Source of the DNA: Alternaria dauci
Taxonomy: Eukaryota; Ascomycota; Dothideomycetes; Pleosporales; Pleosporaceae
Length of the DNA stretch: 64,000 nucleotides
NCBI RefSeq assembly: GCF_042100115.1
Contig: NC_091272.1
Location: 3,410,001 to 3,474,000 of the forward strand
Reading direction: 5' to 3'
In this document: positions 1 to 64,000 of the stretch, in pieces
Layout of the letters: each line of letters starts with the position of its first letter
Numbering within the stretch: the stretch's first letter is position 1
The notes under the pieces: model-generated
The model's database searches: none
Seen by the model: only the letters and a program-made list of their open reading frames with translations
Told to the model about the DNA's origin: nothing
Translations under genes and position numbers: made by a program

Positions 1-1500
1 TCTTTACATGTTTTATTCATCAACTTTTGTCGTGCGTTGTAGCGTCTTCGTTGTCTGTTACTTGGTGCGTTGAGCACAGGCGTTGGGTCAGGTGCGATTA
101 CTTCAAAGACATTCTTGTCCAGCTTCGCAGCGTAGAGTCGTCGGAGCCGAAGTAGCTTTTATACCCTTTTCGAGATACCCAGGCTTCTCTTACGCATTAG
201 AGACGTGGACTCATCGTTACACTGGCGTTTTGGGGTGAGGAACCGGGAATGAGGGTGAGGATATTAGTGATGATGGCGTCATGGCCACGATGAATTAGGT
301 GATGGTGGTCTAGCTTGTTTGTAGCACGAAGGCGTACAGTGCCGTTTACATGTTGGCTTAACGTGTTTGCGTGTTTGCTCGAGGTACTGTTCCAATTCAT
401 GAATTCAGTATGTGAATTTGTATCAACATCGTGGCGCTATCGAGTAAAGGTAAAGGTGCTCTCTAATCTAAAATCCGAGCGGTTGAGGTTTGAGAGAGCG
501 ATGTCGATTCATCACAGACAGCTCTCACAAGGCAGATGCGTTACGAAACAGACAAGGCAGACGAGTGAACGCGGTGCGTGCTCTTCCTGGTTAGCGCAGG
601 CATGTGCGAGGCTGAGGTTCAGACGGAAGCTTCGAGTAACAGCACCCCCAAATGCACGCACTCTACAGCTCGGTGGAACAGGCACACGACCTCACGATAA
701 TGATACACCGAGCTCCACGGCTTACTTGCCATGGCAAAATCCTTTCAACATATTCGCTTATGCCTGCTCGCTCCACCACCGTCTCCGCATCATGCACGAC
801 ACGCAAAACTGACCCACGTCTCTCGTTCCGCTTTTCGCTCCAAGTTTGGATGACCATCCATCGAGACGCATCGAGATTTGCAGACCGAGCTCCTGTATGC
901 TGCGTCATACCGGGTAAAGTCTCCATCAATAGAGTGGCGTGATGTCATAAGCATCCGAGATCGTCCACAGCGCTCGAATCACACGCTTCCACGGCCAGTG
1001 ATGGAATATCCCGACAAAGCATGTTTCCGTCTTGTTTGATAGGAGCGATTTCTCATATTCGATTGATAAAGGTTGTTATACCCGCAGCCCACGCGGCAGC
1101 AGTGCCAAAGCCAAGTTTAAGTGCCCGAAAGCCAAGTTTTGAAGATTGGCAAAGGATTCGAGATACAGAATCGTACGATTGGAGATACATAAGGCTGATG
1201 ACGGGGCAATTACACAAAGCTGATGTGGCTGGTGATTCACCATGACGCTTTCCAGAATCCTGTCACGCTGCTTCCATGTGAAGCCAGAGGGCCATATAAG
1301 CAACTTGATGACCCCGTGGCGCCACCTTTACACTTCAGTTAACGCTACAATAATTACTACACCACTTAGCCACACTAGAATTACGTTGCGATCCGGACAG
1401 TCCGACTTGTAAGACTCGAACCCTGGATCGTACGAATCACCCGCTAACACTCGTCATCCAACCTCGTAGCTTTCCACACTCATCAAACGCATAAGACAAG
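1..1500. other. Intergenic, no supported gene
   Basis: Balanced base composition without RIP. Several overlapping reading frames of 60-165 codons exist on both strands, but none shows a recognisable domain, consistent codon use or a credible intron structure. The last 100 bases are the presumed promoter and 5' leader of the small gene starting at 1501. A B-box-like string near 1413-1423 (minus strand) does not fold into a tRNA. Confidence 0.5.
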
Positions 1501-1816
1501 ATGAATTCTATCACAGGAAATGCCTCGCAAGGATCCACCAACAACAACACATCAACGAAGGGTGGTCAGCAGAACCAAGCGCAGCGGGAAGACTACCTCG
1601 ACAAGGGTCTCGACGCCGCGGAAAAGAAGTACGGCGGCGCCGCGGGTCAGAATACTGAAAAGAATCGGGGCGTTAATGAAAAGATTGTACGTCTTGATCT
1701 CGGCAACTTCCAAGCTGCATAACGTTCGAGTACTAACACTGCTGCAGACCGATGGCGCTCGGAACATGTTCGAAAAAGCAACCGGCAAGGACGTCCCCGA
1801 CAAAGTCTCCAACTAA
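1501..1816 (+). CDS. Conserved fungal small hydrophilic protein, paralog A (84 aa)
   Basis: Two exons, 1501-1686 and 1748-1816. The 61-nt intron 1687-1747 has a GTACGT donor, a perfect TACTAAC branch point at 1731-1737 and a GCAG acceptor. The 84-residue product has an Asn/Gln/Ser/Thr-rich head followed by a core with DYLDKGLDAAEKKYGG and, across the intron, TDGARNMFEKATGK. No signal peptide or membrane segment is visible; it looks like a small, charged, Gly/Lys-rich soluble protein. From memory, similar small proteins of unknown role are widespread in filamentous fungi; I do not assign a function. A paralog with the same intron position lies 1.0 kb downstream, so the two form a tandem duplication. 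Confidence 0.85.
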
Positions 1817-2412
1817 GGACCATTTGACGTTCAGAGAACGCATGCACAAGCTGGATGAAAAGTGGAACAAGTGCCGACCTTACCTTGAGAGGATCAATGG
1901 TGTGGCTGTCCCGCTACCAGTAAGGCAGAGCTTTGATGAGCAGGACGCTGGTCGCCGGGAGTTGCAGCAACAGAAAGTGCAACGACAACAACAGCAGCAG
2001 CAGCCAATTGGAACGGCGCACTGACGAACATTTGTACACATAATCACGACCATAATGAACCTTTACGATTTCACAGCCTCGACGTTTGACCTTGCACATG
2101 CATCAGAATGTGATGATACCTATGACGTCATGTCACACCGCCTATACGCGTCGCATCACATCTCTTTGACTTTTCATTCGATACCAAAGTGGCACGTTTA
2201 CGTGTTTGACTTCCCCATAAGCTGCATATTCCCAATAAAACCAAGCTTTGACGGCCCGAAAAGCCACGTTCTCTGCACGATCGAGCCAAGGCGATGGGGA
2301 TGCACTACTGTGCGTGGTGTCCTGCAACCATTTCTGGTCTGCGCTTTGGCTCCACCATGGCAAGAGCGCAAACGCGCGTAAGTAAGTGGGATCATGTCAA
2401 TGTGAGCAGACA

Positions 2413-2413
<1 letters not shown>

Positions 2414-2446
<33 letters not shown>
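2414..2446. repeat. (AC)n microsatellite, about 16 units
   Basis: Uninterrupted AC dinucleotide run of 33 bases, preceded by an imperfect CAGACAGAC extension, in the intergenic space upstream of paralog B. Confidence 0.97.
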
Positions 2447-2447
<1 letters not shown>

Positions 2448-2695
2448 CAAAAGAAGACGTCATGAGAGGCGCAGTCGGTGCCACGCAGTTCAAAATCCCC
2501 GCGGGTCTAGACGCCTCTGCCCATCCACAGCTGTGAAAAGTGGCTGTGTGATTGTTGGTGCCCAGCCAGAGCATTCGATTGGCCCGGTTTCCCAAATTCG
2601 ATAAGGGGAAAGAGTAAATGACGGTGACTTAAAGTTTCGCAGAACAAGGGTCTAGGTGTCTAGGTGAGAGGAAAGCGTGGGCAGGCAGGCGCCAT

Positions 2696-2712
2696 GGGGG
2701 GGGGGGGGGGGG
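2696..2712. repeat. 17-base G homopolymer in the paralog B promoter
   Basis: Seventeen consecutive G bases directly after CCAT, about 145 bp upstream of the ATG at 2856. Such tracts slip easily in sequencing and replication, so the exact length is uncertain. It may affect promoter spacing or form a G-rich structure; that is inference. Confidence 0.9.
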
Positions 2713-2855
2713 AAGCTTGCCCTTTAAACCCACAGCCCCCTTGTCGCAAGCTTGCTTGCAACTTACCCTCACACCGTCTACACCCACAAAGTCCTCGTCA
2801 ATCAACATCCACACACACAACAAACTTGCTCAACAGCTCCAAACCAAAAGCCAAT

Positions 2856-3145
2856 ATGAACAACCCAAACCAAGGCAGCGCCGCAGGAGGCCAGGATTAC
2901 CTCGACAAGGCCTTCAACGCCGGCGCCAAGAAGTTTGGCGGTGCACAGGGTCAGAAGATTGCTGCGAACCGTGGTATGAGCGAGAAGATTGTATGTATTC
3001 CTTCCTACATGCTCAATTGGCTATTATCAACAGCGCCAGTTTAGTGTTGAGGGAGAGAGCTAACGAGATTCAATAGACCGACGGTATGCGCAAAGCGTAC
3101 GAGAAGTTTACTGGCAAGAAGGTTAATCCCAAGTACTCAAACTAA
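2856..3145 (+). CDS. Conserved fungal small hydrophilic protein, paralog B (67 aa)
   Basis: Exons 2856-2990 and 3077-3145, separated by an 86-nt intron with GTATGT donor and CAATAG acceptor. The 67-residue product contains DYLDKAFNAGAKKFGG, then after the splice TDGMRKAYEKFTGKK. It is clearly paralogous to the 84-residue protein at 1501: the intron falls in phase 0 between the same residues (EKI and TDG), and both second exons are exactly 69 nt. It lacks most of the Asn/Gln-rich head of paralog A. An in-frame upstream ATG at 2664 would run through the G homopolymer and is unlikely as the start. Function unknown. Confidence 0.87.
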
Positions 3146-3563
3146 GGTGGTGGTGGTGGTGGGGAGGGGGGCTCTTGCTCGGGTCCGCTGGAGTGCGGGG
3201 TGCGGGAGAGCAACGACAAGGAGATGATGAGAGACAAGTTGGTTGTTTGGTCGGGTCAGCACGGCGCTGAGTAATGATGCAACATTAGCAGAGAAGACGG
3301 ACATGATACCCCAGGAATGAAATCAAAGGTTTATTCGACATACTACTAGTAGTATGCGTTACCAAGTGAGGCAAGGCTTAAATGTGATTGGTCAGGAATG
3401 TGTATCCTGCGCTCTAACATCGGGCGCATTCGTCGCCGTACATTCTCAACACCATGGATGCCATTGTGACAGACCGGAATGCGACTATTGGATGACTGGT
3501 CCGTCTGCGCAACGCTTCCAAGCATGCCACGGCCCCAAGCCATCAACTGGGCAGCCCACAGCC
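3146..3563. other. Intergenic between paralog B and RINT1 3' end
   Basis: Begins with a GGT-rich run directly after the paralog B stop. The rest is the shared 3' space of two convergent genes. No gene seen. Confidence 0.5.
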
Positions 3564-6369
3564 CTAACCAGCCAGCTCAACCCTCCTTCTCAACAACGCC
3601 CGCGCCTCCGTCTCACTCAGAAGCTCCAATCCCAAGTCCTCGAGCACATCCCTCGCCGATTGATTATCCGCAAACAGACGCCTCTCCACCTCCCACAGCC
3701 CCAGTTCCCCTCCATCGTCCCCAGACGCCGTGTCACGGGTGGTATTTGCTTTTTGCGGAGCATCATGCACCTCATCACCGTCTTCTGCGGCCCAAGCCCC
3801 AGTATCCCAGTCCTCGTCTTCCTCGCCACCATTGTCATCCCGACCTTTTGAAGTATCAAGCTGCGAGGCTGGAGTACCTTTTACCGGTAGTCCGACGATT
3901 TTGACACCTTCAAGGCATTTCCTTAGACCTGCCTCTGCAACGCCTGGACCTACGTGCTTGTCCACGACACGGCACACGGCGGCCAGGTCAGCATGGAGCT
4001 GGGCGGCACCTTGGGTGGAGAATCGATATCGACTAAGCACATTCTCCCAGAGCGTCGTCGAAATGGTATTCAATACGGCCCGAGTGATACGACGCAGCGG
4101 CGCGGATGCTAAAGCGCGCGAGAGAAAGGCTAGCGTACTACGTAGGTAACTAAGTAATGGGTCGATTTCTGCAGTCGGGGATAGTTCTGTGGCGTTGGAG
4201 GCTGGAGCGGAAGGGCCGCTAAGAGTTGCCCATGGGTTGCTGTTCAAGGAAAAAAAGCAAAGTCAGTAAGTGGGTTTAGACAGGTAGAATTCTGGACCAA
4301 CGGTGCAAGGGTCCGGATGCGGAAACGTACATGTGCCGATACGGACGCAGCGCCTCACGGACGTTGCTGTTTAGTGTGTCGATGATGATCTTCTCACTGC
4401 GTTCACGGAGGCGCGCGTACCACGATGCCGTCTCGTCAAAGAGCGAGCCGCCGTCGACGTCGTCGCTTTCGACGTTTTTGGATGTGCGTTCTGCCACATC
4501 GGCAACGCTCATGGTACCAATATTGCTAGTCTGGCCACGAGCACGATCTTGTAGACCTTCCCAAATATCGAGGAAGAACTAGGGAACAAGGGGTTAGCTG
4601 GTGTTCGTGTCGTACGAGGATCATGCGAGTAAGGACCTACCACATCATCGCTCCAATCACGCATGGCCCGTTCCAGATAGTCAGCACTACCATATGTCTT
4701 GCAAAGGCGCTCCAGTCCCTCGATGCCAAGCAGCTTTTCCTGTTCCTCCTTGGTCACACCGCCCATAGCGCGACCCAGTGACGTGGTCATGGAGAGATAG
4801 GCCTCCAGGTTGCTCTGCAGCCTTTCGTGGAGTTTGTCGAATATGGCAATCTGAATGTCAATCAGGAAGGTGAGCTTCTGGCTAAAGGATGTCAAGGGTC
4901 TGTATCGATCTGCAATGCATTCTGGATTAGCGACAGATTTGGAAAGGAGGGGTAGGCGAGGACATGCCCGTTATGGTCTCAAGCAGGTCGTTGACGCGGA
5001 TCGCTCCCTTGGTGGGCTTGGTGGCTTTGGGATCGACGCTTTCGTAGTCGAGGTGACCAAAGTCTGGAGCCTCGACGATGCTCTGATAGCGAGACAGTGC
5101 AACTGCCGGATGTTAGCGATCCGGGAAAATGTCCTTTGGGCGGCAGGTCAACGTACAGTCCTTCTCCACCTGCAGCCATCGGCCAAACCAGTCGCCCTGG
5201 ACAAGGAATTCCCAGGACAGGCCCTTCCACCCGTCGACGCCATAGCCGCCGTCGTAACCCCAGGTGTCTCTGATGGTCGTGTCAAAGCTCATAATCTCGT
5301 GCATGAGGTGGCTCAGCAGCTGGGGCTGGCCGGCCACCTTGGGCAGCAGCGAGCCAATCTTGGAGCGCAGCATGGGGAGTAGGGCGGTTATGAAGGCGGA
5401 CATGGCATCGATGTAGACGGGGTTGAGGGCGAGATGTGTGCCCCGGAAGTGACGCAGTAGGACAGGTTGCACATGGTCACTCACGAATGCGCTGTAGTCG
5501 TTCAGAAGCGTGGTAATATGGGAGAGGAAGTATTCTGGCCTATCGATGCGGTTCGTGGGCTTGTCGCCGTCAAAGTGGTAGCGGAAGCGCATCTCGAGCG
5601 GCTGCACGAGCACCTCCATGGGGAAGAGGACGGGCGGGAGCTTGACCTTGTCGCCCGGCCCGCTGGCATAGCTCATGCCCTGCAGCTCGGGCAGCTGCAG
5701 GTCGAGCAGCTTCACGATGGCCGTCTCCCATTCCTCGCGCAGCTGGCTCGGGACCGTGGCCTTGGGCGTGGGCCAGTGTATCTTCTTGAGGACGCGGTCG
5801 AGGTCGGCAGAAAAGGCGTCGAGGATCTTTGCGCGCAGGGCGTGGGCGATGGTGTTGACGTGGTGGAGCAGCTGGGGGGCCGCGCCCTCTGCGTCATCGT
5901 CGAGGGCGGCGAGGCGCGTGTGCAGTGCGCGCAGCTGCTTGTAGGGCGCGAGGGCGGCTTCGTTGGACGTCTGGAGCTGCGTGTGGGCCTGGTCGCTGAG
6001 CTCGTCGACGTGGGCCAGCAGCTCGACATAGCCGTGGGCGACGTCGAGGCGATGGAGCGTGTCGAGGACGTGCTGGAAGCGGGGCACGGCGTCGTCGCTC
6101 GTCTCCGAGGCCGTCAGGACCATGAGGCGGCGGTCAATGTCGGCCTGGTCGTGCGTGAAGCCGTGGGCGCGGCGGGTGAGTTCGCCATGGTGCGCGTGCG
6201 ACGCCTCCTTGGCCGTGTGCAGGTCGCGCTGTGCGTCGTCGAGCTGCTGGCGGAGCAGGCCATGCTGCGCCGTGATGGTGGCCAATAGGGCGTCGAGGTC
6301 GCCGAGGTCGCCTGCGTTCTGGAGCTTGTCGTCGAGAAAGTCGGCGACGCGGGCCTGGTTGTCGTCCAT
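3564..6369 (-). CDS. RINT1: RINT1/Tip20 family vesicle-tethering subunit (846 aa)
   Basis: Five exons on the minus strand: 6369-5157, 5102-4968, 4909-4641, 4578-4331 and 4239-3564, all joining in frame to 846 residues. The family (RINT-1/TIP-1, yeast Tip20) is part of the Dsl1/NRZ tethering complex for Golgi-to-ER COPI vesicles at the ER. Seen here: an N-terminal coiled-coil-like region starting MDDNQARVADFLDDKLQ, then family stretches YRPLTSFSQKLTFLIDIQ and FFLDIWEGLQ that appear only when the introns are removed. The 54-91 nt introns have CTAAC/CTAAT branch points. The second intron (4910-4967) must use a GC donor (GCATGT), because the nearby GT would break the frame and the family motif. 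A C-terminal acidic stretch (EEDEDWD region) is poorly conserved. Divergent from NOP9, 425 bp away. Confidence 0.9.
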
Positions 6370-6794
6370 GTCGTACGATGTGTCGAGGGCGAGGGCGTGG
6401 GCGAGGGCGTGGGCGGGCGGCGTCTAGGCGTGTCTACTATGTGCGGCGGTTGCGGTTGGCGTGGTTCGTGCGGCCTCTCCCACGATTCTGTGGCGTCTCC
6501 GATCGATCATCCCAGCGATTCCCAGATCCAACGACCCACCCCGTGCGTCAGGCCACTAATGGGACAACCTCCTTCATGCAAGTGCTGCCGTGTGTCCTGC
6601 GGCCCCCATAAACCTCTGTACCGCTATCTCAACCGCTAAGGCGGTCCTGTTCCGCCAGTCTCTATTTACTGTCCGCCCTGCCCTGCCCTGCACCCCCGCG
6701 AGAGCACCGCAGATCTCGCTCCCCGCCCAATAGCCGAAGCTGCGAAACTTTTTGATTTTTCGGTCCTGCGCCGCTGCCGTCATCGCCAGCCGCC
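6370..6794. promoter_or_regulatory. Bidirectional promoter region, RINT1/NOP9
   Basis: 425 bp between two divergent start codons. It must hold both promoters unless transcripts start inside a gene. No TATA box or known operator stands out. Inferred from gene arrangement only. Confidence 0.5.
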
Positions 6795-8949
6795 ATGCCC
6801 AAGGAACACAAGAAGCGCGGCCGCCGCGAGGAGCAGAAGAAGCGCAAGCGCGACGGCGACGACGATGCGAGTGCAAAGCGGTTTAAAAAAGAGGACATCG
6901 ACCAGCTCGAGGCCGAAAACCCTGCCCACCATGTCTCCGAGCACGACGCCGCCCGCCCGGATGCCACGCCCTTTTACGGAATGCTCGACGAGCAGGAACA
7001 GGAGTACTTCAAAAAGGCCGACGAGATGCTCGAGCTGAACCAATTCGACACTTCGGAAGACCGCGACATTTTCCTCACCAGCGTCTGGAAGGAGGCCGAC
7101 GGCAAGGAACTGAAAATGGCCAACAGCCAGACGTCGCGCCTGCTCGAACGCCTCATCCTTCTTGCCTCGCCCGACCAGCTCAAGGGCCTGTTCCAGAAGT
7201 TCAGTGGCCAGTATGTGCACCGTCGCTCTTTCCGTATTCAACATGCTAACACATCGCAGCTTCCTCAACCTCGTCCAGAACCGGTTCGCCTCTCACTGCT
7301 GCGAAGCCCTCTTCATACAAGCTGCGCCTGTCGTCACCCAAGAGACCGCTACCAAGCCCGAAAATCTGCACACACCGCCGTCCTCTGACCCCAACCAAGT
7401 CTTCGTTTCCATGGAAAATCTGTTTCTATACACGCTGGGCGAGCTAGAGGGTTACATGGGCTTTCTGATGACAGACAAATATGCGTCGCATGTACTGCGC
7501 GTGCTGCTAGTCATCTTGTCGGGCGCGCCGCTAGAAAAACAGAACAAATCGGCCATGCAGAGCAAGAAGAAGGAAAAGGTCACCGTCTCAGGCGCAGAGA
7601 AAGAGCAAGAACGGTTGTTGGAAGAGAGAGCCGTCCCCGAGAGCTTTTCGGAAGCGCTGGAGAAGGTCATTACCGAGAGTGTCTCCGGAATCGAGTCTCA
7701 CTACCTCCGCACTCTCACCACGCACCCACTCGGCAGTCCCACCCTGCAACTGCTGCTCAAGCTGGAACTTTGCCACTTTGGCAAGTCGCGGGCCAAGGAC
7801 GAAAAGTCCATCATCCACCGACTACTGCCCGACAACCCTATCGCCGAGGGAACGGAAAGCGCCATCTTGATCAATGGGCTCGTGTACGACACTATCGGTT
7901 CCCGACTACTGGAAGTCATCATCGAGAATGCGCCCGGAAAGGTCTTCAAGTCCATCTACGGAGAATTCTTCAAGGAGCGGATGGGCACGCTGGCTCGCAA
8001 CGAGATTGCGGCGTACGTGGTTGGAAAGATCTTGGAACGACTTGGCAAGGACGACCTAGAAGAGGCTATGCGCCAGATCGTGGACCAAATTCCCAGCCTG
8101 GTAGAACGCGGTCGGACAGGAGTCATCAAGACCCTCATCGAGCGATGCGTGGCTCGAGAGATTGACTGCTCGCCCATCAAGGCTCAGCTCGAGACTGCAT
8201 ATGCTGGCTCCAACGGCTTCGAAGTCACACGCATTCTCAAACTCAGTGAGGACGATGGCAAGCCCCGTGCTAAACACGAGCATTCGCCGGAAAAGGTACA
8301 CGGTTCGCTCTTGGCACAAACCATGATGACGGTCGATGGACCCCTTGGTCGGCTTGTTTTTGACTCCCTTGCCAATCTCTCTCCCGAACTCGCCGTCCAG
8401 CTTGCCCGGGACTCTACAGCGTCGCGGACGCTGCAGGCAGCCCTGATGTCTAAGAATGCGTCTGTCATTTTCCGACGAAAGATGATACAACAGTTCTACG
8501 GAAGGATTGGTGAGCTTGCACTTGACCCTGCCGCGTCGCATGTCATCGACGCCATATGGCACGGCACAGCTGGCCTCGCCTTCATCCGCGAGCGCATTGC
8601 TGAAGAGCTAGCCGAGAACGAGAACTCGCTACGCGAATCCTTTGTAGGTCGCGCAGTCTGGCGAAACTGGCGCATGGACCTATACAAACGCAAACGCGGT
8701 GATTGGGTCACACAATCGCGTTATACAGCCGGCAACGATGGTTTCCAGAGTTTCCCAGAATCAAACGGCGATGCGACACCACCGCAAAACCATCGACAGG
8801 GAAGACACCTGACGGCCATCGAATTGGCCCGGCAAAAACATGCAGCTGCCAAGGCTGCGCAAGCGAAGGACGGCAAGAAGCCGAAGAAGGGGAGCCAAAC
8901 AACAGGCAGCAGCGGAAGCAGTAGCAAGGCAAAGAGCCTTGTGGCGTAA
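6795..8949 (+). CDS. NOP9: Nucleolar pre-rRNA processing protein Nop9 (701 aa)
   Basis: Exons 6795-7210 and 7260-8949 with a 49-nt intron (GTATGT donor, GCTAAC branch point, CGCAG acceptor), giving 701 residues. Yeast Nop9 is a Pumilio-repeat RNA-binding protein of the 90S pre-ribosome needed for 18S rRNA maturation. Seen here: a very basic head (residues 1-25, KKRGRREEQKKRKR), then PFYGMLDEQEQEYFKKADEML, then Pumilio-like helical repeats with segments such as NRFASHCCEALF, DKYASHVLRVLL, GSRLLEVIIENAP and AAYVVGKILERLG, and a Lys-rich C-terminal tail. The length is close to yeast Nop9 (about 670). Nuclear/nucleolar location is inferred from the family. Confidence 0.93.
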
Positions 8950-9346
8950 TAACAGTCCCATCGCGTTTCTGTACACGGATTTATATGGTTAGCACGGTTC
9001 CTGAATATGTGGGCATGTAAAAACGGCGTTTTTCAAGCAGGGTGGGTCCTGAGTACGCATAGTTCTGATTCGACGACTCTAGATACCTTTTAGTGGCTTA
9101 TTTGCACGAGGACCTTTTCCTTTTCGGAATGTGGGCGCTTATACCCCGAGTAGACACAATCGATGACTCCATGTTCGTCATTGTCCCTAGTCGGCGCTAA
9201 CGCCGATCTCTTCGCAATCTTCTTTGTAGAGTGTGACTTTTCCCGCAGTCGTCTTACATCTGACTACGGAGACAATTCGATTGCTTGACAAAACTCATTT
9301 CCTGACAACGTTTGTGCACCTTGTCGTAATCTGTGCATACCTCAAC
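8950..9346. other. Intergenic, NOP9 to decarboxylase
   Basis: About 400 bp containing the NOP9 3' region and the promoter of the downstream gene. No further gene seen. Confidence 0.5.
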
Positions 9347-11069
9347 ATGTCTCACGCACATGAAGAAAAATCACTCAATCGGGCGGATGAAGTCAAAGAC
9401 GTAAGTGTTTCGGAAGTGCATTCCGACAATATTCCGAACAACCTGAACTCCCGAGGTCACATCACGGCTCGTTCATCACACCATCACGTACCAACCAAGT
9501 TCAAGGCTGGCTATAGAGATGCCTGCTGATGATACAAACAGCTCCTCGACGCCGTTCAAGAGCTGATAATACCCTTCATCCGTTCCGCGGACGAAGATGC
9601 AGCTACAAAACACACCGGCCACGGACTGAAGATTGAAGGTGGCGGGCCCAGAACCGCATTAGTCGAGCATCACCCACCGAAGAAGCTCGAATCCATCCTC
9701 AAAGAAGAGCTGGAAATCAGTGATGAGAGAGCCGGTAAAGATGGGCTGGTGAAGATTGTGGGACGTGTGTTGAAGTACTCTGTAAACACATGGGATCAGG
9801 GGTTCCTTGATAAGCTGTACGCAAGTACAAATGCTGTAGGAGTAGTCAGCGAGCTGTTGTTGGCGGTGTTGAACACCAACGCATGTTTTACCCTCGGAAC
9901 TATATGAAGGCGAGACGACTAACAACACTCAGTCACACGTATACCAAGTCTCACCCGTCCTGACGCTTGTCGAAAAACGCACTACGAAATATCTGGCCTC
10001 GCTATTTGGCCTTCCCTCCTCCACTTCAGGAGGCATCTCCCAACCGGGCGGCAGTGGATCAAACAGCTCCGCCATAGTCATTGCCCGCAACACTCTGTAC
10101 CCCGAAACCAAAACGGAGGGCAACGGATCCCACAAATTCACCATCTTCACGTCAGCCCACGGCCACTACTCGGTCGAGAAAGCAGCCAACCTCTTTGGTC
10201 TCGGCTCCAAGAACGTGATCTCCGTCCCAGTCGACGACCGCGGATGCATCATCCCCTCTGAACTCGAACGCTGTGTCAAAGAAAGCAGAGACCGGGGCGA
10301 AACGCCCTTCTTCCTAAACGCAACAGCCGGAACCACCGTCCTCGGCTCCTTTGACCCCTTCACCGCCCTCAGCAAGATCTGCAAAGCGCAAAACCTCTGG
10401 TTCCACATCGACGGTAGCTGGGGCGGAAGCGTAGTCTTCAACGCCCAGTACCGCGAGTCACGCCTCAAAGGCGCTGAGCTCGCAGACAGCATAACCGTCA
10501 ACCCGCACAAGATGCTCGGCGTGCCCATGACATGCTCGTTCCTTCTCGGCCGCGACATGAATACGTTTTACCGCGCACTCACGCTCCCCGCTGGCTACCT
10601 CTTCCACAACGCACCGGGTACTGATGCAGCGGATATCTACGACCTTGCGGATCTAACGCCGCAATGCGGTCGTCGAGCTGACTCGCTCAAAATGTTTCTG
10701 GCACTACAATACTACGGCGCGCAGCACTTTAGCGACTTGGTAGCGCGTGGGTACGACAACGGAGAGTATCTTTTGAGAAAACTAAAAGAGAGTGGCAACT
10801 TCAAGACTATCAGTCCCGAGCCGTTACCGTGTCTGCAGGTGTGCTTTTATTATGCCAAGGGAGGGAAACTGGGGGAAGACGCGGATGCGAATAGTAAGGC
10901 GACGGCTGAGATTGCTAATAAGCTTATTAGTAGAGGCTTCATGATTGACTTTGCGCCGGGGGAGAAGGGCAAGTTCTTCAGGGTTGTGGTGAATGGGGGG
11001 TTGATCAAGGGGACGCTGGATGGGCTCGTCAAGGCGCTGGAGGAGACGGCGGCGGATTTGGGGTACTAG
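9347..11069 (+). CDS. PLP-dependent group II decarboxylase, glutamate/cysteine-sulfinate type (509 aa)
   Basis: Exons 9347-9400, 9542-9880 and 9933-11069 join to 509 residues. The fold type I PLP decarboxylase family removes the alpha-carboxyl of an amino acid. Seen: the SHVYQVSPVLTLVEK region, a Gly-rich QPGGSGSN cofactor segment, SAHGHYSVEKAANLFGLG, FHIDGSWGG with the Asp that pairs with the PLP ring nitrogen, and NPHK with the Schiff-base Lys at residue 324. The sequence resembles the animal GAD67/CSAD subgroup more than bacterial or plant GAD, so glutamate, cysteine sulfinate or aspartate are all possible substrates. The first intron (9401-9541) has a GTAAGT donor. The second (9881-9932) starts with GC (GCATGT) and has a GACTAAC branch point. 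An in-frame upstream ATG at 9233 would add a hydrophobic head untypical of this cytosolic family, so 9347 is preferred. Confidence 0.9.
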
Positions 11070-11488
11070 ATGGGATGATATAAAAATATAGAGGTTAGCA
11101 GTAGACAGTAGAATCAAGACGTCACATCTGGAGTCTATACGTTCCATGTGTGAAGCATTATTGCCGTTAGTCATCGGAAGCCATACATCGCAGAGTCGTA
11201 CAAGTAGCACACGCACAGGTCATGTTACACAATCAATGTAAAAGATTCATTCATTTGATATCATGTTATCCATGTTACATGACGCATGTTCTTCGTATTC
11301 ATACCCGTAGCATATTAACACCAGAAATAATCTTGCACGCACGCTTGCGCAGCGCTAGGCCGCAGCTACGTCGGCAAGAAAGATGGCAGAAGTGATGAGC
11401 GCGCAGTTTTGCTTGTTGGGAGATGCATGTCGCAAGACGCAGTCCGCGATATCATTCCAGCAATTTATGCTGTCTCCATCTAGGACAG
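11070..11488. other. Intergenic, convergent 3' ends
   Basis: Shared 3' space of the decarboxylase and the GH17 gene. No gene seen. Confidence 0.5.
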
Positions 11489-12808
11489 CTATTCGATCAC
11501 ACCCCAGTAACGCTCAGAGTTAAAGGTTGATGCGGTGTCTGCCTTCCACCCCGAGTCGAAGGCGCTGAAAAGGAACATGTCGCCGTTGAAACAGGAGCGA
11601 ATCGAATCGAGAGCCATACGCTGGTTGTCAGGTGAAGGAATGGCCTCGCCATTGGTATTACCCTGGCGAGGCCAACCAGACTCGGTGATGATGACGCGCT
11701 TGCTACCACAGGCGGATTTCACGCGCTCGAGTTGGCTCTTGACAAATGGACCGGCATCCTGGGCCTTTGTATTTCTGTCGAAGAAGGCGTGGATGTTGAC
11801 CATGGCCACATCTGAAGCTCCACAGATGGCAGGATTGTCAATCATAGCAGGTGCAGTCTCGACTGCGCCCACAGGACCGTTGTAGCCGACGCTTCGTAGC
11901 TGAGTGCGACCACGATTGATGGCGTCGACGACTTGCGAGGATGTCATTCTGTGCTCGTTGACGCGCTCGTTTTCGACTGCGAAGAGTTGAATAACACTCC
12001 AATCGCCGCCAGCATACTGATCAATGGCGCTCTTGTAGGCCTGGATAACCTGGCTGAGGTCTTCGCCGCCTCCACTGGTATCTAGATATGCGCCGCCCAT
12101 AAGCTTCTGACCGTTCTTGATGGCGTTCTGGATCGCAAGCGCAATCTGGTTGCAGTCCATGCCATATATGCGGATCACCTTGTAGTCCTTCATCCTACTG
12201 AACTCGCTAGCGACTTGATCCGCAGTCTTGCAGTTGGCAGACCCAGTGTAGGCATCCCAAGTTATTCCTAGAGGCAGGGCATCGAAAGTCGCCGTGTCGA
12301 CAGGGGAATCGACAGCTGGAGGTGATGTTTGAGGTACGGGCTCAGGCTCTTGTGTGGGAGCAGGTGCCACAGACGGTGCTTCGGAAGTGGTAGAGGGGGG
12401 CGCCTGTGTCATAGTCGCATCCTGGACATCGACAGCAGTAGGTTCCGCTGAAGGTGAAAAGAATGTAGACGACGGCTCTTCCGATGGGATAGGTAAGGGA
12501 GCTGGCTCAGAACTCTGAAGCACTGCCTCAGCTGTAGTTGGGGCTACAGTTACGGAGGAAGCACTGGTGAGTATCGCCGAAGTTGTGGTCGAATAAGGTG
12601 CGCCGGCCTCGTTGACGTAGACAACAGCTTCAGCGATCGTCTCAGTGACATATACTACCTCGGTGACGAGCTTGCGCTTGTGTTCCACAGCTTGTTAGAG
12701 GGAATGTGCTGTTGATTGTTCTCGTAACTTACTGAGAGGACGTCCGCTCGCGGAGCCCACAAGAAGACCGACGGCTGCCAGAGCGCTCGCCAAAACGATG
12801 GACTTCAT
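11489..12808 (-). CDS. Secreted GH17 cell-wall beta-1,3-glucan enzyme (425 aa)
   Basis: Exons 12808-12733 and 12690-11489 with a very short 42-nt intron (GTAAGT donor, CTAACAAG acceptor side), 425 residues. A typical signal peptide (MKSIVLASALAAVGLLVGSA) is followed by a Ser/Thr/Pro-rich, presumably O-glycosylated stalk (about residues 50-135) and a glycoside hydrolase family 17 domain from LPLGITWDAYTG to the C-terminus. Catalytic candidates are the Glu residues in LFAVENERVN (acid/base) and VIITESGWP (nucleophile). This is the layout of Scw4/Scw10/BtgE-like wall glucanases or transglycosylases that remodel beta-1,3-glucan. No C-terminal GPI-type hydrophobic tail is seen. Confidence 0.9.
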
Positions 12809-15072
12809 GGCGATGATGAAGCGAATGTTATAGAATGTTTGAGCTGAGTATACAACGAAAAGCTGCTGTTTGTGCCAATGTTGTGGAGTGTTTGAATGAG
12901 ACCTGGGAGTGAGGCACCGCGCAGGTATGGGTATGAGAAATGAGCGACTGACTGCCTGCAGTTGAAGAAAGGAAAGAGTGACCGTCTGGGTCAGAATTGG
13001 GAAGCTGTGAGCCAAAGGGAGCGGTAGAGACTGTATTGGGTGTTAAAGAGGAAGCGCAGTAAGTGCTGTTGACGACTATGTGCTGTTTCGGTACCTGTAC
13101 CTGCCCACGCTAGTGTCTTTGGGGCCGCGCCAGCGCCATTTAGGCAACGACGACAAACAGTGAAGGAGATCGATCTGCGGGGTTCAGATATCATGGTCGC
13201 GACTGCCTTTAATGAGAATATGCGGAGTGAAACGCGGACTGGGCCTAGAGTAAGGAACGTGGGATGAAACATCAAACTGCCTCAGGCGCAGAACTACAAA
13301 CATCTCAACGAATAACACCAAGTGGAGAAGGAAACAATGCTAAGAGTTCGTCTTGAGCACGTAGCTTCTCATGACCCAGGATGGTGAGAATGTAGCTGCG
13401 TATTGAGTCAGGTCGTGTCGAAACGTAGGCAAGACGTCTATACACAGAAATTTGATGTGGATGAAATGAAAAGCCAAAGACAGAGATATAGAAATAGACC
13501 TGGACCGAGATTCGCCAGATCAGGCCACTGGGTTGTGTGTTCGCATATCTCTTTGTATGCGGATGCAGTTTTGAGGGCATGCGATCGTGTTGCGGTGGAC
13601 TTGAAGTGTTTGCTGTGAGTGAAACGTCTGTTGGTAATGCTGTACATGGTGAGTAGTCCAACGAACCTCTCGTGAGGCGAGACGTGGCGTGTGATATTAG
13701 TCGCTCGTTTGTGAAGAACAAGATAGGAAGTCTATTGATTGAACATGTGCCGTGCTGTAAAGTGAGAAAGGCATGAAACCAGTCTGAAGGGGAATAGGGG
13801 ATACAGTACAGAGCGAGGTGTTGTGGAATGCTCGCGCTTCAACAAGGTTACTGAGCGAGAATCTACGAATGATCCTCTCAGTTGTTCAAACAGACTCAAG
13901 GTCCCTATTTTCTGTACAAGCGCCCGCAAGGCGCGGCTAGACAATAGCATTGCGAAGATTCTTGAGCTTGCAGATGAAGATGCAGTTCCAAGAAAAAAGA
14001 AAGATCAAAGAGCTAGGCTAAATGATGTTACGCACTTGAAACCAGCTGGAGACGACGGCCTGGCATGACTGCATTACTCACAAATCAAGTGAGAAACTTT
14101 GGATGCGCATTGATGAATCAAGCGTAGGGCCTGGTTGAACGGTTGTTGACCTCTTACTGGAAGATGGTATACAAACGTTGTTGACGGGAACTGATGTGGA
14201 CAAACGGGTAAGTCTGCAGTCTAGAGCGACCCTGATGACGGGGCACGTGTGCCGCCACAAAGCTGTCAACCCCTCAGAAATCAGGCGCGGGGCAGTCGCC
14301 CTCTCACCTCCTTCACCCTTTTCCGTGCCTCAATGCGCGTCGACTTCATGCCAACTCGAGACGCGACAAGACCGCAAGCCGAACCACGAGAGTTGCGCGA
14401 ATGGAGCAAGTCGCACGACTCGAGCAGCGACCGCACAGGCAGCAGCGCAGGGCCAGCGCTTCAGTCGTCGTTGCGACCGTGGGTTTCGCCGCCTGCACTG
14501 GCCCTCGCTTCCATTAGTGTCGACGGCCAAGACCAACCCCACCGCCATCAACAATGAGTCTTGCTCGGTATATATAGCTAATATTCGGCGAATACTGATG
14601 TGCAGTGCGAGGATTTGTACGAACTCATTTCTTGCCTTTTACCAGAAGTGACCGCGAGTCCCGCACAACACTGCACTTACCTAATCTTTGGAAAACACTC
14701 ACCCTTCGTGGGTTCGAAACTTTGTTTTTGCACCTTTTTGCTCCGTCTTTTTGCCCGCGCTCGTAAGATTCACAACCACCATGCTTCAACATGATCGCGC
14801 GACCAGCCCATTAATTTCCTTACTACATGTAGGTTTTTTGCTCTTTTAGTGACTGTCTCGACCTTTTCGAGGGCCTCTTTGGCGTGGCTCTAAGGAATGA
14901 CACAAGCGTCTGGCTGCTGACACGAAATGCTGCATCACCACGTGAGCGGGAACAATGTCGAGAAGAGCACGAGCCTTGTGAAGATCTCCAGAGGTCACCA
15001 GTCGAGAGTAAAACTGGAAAGTTAATTGTAATAACACCTATCTATACAACCAATCGAATAGACTGCCCGAGT
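12809..15072. other. 2.26-kb region without a supported gene
   Basis: The longest gap in the gene-dense block. It contains the GH17 promoter at its left end and the 3' flank of GUP1 at its right end. Several reading frames of 60-157 codons occur on both strands (for example 13305-13721 minus and 14178-14651 plus), but none has a recognisable domain or supported introns. An untranslated RNA or a lineage-specific small gene cannot be excluded. Confidence 0.4.
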
Positions 15073-17128
15073 CTAACACTTCATCTTGATTCCCTTCCTC
15101 TTCTCATTCTCCCTCCACTCAAACATGAACTGCACACCAGTGAACAACGCGCCACAAGCCGTAGCCAGGAACATCCAGCCAGACCATGTCCCCACGATGC
15201 CACGAATCAAGTCTCTCACACCGTCAACTCCCAGCGCAAAGCCAACGAGATTAGCTGTCATGAGCATCAAGATCTCAAACACAGCACCAACACCGCATAG
15301 CCAGCGATACGCATGCGGACTGTCTTTCCACTTCTTCGCGGGGAAGATGTACGAAGCGATAATCTCTGGGAGAACGAAGAGCGTGACAAGCCACCCCCAC
15401 ATGAGTAATCGAAGCTGAATGTCGTGCCAAATCGCGATAAAGGTAAACACAGCGAGATAGTTTCCAACTGCCCTCGCCTTGCCCCATATACCTTCGCCCT
15501 TGCTACCGCCTAGCGGGATGTAGAGATATCTCAAACTCCATTTGTTGAAGCTGCGGTGCCACCCGCGCCAGAACTGCATGACGGAGTAGTTGTCAGACAT
15601 GCATCTGACCATGTTCTCGGGAGGGTCAATCCCATCCATCAGCGACCAGAGACGGAAGAAGCGCCATGGAATGAGGAGTTTGAGCCAAATGTGCTTCAGG
15701 TTGAAGAAACCCAGCATGCTAAGCTGGCCTGGTGTGTACTGAGACCAGTCGGGTTTGGCATGGAAGATGGCGACCATGTACATGTAATGAATCATGATCT
15801 CCATGGTGAGCAAGACAACGACGAAACGAACAAGATAGAGTGTGGTTCGCCTGGCGGTGATGGTATGAGGTTTGTACCGGCATTGGGCGATGTAGTCATT
15901 GAAAGTGATAATGGGCCCGGCAAGGTAGAGAGGCGAGTACATGGCATAGGCGAAGTAGTTGCGGAACGTGTAATCAGTAGGTTTAGCGGATATGGTGACC
16001 CGGTCCCGCTCGGAGAGGTTGGAAGGGTCAAGTTGTTTCTTCTTGATGTTATTAGCTATATCGAACTAAGGCAGGGCGGGTAAAGTACTTCAAGGGCACT
16101 ACTAGTGCGGTTGTTTAGACTCCAGTAATAGTCAAGATTGAAGCTGATTAAACGGAGAATGGTGAAGTTGAAGAGAACTTCCCAACGGGGTATCAGGCCA
16201 CCGTAGCTGTCGAGAGTTTGACCAAAGTTAGATGTTGGCTGGCCCTTCTCGGACACCGTTGATGGGATGAAAGTTCCAAGGATAGTGGCGTATGAGTATC
16301 CATCCGAGAACTCGTTCGCAAACAGAGTGCCTACGTTCAAGATCCATGTGGCAGCTGGTACATACTTCCGAGGAAGCTTGGTTCCAATGCAGTAGTTGGC
16401 ATATAGAATGGCGAGGATCTTGAATGCGGAAAAGCCATGCAGAGCAGCAAGGAAGACGGCGGCGAAAAGAAGGTCAAAGGAAACGCGTTGGTTCATGCGG
16501 GCATCTGCAGCAGCACTGGGTGTCAAGCCCATGGTAAGGCCTCCGGTGCCTGTTGAAGAGCGCACTTGAGTATACGTGTCGGCTCTCCAGAACGAATCAT
16601 AGGCCTTGCGCAAGGCAGGATGAAGTAAGACAACGATAAAAAGGTATGGAATGTTCTGACGGAAACCGCCGTATTGAGCATCAGTGTTGTCCTGGAAAGT
16701 CAGCATATGGCATGTGATAGCCAACGATGTGACATACCACTTTGCGTCCAGGAATCCAACCATCGGACAGTAGATGATCGAACTTTGAATAGTTTGGGTG
16801 AGATTCTACAGAACATTAGGATGATCTACCCTCTGTCTGCTACGCTGCACGAACCTTGAGACACATCCAGCACTAACTTGAACATGAAGAACACGCTCGT
16901 CAGAATGGCCACGTAGTAGAAGTAGAATTCCGGCGTGTTCCATAGTGGGGGATGGCTTCGGTTTTCTAGGCTCTTGCTCCCGTCTCGACCATCTTTGACT
17001 GGTACTGGCCCGGCGGGATCAAGTTTGGCCTCTTCGAGCGCCTCTTTCGGGGGTGCGGTGGCCGGAACAACGAAGCGGGTGTCAAGGGTGTCCAGCGCGT
17101 AGAGCTGGCGAATGAATTTGAGCACCAT
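15073..17128 (-). CDS. GUP1: Gup1-type MBOAT membrane O-acyltransferase (637 aa)
   Basis: Four exons, 17128-16855, 16805-16738, 16691-16089 and 16041-15073, join in frame to 637 residues; the introns are 49, 46 and 47 nt. Gup1 is an ER membrane-bound O-acyltransferase that remodels GPI-anchor lipids and was first named for a role in glycerol uptake. Seen: a soluble head, then many hydrophobic membrane segments; SHPNYSKFDHLLSDGWIPGR spanning the first two splices; FNDYIAQCRY; the MBOAT region FWRGWHRSFNKW; and the His in FIAIWHDIQLRLLMWGWL, which fits the conserved active-site His. The third intron ends just before KKQLDP, with a GCTAATAAC branch point. Divergent from ARP4 with 293 bp between starts. 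Confidence 0.94.
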
Positions 17129-17421
17129 GGTATCGCCTAGGCTATCTCTTCATCTTCTGGTATTCAAAAGGCTATGCATGTACGTCGCCGACTTATGCGG
17201 AGTGGAGGCGCGGGGGACAGGTGCGGTGACAGAGGCCAGGCAGGTCCGCAACCTCAACTTTTGGAGTTCGCGTCTGGCGACAGCTGCTCTCCAACACCAG
17301 CACCCGGCCCCCCGACCACAACGCCCGAAGAGTCTCAGAGACGGATAATCACGCGTCAATTGACATTCAACTATACCACCGACCTTCTACCGCGACTTGC
17401 GCATTCCGATAATCGCGCGCG
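17129..17421. promoter_or_regulatory. Bidirectional promoter region, GUP1/ARP4
   Basis: 293 bp between divergent ATGs. No specific operator recognised. Confidence 0.5.
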
Positions 17422-18874
17422 ATGAACATCCCCAACTCATCGACCGCACCTGCTGCAGGAGAATACGCTGGAGGTACGCGAAGCTCCACCAAGCTTCAGG
17501 CGCGGCGCATACTGATTGACATCTATAGATGAGGTCTCTGCGATCGTTCTAGACCCCGGATACTCGACCGTACGCGCTGGATTCGCTGGCGAGGACGTGC
17601 CCAAGTCCGTCTGCCCTTCCTTTTACGGCCAGACTTCCTCCGGCGAACAACTCTTTGGCGAAAATGCGATACATGCACCGGTCGGCGGCCTGGACATTAA
17701 GAATTACTGGGGCTCGGACGGCATAGTAGAGGACTGGGACACCGCGACTAAGCTGTGGGAGTATGCGATCACGAGCCGACTCACCGGCGCAAAAGCGACC
17801 GACCCTGCGAAAAACGGGCTGAACGACGGCAACGGTGAGAATGAAAACGGGGAGGGCATGGACGTGGACATGGATGCGCTAGAGAACAACGAGAAGCCAC
17901 TGGAAGACAGCCCACTGCTCGTCACAGAACCAGGCTGGAACAGCGCAAAGGCACGGGAAAAGTACATTGAAATCGCCATGGAGGACTGGGGCACGCCAGC
18001 TTTCTTCCTACAGAAGACGGGTGTGCTGGCTGCTTTTGCATCGGGAAAAGCGTCGGGCATCATCATCGACGTTGGCGCGTCGCATACATCGGTCACGCCT
18101 GTGCTCGATGGCATGGTGCTGCGAAAGGGCGTACAGAAATCGCCTCTGGCAGGAAACTTTGTCTCGGACCAGATACGAACGTCGTTCAAGCAAGCCCAGC
18201 CCGAAGTACCACTGATACCACACTACATGGTCAAGAGCAAAACGCCCGTCGACGCCGGTCAACCTGCCCAAGCAACCTACAAGACGTTTGAGACACCACC
18301 CACCGACTCGTTCCGTCTGAACGAAGAAGAGCGCATTCTCACGTCCTTCAAGGAGTCGGTCGTAGAAGTCTGGCCCGGCCCCGGCCGCTTCAGCACAAAC
18401 GAAGAGCTCGCAAAGAGCATGCCCGGCCGACCCTTTGAGATGCCCGACGGCTGGAACCAAGTCTTTGGAATCGAGAGGTTCCGTGCAGCAGAAGGCCTCT
18501 TTGACCACAGCGCCGCTCTCCCCAGCGAAACCATGGCCGCCCCGAAGCCCGAGCAGACCATCCCAAGACTCGTCCAGGCCGCAGTCCAGCAAGTCGACGC
18601 AGACCAGCGCCCTCTTCTCCTCTCCAACATTGTCGTCACAGGTGGCTCGACGCTCCTTTACAAATTCAACGAACGCCTCAACTACGAAATCAATGCCATC
18701 TACCCCAGCACCAGGAACAAGCTCATTGCGCCCGGTAGCGTGGTGGAGAGGAAGTACGCCGCCTGGATTGGCGGCAGTATACTGGCTAGTCTGGGAAGCT
18801 TCCACCAGCTGTGGATTTCGAGGAAGGAGTACGAGGAACATGGTGCTGGCATTGTAGAGAAGAGGTGTCGTTAG
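17422..18874 (+). CDS. ARP4: Actin-related protein 4 (465 aa)
   Basis: Exons 17422-17473 and 17529-18874 with a 55-nt intron, 465 residues. Arp4 (BAF53/ACTL6 family) is a nuclear actin-related subunit shared by the INO80, SWR1 and NuA4 chromatin complexes. Seen: the actin-like start [23 protein letters not shown], phosphate-loop segment [32 protein letters not shown] and the C-terminal [27 protein letters not shown]. An acidic, Asn/Glu-rich insertion (about residues 115-145) lies at a position where Arp4 proteins usually carry a variable loop. The very short first exon codes for only 17 residues plus one base, so the start is supported by the clean splice into DEVSA. Confidence 0.94.
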
Positions 18875-19138
18875 ACAATTCAATGTAGAGATGACAGGTG
18901 CACGACGGGAAAGGACGTAGATGGGATCCATTCTGTTTTGTTAGGGTAGCGTAATACTCAAAAAGATGCCATGACTGAACATCATGTCCGTTGGATACTC
19001 GCTCTGCACGTCTGAAGTGGTTCATTGATCGTCATCATATTGCCTTGTAGCTATCCGGCTGAGGCGGTCCGTCTGGGACCCCGTTGCGGTGTAATAGTAC
19101 ACATTCATGTTCGTAACGCCATGTCACCTACGCACCCC

Positions 19139-20034
19139 CTACGAATCTATGTCCATGGTCTCGGCCGTTCCGGCTACGTCGCCGTCCTTGAGCTCATGTA
19201 CGGTAACGTATTTGCTAATCTCCTCCTTTGTGATGATCTTCTCGTTGAGCACCGCCGTGGTTCCCCGCTGGAACTTGTAGTTGCGCTGCTTGGGCTGCCT
19301 GGTGTTTGGTGTCTTGTAGTTCCTCATCAATGTCGTCTTCTCCTCTGTGATGACGGCCACGTCCACGTTGCTACCCGAACCCAGATCGTTCCAGATACCT
19401 GCCTCGATGGCGTTTGCGCAGAGTGTGACGGCCTCGTCCCGCGACAGGTTCTGCTTCCACTGTGTCTCGAAGACGGACATGGCGGCCAATGAACCGGAGC
19501 CCATGGTGACGTACGGCAGCTTGTCGGTGGAGCCGTGGGCGTGGACGGTGAAGAGGTGTGCGCCGGTGGGGTCGACGCCCGCAATGACGAGGTAGGCGCC
19601 AATGTGGCCCTGGTGGCGGAACAGGTGCTGCTTCAACATGGTCATGCAGGTAACGACGCGGGGCTTGCGGCCCGTGGAGAGGGCGTGCAGTTCGAGGTTC
19701 GACGAGATGATGGCGGTGGTGAACTCGGTGTCTGCAGCGGTACCGGCACCGGCGCACCAGATGTGAGGGGAGATGTAGTGGAGCTTCTCGCAGTTCTGCG
19801 GCACATGTCAGACCTGTCTCCATGGCGATTGCTGCGTGTGTCTGGCGGGGACGAGCGTACCTTGTCTGCTACTATGGGGCCGCTGGTGGCTCGTGTGTCT
19901 GCCGCGATGACCACGCCGCCGTCAAAGAGACATCCGACAATGGTTGTTCCTGTGCTCGTCGCCTTGGGCAGCGGGATGCCCTGGGCGTGGAGGGCCGCAT
20001 TGCGGTTGTGGTTGGAGAAGTCGAAGCCGCCCAT
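19139..20034 (-). CDS. PUP1: 20S proteasome subunit beta2 (276 aa)
   Basis: Exons 20034-19861 and 19795-19139 with a 65-nt intron, 276 residues. Beta2 carries the trypsin-like activity of the 20S proteasome. Seen: a propeptide ending STG followed by TTIVG, so Thr30 is the expected N-terminal nucleophile after self-cleavage; [22 protein letters not shown] across the splice; [22 protein letters not shown]; and the long C-terminal arm that wraps around beta3. Length is near yeast Pup1 (261). Convergent with ARP4 (264 bp between stops) and divergent from NUP159. No clear GGTGGCAAA proteasome element was found upstream by eye. Confidence 0.95.
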
Positions 20035-20561
20035 GGTGTGTCAAGGGTGGGTCGTGGGGGTATTTGTTGTAAGAGAAGACGCCGCCTGGTGTATGTATGT
20101 GTCTGCGTGCTGATGTCGCTCTACTCCTCTGGGGTTGTTGGGGTTGTTGAGGCGGCGGCGACGGTGAGGTTGCGTAGCTGTCGTGCCTGGAGCTCGGAGG
20201 CAGGCTTGGCGCGGTCGTGCAGCTCCACTAGCTCGGGAACTTTCTCAGAACAACAAAGCGCGTCGCTGCAAAGTGTCGAGCTAATGGTCGCATGCTTGTC
20301 GCTCGACTGTCCTGAGCGCCAGGCACCTCCTCCTGACATCACACCCGCCGTGTCAATAGTCTTCTCTGTTCTGGTCCCCTGGAACGCCTCCCGCCTAGCC
20401 TATAGCGGCCTGTTTGCTCTTTCCCAAAACACCCCAACCCTGTTCACGCGCGATTGCGCACGCCCTCCGATGCATATATGAATAAGCTGCGAACCCCAAC
20501 GCGCGACCCCAAGCCGAGCCTCCTGCGCGCCAGAACCTGTTCGGCCTGCAAGTCCTGCAGA
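20035..20561. promoter_or_regulatory. Bidirectional promoter region, PUP1/NUP159
   Basis: 527 bp between divergent starts. An in-frame ATG at 20454 could extend NUP159 by 36 residues, but that extension is basic and Cys-rich and unlike the propeller. No operator recognised. Confidence 0.45.
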
Positions 20562-23500
20562 ATGTCTAAGATTCCCGCGCCGGCTGTCGAGGCTGGGCCC
20601 GAGGTGCCAGAGGTCGAGACGGAGGTAAGCTTGCACCACCACACCGACATGCGACTGTACTGACGACGGCGACACAGCATCTCGGCTTCAAAGTCCTCAA
20701 CCAGGGCAAACAAGGCCCCAAGAAGCTCAAGGTCCTCCCCCAGCCATGGCCCACCGACAATCTGCCTCCGGCCTGCGCCAGCCTGCTCTCCGTCGCCTCC
20801 AAGCCCGGTCTGCTCGCGGCCGCTGGCCCAAACACGCTCGTCATCACATCCACAGACACCTTGCGCAACGCGTTCCAGAACAAGACCATCGCCGACGCCA
20901 TCGAGCAGCCCGACGACCCGCGCCTCGACGACCGCGATATTGACGTAGTGACCGACTACACACCCGACATCGTCATCTCCACTTCCAACCTGCGCCACGT
21001 CGCATTCTCTGCCGACGGAGACTTTTTGGTCACGTCCGACGACGCCGAGGGCGGTTTGACCATCTACAGTGTTGCGGATGTTGTGAGCCGGGGCAAGAAA
21101 GACGCAGACAACAAACTGGCTACCGACTCGACTCTTCGCGCACTCCTGCCCAACCCCTCTGCTGAATTTGAGCAGTACTTCGCCATCGTCCTCGATTCCG
21201 GAAAGCTTGAGATATGCGACGTGGGAAACGGCGGCAAACGGACAATTCTCGAGCACGACGTCAACTGCGCCGCTTGGAGCGCGCGCGGAAAGGCGGTTGT
21301 CTCTGGCTCCACTGACGGCACCTGCGCCATACACATGGCCAATGGAGAGCTCAAGGGCGTCATTCCTCGACCGCCGGATGTGGACGATAGCTACGAAGTG
21401 ACGGGCGTGACGTGGTTGAAAACTGAAGAGTTTCTGGCTGTCTACTCTGTCAAGGACCAGGACCAGGACAGCCTAGAGTCCAAGAAGTACAGTGTCATAC
21501 AATCTACCAAAGGCTGGAGGTCTTTCACGTATCACTCGTTCATCTTTGATCCTCTTCCCGAGGCCTTCGAAGCTCCACGCCGCCAACTCCCTGCACGCAT
21601 CTCGTCCACGCGCCTACAAAATTGGAAGCCCGATCTCGACGACATGCTCATCATCACTTCTTCCCACGCAGATTCCATTGCGATATTGGCCTCGACCAGC
21701 AGCAAGATCTCTCCACACCAGGAGAACTGCAACGAGCTCATGCTTGTCGCTGTTGACGACACGAAAAAGGCTCAGGTGCCGCGAACAGCGTATGGAGACG
21801 ACGAACTCGACAGCGTCTTCATTGGTGAGGCACTTGATCTGTCAAGCAAGGAGAAGATATTGCGCCCCATCCCCGCCCTGGAAGAGATCAACGAGGCGCC
21901 GTGGCCATTGCCTGCATACATGGCTCTTACTCACGAAGGCCTTCTTTCAGCCTGGTGGGTCGTGTGGAACAAGTCTATCGAGGCCGGCGAACGCTATCCT
22001 GGTCTCATCTTCAACAGCGAAGCCACCAAACATCCGTCAGCGTCAACCCCAAGGGCTTCTACGCCTGCGTCCAAACTCCCCATCGCTACCTCTACCCCCT
22101 TTAGCAAGTCCATTGGAACACCCGCGACCCCAGGAACATCGGGCATTCCCGCGTTTGGCGGCAACACTGCAAATGGCTTCAGTACACCAACCCCCGCTCT
22201 GATGAAGCCTACGCCTCCAGGCTTTGGAACGCCTGGATTTGGCACTGCTGCTACAAGTCTACCTGCTCCGACCTTCGGTAAGCCCCCACAACCTGCATTC
22301 GGCGCCCCGTCTTCAATCGGCAAGCCTTCTCAGCCTGCATTCGGGGCTCCTTCGTCAATTGGTAAGCCTTCTCAGCCAGCCTTTGGAACACCGTCTGCAA
22401 TCGGCAATCCCGCAAAGTCATCCTTTGGAGCACCGTCCGCCATGGGTGCTGCTAGTGGCTTCGGTTTCGGAGCAGCGGGCGGAATGGGAAACAAAGCATC
22501 ACCCTGGGGAACACCTGCACAATCTTCCGAATCCAAGTCCAACCCCTTTTCGGCGGCTGCTGGTGGTTCGTCTGGATTTGCCAAGTTTGGAGGTGCTGGA
22601 GGGTCGAGTTCCTTCTCGAGCTTCGGAAGCAATAATTCTGCGCAAACAGGCTCGGGCTTTGCATCGCTTGGACAAGGGCAGCAGCAATCTGGCTTTGCGG
22701 GTCTGAAGACGGAGCCAAGCTTTGGCTCTACTGTGACTGTTGGATCCGGTACTGGGTCATCACTACCTTCCTGGGCAAATACACCCGCACAGCAGAGCAG
22801 CTCAATCTTTGGACAGCCAGAGAAGTCTTCGTTCAACACAGCCTCGTTCGAGTCCAAGGCCTCTGATGCCAGCGACGCGAACAACGACCGAAAGAGGGAT
22901 GAGGCTACACCCACCCCACAAGCCCCAGCATCGCAAGGCCTGTTTGGCCTTGCAGGTGGCTTCAAGCTCGGCACTACCTTTGCTAGCGATGGCACGGCCA
23001 AGGACGATCCAGCGAAGCCTGCGGCTCCTGCCAACGGCTCATTCTTCGGTAGTGACTTTGCCAACATGTTAGGAAAGACGGGAATGAAGCCACCAGCTAC
23101 CCCGGCGAGTGAGGCTCCTCCGCAATACGTCTCTACCACGCCGGCATCGCCGCCAAAGTCGAAATCACTATTCCCAAGCGACACTCCCGCGAAAGAGAGC
23201 GCGACTCCCAAAGCAGCACCGCCTGCACAGGAGCCCGCCACTCCTGTGGACGACGCGCCTTTACCACCAGACTTCACCAAGGCTAAGCCATCCAGGGCTG
23301 ACGATGCGCCTCTACCTCCAGACTTTATCAACACGAAGCTACCAAAGTCGACTAGCGATGATTTGCCTCCTCTCGCTGGCAGTCCTGGTGTTGAAGTAGA
23401 AGCACCCAGTTCTTCCGTCGATGTATCTCCCATTGACAACGAAGACGAGGATGACCGTGACCATGACGACGACGACGAGAGCGGAGAAGACGAAGACGAC

Positions 23501-25177
23501 CAAGACTCTTTTGATGAAGATGAAGATGAGGACGACGTCGAAGAAGAGGATGAAACATACCCGCCAAACAACGCTCCAAAGTCGCAGGCTACGAAGTCGG
23601 CTGGCTTCAGCTTGCAGGACAGTATGAACCAGTCAAAGAGCTTCTTCCCTCCTGCGCCGACTCCTCCGACCATGAAATCCGGTGCCACGTCCCAGTCTGG
23701 TAGCAACACTTCACTCGCCCAACCCTCCTTGTTTTCACAACCCTCGAGACCTGCTGGTAACCAGCCGTCATTCTCAGGCTCATCGCTATTTGGACAACAA
23801 CCAGCCAAGGGACCTAAGCCATCGGTGCCTGCCAAACCAAGCTTCCCACCTCCGGCGAACCGCGCTCAAGACCTTCGCTCGCCTAGTCCGGCTCCTTCAA
23901 GCTCAGCATCTCGTCTTCGAAGAGAACCTCTAGTCGCACCGGGTGCTTCGTTGAGCTCATCTATGCTTGGATCTAAGCCGCCGACGCCACAACCACAGGT
24001 CTCTGATCTCGAAGATGAGGAAGATGAGCGCATGCGGGCACAGCTTTCGCAACCGATTGAACCCAGCCGGAATCTGGAAGAATTTGTTGCATACCAAAAC
24101 TACACTGGTGGCAAATCACCTAGCAAGACTGGCCACGCTGCTCAGATCGAGTTGATCTACAAGGACATTAACGGCATGGTGGATGCGCTGGGCTGGAACG
24201 CGCGATCCATCAAGTCATTCACACAGTATCATCTGCAGCCTCGGTCTGGCCACAAAATCGACAGACGTATTCTGGATGATGTCCAAGATGAAGGAGCCCA
24301 TGGCTCATGGTTCGAGGAGTTCACCCTGTGTGAGATCCAAGCCTTACGAGCTCTTGAAGATGACCTTGAGCGAGAGCTTGATGCTGGACGAGTACAAGAT
24401 GTGCTTTTCAAGCTCACACAGCTTGCTCGTTTGCTTCACGACAAAGCCAAGCTGATGACTCGTCTTAACGATATTCGCCGCCAGATCATCAATCGCAAAG
24501 ACCCTGAGAAGGCAGAAGCACTCCGCAAAGCGCCATTGCCCAAGGAGCTTGCGGACGGGCAGAAAGCCCTGCGTAACGATTATGCTCAGTTGTTGACATC
24601 ACTGCGTAAGGCTGAAGACGCTGTCGCAGTTTTGCGCTCACGTCTGGCTTCGCACAACGCCCAGAACGGCAGCACAAAGGCGGTACCATCTATGGAAGCT
24701 GTGAAGAAAACCGTCCTCCGTCTGGCCAGCCTAGCTGAGCAGAAGAACAACGATATCCTCGTCCTAGAGGCACAGATGCGCAAGATTGGCCTCGCAGACT
24801 CCAGCCGTCCTTCCTCGTCCTCCTCACGCAACACCGGCACGCCCCGACGATCACGCGGCACTGATCTCCGCCGCAGCATTGCTGACACACCGTACGCTAC
24901 GCCGCCTACCAACCGTAACAAGATGAGCTTGAGCGAGCTGAACCGTCGTGCTCTGACCCCAGACGTTGAGGCTACTCCCACACCTAGCAAGGGCTATGGT
25001 TTGTTCTATACGCCCGAAGGCAGCCCGACAACAGGCAAAGAGATTGCGCGTCTAAGCGACCTGGTTGATGACAACATCGATAGCTTGCGACAGACTGCCC
25101 GGACCAGGAAACAGGTCGCCAAGGGTCTCAAGAATGCGCTCCTTGATCGTGGAATTAAGGTTACCAAGGTTAATTGA
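20562..25177 (+). CDS. NUP159: Nuclear pore FG-nucleoporin Nup159/Nup214-like (1520 aa)
   Basis: Exons 20562-20624 and 20678-25177 (53-nt intron) give 1520 residues. Nup159 sits on the cytoplasmic face of the nuclear pore and, through its beta-propeller, recruits the DEAD-box helicase Dbp5 for mRNA export. Seen: an N-terminal propeller-like region (about 22-450, with SNLRHVAFSADGDFLVTSDD); a region rich in FG, GFG and PAFG motifs (about 465-830) including 14-residue tandem repeats; Pro/Ala/Lys linker; an extreme Asp/Glu block (about 940-980); a second Ser/Pro/FG-like section; and a C-terminal helical, coiled-coil region (about 1150-1520) expected to bind Nup82. The start MSKIPAP is chosen because the splice joins it to HLGFKVLNQG, where the propeller begins. 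Confidence 0.93.
22276..22446 (+). repeat. 42-bp tandem repeats coding 14-residue FG units
   Basis: Within NUP159, about four imperfect units of 42 bp encode variants of GKPSQPAFGAPSSI. The two central units are almost identical at protein level but differ at several third codon positions; the outer ones have diverged more. This fits unequal exchange within the FG domain. Confidence 0.85.
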
Positions 25178-25593
25178 AAGGTGTGTTTGTCAATATCGGT
25201 GTTGGATTATGATTGTGTATGATTAAGCGTAATTGTTATTTGGGACGTTTGGATAGCGATTGCATGCATATGGGACTGAAAAGGAAAATGTAATACATCT
25301 TGCATAGATGGAGAGCGCACTGCATTCATGGATTCCTGCTGCGGCTTAGTTGATATTGACTGACATCCAATGGTTCTTACTCTCCCTCTCGCTTCCACTC
25401 GCGGTCTGCAAACGGGTCGTGGTGGTACGGCGCTTAGAAACCACAGCCTCGTTCAGGCTGCAGCTTCGATTTCCTCATAATACTCAATCTCTCCAGCACT
25501 ACTTCGCCGTTCAAACGCAATCCTTCCGTACAGACACTTGGGGATGTTGTGACTTCTCACAGCTTTCACCGTAACAGCTAGGTTGCACGAGAG
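25178..25593. other. Intergenic, NUP159 to J-protein gene
   Basis: NUP159 3' flank and promoter of the J-domain gene. No gene seen. Confidence 0.5.
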
Positions 25594-26896
25594 ATGGCTC
25601 CGGCCGCGCCCACCCACGACTACTATGACACCTTAGAGGTGCTACCAACAGCGCTTCATGACGAGATCAAGGCCTCGTATCGCCGTCTCGCGCGATTGCA
25701 TCATCCGGACAAAAACATTGGATGTCGACACGCAACTGCGAAGATCCAGCTTGTGAGTAGCGGTACTGGGAGGATAGTGCATTTTAAGTGTACAATATTA
25801 ACACCAGGCGCAGATCAACGCAGCGTGGGAGATTCTAGGAGATACAAACAAGAGAGCCGAATATGATCGAAGCCGACCACAGCCAAAAGCGCCATCATCC
25901 GGAAGTCGACCTGGCCCTCAGCCTGCGTCCACCCCACAGTCGAAGTATCAAGCACCCCCACGTCCCGACACAACCGCCCAAGACGAAGCGCGTGCACAAG
26001 CAGAAAGCGACAGAAAGCGACGAGAGTGGCTAGAGTTTGAGAGATACCAAGAAGAACACATCCGACGGTCTCAGAATATCATCAAGCCCCTCCAGGCTGA
26101 AGTCGACCGCCTCAATGCTACGATTGATGAGAATCGCGCAAGGCTGGCGAACGATGTTCCGTACACCTGGAACATCTTTGCATTTTTGAGTAAAAGACTG
26201 AGTGACGAGGAGAAGAACGCGATCAGAATGGCCTCCATCAATGCGGACAACGCTATTCGGATCAAGCAGATACCTCTAGAAAAAGCCAAAGCACAGCTAA
26301 GGCAGCTCCAAGACTACCTCGCGCAGCGAAGGGTTCAAGAAGAGAAACGAATAGCAGCTGAGGAGGCTCGTAAGGCGGAAAGGGAACGGCTTGCTGCAGA
26401 GAGGGCCTACGAAGCTCTTCGCCGAGAGCGGGCAAGACAGCAGGCTGAGCAGGACAAGGCTGCTCAAGAAGCGGCAGAGCGATTCCGACAGGAGCAAGCG
26501 AAGCAAGCAAGAGAATCTGCAGAGCGCGACAAAAAGGAACGCGCAGCGCGGGAGGCAAGATGGAAAGCCTATGAAGAAGAAGCGGAGCGTGTCAGACAGG
26601 AGCGGGTTAGAAAGCAAGCAGCCGACAGAGAAGAGCGAAGCAAAAGATTCAACGAGCGTAACACATGGTCCGCTAACTGTAACCACAAGCGGTGGTGGAA
26701 CAAAGTTGAAGGCCATCACATCTGTGCGCATTGCACACGACCACTGTTCAAGTTCGCGGAGCAATGTCCCGGCTGCAATACTATCGCCTGCGCATCCTGC
26801 CGACAGATTTTGAAAGCAGGAGGCATCCCATCTACATACAAGAAGAACGGAAACGGGAGTACGGGATATACGGGCCGTTGGAATCGCAAGGCCTGA
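25594..26896 (+). CDS. J-domain protein with long coiled coil and C-terminal Cys-rich region (415 aa)
   Basis: Exons 25594-25752 and 25808-26896 with a 55-nt intron, 415 residues. The J-domain (about 8-75) has YYDTLEVLPTA, the HPD triad at residues 37-39 and, after the splice, INAAWEILGDTNKRAEYDR, so it should stimulate an Hsp70 ATPase. It is followed by a Pro-rich linker and a very long charged helix of Arg/Glu/Ala/Gln heptad-like repeats (about 130-335). The C-terminus has CNHKRWW, then HICAHC, CPGC and CASC, spaced like a zinc-binding module. No DnaJ Gly/Phe region or classical zinc finger is seen, so this is a type III J-protein. The specific client is unknown. Confidence 0.88.
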
Positions 26897-27490
26897 TAAC
26901 ACTGGCAGTGTATTTTTTTGCGCATGATTTGGATTTAGGCCTTTTGCGAGTGCGCTTATGCTTGAAGCATATCGGTACTCGGGAATACGCAAAGTCAGCG
27001 ATTGGGTTGGGGTACGAATTCAATCTTCCGTTCCGTGTTTTAGGGATGTTCCCTTACTCCCGAGGTCATCAAACAGATTGTGCGGTTTTGTCATCAGACC
27101 AACTTTTCCGTGGCCAAGGCGGAAATTCTACGTTGTACCGGTGTGTTGTCCATGAATTGTTCGCTTGTAGACATCCGAATCAGATCTGTCCGGAATGAAA
27201 TGCGCCCACGGTGTTCGCAGTTATCGCTTCGTTGCACCAACCCCGCTTCGGTTACTCATCCCGCTTCGCACCTGCTTGCTACGCCAATAGCTCACGGTAC
27301 GCACGTAATGTCTGGTACCTATTCAGGTACCGTTTAGGAACGTCTTCTCTCTCTTATCATTCTTCTTTATAACACTTTTCAACTCCATACAACAGACACA
27401 AGTTCTGATTAGTGAATCTTCTGTACAGTCAATTCTCTCACTGCTCTATACTCAGAAAGTCATCGTCAAATCACATCTCCGAACCCCAAG
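26897..27490. other. Intergenic, J-protein to ABM-fold gene
   Basis: About 600 bp. Two GGTACC sites 6 bp apart lie at 27313-27330. The last 130 bp are pyrimidine-rich, typical of a fungal promoter and leader. No gene seen. Confidence 0.5.
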
Positions 27491-28228
27491 ATGTCTGAAA
27501 ACGTTAGCGAGGTTGTTTACATGTCTATGAGGCCTGCTCTGTATCTCTCATCAGGCGAGGCAAAAGAAGCATGGCAGTCGACCTTGAGTACCATTGCCCA
27601 AGTGCCTGGCTGTAAAGCATTGTACTGGGGTCGGCAACTTGAGAATCCGGATACTGTGCAGATGGTCGTAGGTATGTAGTAGCCATTCTGCTCCTTGGTC
27701 GGTCGACCGCTATCATCTTCTCGCTGATCATATATAGACTGGGAATCCATCGATGCCCACGAAGCTTTCGTGAAAAGCCCGGAATACCAACCCTTTATAT
27801 CTAAGATCGGGGAGGAACTCATTACAGAGGAACCAAAAATCTTCCACGTCAAATTCACAGCTGACCGTTCTACATCCGACAACCCATTTACCATGCCGGT
27901 TACTGAGTGCTTGAACGGCTACTTTCCCCCCGATTACAACCAAGACGAATACACTTCCCAGTTCTCCAAGTTTCGCGCCGAGGCCGCTACGGTACCTCAA
28001 TCGGGAGCTTCAGGCATTGCTGGAGCATGGAGTGTTGAACCGCATCAGCATGAGAGTCTGGGGGAGGGTGTCGATGGAAAACTGTTTGCAATGTTTATCG
28101 GGTGGCCAAGCAAGGAGGCGCATATGGAATTTCGCGAGACTGAGGATTTCAAGAGGGTTGCCCCGTTCTTGAGGACGGGGTTGAAGGCGATGAAGGTTTG
28201 GCATGTTGCGTTTCAACAATACAAATAG
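27491..28228 (+). CDS. Double ABM-like (dimeric alpha/beta barrel) protein (223 aa)
   Basis: Exons 27491-27671 and 27738-28228 with a 66-nt intron (GTATGT donor, GCTGATCA branch point), 223 residues. The first half has the shape of an antibiotic-biosynthesis-monooxygenase fold: a beta strand SEVVYMSMRPAL, a helix, GCKALYWGRQLENPDTVQMVVDWES and a helix DAHEAFVKSPEYQPF. The second half repeats the theme with a strand KLFAMFIGWPSKEAHMEF and KVWHVAFQ. Such tandem ferredoxin-like proteins occur widely in fungi, some as small cofactor-free oxygenases or stress proteins; no activity can be assigned here. No signal peptide. Confidence 0.8.
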
Positions 28229-28809
28229 ATGAGAAGCTGTCATGAGATGGGTAGATTGGAGGTCTCAATAGACAGAGTAAAGTAGTTTTTTCTGGATATG
28301 TATATGTTGTCGCTAAAAATCTTGAGCTGTGGCTCGATGCGAACCACATTCGGTTCTCCTTAGAGTGTGGTTCTCGGAGGTCTTTCGTCCGCCATTGCTA
28401 GAATGACGTCGATTGTTCTGCAAGTCCAAATGCGCACCAGTCTTCAAATCTCAATCTCTAGAGAATCCGCCATCGGTACGTAGGCAATAGTTAGGTAGTC
28501 TCTGTGTGCTTGCTCGATACAAGCTGTTGGAGAATATTGCGTAGAAATCGAGTACATTGTGGAACCCGCATCCATGATAATATACCATAGATAGGAACTG
28601 CACATACTAGGCTGGCAGGGATGAGACGGTAGGGCCGTTGTGAGGCGCGAAAATCCCCAGAAATTATCGCAGAAACCGGCGAATCCCACACCGAAATCGT
28701 GGTCTCGAAAAGAAAGAGCCATCTTCTGTCCCTCAATAGAACTTCTAGAGCTCGACTTGTTGGTCTTCGTACAAGCCTTGGGGACCGCACTCGGAAGAGT
28801 CTCCATCGC
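28229..28809. other. Intergenic, convergent ABM gene and TMA16
   Basis: Shared 3' space. A 120-codon minus-strand frame at 28444-28806 has no recognisable features. Confidence 0.5.
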
Positions 28810-29400
28810 TCATGACATGCCCTTTGGTGGGAAGCTAGAGTCCTTCTTGAACCCTCCCTTCGAGATCCTGGAAAATTTGAGCGTTGCGAGCTGCGCCCAC
28901 TGGCCGTTCCACTCCTTCAGCTTCCGCAGGTTAATGACATCCTCAAGGTCCGGCACCCAGAAGCCAGAGGCATACTCGTCTTGCTCGGTTTTCTGGTTGA
29001 TCTCCAACAGATTTTGACGTGTGCTTGGTGGCCGTCCCGGACGACGTTCTGCTTTCAGTTTTGCCAGCTCCTCGTCATCGCGACCTAGGTAGTCCTCGAT
29101 CATAGCCTGGATTTCCGGTACGCTGAGTGGTGAATCATGCTCTGTGGTATATGATTGGAACGATTTGACTCTCAGCACTGTCATGCGTCAGTTACATCAT
29201 GCCAACCTACTGGCGACGGTGTGCATACGGTATGGGCGATTTTGGTGTTCTCGGAGTTTAGTAAGGCGGTTGAGCTTGTCGTCTCTTTGCGCTGCGCTCT
29301 GTAACCGCTTTGTGTCCCGGCTGCCTTCGTGGAGATTGGGGTTCTTGCCCTTCTTCTTGGTGATCTTCTTGTGCACCTTGTCGAGGCGATTGCTGACCAT
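28810..29400 (-). CDS. TMA16: Translation machinery-associated protein Tma16 (179 aa)
   Basis: Exons 29400-29229 and 29177-28810 with a 51-nt intron (GTATGC donor, AACTGACG branch point, GACAG acceptor), 179 residues, almost the length of yeast Tma16 (178). Tma16 binds late nuclear pre-60S ribosomal particles. Seen: a basic head VSNRLDKVHKKITKKKGKNPNLHEGSRD, LQSAAQRDDKLNRL, the spliced RPYLLRVKSFQSY, PEIQAMIEDYLGRDDEELAKLKAERRPGRPPS, EYASGFWVPDLEDVINLRKLKEWNG and a Lys-rich tail. Divergent from EXO1. Confidence 0.92.
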
Positions 29401-29734
29401 TTTGAGCGTTTGAAACTTTGTTTGGTGCTGGTGTTGGGAGTAAGAAATTTTGGATATCCATCGGCGGGTCGGCGTTCGGAGTCACGCTAGCAGACGGATG
29501 CGGACTAGATCGACTGTTAGCGGGGCGCGTTCCTTGCCATCTCGTGTATCCGCGATCCATGACTGCTCCACACTTCAGATCGCGAACGCGCTTCCTTTTC
29601 TCTTGTCGTTTGTGTACTAGTGTATAAGAGCCTCTCTTCTCCCATCGCCGGTCCACGATACCAATATGTTGCGGTAGTTGCTGCGTCTTAGTCCGTTGTA
29701 CAGAGCGGACGCGTGAGCGGCAAAAGGGTACACG
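29401..29734. promoter_or_regulatory. Bidirectional promoter region, TMA16/EXO1
   Basis: 334 bp between divergent starts of a ribosome-biogenesis gene and a DNA repair gene. No known operator stands out. Confidence 0.5.
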
Positions 29735-31995
29735 ATGGGCATCTCAGGTTGGTACATCTGACGACCCACTCTACAATGCTAATCGTGGAACAGGCCTTCT
29801 TCCGCTGCTGAAGTCGGTCCAGCAACCATGCAGTCTCAAGAAATACGCTGGCAAGACGATTGGCGTAGATACGTATGGTTGGCTGCACCGCGGTACCGCA
29901 GCCTGTGCCGTTGAACTGGCGCTCGAGAAGCCGACAACCAAGTATGCACCGACGAATGCGTCGTACATGTGACGCTCACATGCTAATGGAGCCTAGATAT
30001 GTCGATTTCGTCATGCACCGCGTCCGTATGCTCATCCACTTCGGCGTCACGCCCTACCTTGTGTTCGATGGAGACAACCTACCGAGCAAAGCTGGCACAG
30101 AGAAGGGTCGAAGAGAACGGAGAAAAGAGGGCAAAAGGCTTGGACTCGAACTCCTGCAGGTCGGCAAGACAGCCCAAGCGCAACAGGAGTTACAGAAGAG
30201 CGTGGACGTGACACCGGAAATGGCGCGCATGGTCATCGAGGAGCTGAAGCAAAACAATATCCAGTACGTTGTCGCGCCTTACGAGGCTGATTCGCAACTG
30301 GCATATCTGGAGCGCAAGGGTATCATCGATGGCGTCTTGTCCGAAGACTCGGATCTGCTCGTCTTCGGCGTCAAATGTTTGATAACAAAGCTTGACAAAT
30401 GGGGAGAATGCATCGAGGTCAACAGAAATCATTTTACCGCCTGCAGGGAGGTTAGCTTGGTAGGCTGGTCTGACGCCGACTTCCGAAGAATGTGCATCCT
30501 GAGTGGTTGCGATTACTTGTCGGGCATTGGTGGACTGGGCCTCAAGACTGCCCACCGCATGCTGCGGAAGCACAAGACAGTCGATCGGCTCGTCAAAGCT
30601 GCTCAATTCGACGGCAAGCTCAAGGTGCCAGCTGGGTTTATGGAATCGTTTGACCAAGCAGAGAAAACCTTCCTCTACCAATGGGTCTATTGTCCAGTCG
30701 CAAAACAACTGGTCAATCTCACGCCACTCGAAGAGGGCGTCAATCTCGCCGACATGCCTTATATTGGAGAAGAAGTATCTTCAGATATCGCCACCGGTGT
30801 TGCAAAAGGTGATCTATATCCACGTACGAAACTTCCGATAAACATCACTGGCAACAGGAAAACTAGCGGAACACCCCTTGCCCCTTTCCGCAGGACTTCA
30901 GCAGTCGTCCAGACACCGGATGCGAAAGGCATGAAGCCTATCGACTCGTTCTTCAAAGCCAAGCGTACCCCTTTGGCGGAGTTGTCCCCAAATTTATTCA
31001 CGCCGTCACCAAGTCAACAGGTACTGCTGGAACAGCAGCGAGATTCCAGTGGATGGGCTGCAGTACCTGCACCCATCTCACGCTTACGGCCGCATCCGCC
31101 AACGCCAAGTACGGCGCCTCAACCACCCCGACGCACAATGACTGATCCAACTGCTGGCCGACGATCAGTTCCGCATCCTTCCAAGAGACAACGGCTATGC
31201 TCGGTTTCCGCTTCCGATACCTCTGCTGCAGGCGGTGAGGGTGTTGTCAGGAGTGAATTCTTCGCATCTTCCATCCCAGAGCCGAGCCCAACCTTGCACC
31301 GAGCGAAGAAAAGTAGGAGAAAGACAGACCAGGATTTTGAGCTCTACTCAGATGACTCCATTCAGGATGTTATGGTTGAGGCGGCTGATCTAGAAGAAGC
31401 CGTGATTCAATCCAAAAAGAAGCTACGCGTCTTCAGTGACACCCAGTCTAGTGCAAGAAGCGAATCACAGTCGACTGTTTTCTCTAGAGGCAGCACTGCG
31501 CAATCTCAGGATTCTATCGGTACCCTCACACCCGCATCTTCGCCGGAACCTGAGTCGGTTTTCAGCGGTGCAATCTCATCTCAGATAAGCGAACTGCGGG
31601 CGAAGTTCACCTACAAATCGCCCTCACCATCACTGAGTGTACCACGAGGCAACAAACCCCGTCTAGACCGCCCACCTACCGAGGTATGGCAACCTACACC
31701 ATCATCTCGGGAACCTACACCTACATTCATTGCCGTGCCCGATGCAGAATCCATCCTCCCCGGAACACCGTCCAAGAAGGACGATGGGGTGAAGCTTACA
31801 GACCCTACCAGGACCGATGTGGAAGCCGATGTGGTTATCGCCGCGAGCTCACTGCCTCCCATGACGCCTGCGAAGAGAAGGAGATCATCACTAAAGGGAA
31901 GCGAAGACCTCCTTGTGCCAGACAGCGAAGCCGAAAGCGAGTGCTCGCCCCGAAAACCAATGTTCAACCTCAAGCGTTTTGCATTTGCCGGTTAG
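29735..31995 (+). CDS. EXO1: Exonuclease 1, XPG/FEN1 family 5' nuclease (719 aa)
   Basis: Exons 29735-29747, 29794-29941 and 29997-31995 (introns 46 and 55 nt) join to 719 residues. Exo1 is a 5'-3' double-strand exonuclease with flap activity, used in mismatch repair and double-strand break resection in the nucleus. The first exon codes only MGIS plus one base; the splice restores the family start MGISGLLPLLKSV. Metal-binding acids are all present: D30, D78 (FDGD), E150 and D152 (YEAD), D171 and D173 (EDSD), and the D in SGCDYLSGIGGLGLKTA (residue 226), followed by the helix-hairpin-helix. The C-terminal half (about 350-719) is Ser/Pro-rich and disordered, with several basic clusters such as KKSRRKT that could be nuclear localisation signals. 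Confidence 0.95.
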
Positions 31996-32532
31996 TTCTA
32001 TTTAGCGTTGCATGACCCTTAGCATATCATTACAATGAGCGCACGACTTGCGGTATTATTGGCGTTTTTGTGTTTAAGCGTGTTCGGGTTGGTTTCAAGG
32101 CGCGTTTGATCACGACTATGGCACGCAAAGACACACGAAGTATTGTAATATGTATCTTCATTTGGTAGTATACCCTCAATACTAATCTGTTTTAATGGTA
32201 GCCGGTGTATGCCTGCGCGCCTACGTCCACTGCGTCTATACTTTGTACACGCCGAAGACCTTTCGACCCATGGACAAAGGGACAACGACATTCATGGTTG
32301 TTACATCGACAACACTGGCTTCAATTTCCTGCATCTTTGGGACAAAGCACCATACCAGAGTCATGTAGTGGTCATCGTGCAACGTCACCGGACCTTTGAC
32401 GTGGCTTTGTTCTCGACCTCTTTGGCCACTTCGGGCTGTTAATTCCAGATAGGGCTATTTAGTCTAGGCTTGATATCTTACTGATGGCTCAAATTCACAG
32501 AGTTATCCGTCAAGTCTTGCTACACAACCGCC
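31996..32532. other. Intergenic after EXO1
   Basis: About 540 bp. A 77-codon plus-strand frame at 32209-32442 has a protein-like composition but no recognisable domain, so it may be a gene fragment. Nothing else seen. Confidence 0.4.
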
Positions 32533-33225
32533 TTGAGCTCACCAACCGATACAGATAGTGGACCGCCAATACGATCACAATCCCGACATCTGAATCATCC
32601 CAGGAAGCTTAAGTTATCAACAAGCAGCATCATGCCACGAAAGATTAGTCACGCCGCTGCCTCTACACGCACACGACCCCCGAGAGCAGCGGTCCCGGCT
32701 CCGGGCAGTCTAAATGTGGACAAGTGTCAACATGCCCAAGAGGCTGCAGCCAGGGAAAGGATTGTGGAGGAAGCAAAAGAGAAGAAAGAGACAAAGGTAT
32801 TACGTACACGCAGGTCGAGCGTCAAGTCTGAGCGCAAGGGCCACAAGACACCTAAACACAAGAACGAGAACAAGTCTCGACCTCAAAATGGGAAGAAACT
32901 TGGCGCCACGAAGGTAAAGAAGAATGTCTTGAGCAACACCAAGGGCGGCAGAGTATCCAAAACAAAGGACAATAAGAAGGTGCTTGTGACTGAAAGGGGG
33001 CAGATTAGTAGACGTCTCCCCCGAAGTGATAAGCCTTCTTTGCCTGACCTCGTAGAGTTACCAATGAGCACTAGACGTCGCAAGTCAGAAACAAGGGCTT
33101 CCTTGCCTGAGCCGTCTGAGGCTAAAGACGAGGTCGAAATTGACGGGGACAAAATCAAAGCTGGGAAGGCACGTCATATTATAAGAATAAAGGGTTACCA
33201 TATCAGTATGGTAAAACCGGCCTAA
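32533..33225 (+). CDS. Hypothetical Lys/Arg-rich protein (230 aa)
   Basis: A single 230-codon open frame with start at 32533; an alternative start at 32632 begins MPRKISHAAASTRTR. The product is extremely basic (many KK, RR, KTK and RRRKSE clusters) with few hydrophobic residues and no signal peptide or membrane segment, as in disordered nucleic-acid-binding proteins. A possible phosphorylation-type repeat is RRSSVKSE / RRRKSETRAS. I recognise no family. It lies about 1 kb from the AT-rich isochore and ends 153 bp from the convergent NucA/NucB gene. It may be a lineage-specific gene or an unexpressed frame. Confidence 0.4.
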   Translation: MSSPTDTDSGPPIRSQSRHLNHPRKLKLSTSSIMPRKISHAAASTRTRPPRAAVPAPGSLNVDKCQHAQEAAARERIVEEAKEKKETKVLRTRRSSVKSERKGHKTPKHKNENKSRPQNGKKLGATKVKKNVLSNTKGGRVSKTKDNKKVLVTERGQISRRLPRSDKPSLPDLVELPMSTRRRKSETRASLPEPSEAKDEVEIDGDKIKAGKARHIIRIKGYHISMVKPA

Positions 33226-33378
33226 TTAAAATGAGGAGTAACAGGACCCCTCAGACGAACGGTTCAATGAGTGACGACAACTGTAGCGCGATATAGACAA
33301 CCGCTCGGACGAAGGGAGAGGTTTATCGAGAACATAGGAAACCCGCTAGATCCAGCGATAGTGCTGAAGCAGCTTCAG

Positions 33379-34029
33379 TCAAGTCTGGTCGCGACAAAGT
33401 CCCTCGACAAACTCCCAGTCGATGTGATCTTCATCCTCGTCGTTCTCCTCGACCCAAGCCTTCATAGTGGTGTTGCGAGCAGTTGGGTGAACGAATGTGG
33501 TATTGAGCAAGGTATCGATTGCTACATGTAGGTCAGTAATTGTGTAGCAGGTCTTTGAAGCAAGATGGGAACTCACGTAGCAAGACTTCCATGCCACTAG
33601 ACATCCGGAACAGTGCAGACTGGGCCACGTATTCGAGCTCAGAGCGCTTCTTTGTCGCAGGACGCACATCGGGAGCTCCATTTTTGTATATCTGCGCAAT
33701 TTGATTGTTGATACATTTACCGTGCGGATCACTGTAGGCCTGGCAGTATTGTATGCCAGCTGCAGCGGGGTTGCCGAAGCCGACAATGAACGAGCATGGC
33801 TGACTGTTGCAAGATCCGCCGTAGTACTGTTGGATAATGCGGCCTTGGCCTGTACGTGAGAGACCCGTTAGTTTAGTAGTTGGACCTTCGTTCCGGGAGA
33901 CTTGGACTAACGGCTATTGTGCCTACTGATGACACACTTGGTGACTTGCCCGCCCTTATCGGCATCAGAAGTACTCGCGAACGGATACTCATCGCAGTTC
34001 TCGCCAGCTCGCGGATTGCCGCCGCTAGT
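33379..34029 (-). pseudogene. NucA/NucB-type DNase domain gene, 3' part (5' part missing)
   Basis: Three exons on the minus strand, 34029-33912, 33849-33577 and 33521-33379, splice in frame (introns 62 and 55 nt) to about 177 residues ending GLCRDQT. The first holds TSGGNPRAGENCDEYPFAST, typical of the deoxyribonuclease NucA/NucB fold; the second continues with CNSQPCSFIVGFGNPAAAGIQYC. In fungi this domain is often the C-terminus of long secreted, chitinase- or killer-toxin-like proteins. A possible further exon, 34141-34079, ending HAWIDIS, would splice through a 49-nt intron, but a stop lies immediately upstream and the DNA then passes into the AT-rich isochore. No start codon, signal peptide or chitinase part is found, so the gene is probably truncated. 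It could still be expressed from a distant exon I cannot see. Confidence 0.75.
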
Positions 34030-34141
34030 CTATGAAACAGTTAGAAAATACATGTAATCTGCATTGGTAGAATCATACGCTAATGTCTATCCATGCGTGG
34101 CGAAAAACGCCCTGTGCCGAAACAAATCTATCATTAAAGTA

Positions 34142-34649
34142 TCATGATCTCTTTCCCACTTATTCTTTTGGGTTACTATTAACACGTTATCATTCCTTAG
34201 ACATCCCTCTATCAACAGCCTATGCGCGACCACCAAAGTCCGATGCTCTTGGCTATAGTGCCGGTCATTTGTTTTAGAGCAGCAGGGGCTATATCGTCTT
34301 TGCGCCGCTATATCACCACAGATTCTATGAAAACGTAAACCTTGGAGGGCTGAGTAGTTAGATCTGTGATGTAAGAATGTACTCTTAAATTGTAGGACGC
34401 CTAGAGCCTAGCTTGAAGCCATCCGCATTTATCTGGCTGAGAAGATCTGTAGTGCATCACGGCGCTTGCTAAGAGCGAGACTAGTTACTTATGTATTGTA
34501 TTCTACACTAAGCCTCTTTAAATCTATTCTTTGGTGCACCTCAATAAAGGAGCACGTGTTACTAATTTTAGCACAAGTATGCGTGTCCCGCCTTGTTGCA
34601 TACGGCTGTCTATCGTGCCTTTCTATTAATGAATGCACCGACGATGGTT
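34142..34649. other. Transition zone into the AT-rich isochore
   Basis: Base composition shifts from balanced to AT-rich here, but CpA and TpG are still present. Short frames (34083-34277 and 34466-34651, plus strand) have no recognisable features. It probably contains the breakpoint that removed the 5' part of the NucA/NucB gene. Confidence 0.5.
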
Positions 34650-36000
34650 AGTAAGGACCGAGCCAGGTAAGCTCTTGCCCAACGCCTCCCACTAGGCGTA
34701 CGTAGAACATATGCTGCCCTATCGGAACACAGCGGCGTTCCCTCCACCGCAATCTTTTATTGTGTAAAAGGACGACGCTTACTAGAGGAGAAGGCCTAGA
34801 GCCAGCAGTATCTCACTGTGGCGGAAGAGAAAGCATTAGTAACTTTTCTACTCCTACTGTCTAACTTCGGGCAACTAGTGCGAATTAAGTATATACTATG
34901 GTTATCCTTCTGCATCGCCCGCCAGCGATCCGAAGATCCGACGAAGAACGCCCTAAAAGCCCTAAACAAGAACTAGTCTCGTGCCTTTGAGAGACGGCAT
35001 CCCGAACTTAAAGTAAGGAGAGTAAGGCTTATAGACTAGAAACGTCACGACAAGAACATATATAATAAGGTGCAGGAATAGTTTAGCGTAATTAGGAACG
35101 TATTAGATAACCTAGCTATTCTACTAGAAAATATCTATAATATAGACGAGACTAGCGTGATGCTAAGCATACTAGGCTCTATTAAGGTCCTAGTAGGTAA
35201 GGATAACTTAAGGGACTATAGAGGTGTAGGTATTAAATAGATAATAGTAACTACTATTAAGTGTATAAGTACTAACAGTAGGTTACTACTCCTACTAATT
35301 ATTTAGCCTACGTTAACTTACTAGGATAACTAGATAATATATAAGATACCTAGTTAGTACTATAGATATTTAGAAGATAGTTATAATAACTCTAAAGTAA
35401 ACTTAGAATAGTTTAGGCGTATATTTAACCCTTAAACTAGAGATAGAGCTAATAGTAAACTATAGGTACTAATCTATAATAGCTTTAGGACTTATAAAAC
35501 GCTAGAGGTCCTAGAATTTTACTTTTAGAATAGGATTATCTTATATTATCTTCCTTCCTACACTTCTTATAAGCTTTAGCCCTATAATATTAGGGTTTTT
35601 ACCCCCTTAAAGACAGCCTATTATAATTAGGTTAAGCGTCTATATTATAGAGGTGTAGAGATAGTTAAGAAGAGCTACTTTATTATACTAGTATATAGAG
35701 TAAGTAAGAGAGCTTCCTTATAAGTACTCCTTCTACTCTATATTAAAGGTATAGGAAGGAAAATTAAAGAATTATTATTAAACCTTAATATAATCCTATA
35801 TAAGTTTTTCCTTTAATAGTATAGAATATACTTACTACTCTTCTTATAATAATTAATTACTTCTATCTACTACCTATCTATAAGTATATTACTAGCTGCG
35901 TAGAGGATAAAACTTTAATACTAAAATATTAGTATTATTATATACTCTAATACCTATATAAATAGTAAAGCCTATAGGGATACTATTTAACTTAGTAAAG
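34650..36000 (+). mobile_element. pogo/Fot1-like DDE transposon, RIP-degraded
   Basis: Read through RIP-type stops, the plus strand gives a transposase-like sequence: a helix-turn-helix region with RIKYI and LSFCIARQRSEDP near 34,885-34,945, RAFERRHPELK near 34,980, the first catalytic acid in NIDETSVMLSILGS near 35,145-35,180, a second acid position (Asp turned to Asn by G-to-A) near 35,480, and LPSYTSYKLQPYNIRVF near 35,545-35,600. This order fits Tc1-mariner superfamily elements of the pogo/Fot1 type. The left 600 bp keep many CpG and CpA sites while the right part is fully RIP-converted. No terminal inverted repeats could be fixed by eye, so limits are approximate. Not functional. Confidence 0.75.
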
Positions 36001-39000
36001 AAATAATTCTAATACGTAGCTAACACTACTAGTTATCTTATAAGGGGGTAGCTAAGACCCTATTATAATTAGATTTTCTAGAAGAGACTATTAGAAGCTA
36101 TATTACACTATACTATTAAGTAACTCCTTAGACTAATATTACTTACTCTCTAAATAAGTACTATACCTAGGAATATAATTACCTATACTAATACTATAGA
36201 TAGAAAATACTAATCTAATAGACTAGATAGTAACCCCTCTTAAAAATAATATTAGATAGAAAATACTAATCTAATAGACCTAAAGGGTAATACTACTAGT
36301 ATATATAGATAAGCTAAAGAAGTAATTAAGGGAGATAGTTAGTAGTTACTATAAGAGGCGTATACTAGATATACTACTTAAATTATTAAAGTATACGTCT
36401 ATCTTTTAGATATATTAATTATTTAGTTATATTAATTTAACTTAGTTTAAGAAGAACTAATCTATAAGTTCTTCTATATTACGTAATATAAAGAAGAACT
36501 AGAAGGCTATTTAGCACTAAGGTAGCTTAGAACTATAATTACTCTCTTTATTAATATTTAAAAACCTTTTAGAAGCTACTCTAGAAGCTTTATTAATAAT
36601 AACTAGTACTAGTAGAGATATTATATCTACTCTAAGTAACTTAGTTTTATCTATAGCTAGACCTAGGTATACTAGTTTAGTCTTTATAGGAAAGGATATT
36701 ACTAAGTTCCTTAAAGACTTTAACTAATAAGCTAATAATAGAAATATCCTTAATAAGATAAGGGTTTTTATACCTTTAGACTACTTATCTAATATAGATT
36801 AAACTATCTCTTATATATTAAAATAGCTACCTAGTTACTCTTCTAAAAACTAGTTATAGCTCTAAATAAGTATAAAGGAGTAGTAGTAAGATAAAGATAC
36901 TATAATAATAATAAGTAAGTAATCTTATTTATAAGTATACTTATACTCTTACCTCTAGGATTAGCTAAGCCTTATAGAGTACTATACTTACTTTTCCTTA
37001 GTAGTAGATACTTATATTAATAATAGATAGCTACTAAAGGTAGAAGTTAGTATTCTTTTCTTTAAAAGATTACCTTAATTAGATAAAGAAGTAATTATAT
37101 ACTATATAACTAATACTCTAATAGTTAATAACTAGTCTTTATATAATAAGGATTAGATATATATATTCTTAAAATCCTACTATAAGAAGATTAATAGTCT
37201 TAATAAGATATATTATTAAGAAAGAGGTAATATTAATATAAGAATATAATATATTATACTATCTAATAAGAAAGTAACCTTTACTCTAGAAAGTATAAGG
37301 GAAGCTATATCTAAAGTAAAGAAGGTAGTAGCTATTCCTTCTACCCTAAATAATATAGATAAGGAGGTAGAGGATTTAATTAAGTCCCTAAGAGATATAA
37401 AGATTAAACTAGCTATAGTAGATATACTAATAGCTTATCTAGATATATTTAGGTTACTAAAGAAGCTAAGTAATTATATATACTTTATTACTAAAGCTAT
37501 AATAGCTAGACTTCTAAATAAAAGGAATAATAATACCTTTATTACTATAGTACCTAGAAATATAGCTCTAAACTAAGATATAGCTAACTATAGTAGTAGA
37601 GAATATTATAATATATATAATATATATAATAAGATAAGATATTAGGTTAAGAACTATAACTTATATAATTACTTAAAGAAGATAGGGTAGATTAGCTTTA
37701 ACTAAGACCTAAATACTAAGTATAAGACTTACTACTTTAGCCCTCTATATATAAGACTTAGAGAGATCCTAGGATTAGTTCCTCTTAACTTTATTCTCTA
37801 ATAGCTAAAAGCTAAAATTAGAGAATACTTTAATATTACTAATAATATCCTTAACTAGCTAGCTTTAAGTATTATTCCTAAGAAGTTTTTAAGAAGAGAC
37901 TTATATTTAGCTATAAGGTATACTAGACTAAGAAACCCTATAGCTTTAGCTAATATTACCTCTTCTTTAGACTAATATAAAGAGAAATATAATATATTAC
38001 TTTAATTCTAGTAGTTCTAAGACTAACTATTTAACTCTTACTTACCTAATATAGACTATTAACTAGATAAGGTTAATATAGTAAATATTATCTTAAGAGG
38101 AAGAGAATCTACTCTTAGAACTCTTACTAAAGCTAATACTATAATATACCCTAAACCTAGGAATAGTATAAGATTATAAGATATAGATAGTATAAGGAAT
38201 AAAGATATTTAGAAATAAAGAAGATCTACTAAGAATAATAAGGAGTATAAGATTACTAGAGAGTTATATAAAAGTACTTTTATAATCTCTAATAATCTTA
38301 TTATAGATTCTTAGCTAATAGATACTATATATAAATATTAAGAAATATAGTAAGAAGAGGATCTATTTTCTATTATTAAGCTACCTTAGTTAGTAACTAT
38401 TAATAGTAATATATCTATAGATCTAAAATAACTATAATAAGGATATAAAAAGAAAGTTATAAAATTTATAAGTACTTTACCTAAGGAAGGATTATAGGAA
38501 TTACTTTATATAAACCCTAACTATATCTTAATAGCCTTACTTAACTAGGAAGTAAGAAGTATTATTATTATAGACCTAATAGGTTAAGAAGGACTAAAAA
38601 AAGTAATTATATAATCTTTTAGATAAGGATATAGAGTTAGTTAAGGGTAGTAGAAGTATTAATATATTAGAAGTTAGGTTAGGTATAGAATCTAAGTTCT
38701 CTAGATATAACTTAGATTCTACTATATAATCTAATTAGCTAGCTATTACTAACCCTAACCTAACTACCTATATTTCTAAATAGGAATATAATTATTATAG
38801 TATAATAATATATAGTAGTAAAAAGTATAGTATACTTTATCTATATAATTTAGGTGTATAAACTAGATATAGAGCTACTAGAAAAGGTAATACTTAGATT
38901 AAGAAACTAGACGTACTCCCTACTAAAGTAGTATATAGTATATATTAATAAAATAAATAAGCCTATATATAAATAGACTTACCTAAATACTAAGTAATAA

Positions 39001-41691
39001 TTAATAGTAACTCTATAAAGTACCTAATTAGTACTAACGCTTAGATAAATATCTTATAACTTAGTATAGCCAGAGCTATAAAAATACTATATAAACTTAT
39101 ATATTATAAACTTAGTAACGTACCTTAAGGAGTTACCTTAGTAAATAGTATATATAATCCTTTTATTAGAATAGCTTTTAATATACTTATATAAATAGTT
39201 TTAGTAATAATACCTATTAACTTCTAAATAGTTAATAATATTACTTAATTAGTAATACTAAGAGGTCCTTAGTATATATATATAAAGATAACTATTTAAT
39301 ATAATACTTTTAGGAGAGTTATATATAAGATACTCTTAGAAGATAGTACTAAGAATATAGTCTTTATAGTATCTAACCTAGTACTATATTACTTATTATA
39401 GATAACACCCTATAAAGATAATAAAGATTTAGAAAATAAGTAGTAGGTATAAGTATAGAGGAAGTATACTTACTTAATAATAAGTCCCTAGGATTAGGTA
39501 TAATTAATATACTTATAAATAGTAATTAATATCCTCTTAAGGTAGTAAGGGTAAAGTATCTTTATAAAGTAGTATAGTCTAATCCTACTACTAGACTTAG
39601 AGAGTATAGAATAATCTTTAGTAAATAAGATATCTAAAGTTAGATATAATAGATAAATCTAGTCTTTATAATAGCTATAAGTAAAGTAGAAGACTTAAAG
39701 AGTCTACTAGAACTTAGTTAGTATATAATTATAAGTAAGTTAAACTAAGAATATATAAACTAAGAATAATTACTTTATATTTAAAGAAATAATAACTTAT
39801 ATATACTATATAAAATAGTAGATAAGAAGGTTTAGCTAGTAGATATTCTTAGATAAAAGGTACTAATAGAATTTAGATATAAGGACTAGAAGGAGAGGGT
39901 AATTAAGTATTAACGCCTATATATTAATATTTAAAACTCTAATCTAAGTCCCTATAACTATTTATTTAAATAGCACTATGCTATATTTCTAAGAGGAACC
40001 TAACTAATAATAGAAAAGATTACTAAGTTATATATTAGAGAATAGCTTATACTATAAGAGTATAATATAATAATTAAAATACTCTATAATTAAGAAGGTA
40101 TACTATTATAGTAATTTAAAGAGGTAGGGTAGATTTACTTAAATATCTACTTACCTTATAAAATAAGGACTATACTATATAAAGCCTAGTAGATATATAG
40201 CTTTATAGTCCTAAAGGCCCTTAAACTAAAAGTAATTATAATAGTTAATATATACTTAAATAGGGGTATATAGGAAAGATATAATAGCTAATATTATAAC
40301 CTATAGTACTAAGTCCCTAAGAAAGATAAAGGAGTATACTAGATTAGTAATATATAAAAACTTAATAGCGTTACTATAAGAGACGTAAATCTTCTTCCTA
40401 CTACTAATAAGTTTTCTAAACGCTTTACTAGCTATAAGATTATATCTTTTATAGACCTATTCTCTAGCTATAACTAAATTACCCTCTACTTAGATAGTTA
40501 AGATATAATAGCTTTCTAGACTCTAATTAGCCTTATTTAATCTTATACTATAGTTATAAGTACTATAAATTTAGTTACTACCTTTTAGAGAGTAATAATA
40601 AAGATCTTAAAAGACTATTAACTAGAGATAATACTATTTATAAATAATATTACTTCTAGGGGACCTAAAATAGACTATAGAAGAGAAGAATTATTCCTTA
40701 GAGTATAATAGTATATCTTAGAATATATCTAATAACTAGATTAAGTCCTAGTAGATATTAAGTAAGTAAGAGGTATAGTAAATAAGAAGAAATACTACTT
40801 CCTTATAGAATAATTAGAAGTAGTAGGATATAAGGTAAGTCTAGATAGCTAGTACCTTAATACTAAGAAAGTTAATAAGATTTTAAACTAGCTACCTTAT
40901 AAGAACTATATAGAGGTTTAATTATTTATAGGTATTTATATATACTACTATATTTAGGTTAACTATTTTACTCTAGTAGTAAAACCCCTATTCTATCTCC
41001 TCTAAGAGGATATAGAGTTTATATAGCTAAAGGAATAAGATAAAGCTATATATACTTTAAAATAGTTTATTCTTTTAGTACTAGTACTTATTAATTTAGA
41101 TTATTTAGATATCCTTACTAATAAAATATTCTTTATAATAGATACTAGCTAGGATAGAGTAGAGGTATATATTAAGTAAATTAAGAAAGATAGTAGATAT
41201 TACCTAGTCTAATTTAAAAGTACCTTATAGTTAGTATAAGAATAAATATAGTATTCTATAAAGCTAGAATATAAGGTAGTACTATAAGCCTTAAAGAAGT
41301 TTTAAATATATCTATATAGAGTATACTTTACTATTAAAACTAATATAGCTACTCTTATTACCTAACTTAATAGATCCTCTATAGATAACCTAGGATTAGT
41401 AATAAATAAATAGATATCTACTATTATACTCTAGGATTTTAATATTAAGTATATCCTAAGTAGGAAAAATATAGTAGTAGATACTCTCTTAAGGTACCTA
41501 AAACTTAAGGAATAAGAACTACTAAAAGAACCTAAAGATAATCTTAAAGAATTTATTAATTATATAATTAAGAATATAAATATACCTTCTTTACTATTAC
41601 TAGAGGGGAGAATACTCTAGTAGGAGTTTACTAATACGTCTAAATAGTATACTTAATTCCTATTAAACTTAAAAATACTAAGAGATATAAC

Positions 41692-42765
41692 TCTATTTAA
41701 ATAATAAATATACTAGTAAAAGACATAAGTATAATACTATTAAAAGATACTATAATAAATTATAGTAAAGGTATATTTTCTAAATACTTAGTTTTACTAT
41801 ATATAGCTATATATATTTAATAATAGATAGGTTAAAGCTAAAGCCCTAAACTTTAAGTAGTTCTAGAAAGTTATAATAATATTAAAAAGAAGAGGAGTTT
41901 TTAAACTATAGTTTATAGCTTATATCTAGGCTTATAACTATAGTACTTAAGAATAAAGAGATATTTAAATAACTATTTAAATTTTCTTCTCTTAACTCCT
42001 ATACTATAATATATCTAGTATATCTAATAACTCTAGTAACTCTAGTATCTCTAATATAAAGGTTATTATATATAATATTATTATAGGTATAAAGCGCTTA
42101 GTTTTAGAGGGCCTAGTAACCCTCTTAGTAACTATAGTAGCTACTATTAAGTAGTATAGTAAGTATAAAGTTATTATTAAGATTAACCCCCTTAAAAGTA
42201 ACTTTAAGTATAAGTTCTAGACTTATATTTAATCTCTTAGCCTATTATATAGGTTTACTAAAAAAGAATTTAACTATATATTTAGGGACTTAGTATTTAT
42301 TACTAAGGTCTTCTTTATAGGTACTACTATTATACTAGCTAAGAAAGGTATAAATAAAGCTAATAAGTTATTTACTCTTCTTTAGGATATATAGGTTTAG
42401 TTTATATATAATATATAGGTTACTAGTACTATAATAACTAATAAGTAGTATAAGTACTTAGATAAGGTCTATAATAGGGACTTTAAGGACTAGCTACTAT
42501 ATATTATAGATATTATTAAGGAGCTAAGATAAGTATAGGTAGTAGATAATTAATTTAATAATATAGAAGGCTTAGGATATAATATAATAGGATTTAGGTA
42601 TATAATAGTAATAGGTATAGTATAATAGCTATAATAGCTTTAATAGCTATAGTAGCTATAGTAGTAATATATAAGGGTACTACTACTAATATATAGGCTT
42701 TATAGCTACTTAAAGGGAATTATAATTATAATTATAACTATAACTATAACTATAACTATAACTAT
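41692..42765 (+). mobile_element. Small ORF element, RIP-mutated outer copy, left portion
   Basis: Relative of the clean element at 51,527. It starts with an AT-rich terminus matching the clean copy after C-to-T/G-to-A changes and is preceded by GAGATATAAC (41,682-41,691), which recurs at 44,396-44,405 after the element's right end: a 10-bp flanking direct repeat. A frame beginning near 42,022 (ATA in place of ATG) stays open for about 200 codons except for RIP-type stops. It aligns with the clean ORF, including the GINxA, the EQxxY and the GDxxxWL regions, and ends in a CAG-derived Gln-like run. The copy is cut in its hexanucleotide tract by the inverted copy that follows. Its right portion is 44,123-44,395. 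Confidence 0.8.
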
Positions 42766-44122
42766 CCCCCCTAGGCCTTAGGGATAGGGCTTATAGTATT
42801 ATCTTATATTATATTACTAAGAAATTTTAAAACTAAGCCTAAACTATCCTAGTATATTTAGAAGTCTCTTTTTACCTATAATACCTCTTTATCTATCCCC
42901 TATATTACGCCTAGCTATACTACCTTAACGTCCCTACTATTATAATTACTACTAATACTACTTAGAGATTAAGAAGCTCTATTATATTATAGTAATTATA
43001 GTAATTATAGTTATAGTTATAGTTATAATTATAATTATAATTATAATTATAGTTATAGTTATAGTTATAATTATAATTATAATTCCCTTTAAGTAGCTAT
43101 AAAGCTTATATATTAGTAGTACCTTTATATATTACTACTATAGCTACTATAGCTATTAAAGCTATTATAGCTATTAAAGCTATTATAGCTATTATACTAT
43201 ACCTATTACTATTATATACCTAAATCCTATTATATTATATCCTAAGCCTTCTATATTATTAAATTAATTATCTACTACCTATACCTATCTTAGCTCCTTA
43301 ATAATATCTATAATATATAGTAGCTAGTCCTTAAAGTCCCTATTATAGACCTCCTCTAAGTACCTATACTACTTATTAGTTATTATAATACTAGTAACCT
43401 ATATATTATATATACACTAGACTTATATATCCTAAAGAAGAGTAAATAACTTATTAGCTTTATTTATACCTTTATTAGCTAGTATAATAGTAGTACTTAT
43501 AAGGAGGACCTTAGTAATAAACGCTAGGTCCCTAAGTATATAGTTAAATTCTTTTTTAGTAAACTTATATAATAGGCTAAGGGATTAAATCTAAGTCTAG
43601 AACTTATACTTAAGGTTACTTTTAAGAGGGTTAATCTTAATAATAACTTTATACTTACTATACTACTTAATAGTAGCTACTATAGTTACTAGGAGGGTTA
43701 CTAGGCCCTCTAAAACTAGGCGCTTTATACCTATAATAATATTATATATAATAACCTTTATGTTAGAGATACTAGAGTTACTAGAGTTATTAGATATACT
43801 AGATATATTATAGTATAGGAGTTAAGAGAAGAAAATTTAAATAGTTATTTAAATATCTCTTTATTCTTAAGTACTATAGTTATAAGCCTAGATATAAGCT
43901 ATAAACTATAGTTTAAAAACTCCTCTTCTTTTTAATATTATTATAACTTTCTAGAACTACTTAAAGTTTAGGGCTTTAGCTTTAACCTATCTATTATTAA
44001 ATATATATAGCTATATATAGTAAAACTAAGTATTTAGGAAATATACCTTTACTATAATTTATTATAGTATCTTTTAATAGTATTATACTTACGTCTTTTA
44101 CTAGTATATTTATTATTTAAAT
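42766..44122 (-). mobile_element. Small ORF element, RIP-mutated inverted copy, complete
   Basis: A full-length copy (about 1.36 kb) in reverse orientation: it begins with the C-run that is the complement of the element's G-run end, continues through the inverted hexanucleotide tract (about 42,990-43,084) and the ORF body, and ends at the AT-rich 5' terminus. It is a close inverted match of the outer copy on both sides, making a long imperfect palindrome of about 1.1-kb arms. Insertion was into the hexanucleotide tract of the outer copy, so the flanking duplication cannot be told from the repeat itself. Confidence 0.8.
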
Positions 44123-44395
44123 AACTATAACTATAACTATAACTATAACTATAACTATAACTATAATTACTATAATATAATAGAGCTTCTTAATCTCTAA
44201 GTAGTATTAGTAGTAATTATAATAGTAAGGATATTAAGGTAGTATAGCTAGGCGTTATATAAGGGATAGATAGAAAGGTATTATAAGTAAAAAGAGACTT
44301 CTAAATATACTAAGATAGTTTAGGCTTAGTTTTAAAATTTCTTAGTAATATAATATAAGATAATACTATAGGCCCTATCCCTAAGGCCTAAGGGG
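44123..44395 (+). mobile_element. Small ORF element, RIP-mutated outer copy, right portion
   Basis: Continues the outer copy after the inverted insertion: the remainder of the hexanucleotide tract, then the conserved 3' section containing GAGCTTCTTAATCTCTAAG and TTTTAAAATTTCTTAG, and the terminal GGGG run. The same section is found uncorrupted at about 52,670-52,879. Together the left (1,074 bp) and right (273 bp) portions add to about 1.35 kb, equal to the clean copy. Confidence 0.8.
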
Positions 44396-46699
44396 GAGAT
44401 ATAACCCTATAAGAGCTTTAGGTATAAAAAAAGAGAGCCCTAAACTTCTTTATCTAAGATAGAATACTATTTAAGAAAGCCTTACGTAATATAGCTATTA
44501 GGAGAGTTATAAATAATCCTAACTTATAATCTACTATAGTATAGAATATTTATTAATAGATTAGATATTATAAAGTAAATATAGTATACTTAATACTTAC
44601 GAAATATTACTAGTAGAATAGGATATATAACTATATTTATATATATTTAGTAATATACCTAAATTATTAACTAAGATTATTAAAAAAGATAGTAGATATA
44701 CTTACTAATACGTATAGCTTTATAATCTAAGAAATAGTTATTATTAATATAGTCTATATACTATAGTACTTTAGAAAGAAATACTTAGTTATTATAAAGA
44801 ACTATCTTAGTAGATAGCTAGAAACCTATATACTATTAAATAACTAGTCTAAGACTATTACTAAGTTTATTTATAAAAATATTATATATAGATAGAGTAT
44901 AATAAGAAAACTTATAGTAGATAGTAGACTAGACTTTACTAAAGTAATTAACTATTTAGTAAAAACTTATAAGATTAACTATATATAGTTATTAGTATAT
45001 AACTTATAAGTAATAAGTAAGATTAAAAGAAGATATAAGCTTATTATAAATACGCTAGTAAAACTCCTAGGTCTATAGATTAAGAATCTTCTTATAGTAC
45101 TTCTTATAAATAGAATTTTAATATAAGAATAGACTAGCTACTCTCTATATTAGTTAGTTACTAGCTAGAACCTAGTCCTACTAATTAAACTATTACTACT
45201 AATATAGTAGACCTTACTATTCTAATAAGTTAAAGATTAGGTATAGCTACTTATAATTTAAGTAATATAGTTAGATCTTAGAGATTAGTTTACTAAAGAA
45301 GCTATAGCCTATACTAACTATATATATATAGCTAAGAAAGAATATTAAGATAATATAAAAGAAATTTATTAAGAAGATATTATACTTAGAGACTTAGTAC
45401 TTCTTTAGAATTTAATATAGGAAATTAATATATTAAGAGATTAAAAACTTAATAAAAGATAGCTAAGACTATATAAAGTATAAGAGGTAAGGTTTAACTA
45501 TAGAACCTACTACCTAAAAGACCTTAATAGTACTATTTTCTTATATACTATACTAGGAAAAAGGTTAAAACTCTTCTACTAGCGTCTTAAAGATAATATT
45601 ATAGAAGAAGATAGAGGTAATATAAAACTATAGAACTTAGAGTACTAAGAAAATAGTAGTACTATACTAGATATTTTAGTTATTCTAGATATTAAAGAAT
45701 TACTACCCTAAGACTATAAACTATTAAGATAACTAACTATATAATAAAAGGATAATAGGATAGTCCTTAGAGTAGTTATTACTAAATATCTAATAGAAGA
45801 AGAATAATAGGTATATATATAAGATTAGGGAAATTCTAACTCTAAATCTAACTCTATTACCTCCTTAGTATCTAAATAGACTATAGGATAGTCTATCTTT
45901 CTAAGAAGGGGAGGAGGAGTAACTTTTAGTAGTACTTTAATACCTTTAAGTACTCCTTTATTAATTTAGGATAATACTAATTATTTATACCTTTAAAATA
46001 TAGAATCTAGGTTTATAAGCTATAACCTAAATTCTATACCCTAACTACTAGAATATATTATAGACTATATACTATATAATAATATATTATAAATCTTTTT
46101 AGATCCTAGAAAATAATAACTTTAGTATATTTATAATACTACCTTAGGAATAGAGAGGAAGAAAATAATAATACCTAGTCTAGATCTTTATTATATAAAG
46201 TAAAACTTTTATAACTAGCTATTAGGTAGTATCTAAGCGTAGTTCTAGTACTATATAAATAAAATATATCCTTCCTTTCTTCTTTCTTTCTTCCTCTACT
46301 AAGAGTTATAAACCTAAAATCTATAGCCTTAGTAATAGGCTAACTTATAGCCCCTAATAATTAGCTATTAATTCTAATTAAAGAAAAATATAAAGGTAGA
46401 GAACCCCTCTATAGTATACGCGCCTATAGTTATATACTATTATTTTACCTTTACTTTTATATACTCTTTTACCTTTACTTATATTACTACTTAGGTAATA
46501 TTAGCTAAGGAAGCTATAAACATACTACTATAAGATAGATAAAAGTAATACCTCCTAGCTTTAAGCTCCTAATCTCTTTCTCTTTCTTTTAAACTACTCT
46601 TTACACTTAACTTAATTATATATAAAATATTTAAACTATAAGAGTAGTAGCTAAAAGTAGTATAAAAAATATCTTATACCTAATTACTTACTAGCGCAC

Positions 46700-49080
46700 T
46701 TAGTTCTATATACTAAAGTACTTTATATTACTAAAGGAATAGTAATAGATAGCTCTAAAGAATAAGAATAAAAATAAGGATAAGGGTAAAGTACTAGTAA
46801 TAATACTTCTTTCCTTATAGTAAACTCTACCTCTAATAACCTTAGGTTTATTATCTAATTTTAGTAATCTTAGAGTAGGAGATATATCTAAACTACTTAA
46901 TAAAGAGTAATATATTATAACGTTAAACTAAGAGCTAGTATTAGCTAAGTAAGATATTCTTAATATAGCTTAATAGGCTCTTATTAGTGTCTAAGACTTA
47001 GTATATAACCTTATTAACTAACTAGAAAATAAGACTCTATATTAGTAGTATATAATACTAGATATTTAGTTCTATAATAATTCTTAAGCCCTTAAGCTCT
47101 TCTATAATTATATACTTAAGGTAATAGTAATATATAAGAAACTTCTAGGCCTAATAGATAAGTATAGAGGATATAAAGCCTTTATAGAGTATTACCCTCT
47201 TATTAAAGAAATAACTAGTATAAAAGATAGATATAAAACTAAAATAATTAGTATATTTAAGACTATTAAGAAACTAGAACTAAGATTAGTTAAGAACTAC
47301 CTCTATAAATAGAAGTCCTATATAATAAGTACCTTCTAGATAATAGCTAATATAGCTTTTATACTAAAGTATATAAGGCTTATTAATACTATACTTTTCC
47401 TTAACTAAATTATAATAGCTAGACTCTATATAAAGAATCGCGCTAATAATTAATTTATTAATAGATAGGACTAGGTAATATTAAAATCTAAACTAAAGTC
47501 TATATACTAGTTTATAGTAGATAACACCTTTAATATAAACTAATATAAAGTATTAGTAGATAGTAATATTAAAGGGTTAAGATAAATATTTAAAGCCTAT
47601 TAAATAGAGGAGGATAACTTTATCTATAATATAAAGAAGCTTAGGCCTAATATATAATTAGAAACCTAACTACTATTTTAGATAATACTACTCCCTTACT
47701 ATATATAAGTTATAGTACTTAGTTTAAGCTTAGGGTTTACTACCTATATCTAGTAATAAGAGAAGAACTTAAAGAATAAAGGACTTAAGATATATCTAAA
47801 GTACTATTTAGCTATCCTTATTAATAATAAGGTTAGTTAAGTAGAAGAAGGTATTACTAATCTAGCTTTTATAATTTAATTAGAAACTTACTCCCTTAGA
47901 GAAGTAATAAATAAAGCTAAGACCTTAGGAGCTAATATACCTTTAGAAGTATATAAGATAGTAGAACTAAAAGCTAGTAAGAAAGTAGTAGTAAAGAGGA
48001 CTACTATAATTAATACTATAGCTAAGAAAAATATTTTAATAGCTAATATTCTATTACTACCTATTCCTAGGAGGAGTTTAAGAGTACTAAAGCTAACTTC
48101 TACTTATTAATAGAGTATAAATACTATTAATTCTATTCTAGAAGATAATAAGTATTAAGAGGAAGACTTAGATACTTATAAATAGTTAACTTAAATCTTA
48201 GTAGACTTATATAAGTATATAGATATAAGGTCTATCTTACTAGCACTATTAAAGAAAGTATATAAGAAGAATATATCCTTTAAAGACTTAGAATAGTATA
48301 TAGTTATTAAGGAATAGTACTATAAGATTTATTAGGATAGTAATAAGGTTAAGAACTATAATAAGTTATACTTTATCTATAAGCGTACTACTACTATAGT
48401 AATAGGACTATTTAAATAAGTAATATCTAGTATAATACTTAATAACGCGCTTTACTAGCTCTATTACTTATATAGCTAATAGGATATTATCTAAAGTAAC
48501 TTATTTACTTTAATACTCTTTATTAGTTATTACTATAAGAATTAATAAGAAGATAATATACTTAGCTATTATTACTACTTAAATAAATATAACTTTACTA
48601 GCTTTAACTAAGATAAGATTATTAAAGACTAAGGAATAGTATCCTTTTATATAAAGTTTACTAATAAAGGTAATATTATTACTAATTAGCTTAACTACCT
48701 ATTTAGAGATAAGGAAATAGTAGAGATTAGTAACTAAAGTTTTAATATATACTAATACTACCTACGCTATATAGGAGGAAAAGAGAACTTAGGATAGCTT
48801 TATAATATATACTACTCTTTAATTTAGTAGGTTATACGTACTAACTTAGGATACTAGTTTAGCTACGCTATACTCTAGAAGGAATATATATTAATTTCTT
48901 ACCCTTACTATACTAAGTATATAATAAAAGGGGATAAGACTACTTTCTACTATATAGATCTTAATTTAGAATAGGCTAGCTAAGATAGTACTAGGTAAGA
49001 TATAATCTAAGGATTAGTATCTTTTAATAATAAAAATAATTAGAACTATACTAAGATTCTAACTAGTTTTTATAAGATAG
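46700..49080 (+). other. RIP-degraded coding-like region, unassigned
   Basis: Heavily RIP-converted, yet the plus strand keeps long stretches that read as protein once TAA and TAG are taken as converted CAA, CAG or TGG codons, for example around 47.1-47.6 kb and 48.7-49.0 kb (GGKENLGQLYN, KYIIKGDKTTFYYIDLNLE). I could not match these to a transposase, reverse transcriptase or host family. It lies between two gypsy elements and may be a DNA transposon or a captured gene. Confidence 0.4.
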
Positions 49081-49082
49081 TT

Positions 49083-49780
49083 TTAGACTATATTAACTAG
49101 CGTACTAAGGTTAGTATTTATTCTTCTACTAGCTATTATAGTAGAGAAACTAGGGGAAGTGCGAGTAGTTAAAGAACTATTAGGCTTAGGGGTAGCGCGG
49201 GAAAAAGAGGCCCTATAGAAACTAGCTAAATAGTGTTTAGCTACGGGATAATAACTATAATATACACTCCTTTTAATTTTTCTATATCTACCTACTACAT
49301 TAAGCACCTGTTCCTAATAGAGAATTAGTAACGAAATACTCTACTATATAGAGCGACTAATTAAAACTTAAACCTTATAACCTTTTAACCTTAGGAAAGC
49401 TATAAGCGTTTACTAAGTGTAAAATCTATCTAAAGACTTTATAAGACGCTCTGTCTTATAGTCTTAGATAGTAAGAGAAATTAGAATAGATATAGTATAG
49501 AATAAGTAAGAAATAATAAGAGAATAGTAATAGTATACAGTAACCTAAAGAATATTTAGTAATAAAAAAGCGTAAAGACTAGAGAACACGAATAGGCGGG
49601 GATATAGAAAGACCCCTAAGAAGTAAGAAAGATATAATAGAGGTACTAAGTTACTAATAATACTAGGGTTATAACTAGAGTATAGCTGCGCTACACAAGG
49701 CGGTATATTATATAAAGAGTATAGGCTAGGATAATAATCCTTTAGACAGCCGTATAGATAAAGAATATAATAGAGCGTAT
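49083..49780. other. Patch with weaker RIP
   Basis: Unlike its surroundings, this stretch retains CpA, TpG and CpG, for example CTGCGCTACACAAGGCGG near 49,687. A 74-codon minus-strand frame (49083-49307) has no recognisable features. Sequence that is single-copy, or too short or divergent to trigger RIP, would look like this. It contains the small hairpin at 49,441. Confidence 0.5.
49441..49459. other. Perfect 7-bp stem-loop
   Basis: ATAAGAC, five-base loop GCTCT, GTCTTAT. A short palindrome in the weak-RIP patch; function unknown and possibly chance in AT-rich DNA. Confidence 0.6.
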
Positions 49781-51513
49781 ATAGATAGGCTAAATAATAT
49801 ATAGGGCTAAGAATAATAGTAATAACCCCTATAGAGTACTACTAATAAGGAAAAAACTAATAATAAATAATTAGATTAATAGACTAAAGATAGCTAACTA
49901 AGATAGTATCTTAAGATATATAAAGAAGAGGGTAATTACCCTCTTACTAAAAGACTCTTAGATATATAAGTAACTAACTAGTTAAACCTAAGTACTACTT
50001 TATATAGTACTTATACTCTTTATTATAGCCCTTACTATACTTATTATATACGTCGCGCGGATAAGTAAGAACTAATAAGTAAGGAATAAGATAAGTAAAA
50101 GAACCTAATCTATTACTAAGCTACTAGCTAGAAGCTAAAATATAGATTAATTTACTTCTACTACTAAAATAAAGAAACTAGAAGCCTTAGCTAATAGTAT
50201 AATAATACTAGTAGATTTACTAAGTGCACTAGTAGTAATACTAGGAAGCTCTATTTCCTTAGATATTCTACTAGTGTAGTCCCCTAATAATAAAATAATA
50301 AAGGTCCTTTAGATAATAGTAGCCTTACTCTAATAGCTAGGAAGCTAAGACCTAATAGTAGCTATATAACTCCTACTATACCTAGCTAAAATAGTTCTAG
50401 TCTTTAATAGTACTAATATTACTACGTTCTTAGAACACTTTAAAGATATATCTAAGTACTATAGGTTTAGTAATAAAGCTATAGTTAATAGGCTCTTAGC
50501 TTATTATAAGTAGAAGTAGTAAACTATTATCTAAGCTTCTAATACCTATAATATAGCTTAGGTAAATAAGTCTTAGAAAGACTTTAGAGAAGCGCTTAGG
50601 AGGTTATTTAGGAGTAATAACTAGAGCTAGTAAGAAGTATAAGCTAAATACTTTAAATATTAGCTTCTTTAGTATTAAGTAAGGTCTAATCTAAATATTA
50701 AGGAATACTTATAGGAGTTCTAGATCTATAGTAAACGTTATATTAAAGCTATAACTATTAATAAAGAATACTAAGGTTTCTATCTAGTTAAGGGATTACT
50801 ACTTAGATAAGTAACTAAAGTACTTAAGAGATTTAGCCTTAGAACTAATAGCTCCTAGGAGTTTAGCTATAAGAAGATTAGTAACTACCTAACTACTTAC
50901 CTTAAAGTAGAAGAGGAAGCGCGTATACTTAACTTATTAGAGGTAATTAAAGAAATTACCCCTAAGGTAGAGTTTACCCCGCCTAAGCTAATAGCTATTT
51001 AGTATACACCTATAGTAAGCTATAACCTACCTAACGTCCCTATATAAATTTTCTAAGCCCTAAAATTATTTATCTTAATTAGAGAAGATAATTAGTACTA
51101 TTAACTAACTTAGTTACCCTCTAGAAAGGCCCCTACTAATATAGAAGTAGATAAGTTAGTTAATAAAATACTAAACCTAAGAATTAATTAGGCTAGCCTA
51201 GAACTTAAACCTTAGAAGCTATAATAGATATCCTAAGAAATAGAGCTTATAAGTAACTTAGGTATTTATATAGAAGTAGAATATAGAGTTAATAATATAA
51301 TAAGCTAGAACCTCTTAATAAATAGTTAAGAACCTAAAAGGCTATAGCTAAAGGGTTAGTACTAATCCTAATAGTATAGTAGGTATTAATAGAAGGGTTA
51401 TTAGACTTATAATAACTAATTATATACTACTAATACCTAAGGCTACTAGAACTATAACTCCTAGTATAGTTAAGGTAGAAACTAAGCGTAGTCCTTTAAT
51501 ATAGCTATAAACT

Positions 51514-51526
51514 ACTAGGTGTATAA
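51514..51526. repeat. Left copy of 13-bp direct repeat (probable target duplication)
   Basis: ACTAGGTGTATAA directly left of the clean element; identical to 52,880-52,892 on its right. It marks the insertion site in the RIP-degraded gypsy element. Confidence 0.85.
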
Positions 51527-51916
51527 TTCAATTCAAATGATAAACGTGCTGGTAAAAGACGCAAGCACAACACTGTTGAAAGACACTGTGATAAATCGCG
51601 GTAAAGGTGTGTTTCCCAAACACCTGGTTTCACTGTATGCAGCTGTATATATTCGACAATAGATGGGTTGAAGCCAAAGCCCTGAACTTCAGGCGGTTCT
51701 GGAAAGTCGCGGCGACGTTGGGGAGAAGAGGAGTTTGGGGGGAAGAGGAGTTTTCAAACCATGGTCCATGGCTCGCATCCAGGCTCGCGACCATGGTACT
51801 CGAGAATGAAGAAATATTTGAGCAACTGCTGGCTCTTCAAATTTCCATTTCTCAACTTCCACTTCAACACTCCATCCCGAAGCTTACCACCAAAGAGAAA
51901 CACCTTCTTCAACACC

Positions 51917-52408
51917 ATGCGCCTTGTGACGTGCGATCGCGTCATGGGCGTCGAGCGGCCATTCCTGGAGTTGCAGACGGCACTCAACGTCGACACCGAC
52001 GCAGACGCAAAGCACTGGTACACCAAGGATCAAATCAGCTTGAACTACGATGATCTCAAGCCTCATGGTGTCTTGAGCCCCTTCCTGGACGCCTGCCTCT
52101 CCTCTCTGAACTTGTCGGATGATACCACTGAGGACCAATATGAAATTCTCTTCCACACGGATGGCCCGTTTGCCGTGACTCTTGTTCGCCTGGGCAGCGT
52201 CGCTTTGCTGGCCAGCACCGGGATAAACACAGAAGCGAGGTCATCTGTTGCTGTAGAGCAGAACGTTCGCATCGAGAAGCTGAGTGACATGATAGCGGCT
52301 GGGGGCACGCTCACGATAGAGCAAGAGGCGTATGTCAAGATGGTCATGAGCGGGGACTACGATGGATGGCTGTGGTGGGTCCTCGGCCAGCTCATCCCCA
52401 TCTTGTGA
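51917..52408 (+). CDS. Element-encoded protein of unknown function (163 aa)
   Basis: The ORF of the clean mobile element. Start 51917 (MRLVTCDRVMG) is preferred over the in-frame ATG at 51761, because alignment with the RIP-mutated copies begins near here and the preceding sequence looks like leader. The 163-residue product has the segments VERPFLELQTALNV, YEILFHTDGPFAVTLVRLGS, LLASTGIN, LTIEQEAYVKMV and GDYDGWLWWVLGQL, of which the GIN, EQ..Y and GD...WL positions recur in the decayed copies. No nuclease triad, zinc finger, reverse transcriptase motif, signal peptide or clear membrane segment was seen. The reading frame continues after the TGA at 52,406 for 43 further codons that are also partly conserved. 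Overlapping frames exist (51607-52053 plus) but are not conserved in the same way. Function unknown. Confidence 0.7.
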   Translation: MRLVTCDRVMGVERPFLELQTALNVDTDADAKHWYTKDQISLNYDDLKPHGVLSPFLDACLSSLNLSDDTTEDQYEILFHTDGPFAVTLVRLGSVALLASTGINTEARSSVAVEQNVRIEKLSDMIAAGGTLTIEQEAYVKMVMSGDYDGWLWWVLGQLIPIL

Positions 52409-52540
52409 TCGTATCGAGTAGGTACGGCTGACGATCGATTCGACAACGACGACGACGACGCGGGAGGCTTGGGATACGGCGCGATGGGACCTATCGGGTG
52501 CGCAGCGGCTGCGGAGGAGTTTAGGCGACGGTACTGCTGA
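52409..52540 (+). other. Conserved in-frame extension beyond the TGA
   Basis: In the frame of the 163-codon ORF, directly after its TGA, 43 codons run to TGA at 52,538-52,540 and include ADDRFDNDDDDAGGLGYGAMG. The RIP copies show the matching GLGY and MG positions in frame with their ORF, without a TGA at the equivalent place. The clean copy may carry a nonsense mutation, a readthrough stop or an unrecognised splice. Confidence 0.65.
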
Positions 52541-52570
52541 TGTATGGGCTTCGTAGCCGCTCGAAGGGAA

Positions 52571-52626
52571 TTGTAATCGTAATCGTAATTGTAATTGTAA
52601 CTGTGACCGTGACTGTGATCGTGATA
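52571..52626. repeat. Degenerate hexanucleotide tract of the clean element
   Basis: About nine six-base units of the form GTAATC / GTAATT / GTAACT / GTGACC. The same tract appears as TATAAC/TATAAT units in the RIP-mutated copies at 42,719-42,765, 42,990-43,084 (inverted) and 44,123-44,168. Confidence 0.85.
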
Positions 52627-52879
52627 GCGGCGGTGCTTGCGCTCTTGAAATGTGATTGCTGCGATGCGATAGAGCTTAATCTCTAGGTAGTATTAGCAGT
52701 GATCGTGATAGTGGGGATGTTGAGGCGGTGCAGGGCGTGATGTGGGGGATGGACGGAGAGGTGTTATAGGCAAAAAGAGACTTCTGAATACGCTAGGACA
52801 GTTCAGGCTTAGTTTCAAAATTTCTTGGCAACGCAATATGAGATGACACTGTAGGCCCCGTCCCTAAGGCCCAGAGGGG

Positions 52880-52892
52880 ACTAGGTGTATAA
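52880..52892. repeat. Right copy of 13-bp direct repeat
   Basis: ACTAGGTGTATAA directly right of the clean element's GGGG end; matches 51,514-51,526. Confidence 0.85.
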
Positions 52893-55800
52893 GAAACCTA
52901 GTTACTATAAGAATAATTACCTTATACTATAAGTATTTATAGATAAAGGTTAAGTATACCTTAATAAGTAATCTATACTCTAGTAAGGAATAGAAGAAAA
53001 CTTATAAAGTAGAGTACTTAATCTTAGCTAATAGCTCTAGGCTAAGAATCTTTTAGCTTAGATTAAAAAGAGGTAGCTTAAATAAGATATTAACTTACTA
53101 ACTATTATAGCGCTATTTAAGGAAAAACCCCCTATAGTAATAGTAGAAAATAATACTATCTTAGTATAGCTAATCCCTAATTCTACTAGAAGCCTTTAAG
53201 AAGATAAAGTAAACTAATACTAGAAATTATCTAGTATCTTTACTAAAGATAAGTTAGACTTTAGGCTATAGCTAACTACCTTTAGTAAATATAATAATAA
53301 TATAGTTACTTCTACTATAATAATATATATAATAGTAGAATAGAAATCCTACTCTAGCTATAATAAGTTTAAAGTATAGAAGTTAATATAGAAAGTAATC
53401 TTATAAAGACTAAGTAATAAGTATATTCTATACCTAAAAGGTTATAAGAGCTAATCTAAATACCTTTTAAGTAATAGGAATATTAATAAAGATAGGATAG
53501 TATAGTTTAAAGAAACTAATAATATAATAGACTAGGATACTAATTTTAATAACTACTAGAAAGAGGTAGTAGATAGTAAAAGAGATAATAATAACTAGTA
53601 ACTACGAAAGAAGAAGATTATAGATAAGTTAGAGTCTAATATATAATTAGTTATTAAGAGTATCTTAAATATAATAATACCTCTCTAAATTAGTACCCTT
53701 CTAGGTAATATACTAGAGGTATATAAAAGCTTATTTAATATAAGCTATATATTAGAGGAGCTAGACCTATTTAAAATTAACTTAATAGTTAATAAGGACT
53801 ATTTAATATAAGACCTACCTAAGCGCTATTTAGGAGGTAATATTAATATACTCTACTTAGTAAATACTCTCCCTAACTATATCCTAGTAGAATCCTAGGA
53901 AGGCTAGGTTATTAACTACTAGGGTATTAAAGTAGAATACTAGATAGACCTAGAGATTAACTATATTTAAGAAAATATTATTACTAGTACTAAGCCTAAT
54001 AATATAGAAGAAGATAACTATAACTATCTAAGAGATAATTAGAGGCTATATAATAGGGTAATAAGTATTAAATACCTTTAATAAGACTACTTAAAAGTAC
54101 TAATTAATATCTAAGGTAATTTATTTCTTATACTACTTAATTTAGGAGTAGAGCTTAATATAATTAAGAGAGAATTAGCTAAGAAAGCTATACTACTAAT
54201 AACCTTACTCCTAGGAAGTATAAGGGCTACCTAGATAGTTACTACTAATAGTAGTATAGTAAACTTTATAGGGATTATCTAGGTAGTCCCTATTATTATA
54301 GGATAAGTTAAAGTCTAAATAAACTTCTTTATAGTAGAAACCTATACTAATCTAATTATATTTAGTAATCTATTTCTAATAGACGCTTAGGTAAGGTTTA
54401 AGTATATAACTAATAGGCTAATATACTATTATATCTTTAGTATTAATAGCTAATATAATACTAGGTTTATATACACTAAGAGTAATTAACTATCTAAACC
54501 TAACCTCTATACTAGACCTATCTTAGGAAAAGGAATAGGAGTATAAAGACTAGTACTCTACTCTATTAACTTACTAAAAGGCTAGAAGGTAAAGTAGTAT
54601 TTAGTATAGTAGAGGTAATAGAAGTAAGAATAGACTTAGAAGAAGAACTAAAGGGTATTTAACTAAGGATAAAATTTATAAATAAGTAAAAGAAATTAAA
54701 AAGTAAGTAAGAGAGGAAGAAATAGTAATATTACTTTTTATAGGAAAATAGTAACTTTATAGGTAAAGGTATTAATAGTAGTATTATTATAAGAGATAAA
54801 GAAGGACTTTATATTATTATAATAGAAGGTTATAAATAGCTATTAGACTAAGTACTAGAAGAAGTATTATAATAAGTATATAAGGAAAATACTACTAAAG
54901 ATATAGAGGATATATTTTAGTAATAAAGCCTTATAGAAGTAGATAAAGGTAAGCTAATACTTATTAAAGTTATAATAGTAGGTCCTATACCTCCTAGTTA
55001 GGCTAATACTATATTTAGGCTAAATAATATTTAGATTAATAAAGTATATAAGTAAAAGGGGGTTAAGGTTAAACTTATTAATAACTTAGGCTAACTAGTA
55101 TATAATATTAAAAGAAGACTTAATTAGAAAGAAAGGGTAGCTATAAAATAAGTACTAAATAGTAATAGTAATATAGCTCCCTTTTACTAGTACTTTAAGC
55201 CTTACTATATACTATTCCTAAGAGGTACTTATATTACGCTTAAATATATTTTAGAGATAAAAATATCCCTAGAACTCTAGCTAAAGGAAAGGGAAATACT
55301 TCTAGAAGTCCTTTACTAAAGAGAGTAAGTACTAGCTTAGGACTTCTATAAATTTAGATAAGTTAGTAGAGATATTATCCCCTTATTTATTATTAATATA
55401 GTACTATACTAAGCTTAGAGGGTAGATTAGTTCCTAGTCTTATAAAAGCTTTATTAGGTAGTTATTAAAATAATCTAAGATTATATTAATAGGGGTATAC
55501 TAGAGCTTTATAAGAGCTAATACTATAATCCTTAGTTCTTAGTAGTAAAGAAGGATAAAGGCTATTAGCTTATTAATAATACTTAGAAACTTAATAGAGT
55601 TATAATAATAGATACTAACCTACCTCTTAATCCTAATAAGTTTTTAGAAGAGTTTACTAGGTATATAGTTATAAGTCTCTTAGACTTCTTCTCTAGGTAT
55701 AACTAAGTTAAACTCTATAAAGACTTAAGAGATATAATAGCTTTCTCTACCTTACTAGGCCTTATATAATAGTATACTTTACTAATAGGTACTATAAACC

Positions 55801-58800
55801 TAGTAGCTAAGTTTATAAGGGTTATAACTAAGATATATAGAGAGTACATCCCTAATTACTATATACTATACCTAGACGACGTCTATATTAAGGGGCTAAA
55901 GATAAGGTATAATAATAAGGAAGTAGAGCTAGGTATTTAAAAATTTATAGCTAAATACCTTTTAAATATTAATAAGGTATTAGTGGATATTAAATATACT
56001 AGAGCTACTATATCTAGGTATAAGTTAGATTTCTACTACCCCTCTATAATAGTAGTTAGATACTATATTAATAAAAAAGGACGTTACTTAGATAAAAAGA
56101 AAGTAGAAAAGATTACTAATTAGCCTAAAGACTATAATACCAAAGAAGTCTATATATTTATTAGTATATATATCTATTATAGTATATAAGTATAAAGCTT
56201 TACTATTATAGTAGCTCCTCTCTTTAAGCTACTATATAAAAACAGACCCTTTAAGTAAACTAATAAAGAGAAGTATACTATAAAGTACCTTAAAAAGGTA
56301 CTTACTTCTACCCCTATATTAGTATCTATTAACTATAGGAAACCCTTATAATAAATTATCCTTTTAGTTAATAGAAGTAAGAAAGGTTAAGGTATAGTTA
56401 TTACATAGGTTAGTCTAAACAGCTATTAGTACCTAATCTAATTTAAAAGTAGAATTTAGTTAATAATAGAGTAAAACTAAGACTCTAGTAAATATAAGTG
56501 TAAGGCGCTACTACTTACTCTGAAGAAGTTTTAATTATACCTCTATAGAGTATAATTTATAGTAGAAACTAATATAAAGATACTTATTATATAGCTATAA
56601 CGTAGTGCTACTAACTTACTAGGAGCCCTAATTATATAATAGCTAGCCCTCCTTAATATATAAGACTTTAATATTATCTATATTATAAGTAAGAAAAATA
56701 TTATAACTAATATACTATTAAGAAGACTAGAGCTAAAAGGCTAAGAACTACTAGAAGAGCTAGAAGAGGATATAGAAGACTTTATTAATATATACCTAAA
56801 TATAGTTTAGCTTACCTTTAAGGAAGTACTAGCACTCTAGTATAGTATCTATAACGTAGACCTTTTATTTAATAAATAACTATTAGTAGAAGGTTATAAT
56901 AAGAAGTTATAAGCTATTATAGCCTAGCTCCTATTCTATAAGCACCTAGAATACCTCTCCCTAGCTAAGTTCTATAAGTTTAAGAAAAAGGCTCTTTAAA
57001 TAATAGTTAGAGAGTACTATCTATTTATAATACCTATAGGTAGAAGACCTTTACATAGGGTTATAGATAACCTAAAAGATTAGCTAAGGATTATTTAGTT
57101 ACTCTATAATAAGTCTAGCTACTAAGGTAAGGAAGGGATATAGAGGAAAGTATAGGTAAGATACTACTAGAAAGGATAATATAAGTAAGTTAAGAAGTAT
57201 ATCTAATCTTATACTAAGTCTTAATTATACGTATTAGTAATAGTATAAAAAGAGTTATAGCTAATAGAGCTACCTAATATCCTATTTAAATAGATTACTA
57301 TTAATATTATATATATACTACCTAGGCGTAATAGTAAAAAGTTCCTAGTAGTAGTACGTAATTATATCTTCTAATAGGTAGAGGCTAAAGCGCTAGCTAA
57401 GAATAACTTAAAAAGTATACTAAAGTTCCTTTAGTATAACGTCTTCTACTAATAGGGATTACTACTTAAAATATTAATAGATAGTAGCCTAGAGAATAAG
57501 GGACTTATTAAGGACCTCTAAAGCTAATAAGGGATTAATTAAATTACCTCTAGTATATACTACCCCTAAGGTTAGGGTCTAATTAAATAAGGTTATACTC
57601 CTATAGTAGCTACCCTAAAGAAGCTTCTAGGGAACTAAGTAGATAACCTACCTAATATCCTTTAGGTAGATTAAATAACTATTAAGTATACTATAAATAA
57701 AACTCTAGCGTTCCTAGTATATAGTTAATAACATATACTCCTAATTAAGCTATTAATACCTATATAGTAGATACTACTATAGGAAGAAGTTTATAATATA
57801 GTAATACTCCTTACTATAAGAGCTAGGTAATTTAGTAGAAGAGATAAGTAATTCTAAGAAGCTATTAATTAGACTATCTAATTACGCTATAAGAATAAAG
57901 ACTATTTTAATAACTCTAAGGTATTTAGGTCTAAGTAACTTTTAATTAGTAACTTAGTACTACTATAAAACTTATTCTATAATAGTAATAGATTAATACT
58001 TATAAAGTTTCTTCCTAAGTAAAAAAGTTTATTTTATATTAAGAATACTAATAAAAAAGGATAGCATTAACTAGAAGAATTAGATAGTACTAAATTCTAT
58101 AGTTATATACTTAGTAATTAGCTAAAGATCTTTCACTAATATATAATTATTAATTTAGAAGAAATTTACTCTTAACTCTATACCTAATAAGAATAGACTA
58201 TAGATAATTAAGCTAATATAGGTAGTAATTTATCTAGTAATAAAGATAATCTTAAAACTAAGAAACTATAGTATAGATAGGATATTCTAGAATTAAGTAA
58301 TAAATAAGCTACTAGTAAGAGATATAGTTCTTATTTATACTAACTCTAGGAAATCTAAGACGTTAATTAATAAGAATATAAAGATCTTATAAAGATAGAA
58401 TCTAAACTAAGCTATATAATAGTAGTTATATAATAATAGAAGCTAGGGTTTAACCTAAATAACTATTAGGCGTTCTTATCTAGTTATAAAATAGCTATTA
58501 AATACTAGTCCTCTAAGTTTAAGAAGACTAACTACTATAAAGGTAAGAAAGTAGTAATAATACTATAATTAAACTATTACTATTATATAGAAGATTAGTA
58601 GGGAGGAGGAGAGGATAGTAAAGGAAGCTTACTAAGAAACCCTTAGACTAAGTTTAAGTATACCCCCTTAAAGTATAGAAAAGAGAATTAAGAGGAGATT
58701 TTATATTTATTATAATTAGTTATAGTACTATCTAGAATAGGACTAATACTAGTAATAGTAGATTAACTACGCTTAGTCTTCTTAGATAGTAAAGGTTTAT

Positions 58801-58899
58801 TAGACTCCTTACTCTTACTAAGAATATAATAATAAATATCCTTAGAATTATTATTATTAAAAATACTACTATTAGTAAGAAACCCTAACTTCTTAGAAA

Positions 58900-60600
58900 C
58901 CTTAATAGTTAGCTTATAAGTTAAGTGCTAAACTAAATAACCTTTAAAAGAAGTCTTAAGTACTAAAATAGAAGACTTTTTACGTAGGGCCTATTTCTTT
59001 ATTAGTAATAGTATTACTAGAGCTAAAGTAGTAATACGCTTACGAGGAGAAAGTGTCTTATAGTTAGCCTTAACTAGTAACTTAGATAATAAGGAAGTCT
59101 TACTAGTATTTAGCTTATTAATCTAGTACTAAAGATCTTTTACTTAAAGTTCTTTCTACTAATTACTTATAAGCTTAATATTAAGGTTAAGATAACTAAT
59201 ACACTTCTTAGGATTAAACTTAGTATTATTAAGATTAATATCTTTAGCTATTAAAGTTACCTAGGCTATACTCCTCTTATAGTATAACTTAAGAGTATTT
59301 AGAGGCTTAGTAGTAAAATTAGTAGGGTAAATAGTATAGGGGAGGAGTAAAAGTAATATATAAGATAGGGTAGGCGTAGAGATAGTAGATATAGAAGATA
59401 TATTACTATATATATAAGAATAACTTAATATATATAGAGTTAGTAATTATTATATAAAATAGTAGAAGAGGGTATCTAAGAGGGAATTAGGTACTTATAA
59501 GTTATAGAATAAGACGCCTTAGCGCCTAAGGTATAGTAGTTTATATAAGTCCTATTTAGAAATAAGAAGTTATTAATAATAGAGGTAGTATAGGTACTAA
59601 AGGGTTTAGACTCTAACCCCTTCTTATAATTACTATATATCTTTATAATACTACTAAACTTAGAGTTAGTACTATAAGTATTAGTATAAGTGTAGATAGT
59701 CTCTAGATACTAGTAGATTAGAGCTACTAGGTAGGGCTTAAAGATATAGCACTTCTAACTACTAGATAACTAAAAAAACTTACTAAAAGTAATACTATCT
59801 ATAATAAAGAGCTAAAGGCCTATTAGGTAAGTAGAAAGAGTAGTATTATTAAGAGAAGGAAGAAAAGTAGCGTAAAGGATAGGACTAAGAAAATAACTAG
59901 TAAGGTAAAGTAACTAGAAGTACTTAAGGAGGCCTACTAGCTATACTAGAGTAATCTCTTTATTAGAGTTATTCTTAACTATAGTATTAGAATATTAGAA
60001 TAATATTTAAGTAGACTTAGAAAGGAAGGTTTAATTTACTAAACTCTATAGTAATAAATATAAAGGAATATAATAGAGGAGGTACCTAGAGCTTAGTAAC
60101 CTAATCCTTAGTAAGACTAAAGATAAATCTTAAGTAGTAAGTATTAATAATAGTAGAAGGTATAGTCTATATAATATTTACTAGGTTAGTAGGTATAGAA
60201 GTAGAATTATAAGTATCCTTATTATTATCCTACTTAAAGAGCTAGGTAATAGTAGCCTAATTAGTAGTACTTACTTATTCTTACCCTAAGATAGCGCTAG
60301 TAATAATTAAGGAAGGCTTTATATAATAGTAATAAGATAGGTAAAGTAGAAGAGAATCTAAAATATTATAGTCTATTACTAAAGCGTTCTTAGGTAATAG
60401 TAAAGGAGACTAGTTATCTATATTAAAGTCTAAATCTATAATAGCCTAGTTAGTAATCTTATAGCTATTATCCTCTTAGCCTTATAGAGTATTATTTAGA
60501 TCTTAAGTAGGTAAAGTAGAATAATATATAGAGGAATATAAATAAGAATTAGACTTACTATTAGAGCCTAACACTAAAGCCCTCTTAGTTATAATAATAT
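58900..60600 (-). repeat. Left unit of a degenerate tandem pair, RIP-degraded
   Basis: Shares ordered blocks with 61,877-63,600, offset by about 2.97-3.0 kb. Examples are the block around 58,905-59,110 (with TTTATTAGTAATAGTATTAC) and the block around 60,230-60,410 (with AGTAATAATTAAGGAAGGCT). The minus strand gives Lys/Ser-rich coding-like stretches interrupted by RIP stops. No protein family recognised. Confidence 0.6.
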
Positions 60601-61876
60601 TAGTAGCTAGAACTAAGGATAAGGAAAGGAAAAGTAATATAAGGCAGGAATTAACGCGCGACTAAATACTAAGCGCACTATAACCTATAGTAGTAGTAGG
60701 TTAAGCGGGTAGGGTATTATTATAAAGAGGAGTAGATATTATTATAAAGTATATATAGATAGTAAGGATATAAAAAAAGAGGTAGAGAATAGAGAGTAAA
60801 GTAAGTTTAAAGTAGTAAAGAAGAGTAGAAAGAAGAGATAAGGGTAGTAAGGAATAGATAGGCTAGTATTATTATTATAGAAAAAGACTCTAACTATTTA
60901 CTATCTAAAGGCCTATTATAACTAAAGTAATAGACTTACTTTTAAGGTAAGAGATAGTATAATACTAAAGTAATAATAGGGTATATTATAAGAAATTAGT
61001 AAGTCTAAAAATATACTTAGGATATAAGAAATAATCTAGACTATATAGTGTAAGGAACTAGGAATATATACTAAAATATAATTTAAGGCTAAAGAGCGCT
61101 TAACTTAAATAAGGGATAAACCTAACTAGATAGTTAGTAGAACCTAACTACCTAAGGGAGAACTATATCTAATAACCTTAGATATAATTTAGAAAAGATA
61201 AGATATCTAGAGAACTCTACTAGAATATACTTAGAATAGAAAGAAATAAATCTAGAGTCCTAAGAACTACCCTAAGAAGTCTAGGAACTAGAATTAAGAA
61301 AGATAGAATTATAGCTTAGGAATAAATATCTATTAAGTAGCTATTACTAATCTCTAAAGTTAAAAACTTATTATAAATATAAGAATTACTTAGTCCTTTA
61401 GTCTACTCTATTTTCTAAATACTCTTTAGAAACTAAGTTTTAAAGAAGAAGGGACCTTTAATTTCTTAAGTAAGGGAGGGAGTAGTATAAATACTTTATA
61501 AGAAAAGAAGATTAGAAGTAATACTAATATCTTTAAAAGGAATAAGAAGTAAAATAAAATAGTTAAATATAGATTTCTATAAGAACTATAGCTAAAAGCC
61601 TATTAGAATAGTAGTAATATAACTAGTTAACTACTTACTACTAAAACCTAGAGAAGTATATAATAAAGACTAGAAACTAGTATTATTACTACTAGACTTA
61701 GTAATAGAGGTGTCCTTAACTATAGTAATAGGCTTAATAATAAGAACTTTAGGCTAAAAAGTAGAATTAATTAACTCTATATAATAATAAAGACTCTTAA
61801 TATTAATAGGATATTAGCGATTAGGAAGATACTTATAAAGAAAGGCCTTCTTACGCTTTTTAACCTACTCCTTTAG

Positions 61877-63600
61877 AGCGTTAATAGTTAGTTTATAAAG
61901 AGAGTGCTAAACTAAATAAGCCTTAGAAGAAGCTAAAGGAGCTAGAGTAAAAGACTTCTTATAAGGAGCCTTCTTCTTTATTAGTAATAGTATTACTAGC
62001 TTTTAAGTAGTAGTATACTTAAGAGGAGTAGGTATCTTATAGGTAGCCTTCTTAGGTAGCTTAGATAGAGTAATAACTTAGTTATTACTTAACTCCCTAA
62101 CTAAAGATAGCTTAGTAAGAGCTAAATCCTTAGAGGTAATACTATTAGTATCTAAGCTAAGCTTAGGCTTAAAGTCACTAGCCTTACCCTTATTTAACTA
62201 GCTTAAATAAAGACTATAGCTAGTAGTAGACTTCTTACTAACCTAGCTAAAGGAAGAGTAAGTAAATAGGGGTTTCTTAGTAGGTATTATAGCCTTACTA
62301 GCGCTAGTATAAGTAAGGAGAGGTAAAGTAGGAGTATTAAGGATATTAGAGGAAAGGATAGAGGAGAGTTAACTAATATAAGTAATACTATAATAAATAG
62401 GAATATTACCTAGAAAAAGTTTAAATTAGTAAAATTTATAAAGAAGAAAAGAAGAGGCTATCTAAAAGATAATTAGGTACTTATAGTAGAATAAATAGGT
62501 ATTTAAGGCGCTACTACGAACGTAATTAATATAAATACTATTCTTATATAGTTTACTATTAATATATATAATAATATAGATACTATAGACTTTAGCGTAA
62601 TAGTTAGAGTTATAGTAGCTATACGTATAACTAATATTATTAGGGTTATTAATACTACTAATTATAATAGTACCCTAATAGATACTTAGTATTAAAGCCT
62701 TAATATTAGAATTAATAATAGTACGCTTTATAAAGCTAGATAAGTAGAAGTATAAGCTAATAGTCCTAAACTTAATAAGAAGATTAAGTAGCCTCTTAGA
62801 GTTAACCTAAAAGTCTAAAAACTTATTATTAGGGCGAATTACAAATACTAGGAGCGAAGGTCTAAGGGTAAAACTAGTATACCTAAGTCTCTAGAAGTAG
62901 AGCTAAAGGGATCTAATCTAATTATAAGAGAGGACTTTATTAGTATTAGTAATAACTATATAAGGTAGGATATTAAAAAGATATCTAGAAGAATAATAAA
63001 TAGAATTTAAAACTAATAGTACTCTTTAACTATATTATAACTAGAATTAGAAGAAGGATAAAGAAAGAGCTTAAGATTAATAGGACCCTTACTACTAGGA
63101 ACTACTCTCTTTAAAGGAGAGATAGGTTTAGCTTTACTAGCGTTAGGCTAGATAAGAGAAGGTATAGCCTAAGGGATATTCGCTAGGTCTATAGGCGTAG
63201 GGGTAGAATTATAGATATCTACATTATTATCTTACTTAAAGAGCTAAGTAATAGTAGCCTAATTAGTAGCGCTTACTTATTCTTACCTTAAGATAGCCCT
63301 AGTAATAATTAAGGAAAGCTTTATATAGTAGTAGTAGGATAGGTAAAGGGAGGGAGAATCTAGAATATTATAGTCTATTACTAAAGCGTTCTTAGGTAGT
63401 ATAGGTAGACCCTTAGATATTATAAAGATAAGATCTTAAATATTCTAGTTAAAGACTAAGCTATTAGAGTCCTACTCTCCCTAAAATTAGTTATTAAGAT
63501 CTTAAATAAGTAAAGCTAAGTAATATAGTAGAGAATTAAAAATAAAATTAAACTTACTATTAAAGCTTAACGCTAAAGCCCTCTTAGTTATAATAGTATC
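61877..63600 (-). repeat. Right unit of the degenerate tandem pair, RIP-degraded
   Basis: Counterpart of 58,900-60,600 in the same orientation; matching blocks are at 61,877-62,097 and 63,230-63,405. The intervening sequence (60.6-61.87 kb) is less similar. Either two copies of one element lie side by side or an old segmental duplication was RIP-mutated. The unit may extend past the window end. Confidence 0.6.
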
Positions 63601-64000
63601 CTTAGTAATAGCTAGTAGAGGTATATAAGTAAGTAAGGTAAAGGAATTAGGTAGTGTAAATATAGTAGTAGATTACTCCTTAGGTAACCTAGTACTATAC
63701 TAAATATAAAAGTACTTTAGCTTCTTAAGGGAGTTAATAGTAAGAAAAGATATTATAATAAAGGTATAGTAGAGTTAAGAGAAATAAGAAGAGGGTAATA
63801 AAGCTAGTAAAATAATATAAATAAAGTAATAAAGTAGTAAAGAGAAGGAAGAAGTAGGGTAAGTAGAAGTAAGTAGAAGTAATATTATTATTATTTAATA
63901 TTTAGTTACTAGGCACTAAAAGGCCTTTAGTAATAAATAGAGCTAGAGTAATATTAGGGTCTATAAAAAAAGTAGGTCCTATAGCTAGTACTAAAGGATA

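Follow-up and report, generated by a model that had tools for sequence, protein, structure and literature searches.

It is already known that spliced RNA can be retroposed and that LINEs can help other elements in trans, and several described systems share features with the element analyzed in this work. SINEs, which are mobilized by LINEs, are non-autonomous elements with many copies, fixed 5' and 3' ends, target-site duplications (TSDs) and help in trans, and the present family resembles them in these respects, its help in trans being presumed. However, it differs from SINEs in that no known small-RNA head was found (Rfam, E 0.1), in that its copies are spliced and 1.35 kb long, which exceeds the usual SINE length, and in that its source is a gene with 17 introns. 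Processed pseudogenes and other retrocopies, like the copies described here, derive from a spliced transcript, lack introns and are flanked by TSDs, whereas a high copy number, an apparently non-coding source, the lack of poly(A), a constant 3' end and an EN-RT gene beside the source set the present family apart. Two genes next to the source, ORF1 and ORF2, recall the fungal LINEs with a CCHC ORF1 and an EN-RT ORF2, in that ORF1 has similar, sub-threshold zinc knuckles and ORF2 an endonuclease and an RT; the pair presumably resembles fungal LINEs of the Tad-like kind. In contrast to these LINEs, the two genes are divergent, no second copy of either was found, and ORF2 has one supported intron and a possible second one. 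Intron-containing Penelope-like elements are another case of a retroelement linked with introns, but their copies keep introns whereas the copies described here lose them.

A further comparison is offered by histone H3 in Pseudocercospora, where intronless, RIP-destroyed copies lie beside an intact, intron-bearing original (PMC6710886). There, the copies are carried by a hAT DNA transposon and the authors favor purifying selection as the reason for the intact original (PMC6710886), whereas the family described here would have moved by target-primed reverse transcription (TPRT) from an apparently non-coding gene of small exons. Among the open-licence literature matches listed, as judged by title and start of abstract, none described a mobile family whose source is non-coding, spliced and interrupted by multiple introns. 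New within the literature covered, in the sense that it was not seen among the matches listed, is a high-copy family whose apparently non-coding source has 17 introns and a single-copy EN-RT gene as its neighbor.

A clean island in RIP-mutated DNA

The window, which is the whole stretch of 64,000 nucleotides of Alternaria dauci DNA that was analyzed, contains an island at positions 51527-52879 with a GC content of 0.522, as compared with 0.241 and 0.262 in the flanks at 36001-51500 and 52901-64000, respectively. The RIP indices flip as well: TA/AT is 0.63 in the island versus 1.80 and 1.97 in the two flanks, and (CA+TG)/(AC+GT) is 1.23 versus 0.03 and 0.03. The abrupt-edged, GC-balanced island described in the initial annotation is thus borne out, as are its insertion after the surrounding DNA had undergone RIP and the 13-bp direct repeat on both sides, namely, the TSD ACTAGGTGTATAA at 51514-51526 and 52880-52892. 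The view of the island as a small mobile element without TIRs or LTRs also held, none being visible by eye at the aligned ends of the copies.

The feature itself is read as a full-length spliced retrocopy on the minus strand at 51531-52879, with its sense 5' end (CCCCTCTGGG) at 52879 and its 3' end (...CATTTGAAT) at 51531, a sense position being converted into a window coordinate by subtracting it from 52880. The interval originally given for the island therefore stands as an island, except that its first four bases, TTCA (51527-51530, minus strand, sense TGAA), are an extra at the 3' junction that is not present in the six other clean copies; the part common to the clean copies is 51531-52879. 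The empty site expected for the island in the sense orientation is GGTTTC-TTATACACCTAGT-AGTTTATAG. The two RIP-mutated relatives reported for the window were also recovered, with the added detail that one is nested in the other. The older copy (41692-44396, minus strand) is split into two parts, at about 41692-42765 and 44155-44396, by a RIP-mutated copy at 42766-44122 (plus strand, by local alignment), the orientation of which is opposite to that of the island.

Copies across the genome

A search of the 34.9 Mb of the genome (10 contigs) with the end patterns, allowing up to 3 mismatches, gave 102 5' ends and 183 3' ends, the latter count taking in subtelomeric pieces, and the reversed end patterns used as a control gave 0 5' and 0 3' matches genome-wide. 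A DNA search with the island returned at least 56 matches, many of which are pieces of one locus (40 of 226 candidates scored). Seven full-length clean copies, the island included, are 95-100% identical, and further copies at about 70-80% identity look RIP-mutated, with a GC content of 0.30-0.32 and a TA/AT of 1.8-2.0 in the three that were measured. The initial annotation would have been refuted by an absence of copies outside the window; many were found, with different flanking repeats, so that many copies and TSDs occur together as in SINEs.

Pairing of the ends, for which 77 of the 102 5' ends and 74 of the 183 3' ends were used and telomeric 3' ends were omitted, showed a spacing of 1262-1389 nt in 35 of 42 pairs, versus 2167 nt in the source. 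The other seven pairs are the source, a stacked pair on C4 and five pairs at 2645-3816 nt, two of which are nested copies. The C4:2959144 pair (2174 nt) was considered as an unspliced copy, but this was rejected, as its first 197 nt are spliced and then followed by a second 5' end.

The seven clean copies (L001-L007) are mosaics of exon haplotypes, with 42 informative sites and three minimal four-gamete intervals. Exon shuffling by trans-splicing was tried as an explanation of this mosaic and rejected: all three intervals span exon borders, but allelic recombination or template switching explains the pattern equally well.

An intron-bearing source locus and the splicing record of its copies

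The whole element sequence was found, interrupted by 17 introns, at C3:2815990-2818210 on the minus (sense) strand. This putative source locus, L017, has introns of 44-60 nt and exons of 31-176 nt. In the automatic alignment of L017 with the island, 14 of the 18 inserts of at least 20 nt were bounded by GT-AG or GC-AG on the sense strand, which is the minus strand of the island, within the slack of the alignment, as compared with 0/18 on the other strand and with 1.6% for pieces placed randomly in L017. The four inserts that did not fit were introns 4 and 14 and the two halves of intron 15, the edges of which were set by hand, resulting in 16 GT-AG introns and one GC-AG intron (n = 17). A CTNAY motif was present 9-18 nt ahead of the acceptor in 16 of the 17 introns, versus a mean of 1.7 in shuffled introns. 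Elsewhere, intron sequence of L017 was matched only in an aged copy at C9:722895-723157 (40 of 121 candidates scored). Rfam searches of L017 and L048 at E 0.1 gave no match to an RNA family, including a Pol III head of the tRNA, 7SL or 5S RNA type; splicing, as predicted from these sites, suggests transcription by Pol II, and the source RNA is apparently non-coding.

As in processed retrocopies, the source introns are gone from the copies at the splice points, with exceptions in 4 of 327 copy-by-intron cells (counted where each flank had at least 8 letters) and an inexact fit to L017 at the junctions of introns 14 and 15. The retained introns, namely, introns 2 and 3 in L058, intron 13 in L018 and intron 16 in L019b, are each homologous to the intron of L017 at the same place. 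Since the removal of introns requires an RNA intermediate, the mobile form would almost certainly be a spliced RNA. Steps in the length of the copies fit tandem acceptors at introns 3, 4, 5, 6, 7 and 14, with three spacings at the intron 4 acceptor (in 7, 10 and 2 copies), bearing in mind that one step at intron 14 presupposes an AG in place of the AA of L017, and those at introns 6 and 7 a C/T change relative to L017. The copies can hence be seen as a fossil record of the past splice choices of the source RNA. In the region of intron 15, copies contain a variable 17-bp repeat. Two older copies, L014 and L015, have a 17-bp unit near sense position 1125 in tandem repeat. At the intron 8 junction, 39 extra nt were observed in 7 of 17 copies (L009, L010, L011, L014, L015, L021 and L058), which are present neither in L017 nor in the clean copies.

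Exons 3-8 and 15-16 vary among the clean copies, largely by transitions, while a block of approximately exons 9-13 is invariant among all seven. In the window, this block corresponds to 51833-52425 (minus strand) and agrees with the exons of the source; the 4 and 2 mismatches counted in two bins are artefacts of the alignment next to introns and disappear in a pairwise alignment. L017 differs from the clean copies in exons 3-8 and 15-16, mostly by RIP-type transitions. The clean copies thus did not have L017 as their exact template, and other alleles or loci would have supplied templates. The RIP-type nature of these differences further implies that some templates were touched by RIP and that source alleles are not fully RIP-proof.

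Ends, duplications and target of the insertions

Full-length copies have one common 5' end (within one base) and one common 3' end. No poly(A) is present at the latter; the copies end in ...CATTTGAAT, or in ...TTTAAAT where RIP-mutated, and the TSD follows. A TSD of 8-14 bp was detected in 16 of 17 full-length or internally deleted copies, whereas the control of 272 mismatched flank pairs had a median score of 0, a 95% point of 3.5 and a maximum of 11.5; this maximum probably comes from the pair L005/L007, which have a target sequence in common. These two copies have nearly identical target sequences in related host repeats, and the target of L012 is similar. Including the short copies, of which 9 of 10 have a TSD (a figure obtained without a control), the total amounts to 25 of 27, the two copies in which a TSD was not detected being L014 and L051. 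As the element ends in AT, the TSD may extend up to two bases further.

Base preferences were read from 25 sites, L014 being omitted and L066, an eleventh truncated copy that runs past the end of the sequence read for it, being left uncounted. The base ahead of the TSD is T in 21/25 sites, the first base of the TSD is A in 20/25, and T at position -4 and A at position -2 each occur in 17/25. Entry appears to be mostly at TTAT|A, the flanks being often AT-rich.

Copies truncated at the 5' end were found as subtelomeric pieces, about 220 nt long, and as short copies. When placed by maximal duplication, 7 of 10 short copies start at sense 1230-1233, where the last exon begins; of the other three, one starts at 1215 and two start at 1268-1269. 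In the island, the last exon covers 120 nt (51531-51650, minus strand), and it is also found alone elsewhere as short insertions, one of the supporting searches having scored 40 of 92 candidates. Insertions of about 120 bp that start at the 3' splice site of the last intron are L048, L049, L050, L051, L052, L054 and L069, six of which have a TSD, and L067 and L068 are the two that start at 1268-1269.

TSDs, 5' truncations, site preference and the absence of poly(A) together fit TPRT by a LINE-type enzyme, and on this sequence evidence insertion by TPRT is very likely. The 3'-terminal 160 nt folded no better than shuffled sequences (z 0.90), so that an RNA structure as recognition signal or pause site found no support.

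Neighboring EN-RT and CCHC genes

The element itself contains no RT, and no domain was found in its longest ORF (Pfam). ORF2, the EN-RT gene at C3:2811040, lies upstream of the source on the same strand and is a 1034-aa open frame with Exo_endo_phos_2 and RVT_1 domains (Pfam). It matches a protein of Alternaria burnsii P0001 (80% over 74%), and a predicted 47-nt intron joins it to an upstream exon resembling the N-terminus of this relative. Behind an in-frame TAG at C3:2814142-2814144, the frame is otherwise open for another 636 nt, which may contain a second intron, and the protein may be truncated behind the RT domain. The source starts 1.2 kb past the end of the open stretch of ORF2 and 1.85 kb past the TAG. 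Divergent from ORF2 is ORF1, a 612-aa gene with a zf-CCHC match of 18.7 bits, which is under the Pfam cut-off of 20.8, and with a relative in A. burnsii (56% over 87%). The relatives named for ORF1, and the best one for ORF2, belong to Alternaria species. DNA and protein searches of the genome gave a single match each for ORF1 and ORF2 and thus no second copy of either.

The protein search with ORF2 gave 3 candidates, all of which were scored, at two loci. The second EN-RT locus, L057 (C3:3101427-3104419), is 37% identical to ORF2 in the RT part; its frame is split by a stop inside the RT match, which may be intronic, and no match to the RNA family was found in the 7 kb read around it. No LINE copies were found by protein search besides these two single-copy EN-RT loci. 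The chance of the source being located within 2 kb of one of the two was estimated post hoc by us at about 1 in 2000. Given this position, itself a post hoc argument, and the scarcity of EN-RT genes, and not a common 3' end, we favor with modest confidence the neighboring EN-RT as the mobilizing enzyme. This would be a case of an EN-RT gene, with relatives in another species, that appears to copy the RNA of another locus instead of its own.

Apart from the EN-RT genes, the RVT_1 matches in the genome are probably of the LTR type. Of all RVT_1 matches genome-wide, 26 are equal in score (141 bits) and free of stops; they represent intact, probably LTR-type elements among many RIP-destroyed ones and look as if RIP had been inactive recently.

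Mechanism and alternative explanations

Taken as a whole, the best explanation, and one that we hold with considerable confidence, is that the island arose as a processed retrocopy, its parent being an apparently non-coding RNA that comes from the source on C3 and is spliced many times. The locus at C3:2815990-2818210 would specify an RNA with 17 introns, which would be spliced out ahead of copying, with alternative acceptors and occasional retention. A LINE-type endonuclease would nick the target, mostly at TTAT|A, the primer from the nicked target would pair with the 3'-terminal AU of the RNA, and an RT would copy the RNA by TPRT. The likely enzyme would be the EN-RT just upstream of the source, perhaps together with the divergent CCHC protein. 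The protein genes would stay fixed and only the neighboring RNA would move; the copies would then be destroyed by RIP, with the source persisting as a generator.

A less probable but still considerable alternative is that the spliced-RNA retroposon was mobilized in trans by another enzyme, either the second EN-RT at C3:3101427-3104419 or a LINE lost from the genome, with the neighboring EN-RT as a bystander. A second EN-RT does exist, the in-frame TAG in ORF2 slightly raises the odds of this alternative, and the short copies L051, L052 and L054 have common variants that are missing from L017 (by eye), which hints at another source. However, the only full intron-bearing locus found is less than 2 kb from one of the two EN-RT loci, and the other EN-RT has the stop in its RT match and the RNA-family-free surroundings mentioned above. 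The relation between source and copies could also be reversed, L017 being a derived copy that gained 17 introns in an introner-like burst, and one intron-bearing locus against about a hundred intronless ones would naively argue for this. Yet RIP-aged copies keep homologous introns, the choice of tandem acceptors varies among copies at six introns, the introns of L017 are unlike one another except for 15 bases common to introns 6 and 7, and no duplication flanking L017 was seen by eye, which makes such a burst extremely unlikely.

The initial annotation had described a single-ORF element whose protein could be a mobilization enzyme or a passenger. The corresponding alternative, a protein-coding mobile element in which a 215-aa ORF on the plus strand (51761-52408) serves element or host, is in line with the span of this ORF over most of the invariant block and with its score of 0.139 in a crude codon measure, within the range (0.076-0.261) of the ten long window ORFs, not verified genes, on which the measure was trained. 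However, antisense frames of 4 of these 10 ORFs score as high (0.16-0.26), neither a Pfam domain (E 0.01) nor a homologue (E 0.1, 179 candidates) was found for the 215-aa ORF, its frame is interrupted in the source locus by introns for which splicing is possible on the opposite strand alone, and the invariance extends to silent positions and is thus no sign of protein selection. This alternative is very unlikely, and the ORF, which is antisense to the spliced RNA, is judged fortuitous and probably not a gene, so that neither the single-ORF description nor the proposed role of the protein could be upheld: the element is better described as a retroposed spliced RNA read from the other strand. 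That the element itself has no recognizable transposition protein would agree with DNA-level transposition (Helitron, Crypton or cut-and-paste) or with the capture of a cDNA by an LTR integrase, but intron removal demands an RNA intermediate, and the variable 8-14-bp TSDs, the 5' truncations and the extra junction nucleotides fit TPRT, and no TIRs or LTRs are visible at the aligned ends, so that movement of this kind is very unlikely.

RIP and the persistence of the source

RIP is expected to kill a repeat along with its source. If the retrocopy explanation is correct, a still RIP-free source has given rise to a family with about a hundred 5' ends: neither the source nor the ORF1-ORF2 stretch has a RIP signature, and TA/AT in L017 is 0.50 for the exons and 0.88 for the introns. 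The source shares no uninterrupted block of more than about 176 nt, the length of the longest exon, with its copies. In the work on histone H3, about 400 bp at 80% identity is reported as the requirement of RIP, and its authors consider, among other explanations, that the original stayed intact because it lacks a 400-bp contiguous match (PMC6710886). Shielding of the source from RIP by its introns is conceivable here, although we lean slightly against it; if introns are such a shield, splicing would amount to an evasion of genome defence.

More tentative still is the idea of a split, intron-shielded system, in which ORF1 and the EN-RT gene, both fixed and single-copy and neither of them copying itself, would act in trans on a neighboring RNA gene, the 17 introns of which would interrupt its homology to the spliced copies and so keep the source under the recognition length of RIP. 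If this were true, it would be the introns that allow an element to survive RIP in many copies, be it as a parasite or as a generator of AT-rich islands that the host maintains.

Subtelomeric copies

Subtelomeric units, spaced about 25 kb apart, were observed at the ends of C1, C3, C4 and C5, each with a 220-nt spliced and truncated copy of the element. There are at least six such units at the start of C4 and at least four at the ends of both C3 and C1 (40 of 121 candidates scored). In the L025 unit, the 220-nt copy lies beside a 1468-aa gene with AAA_11/AAA_12 domains and zinc knuckles.
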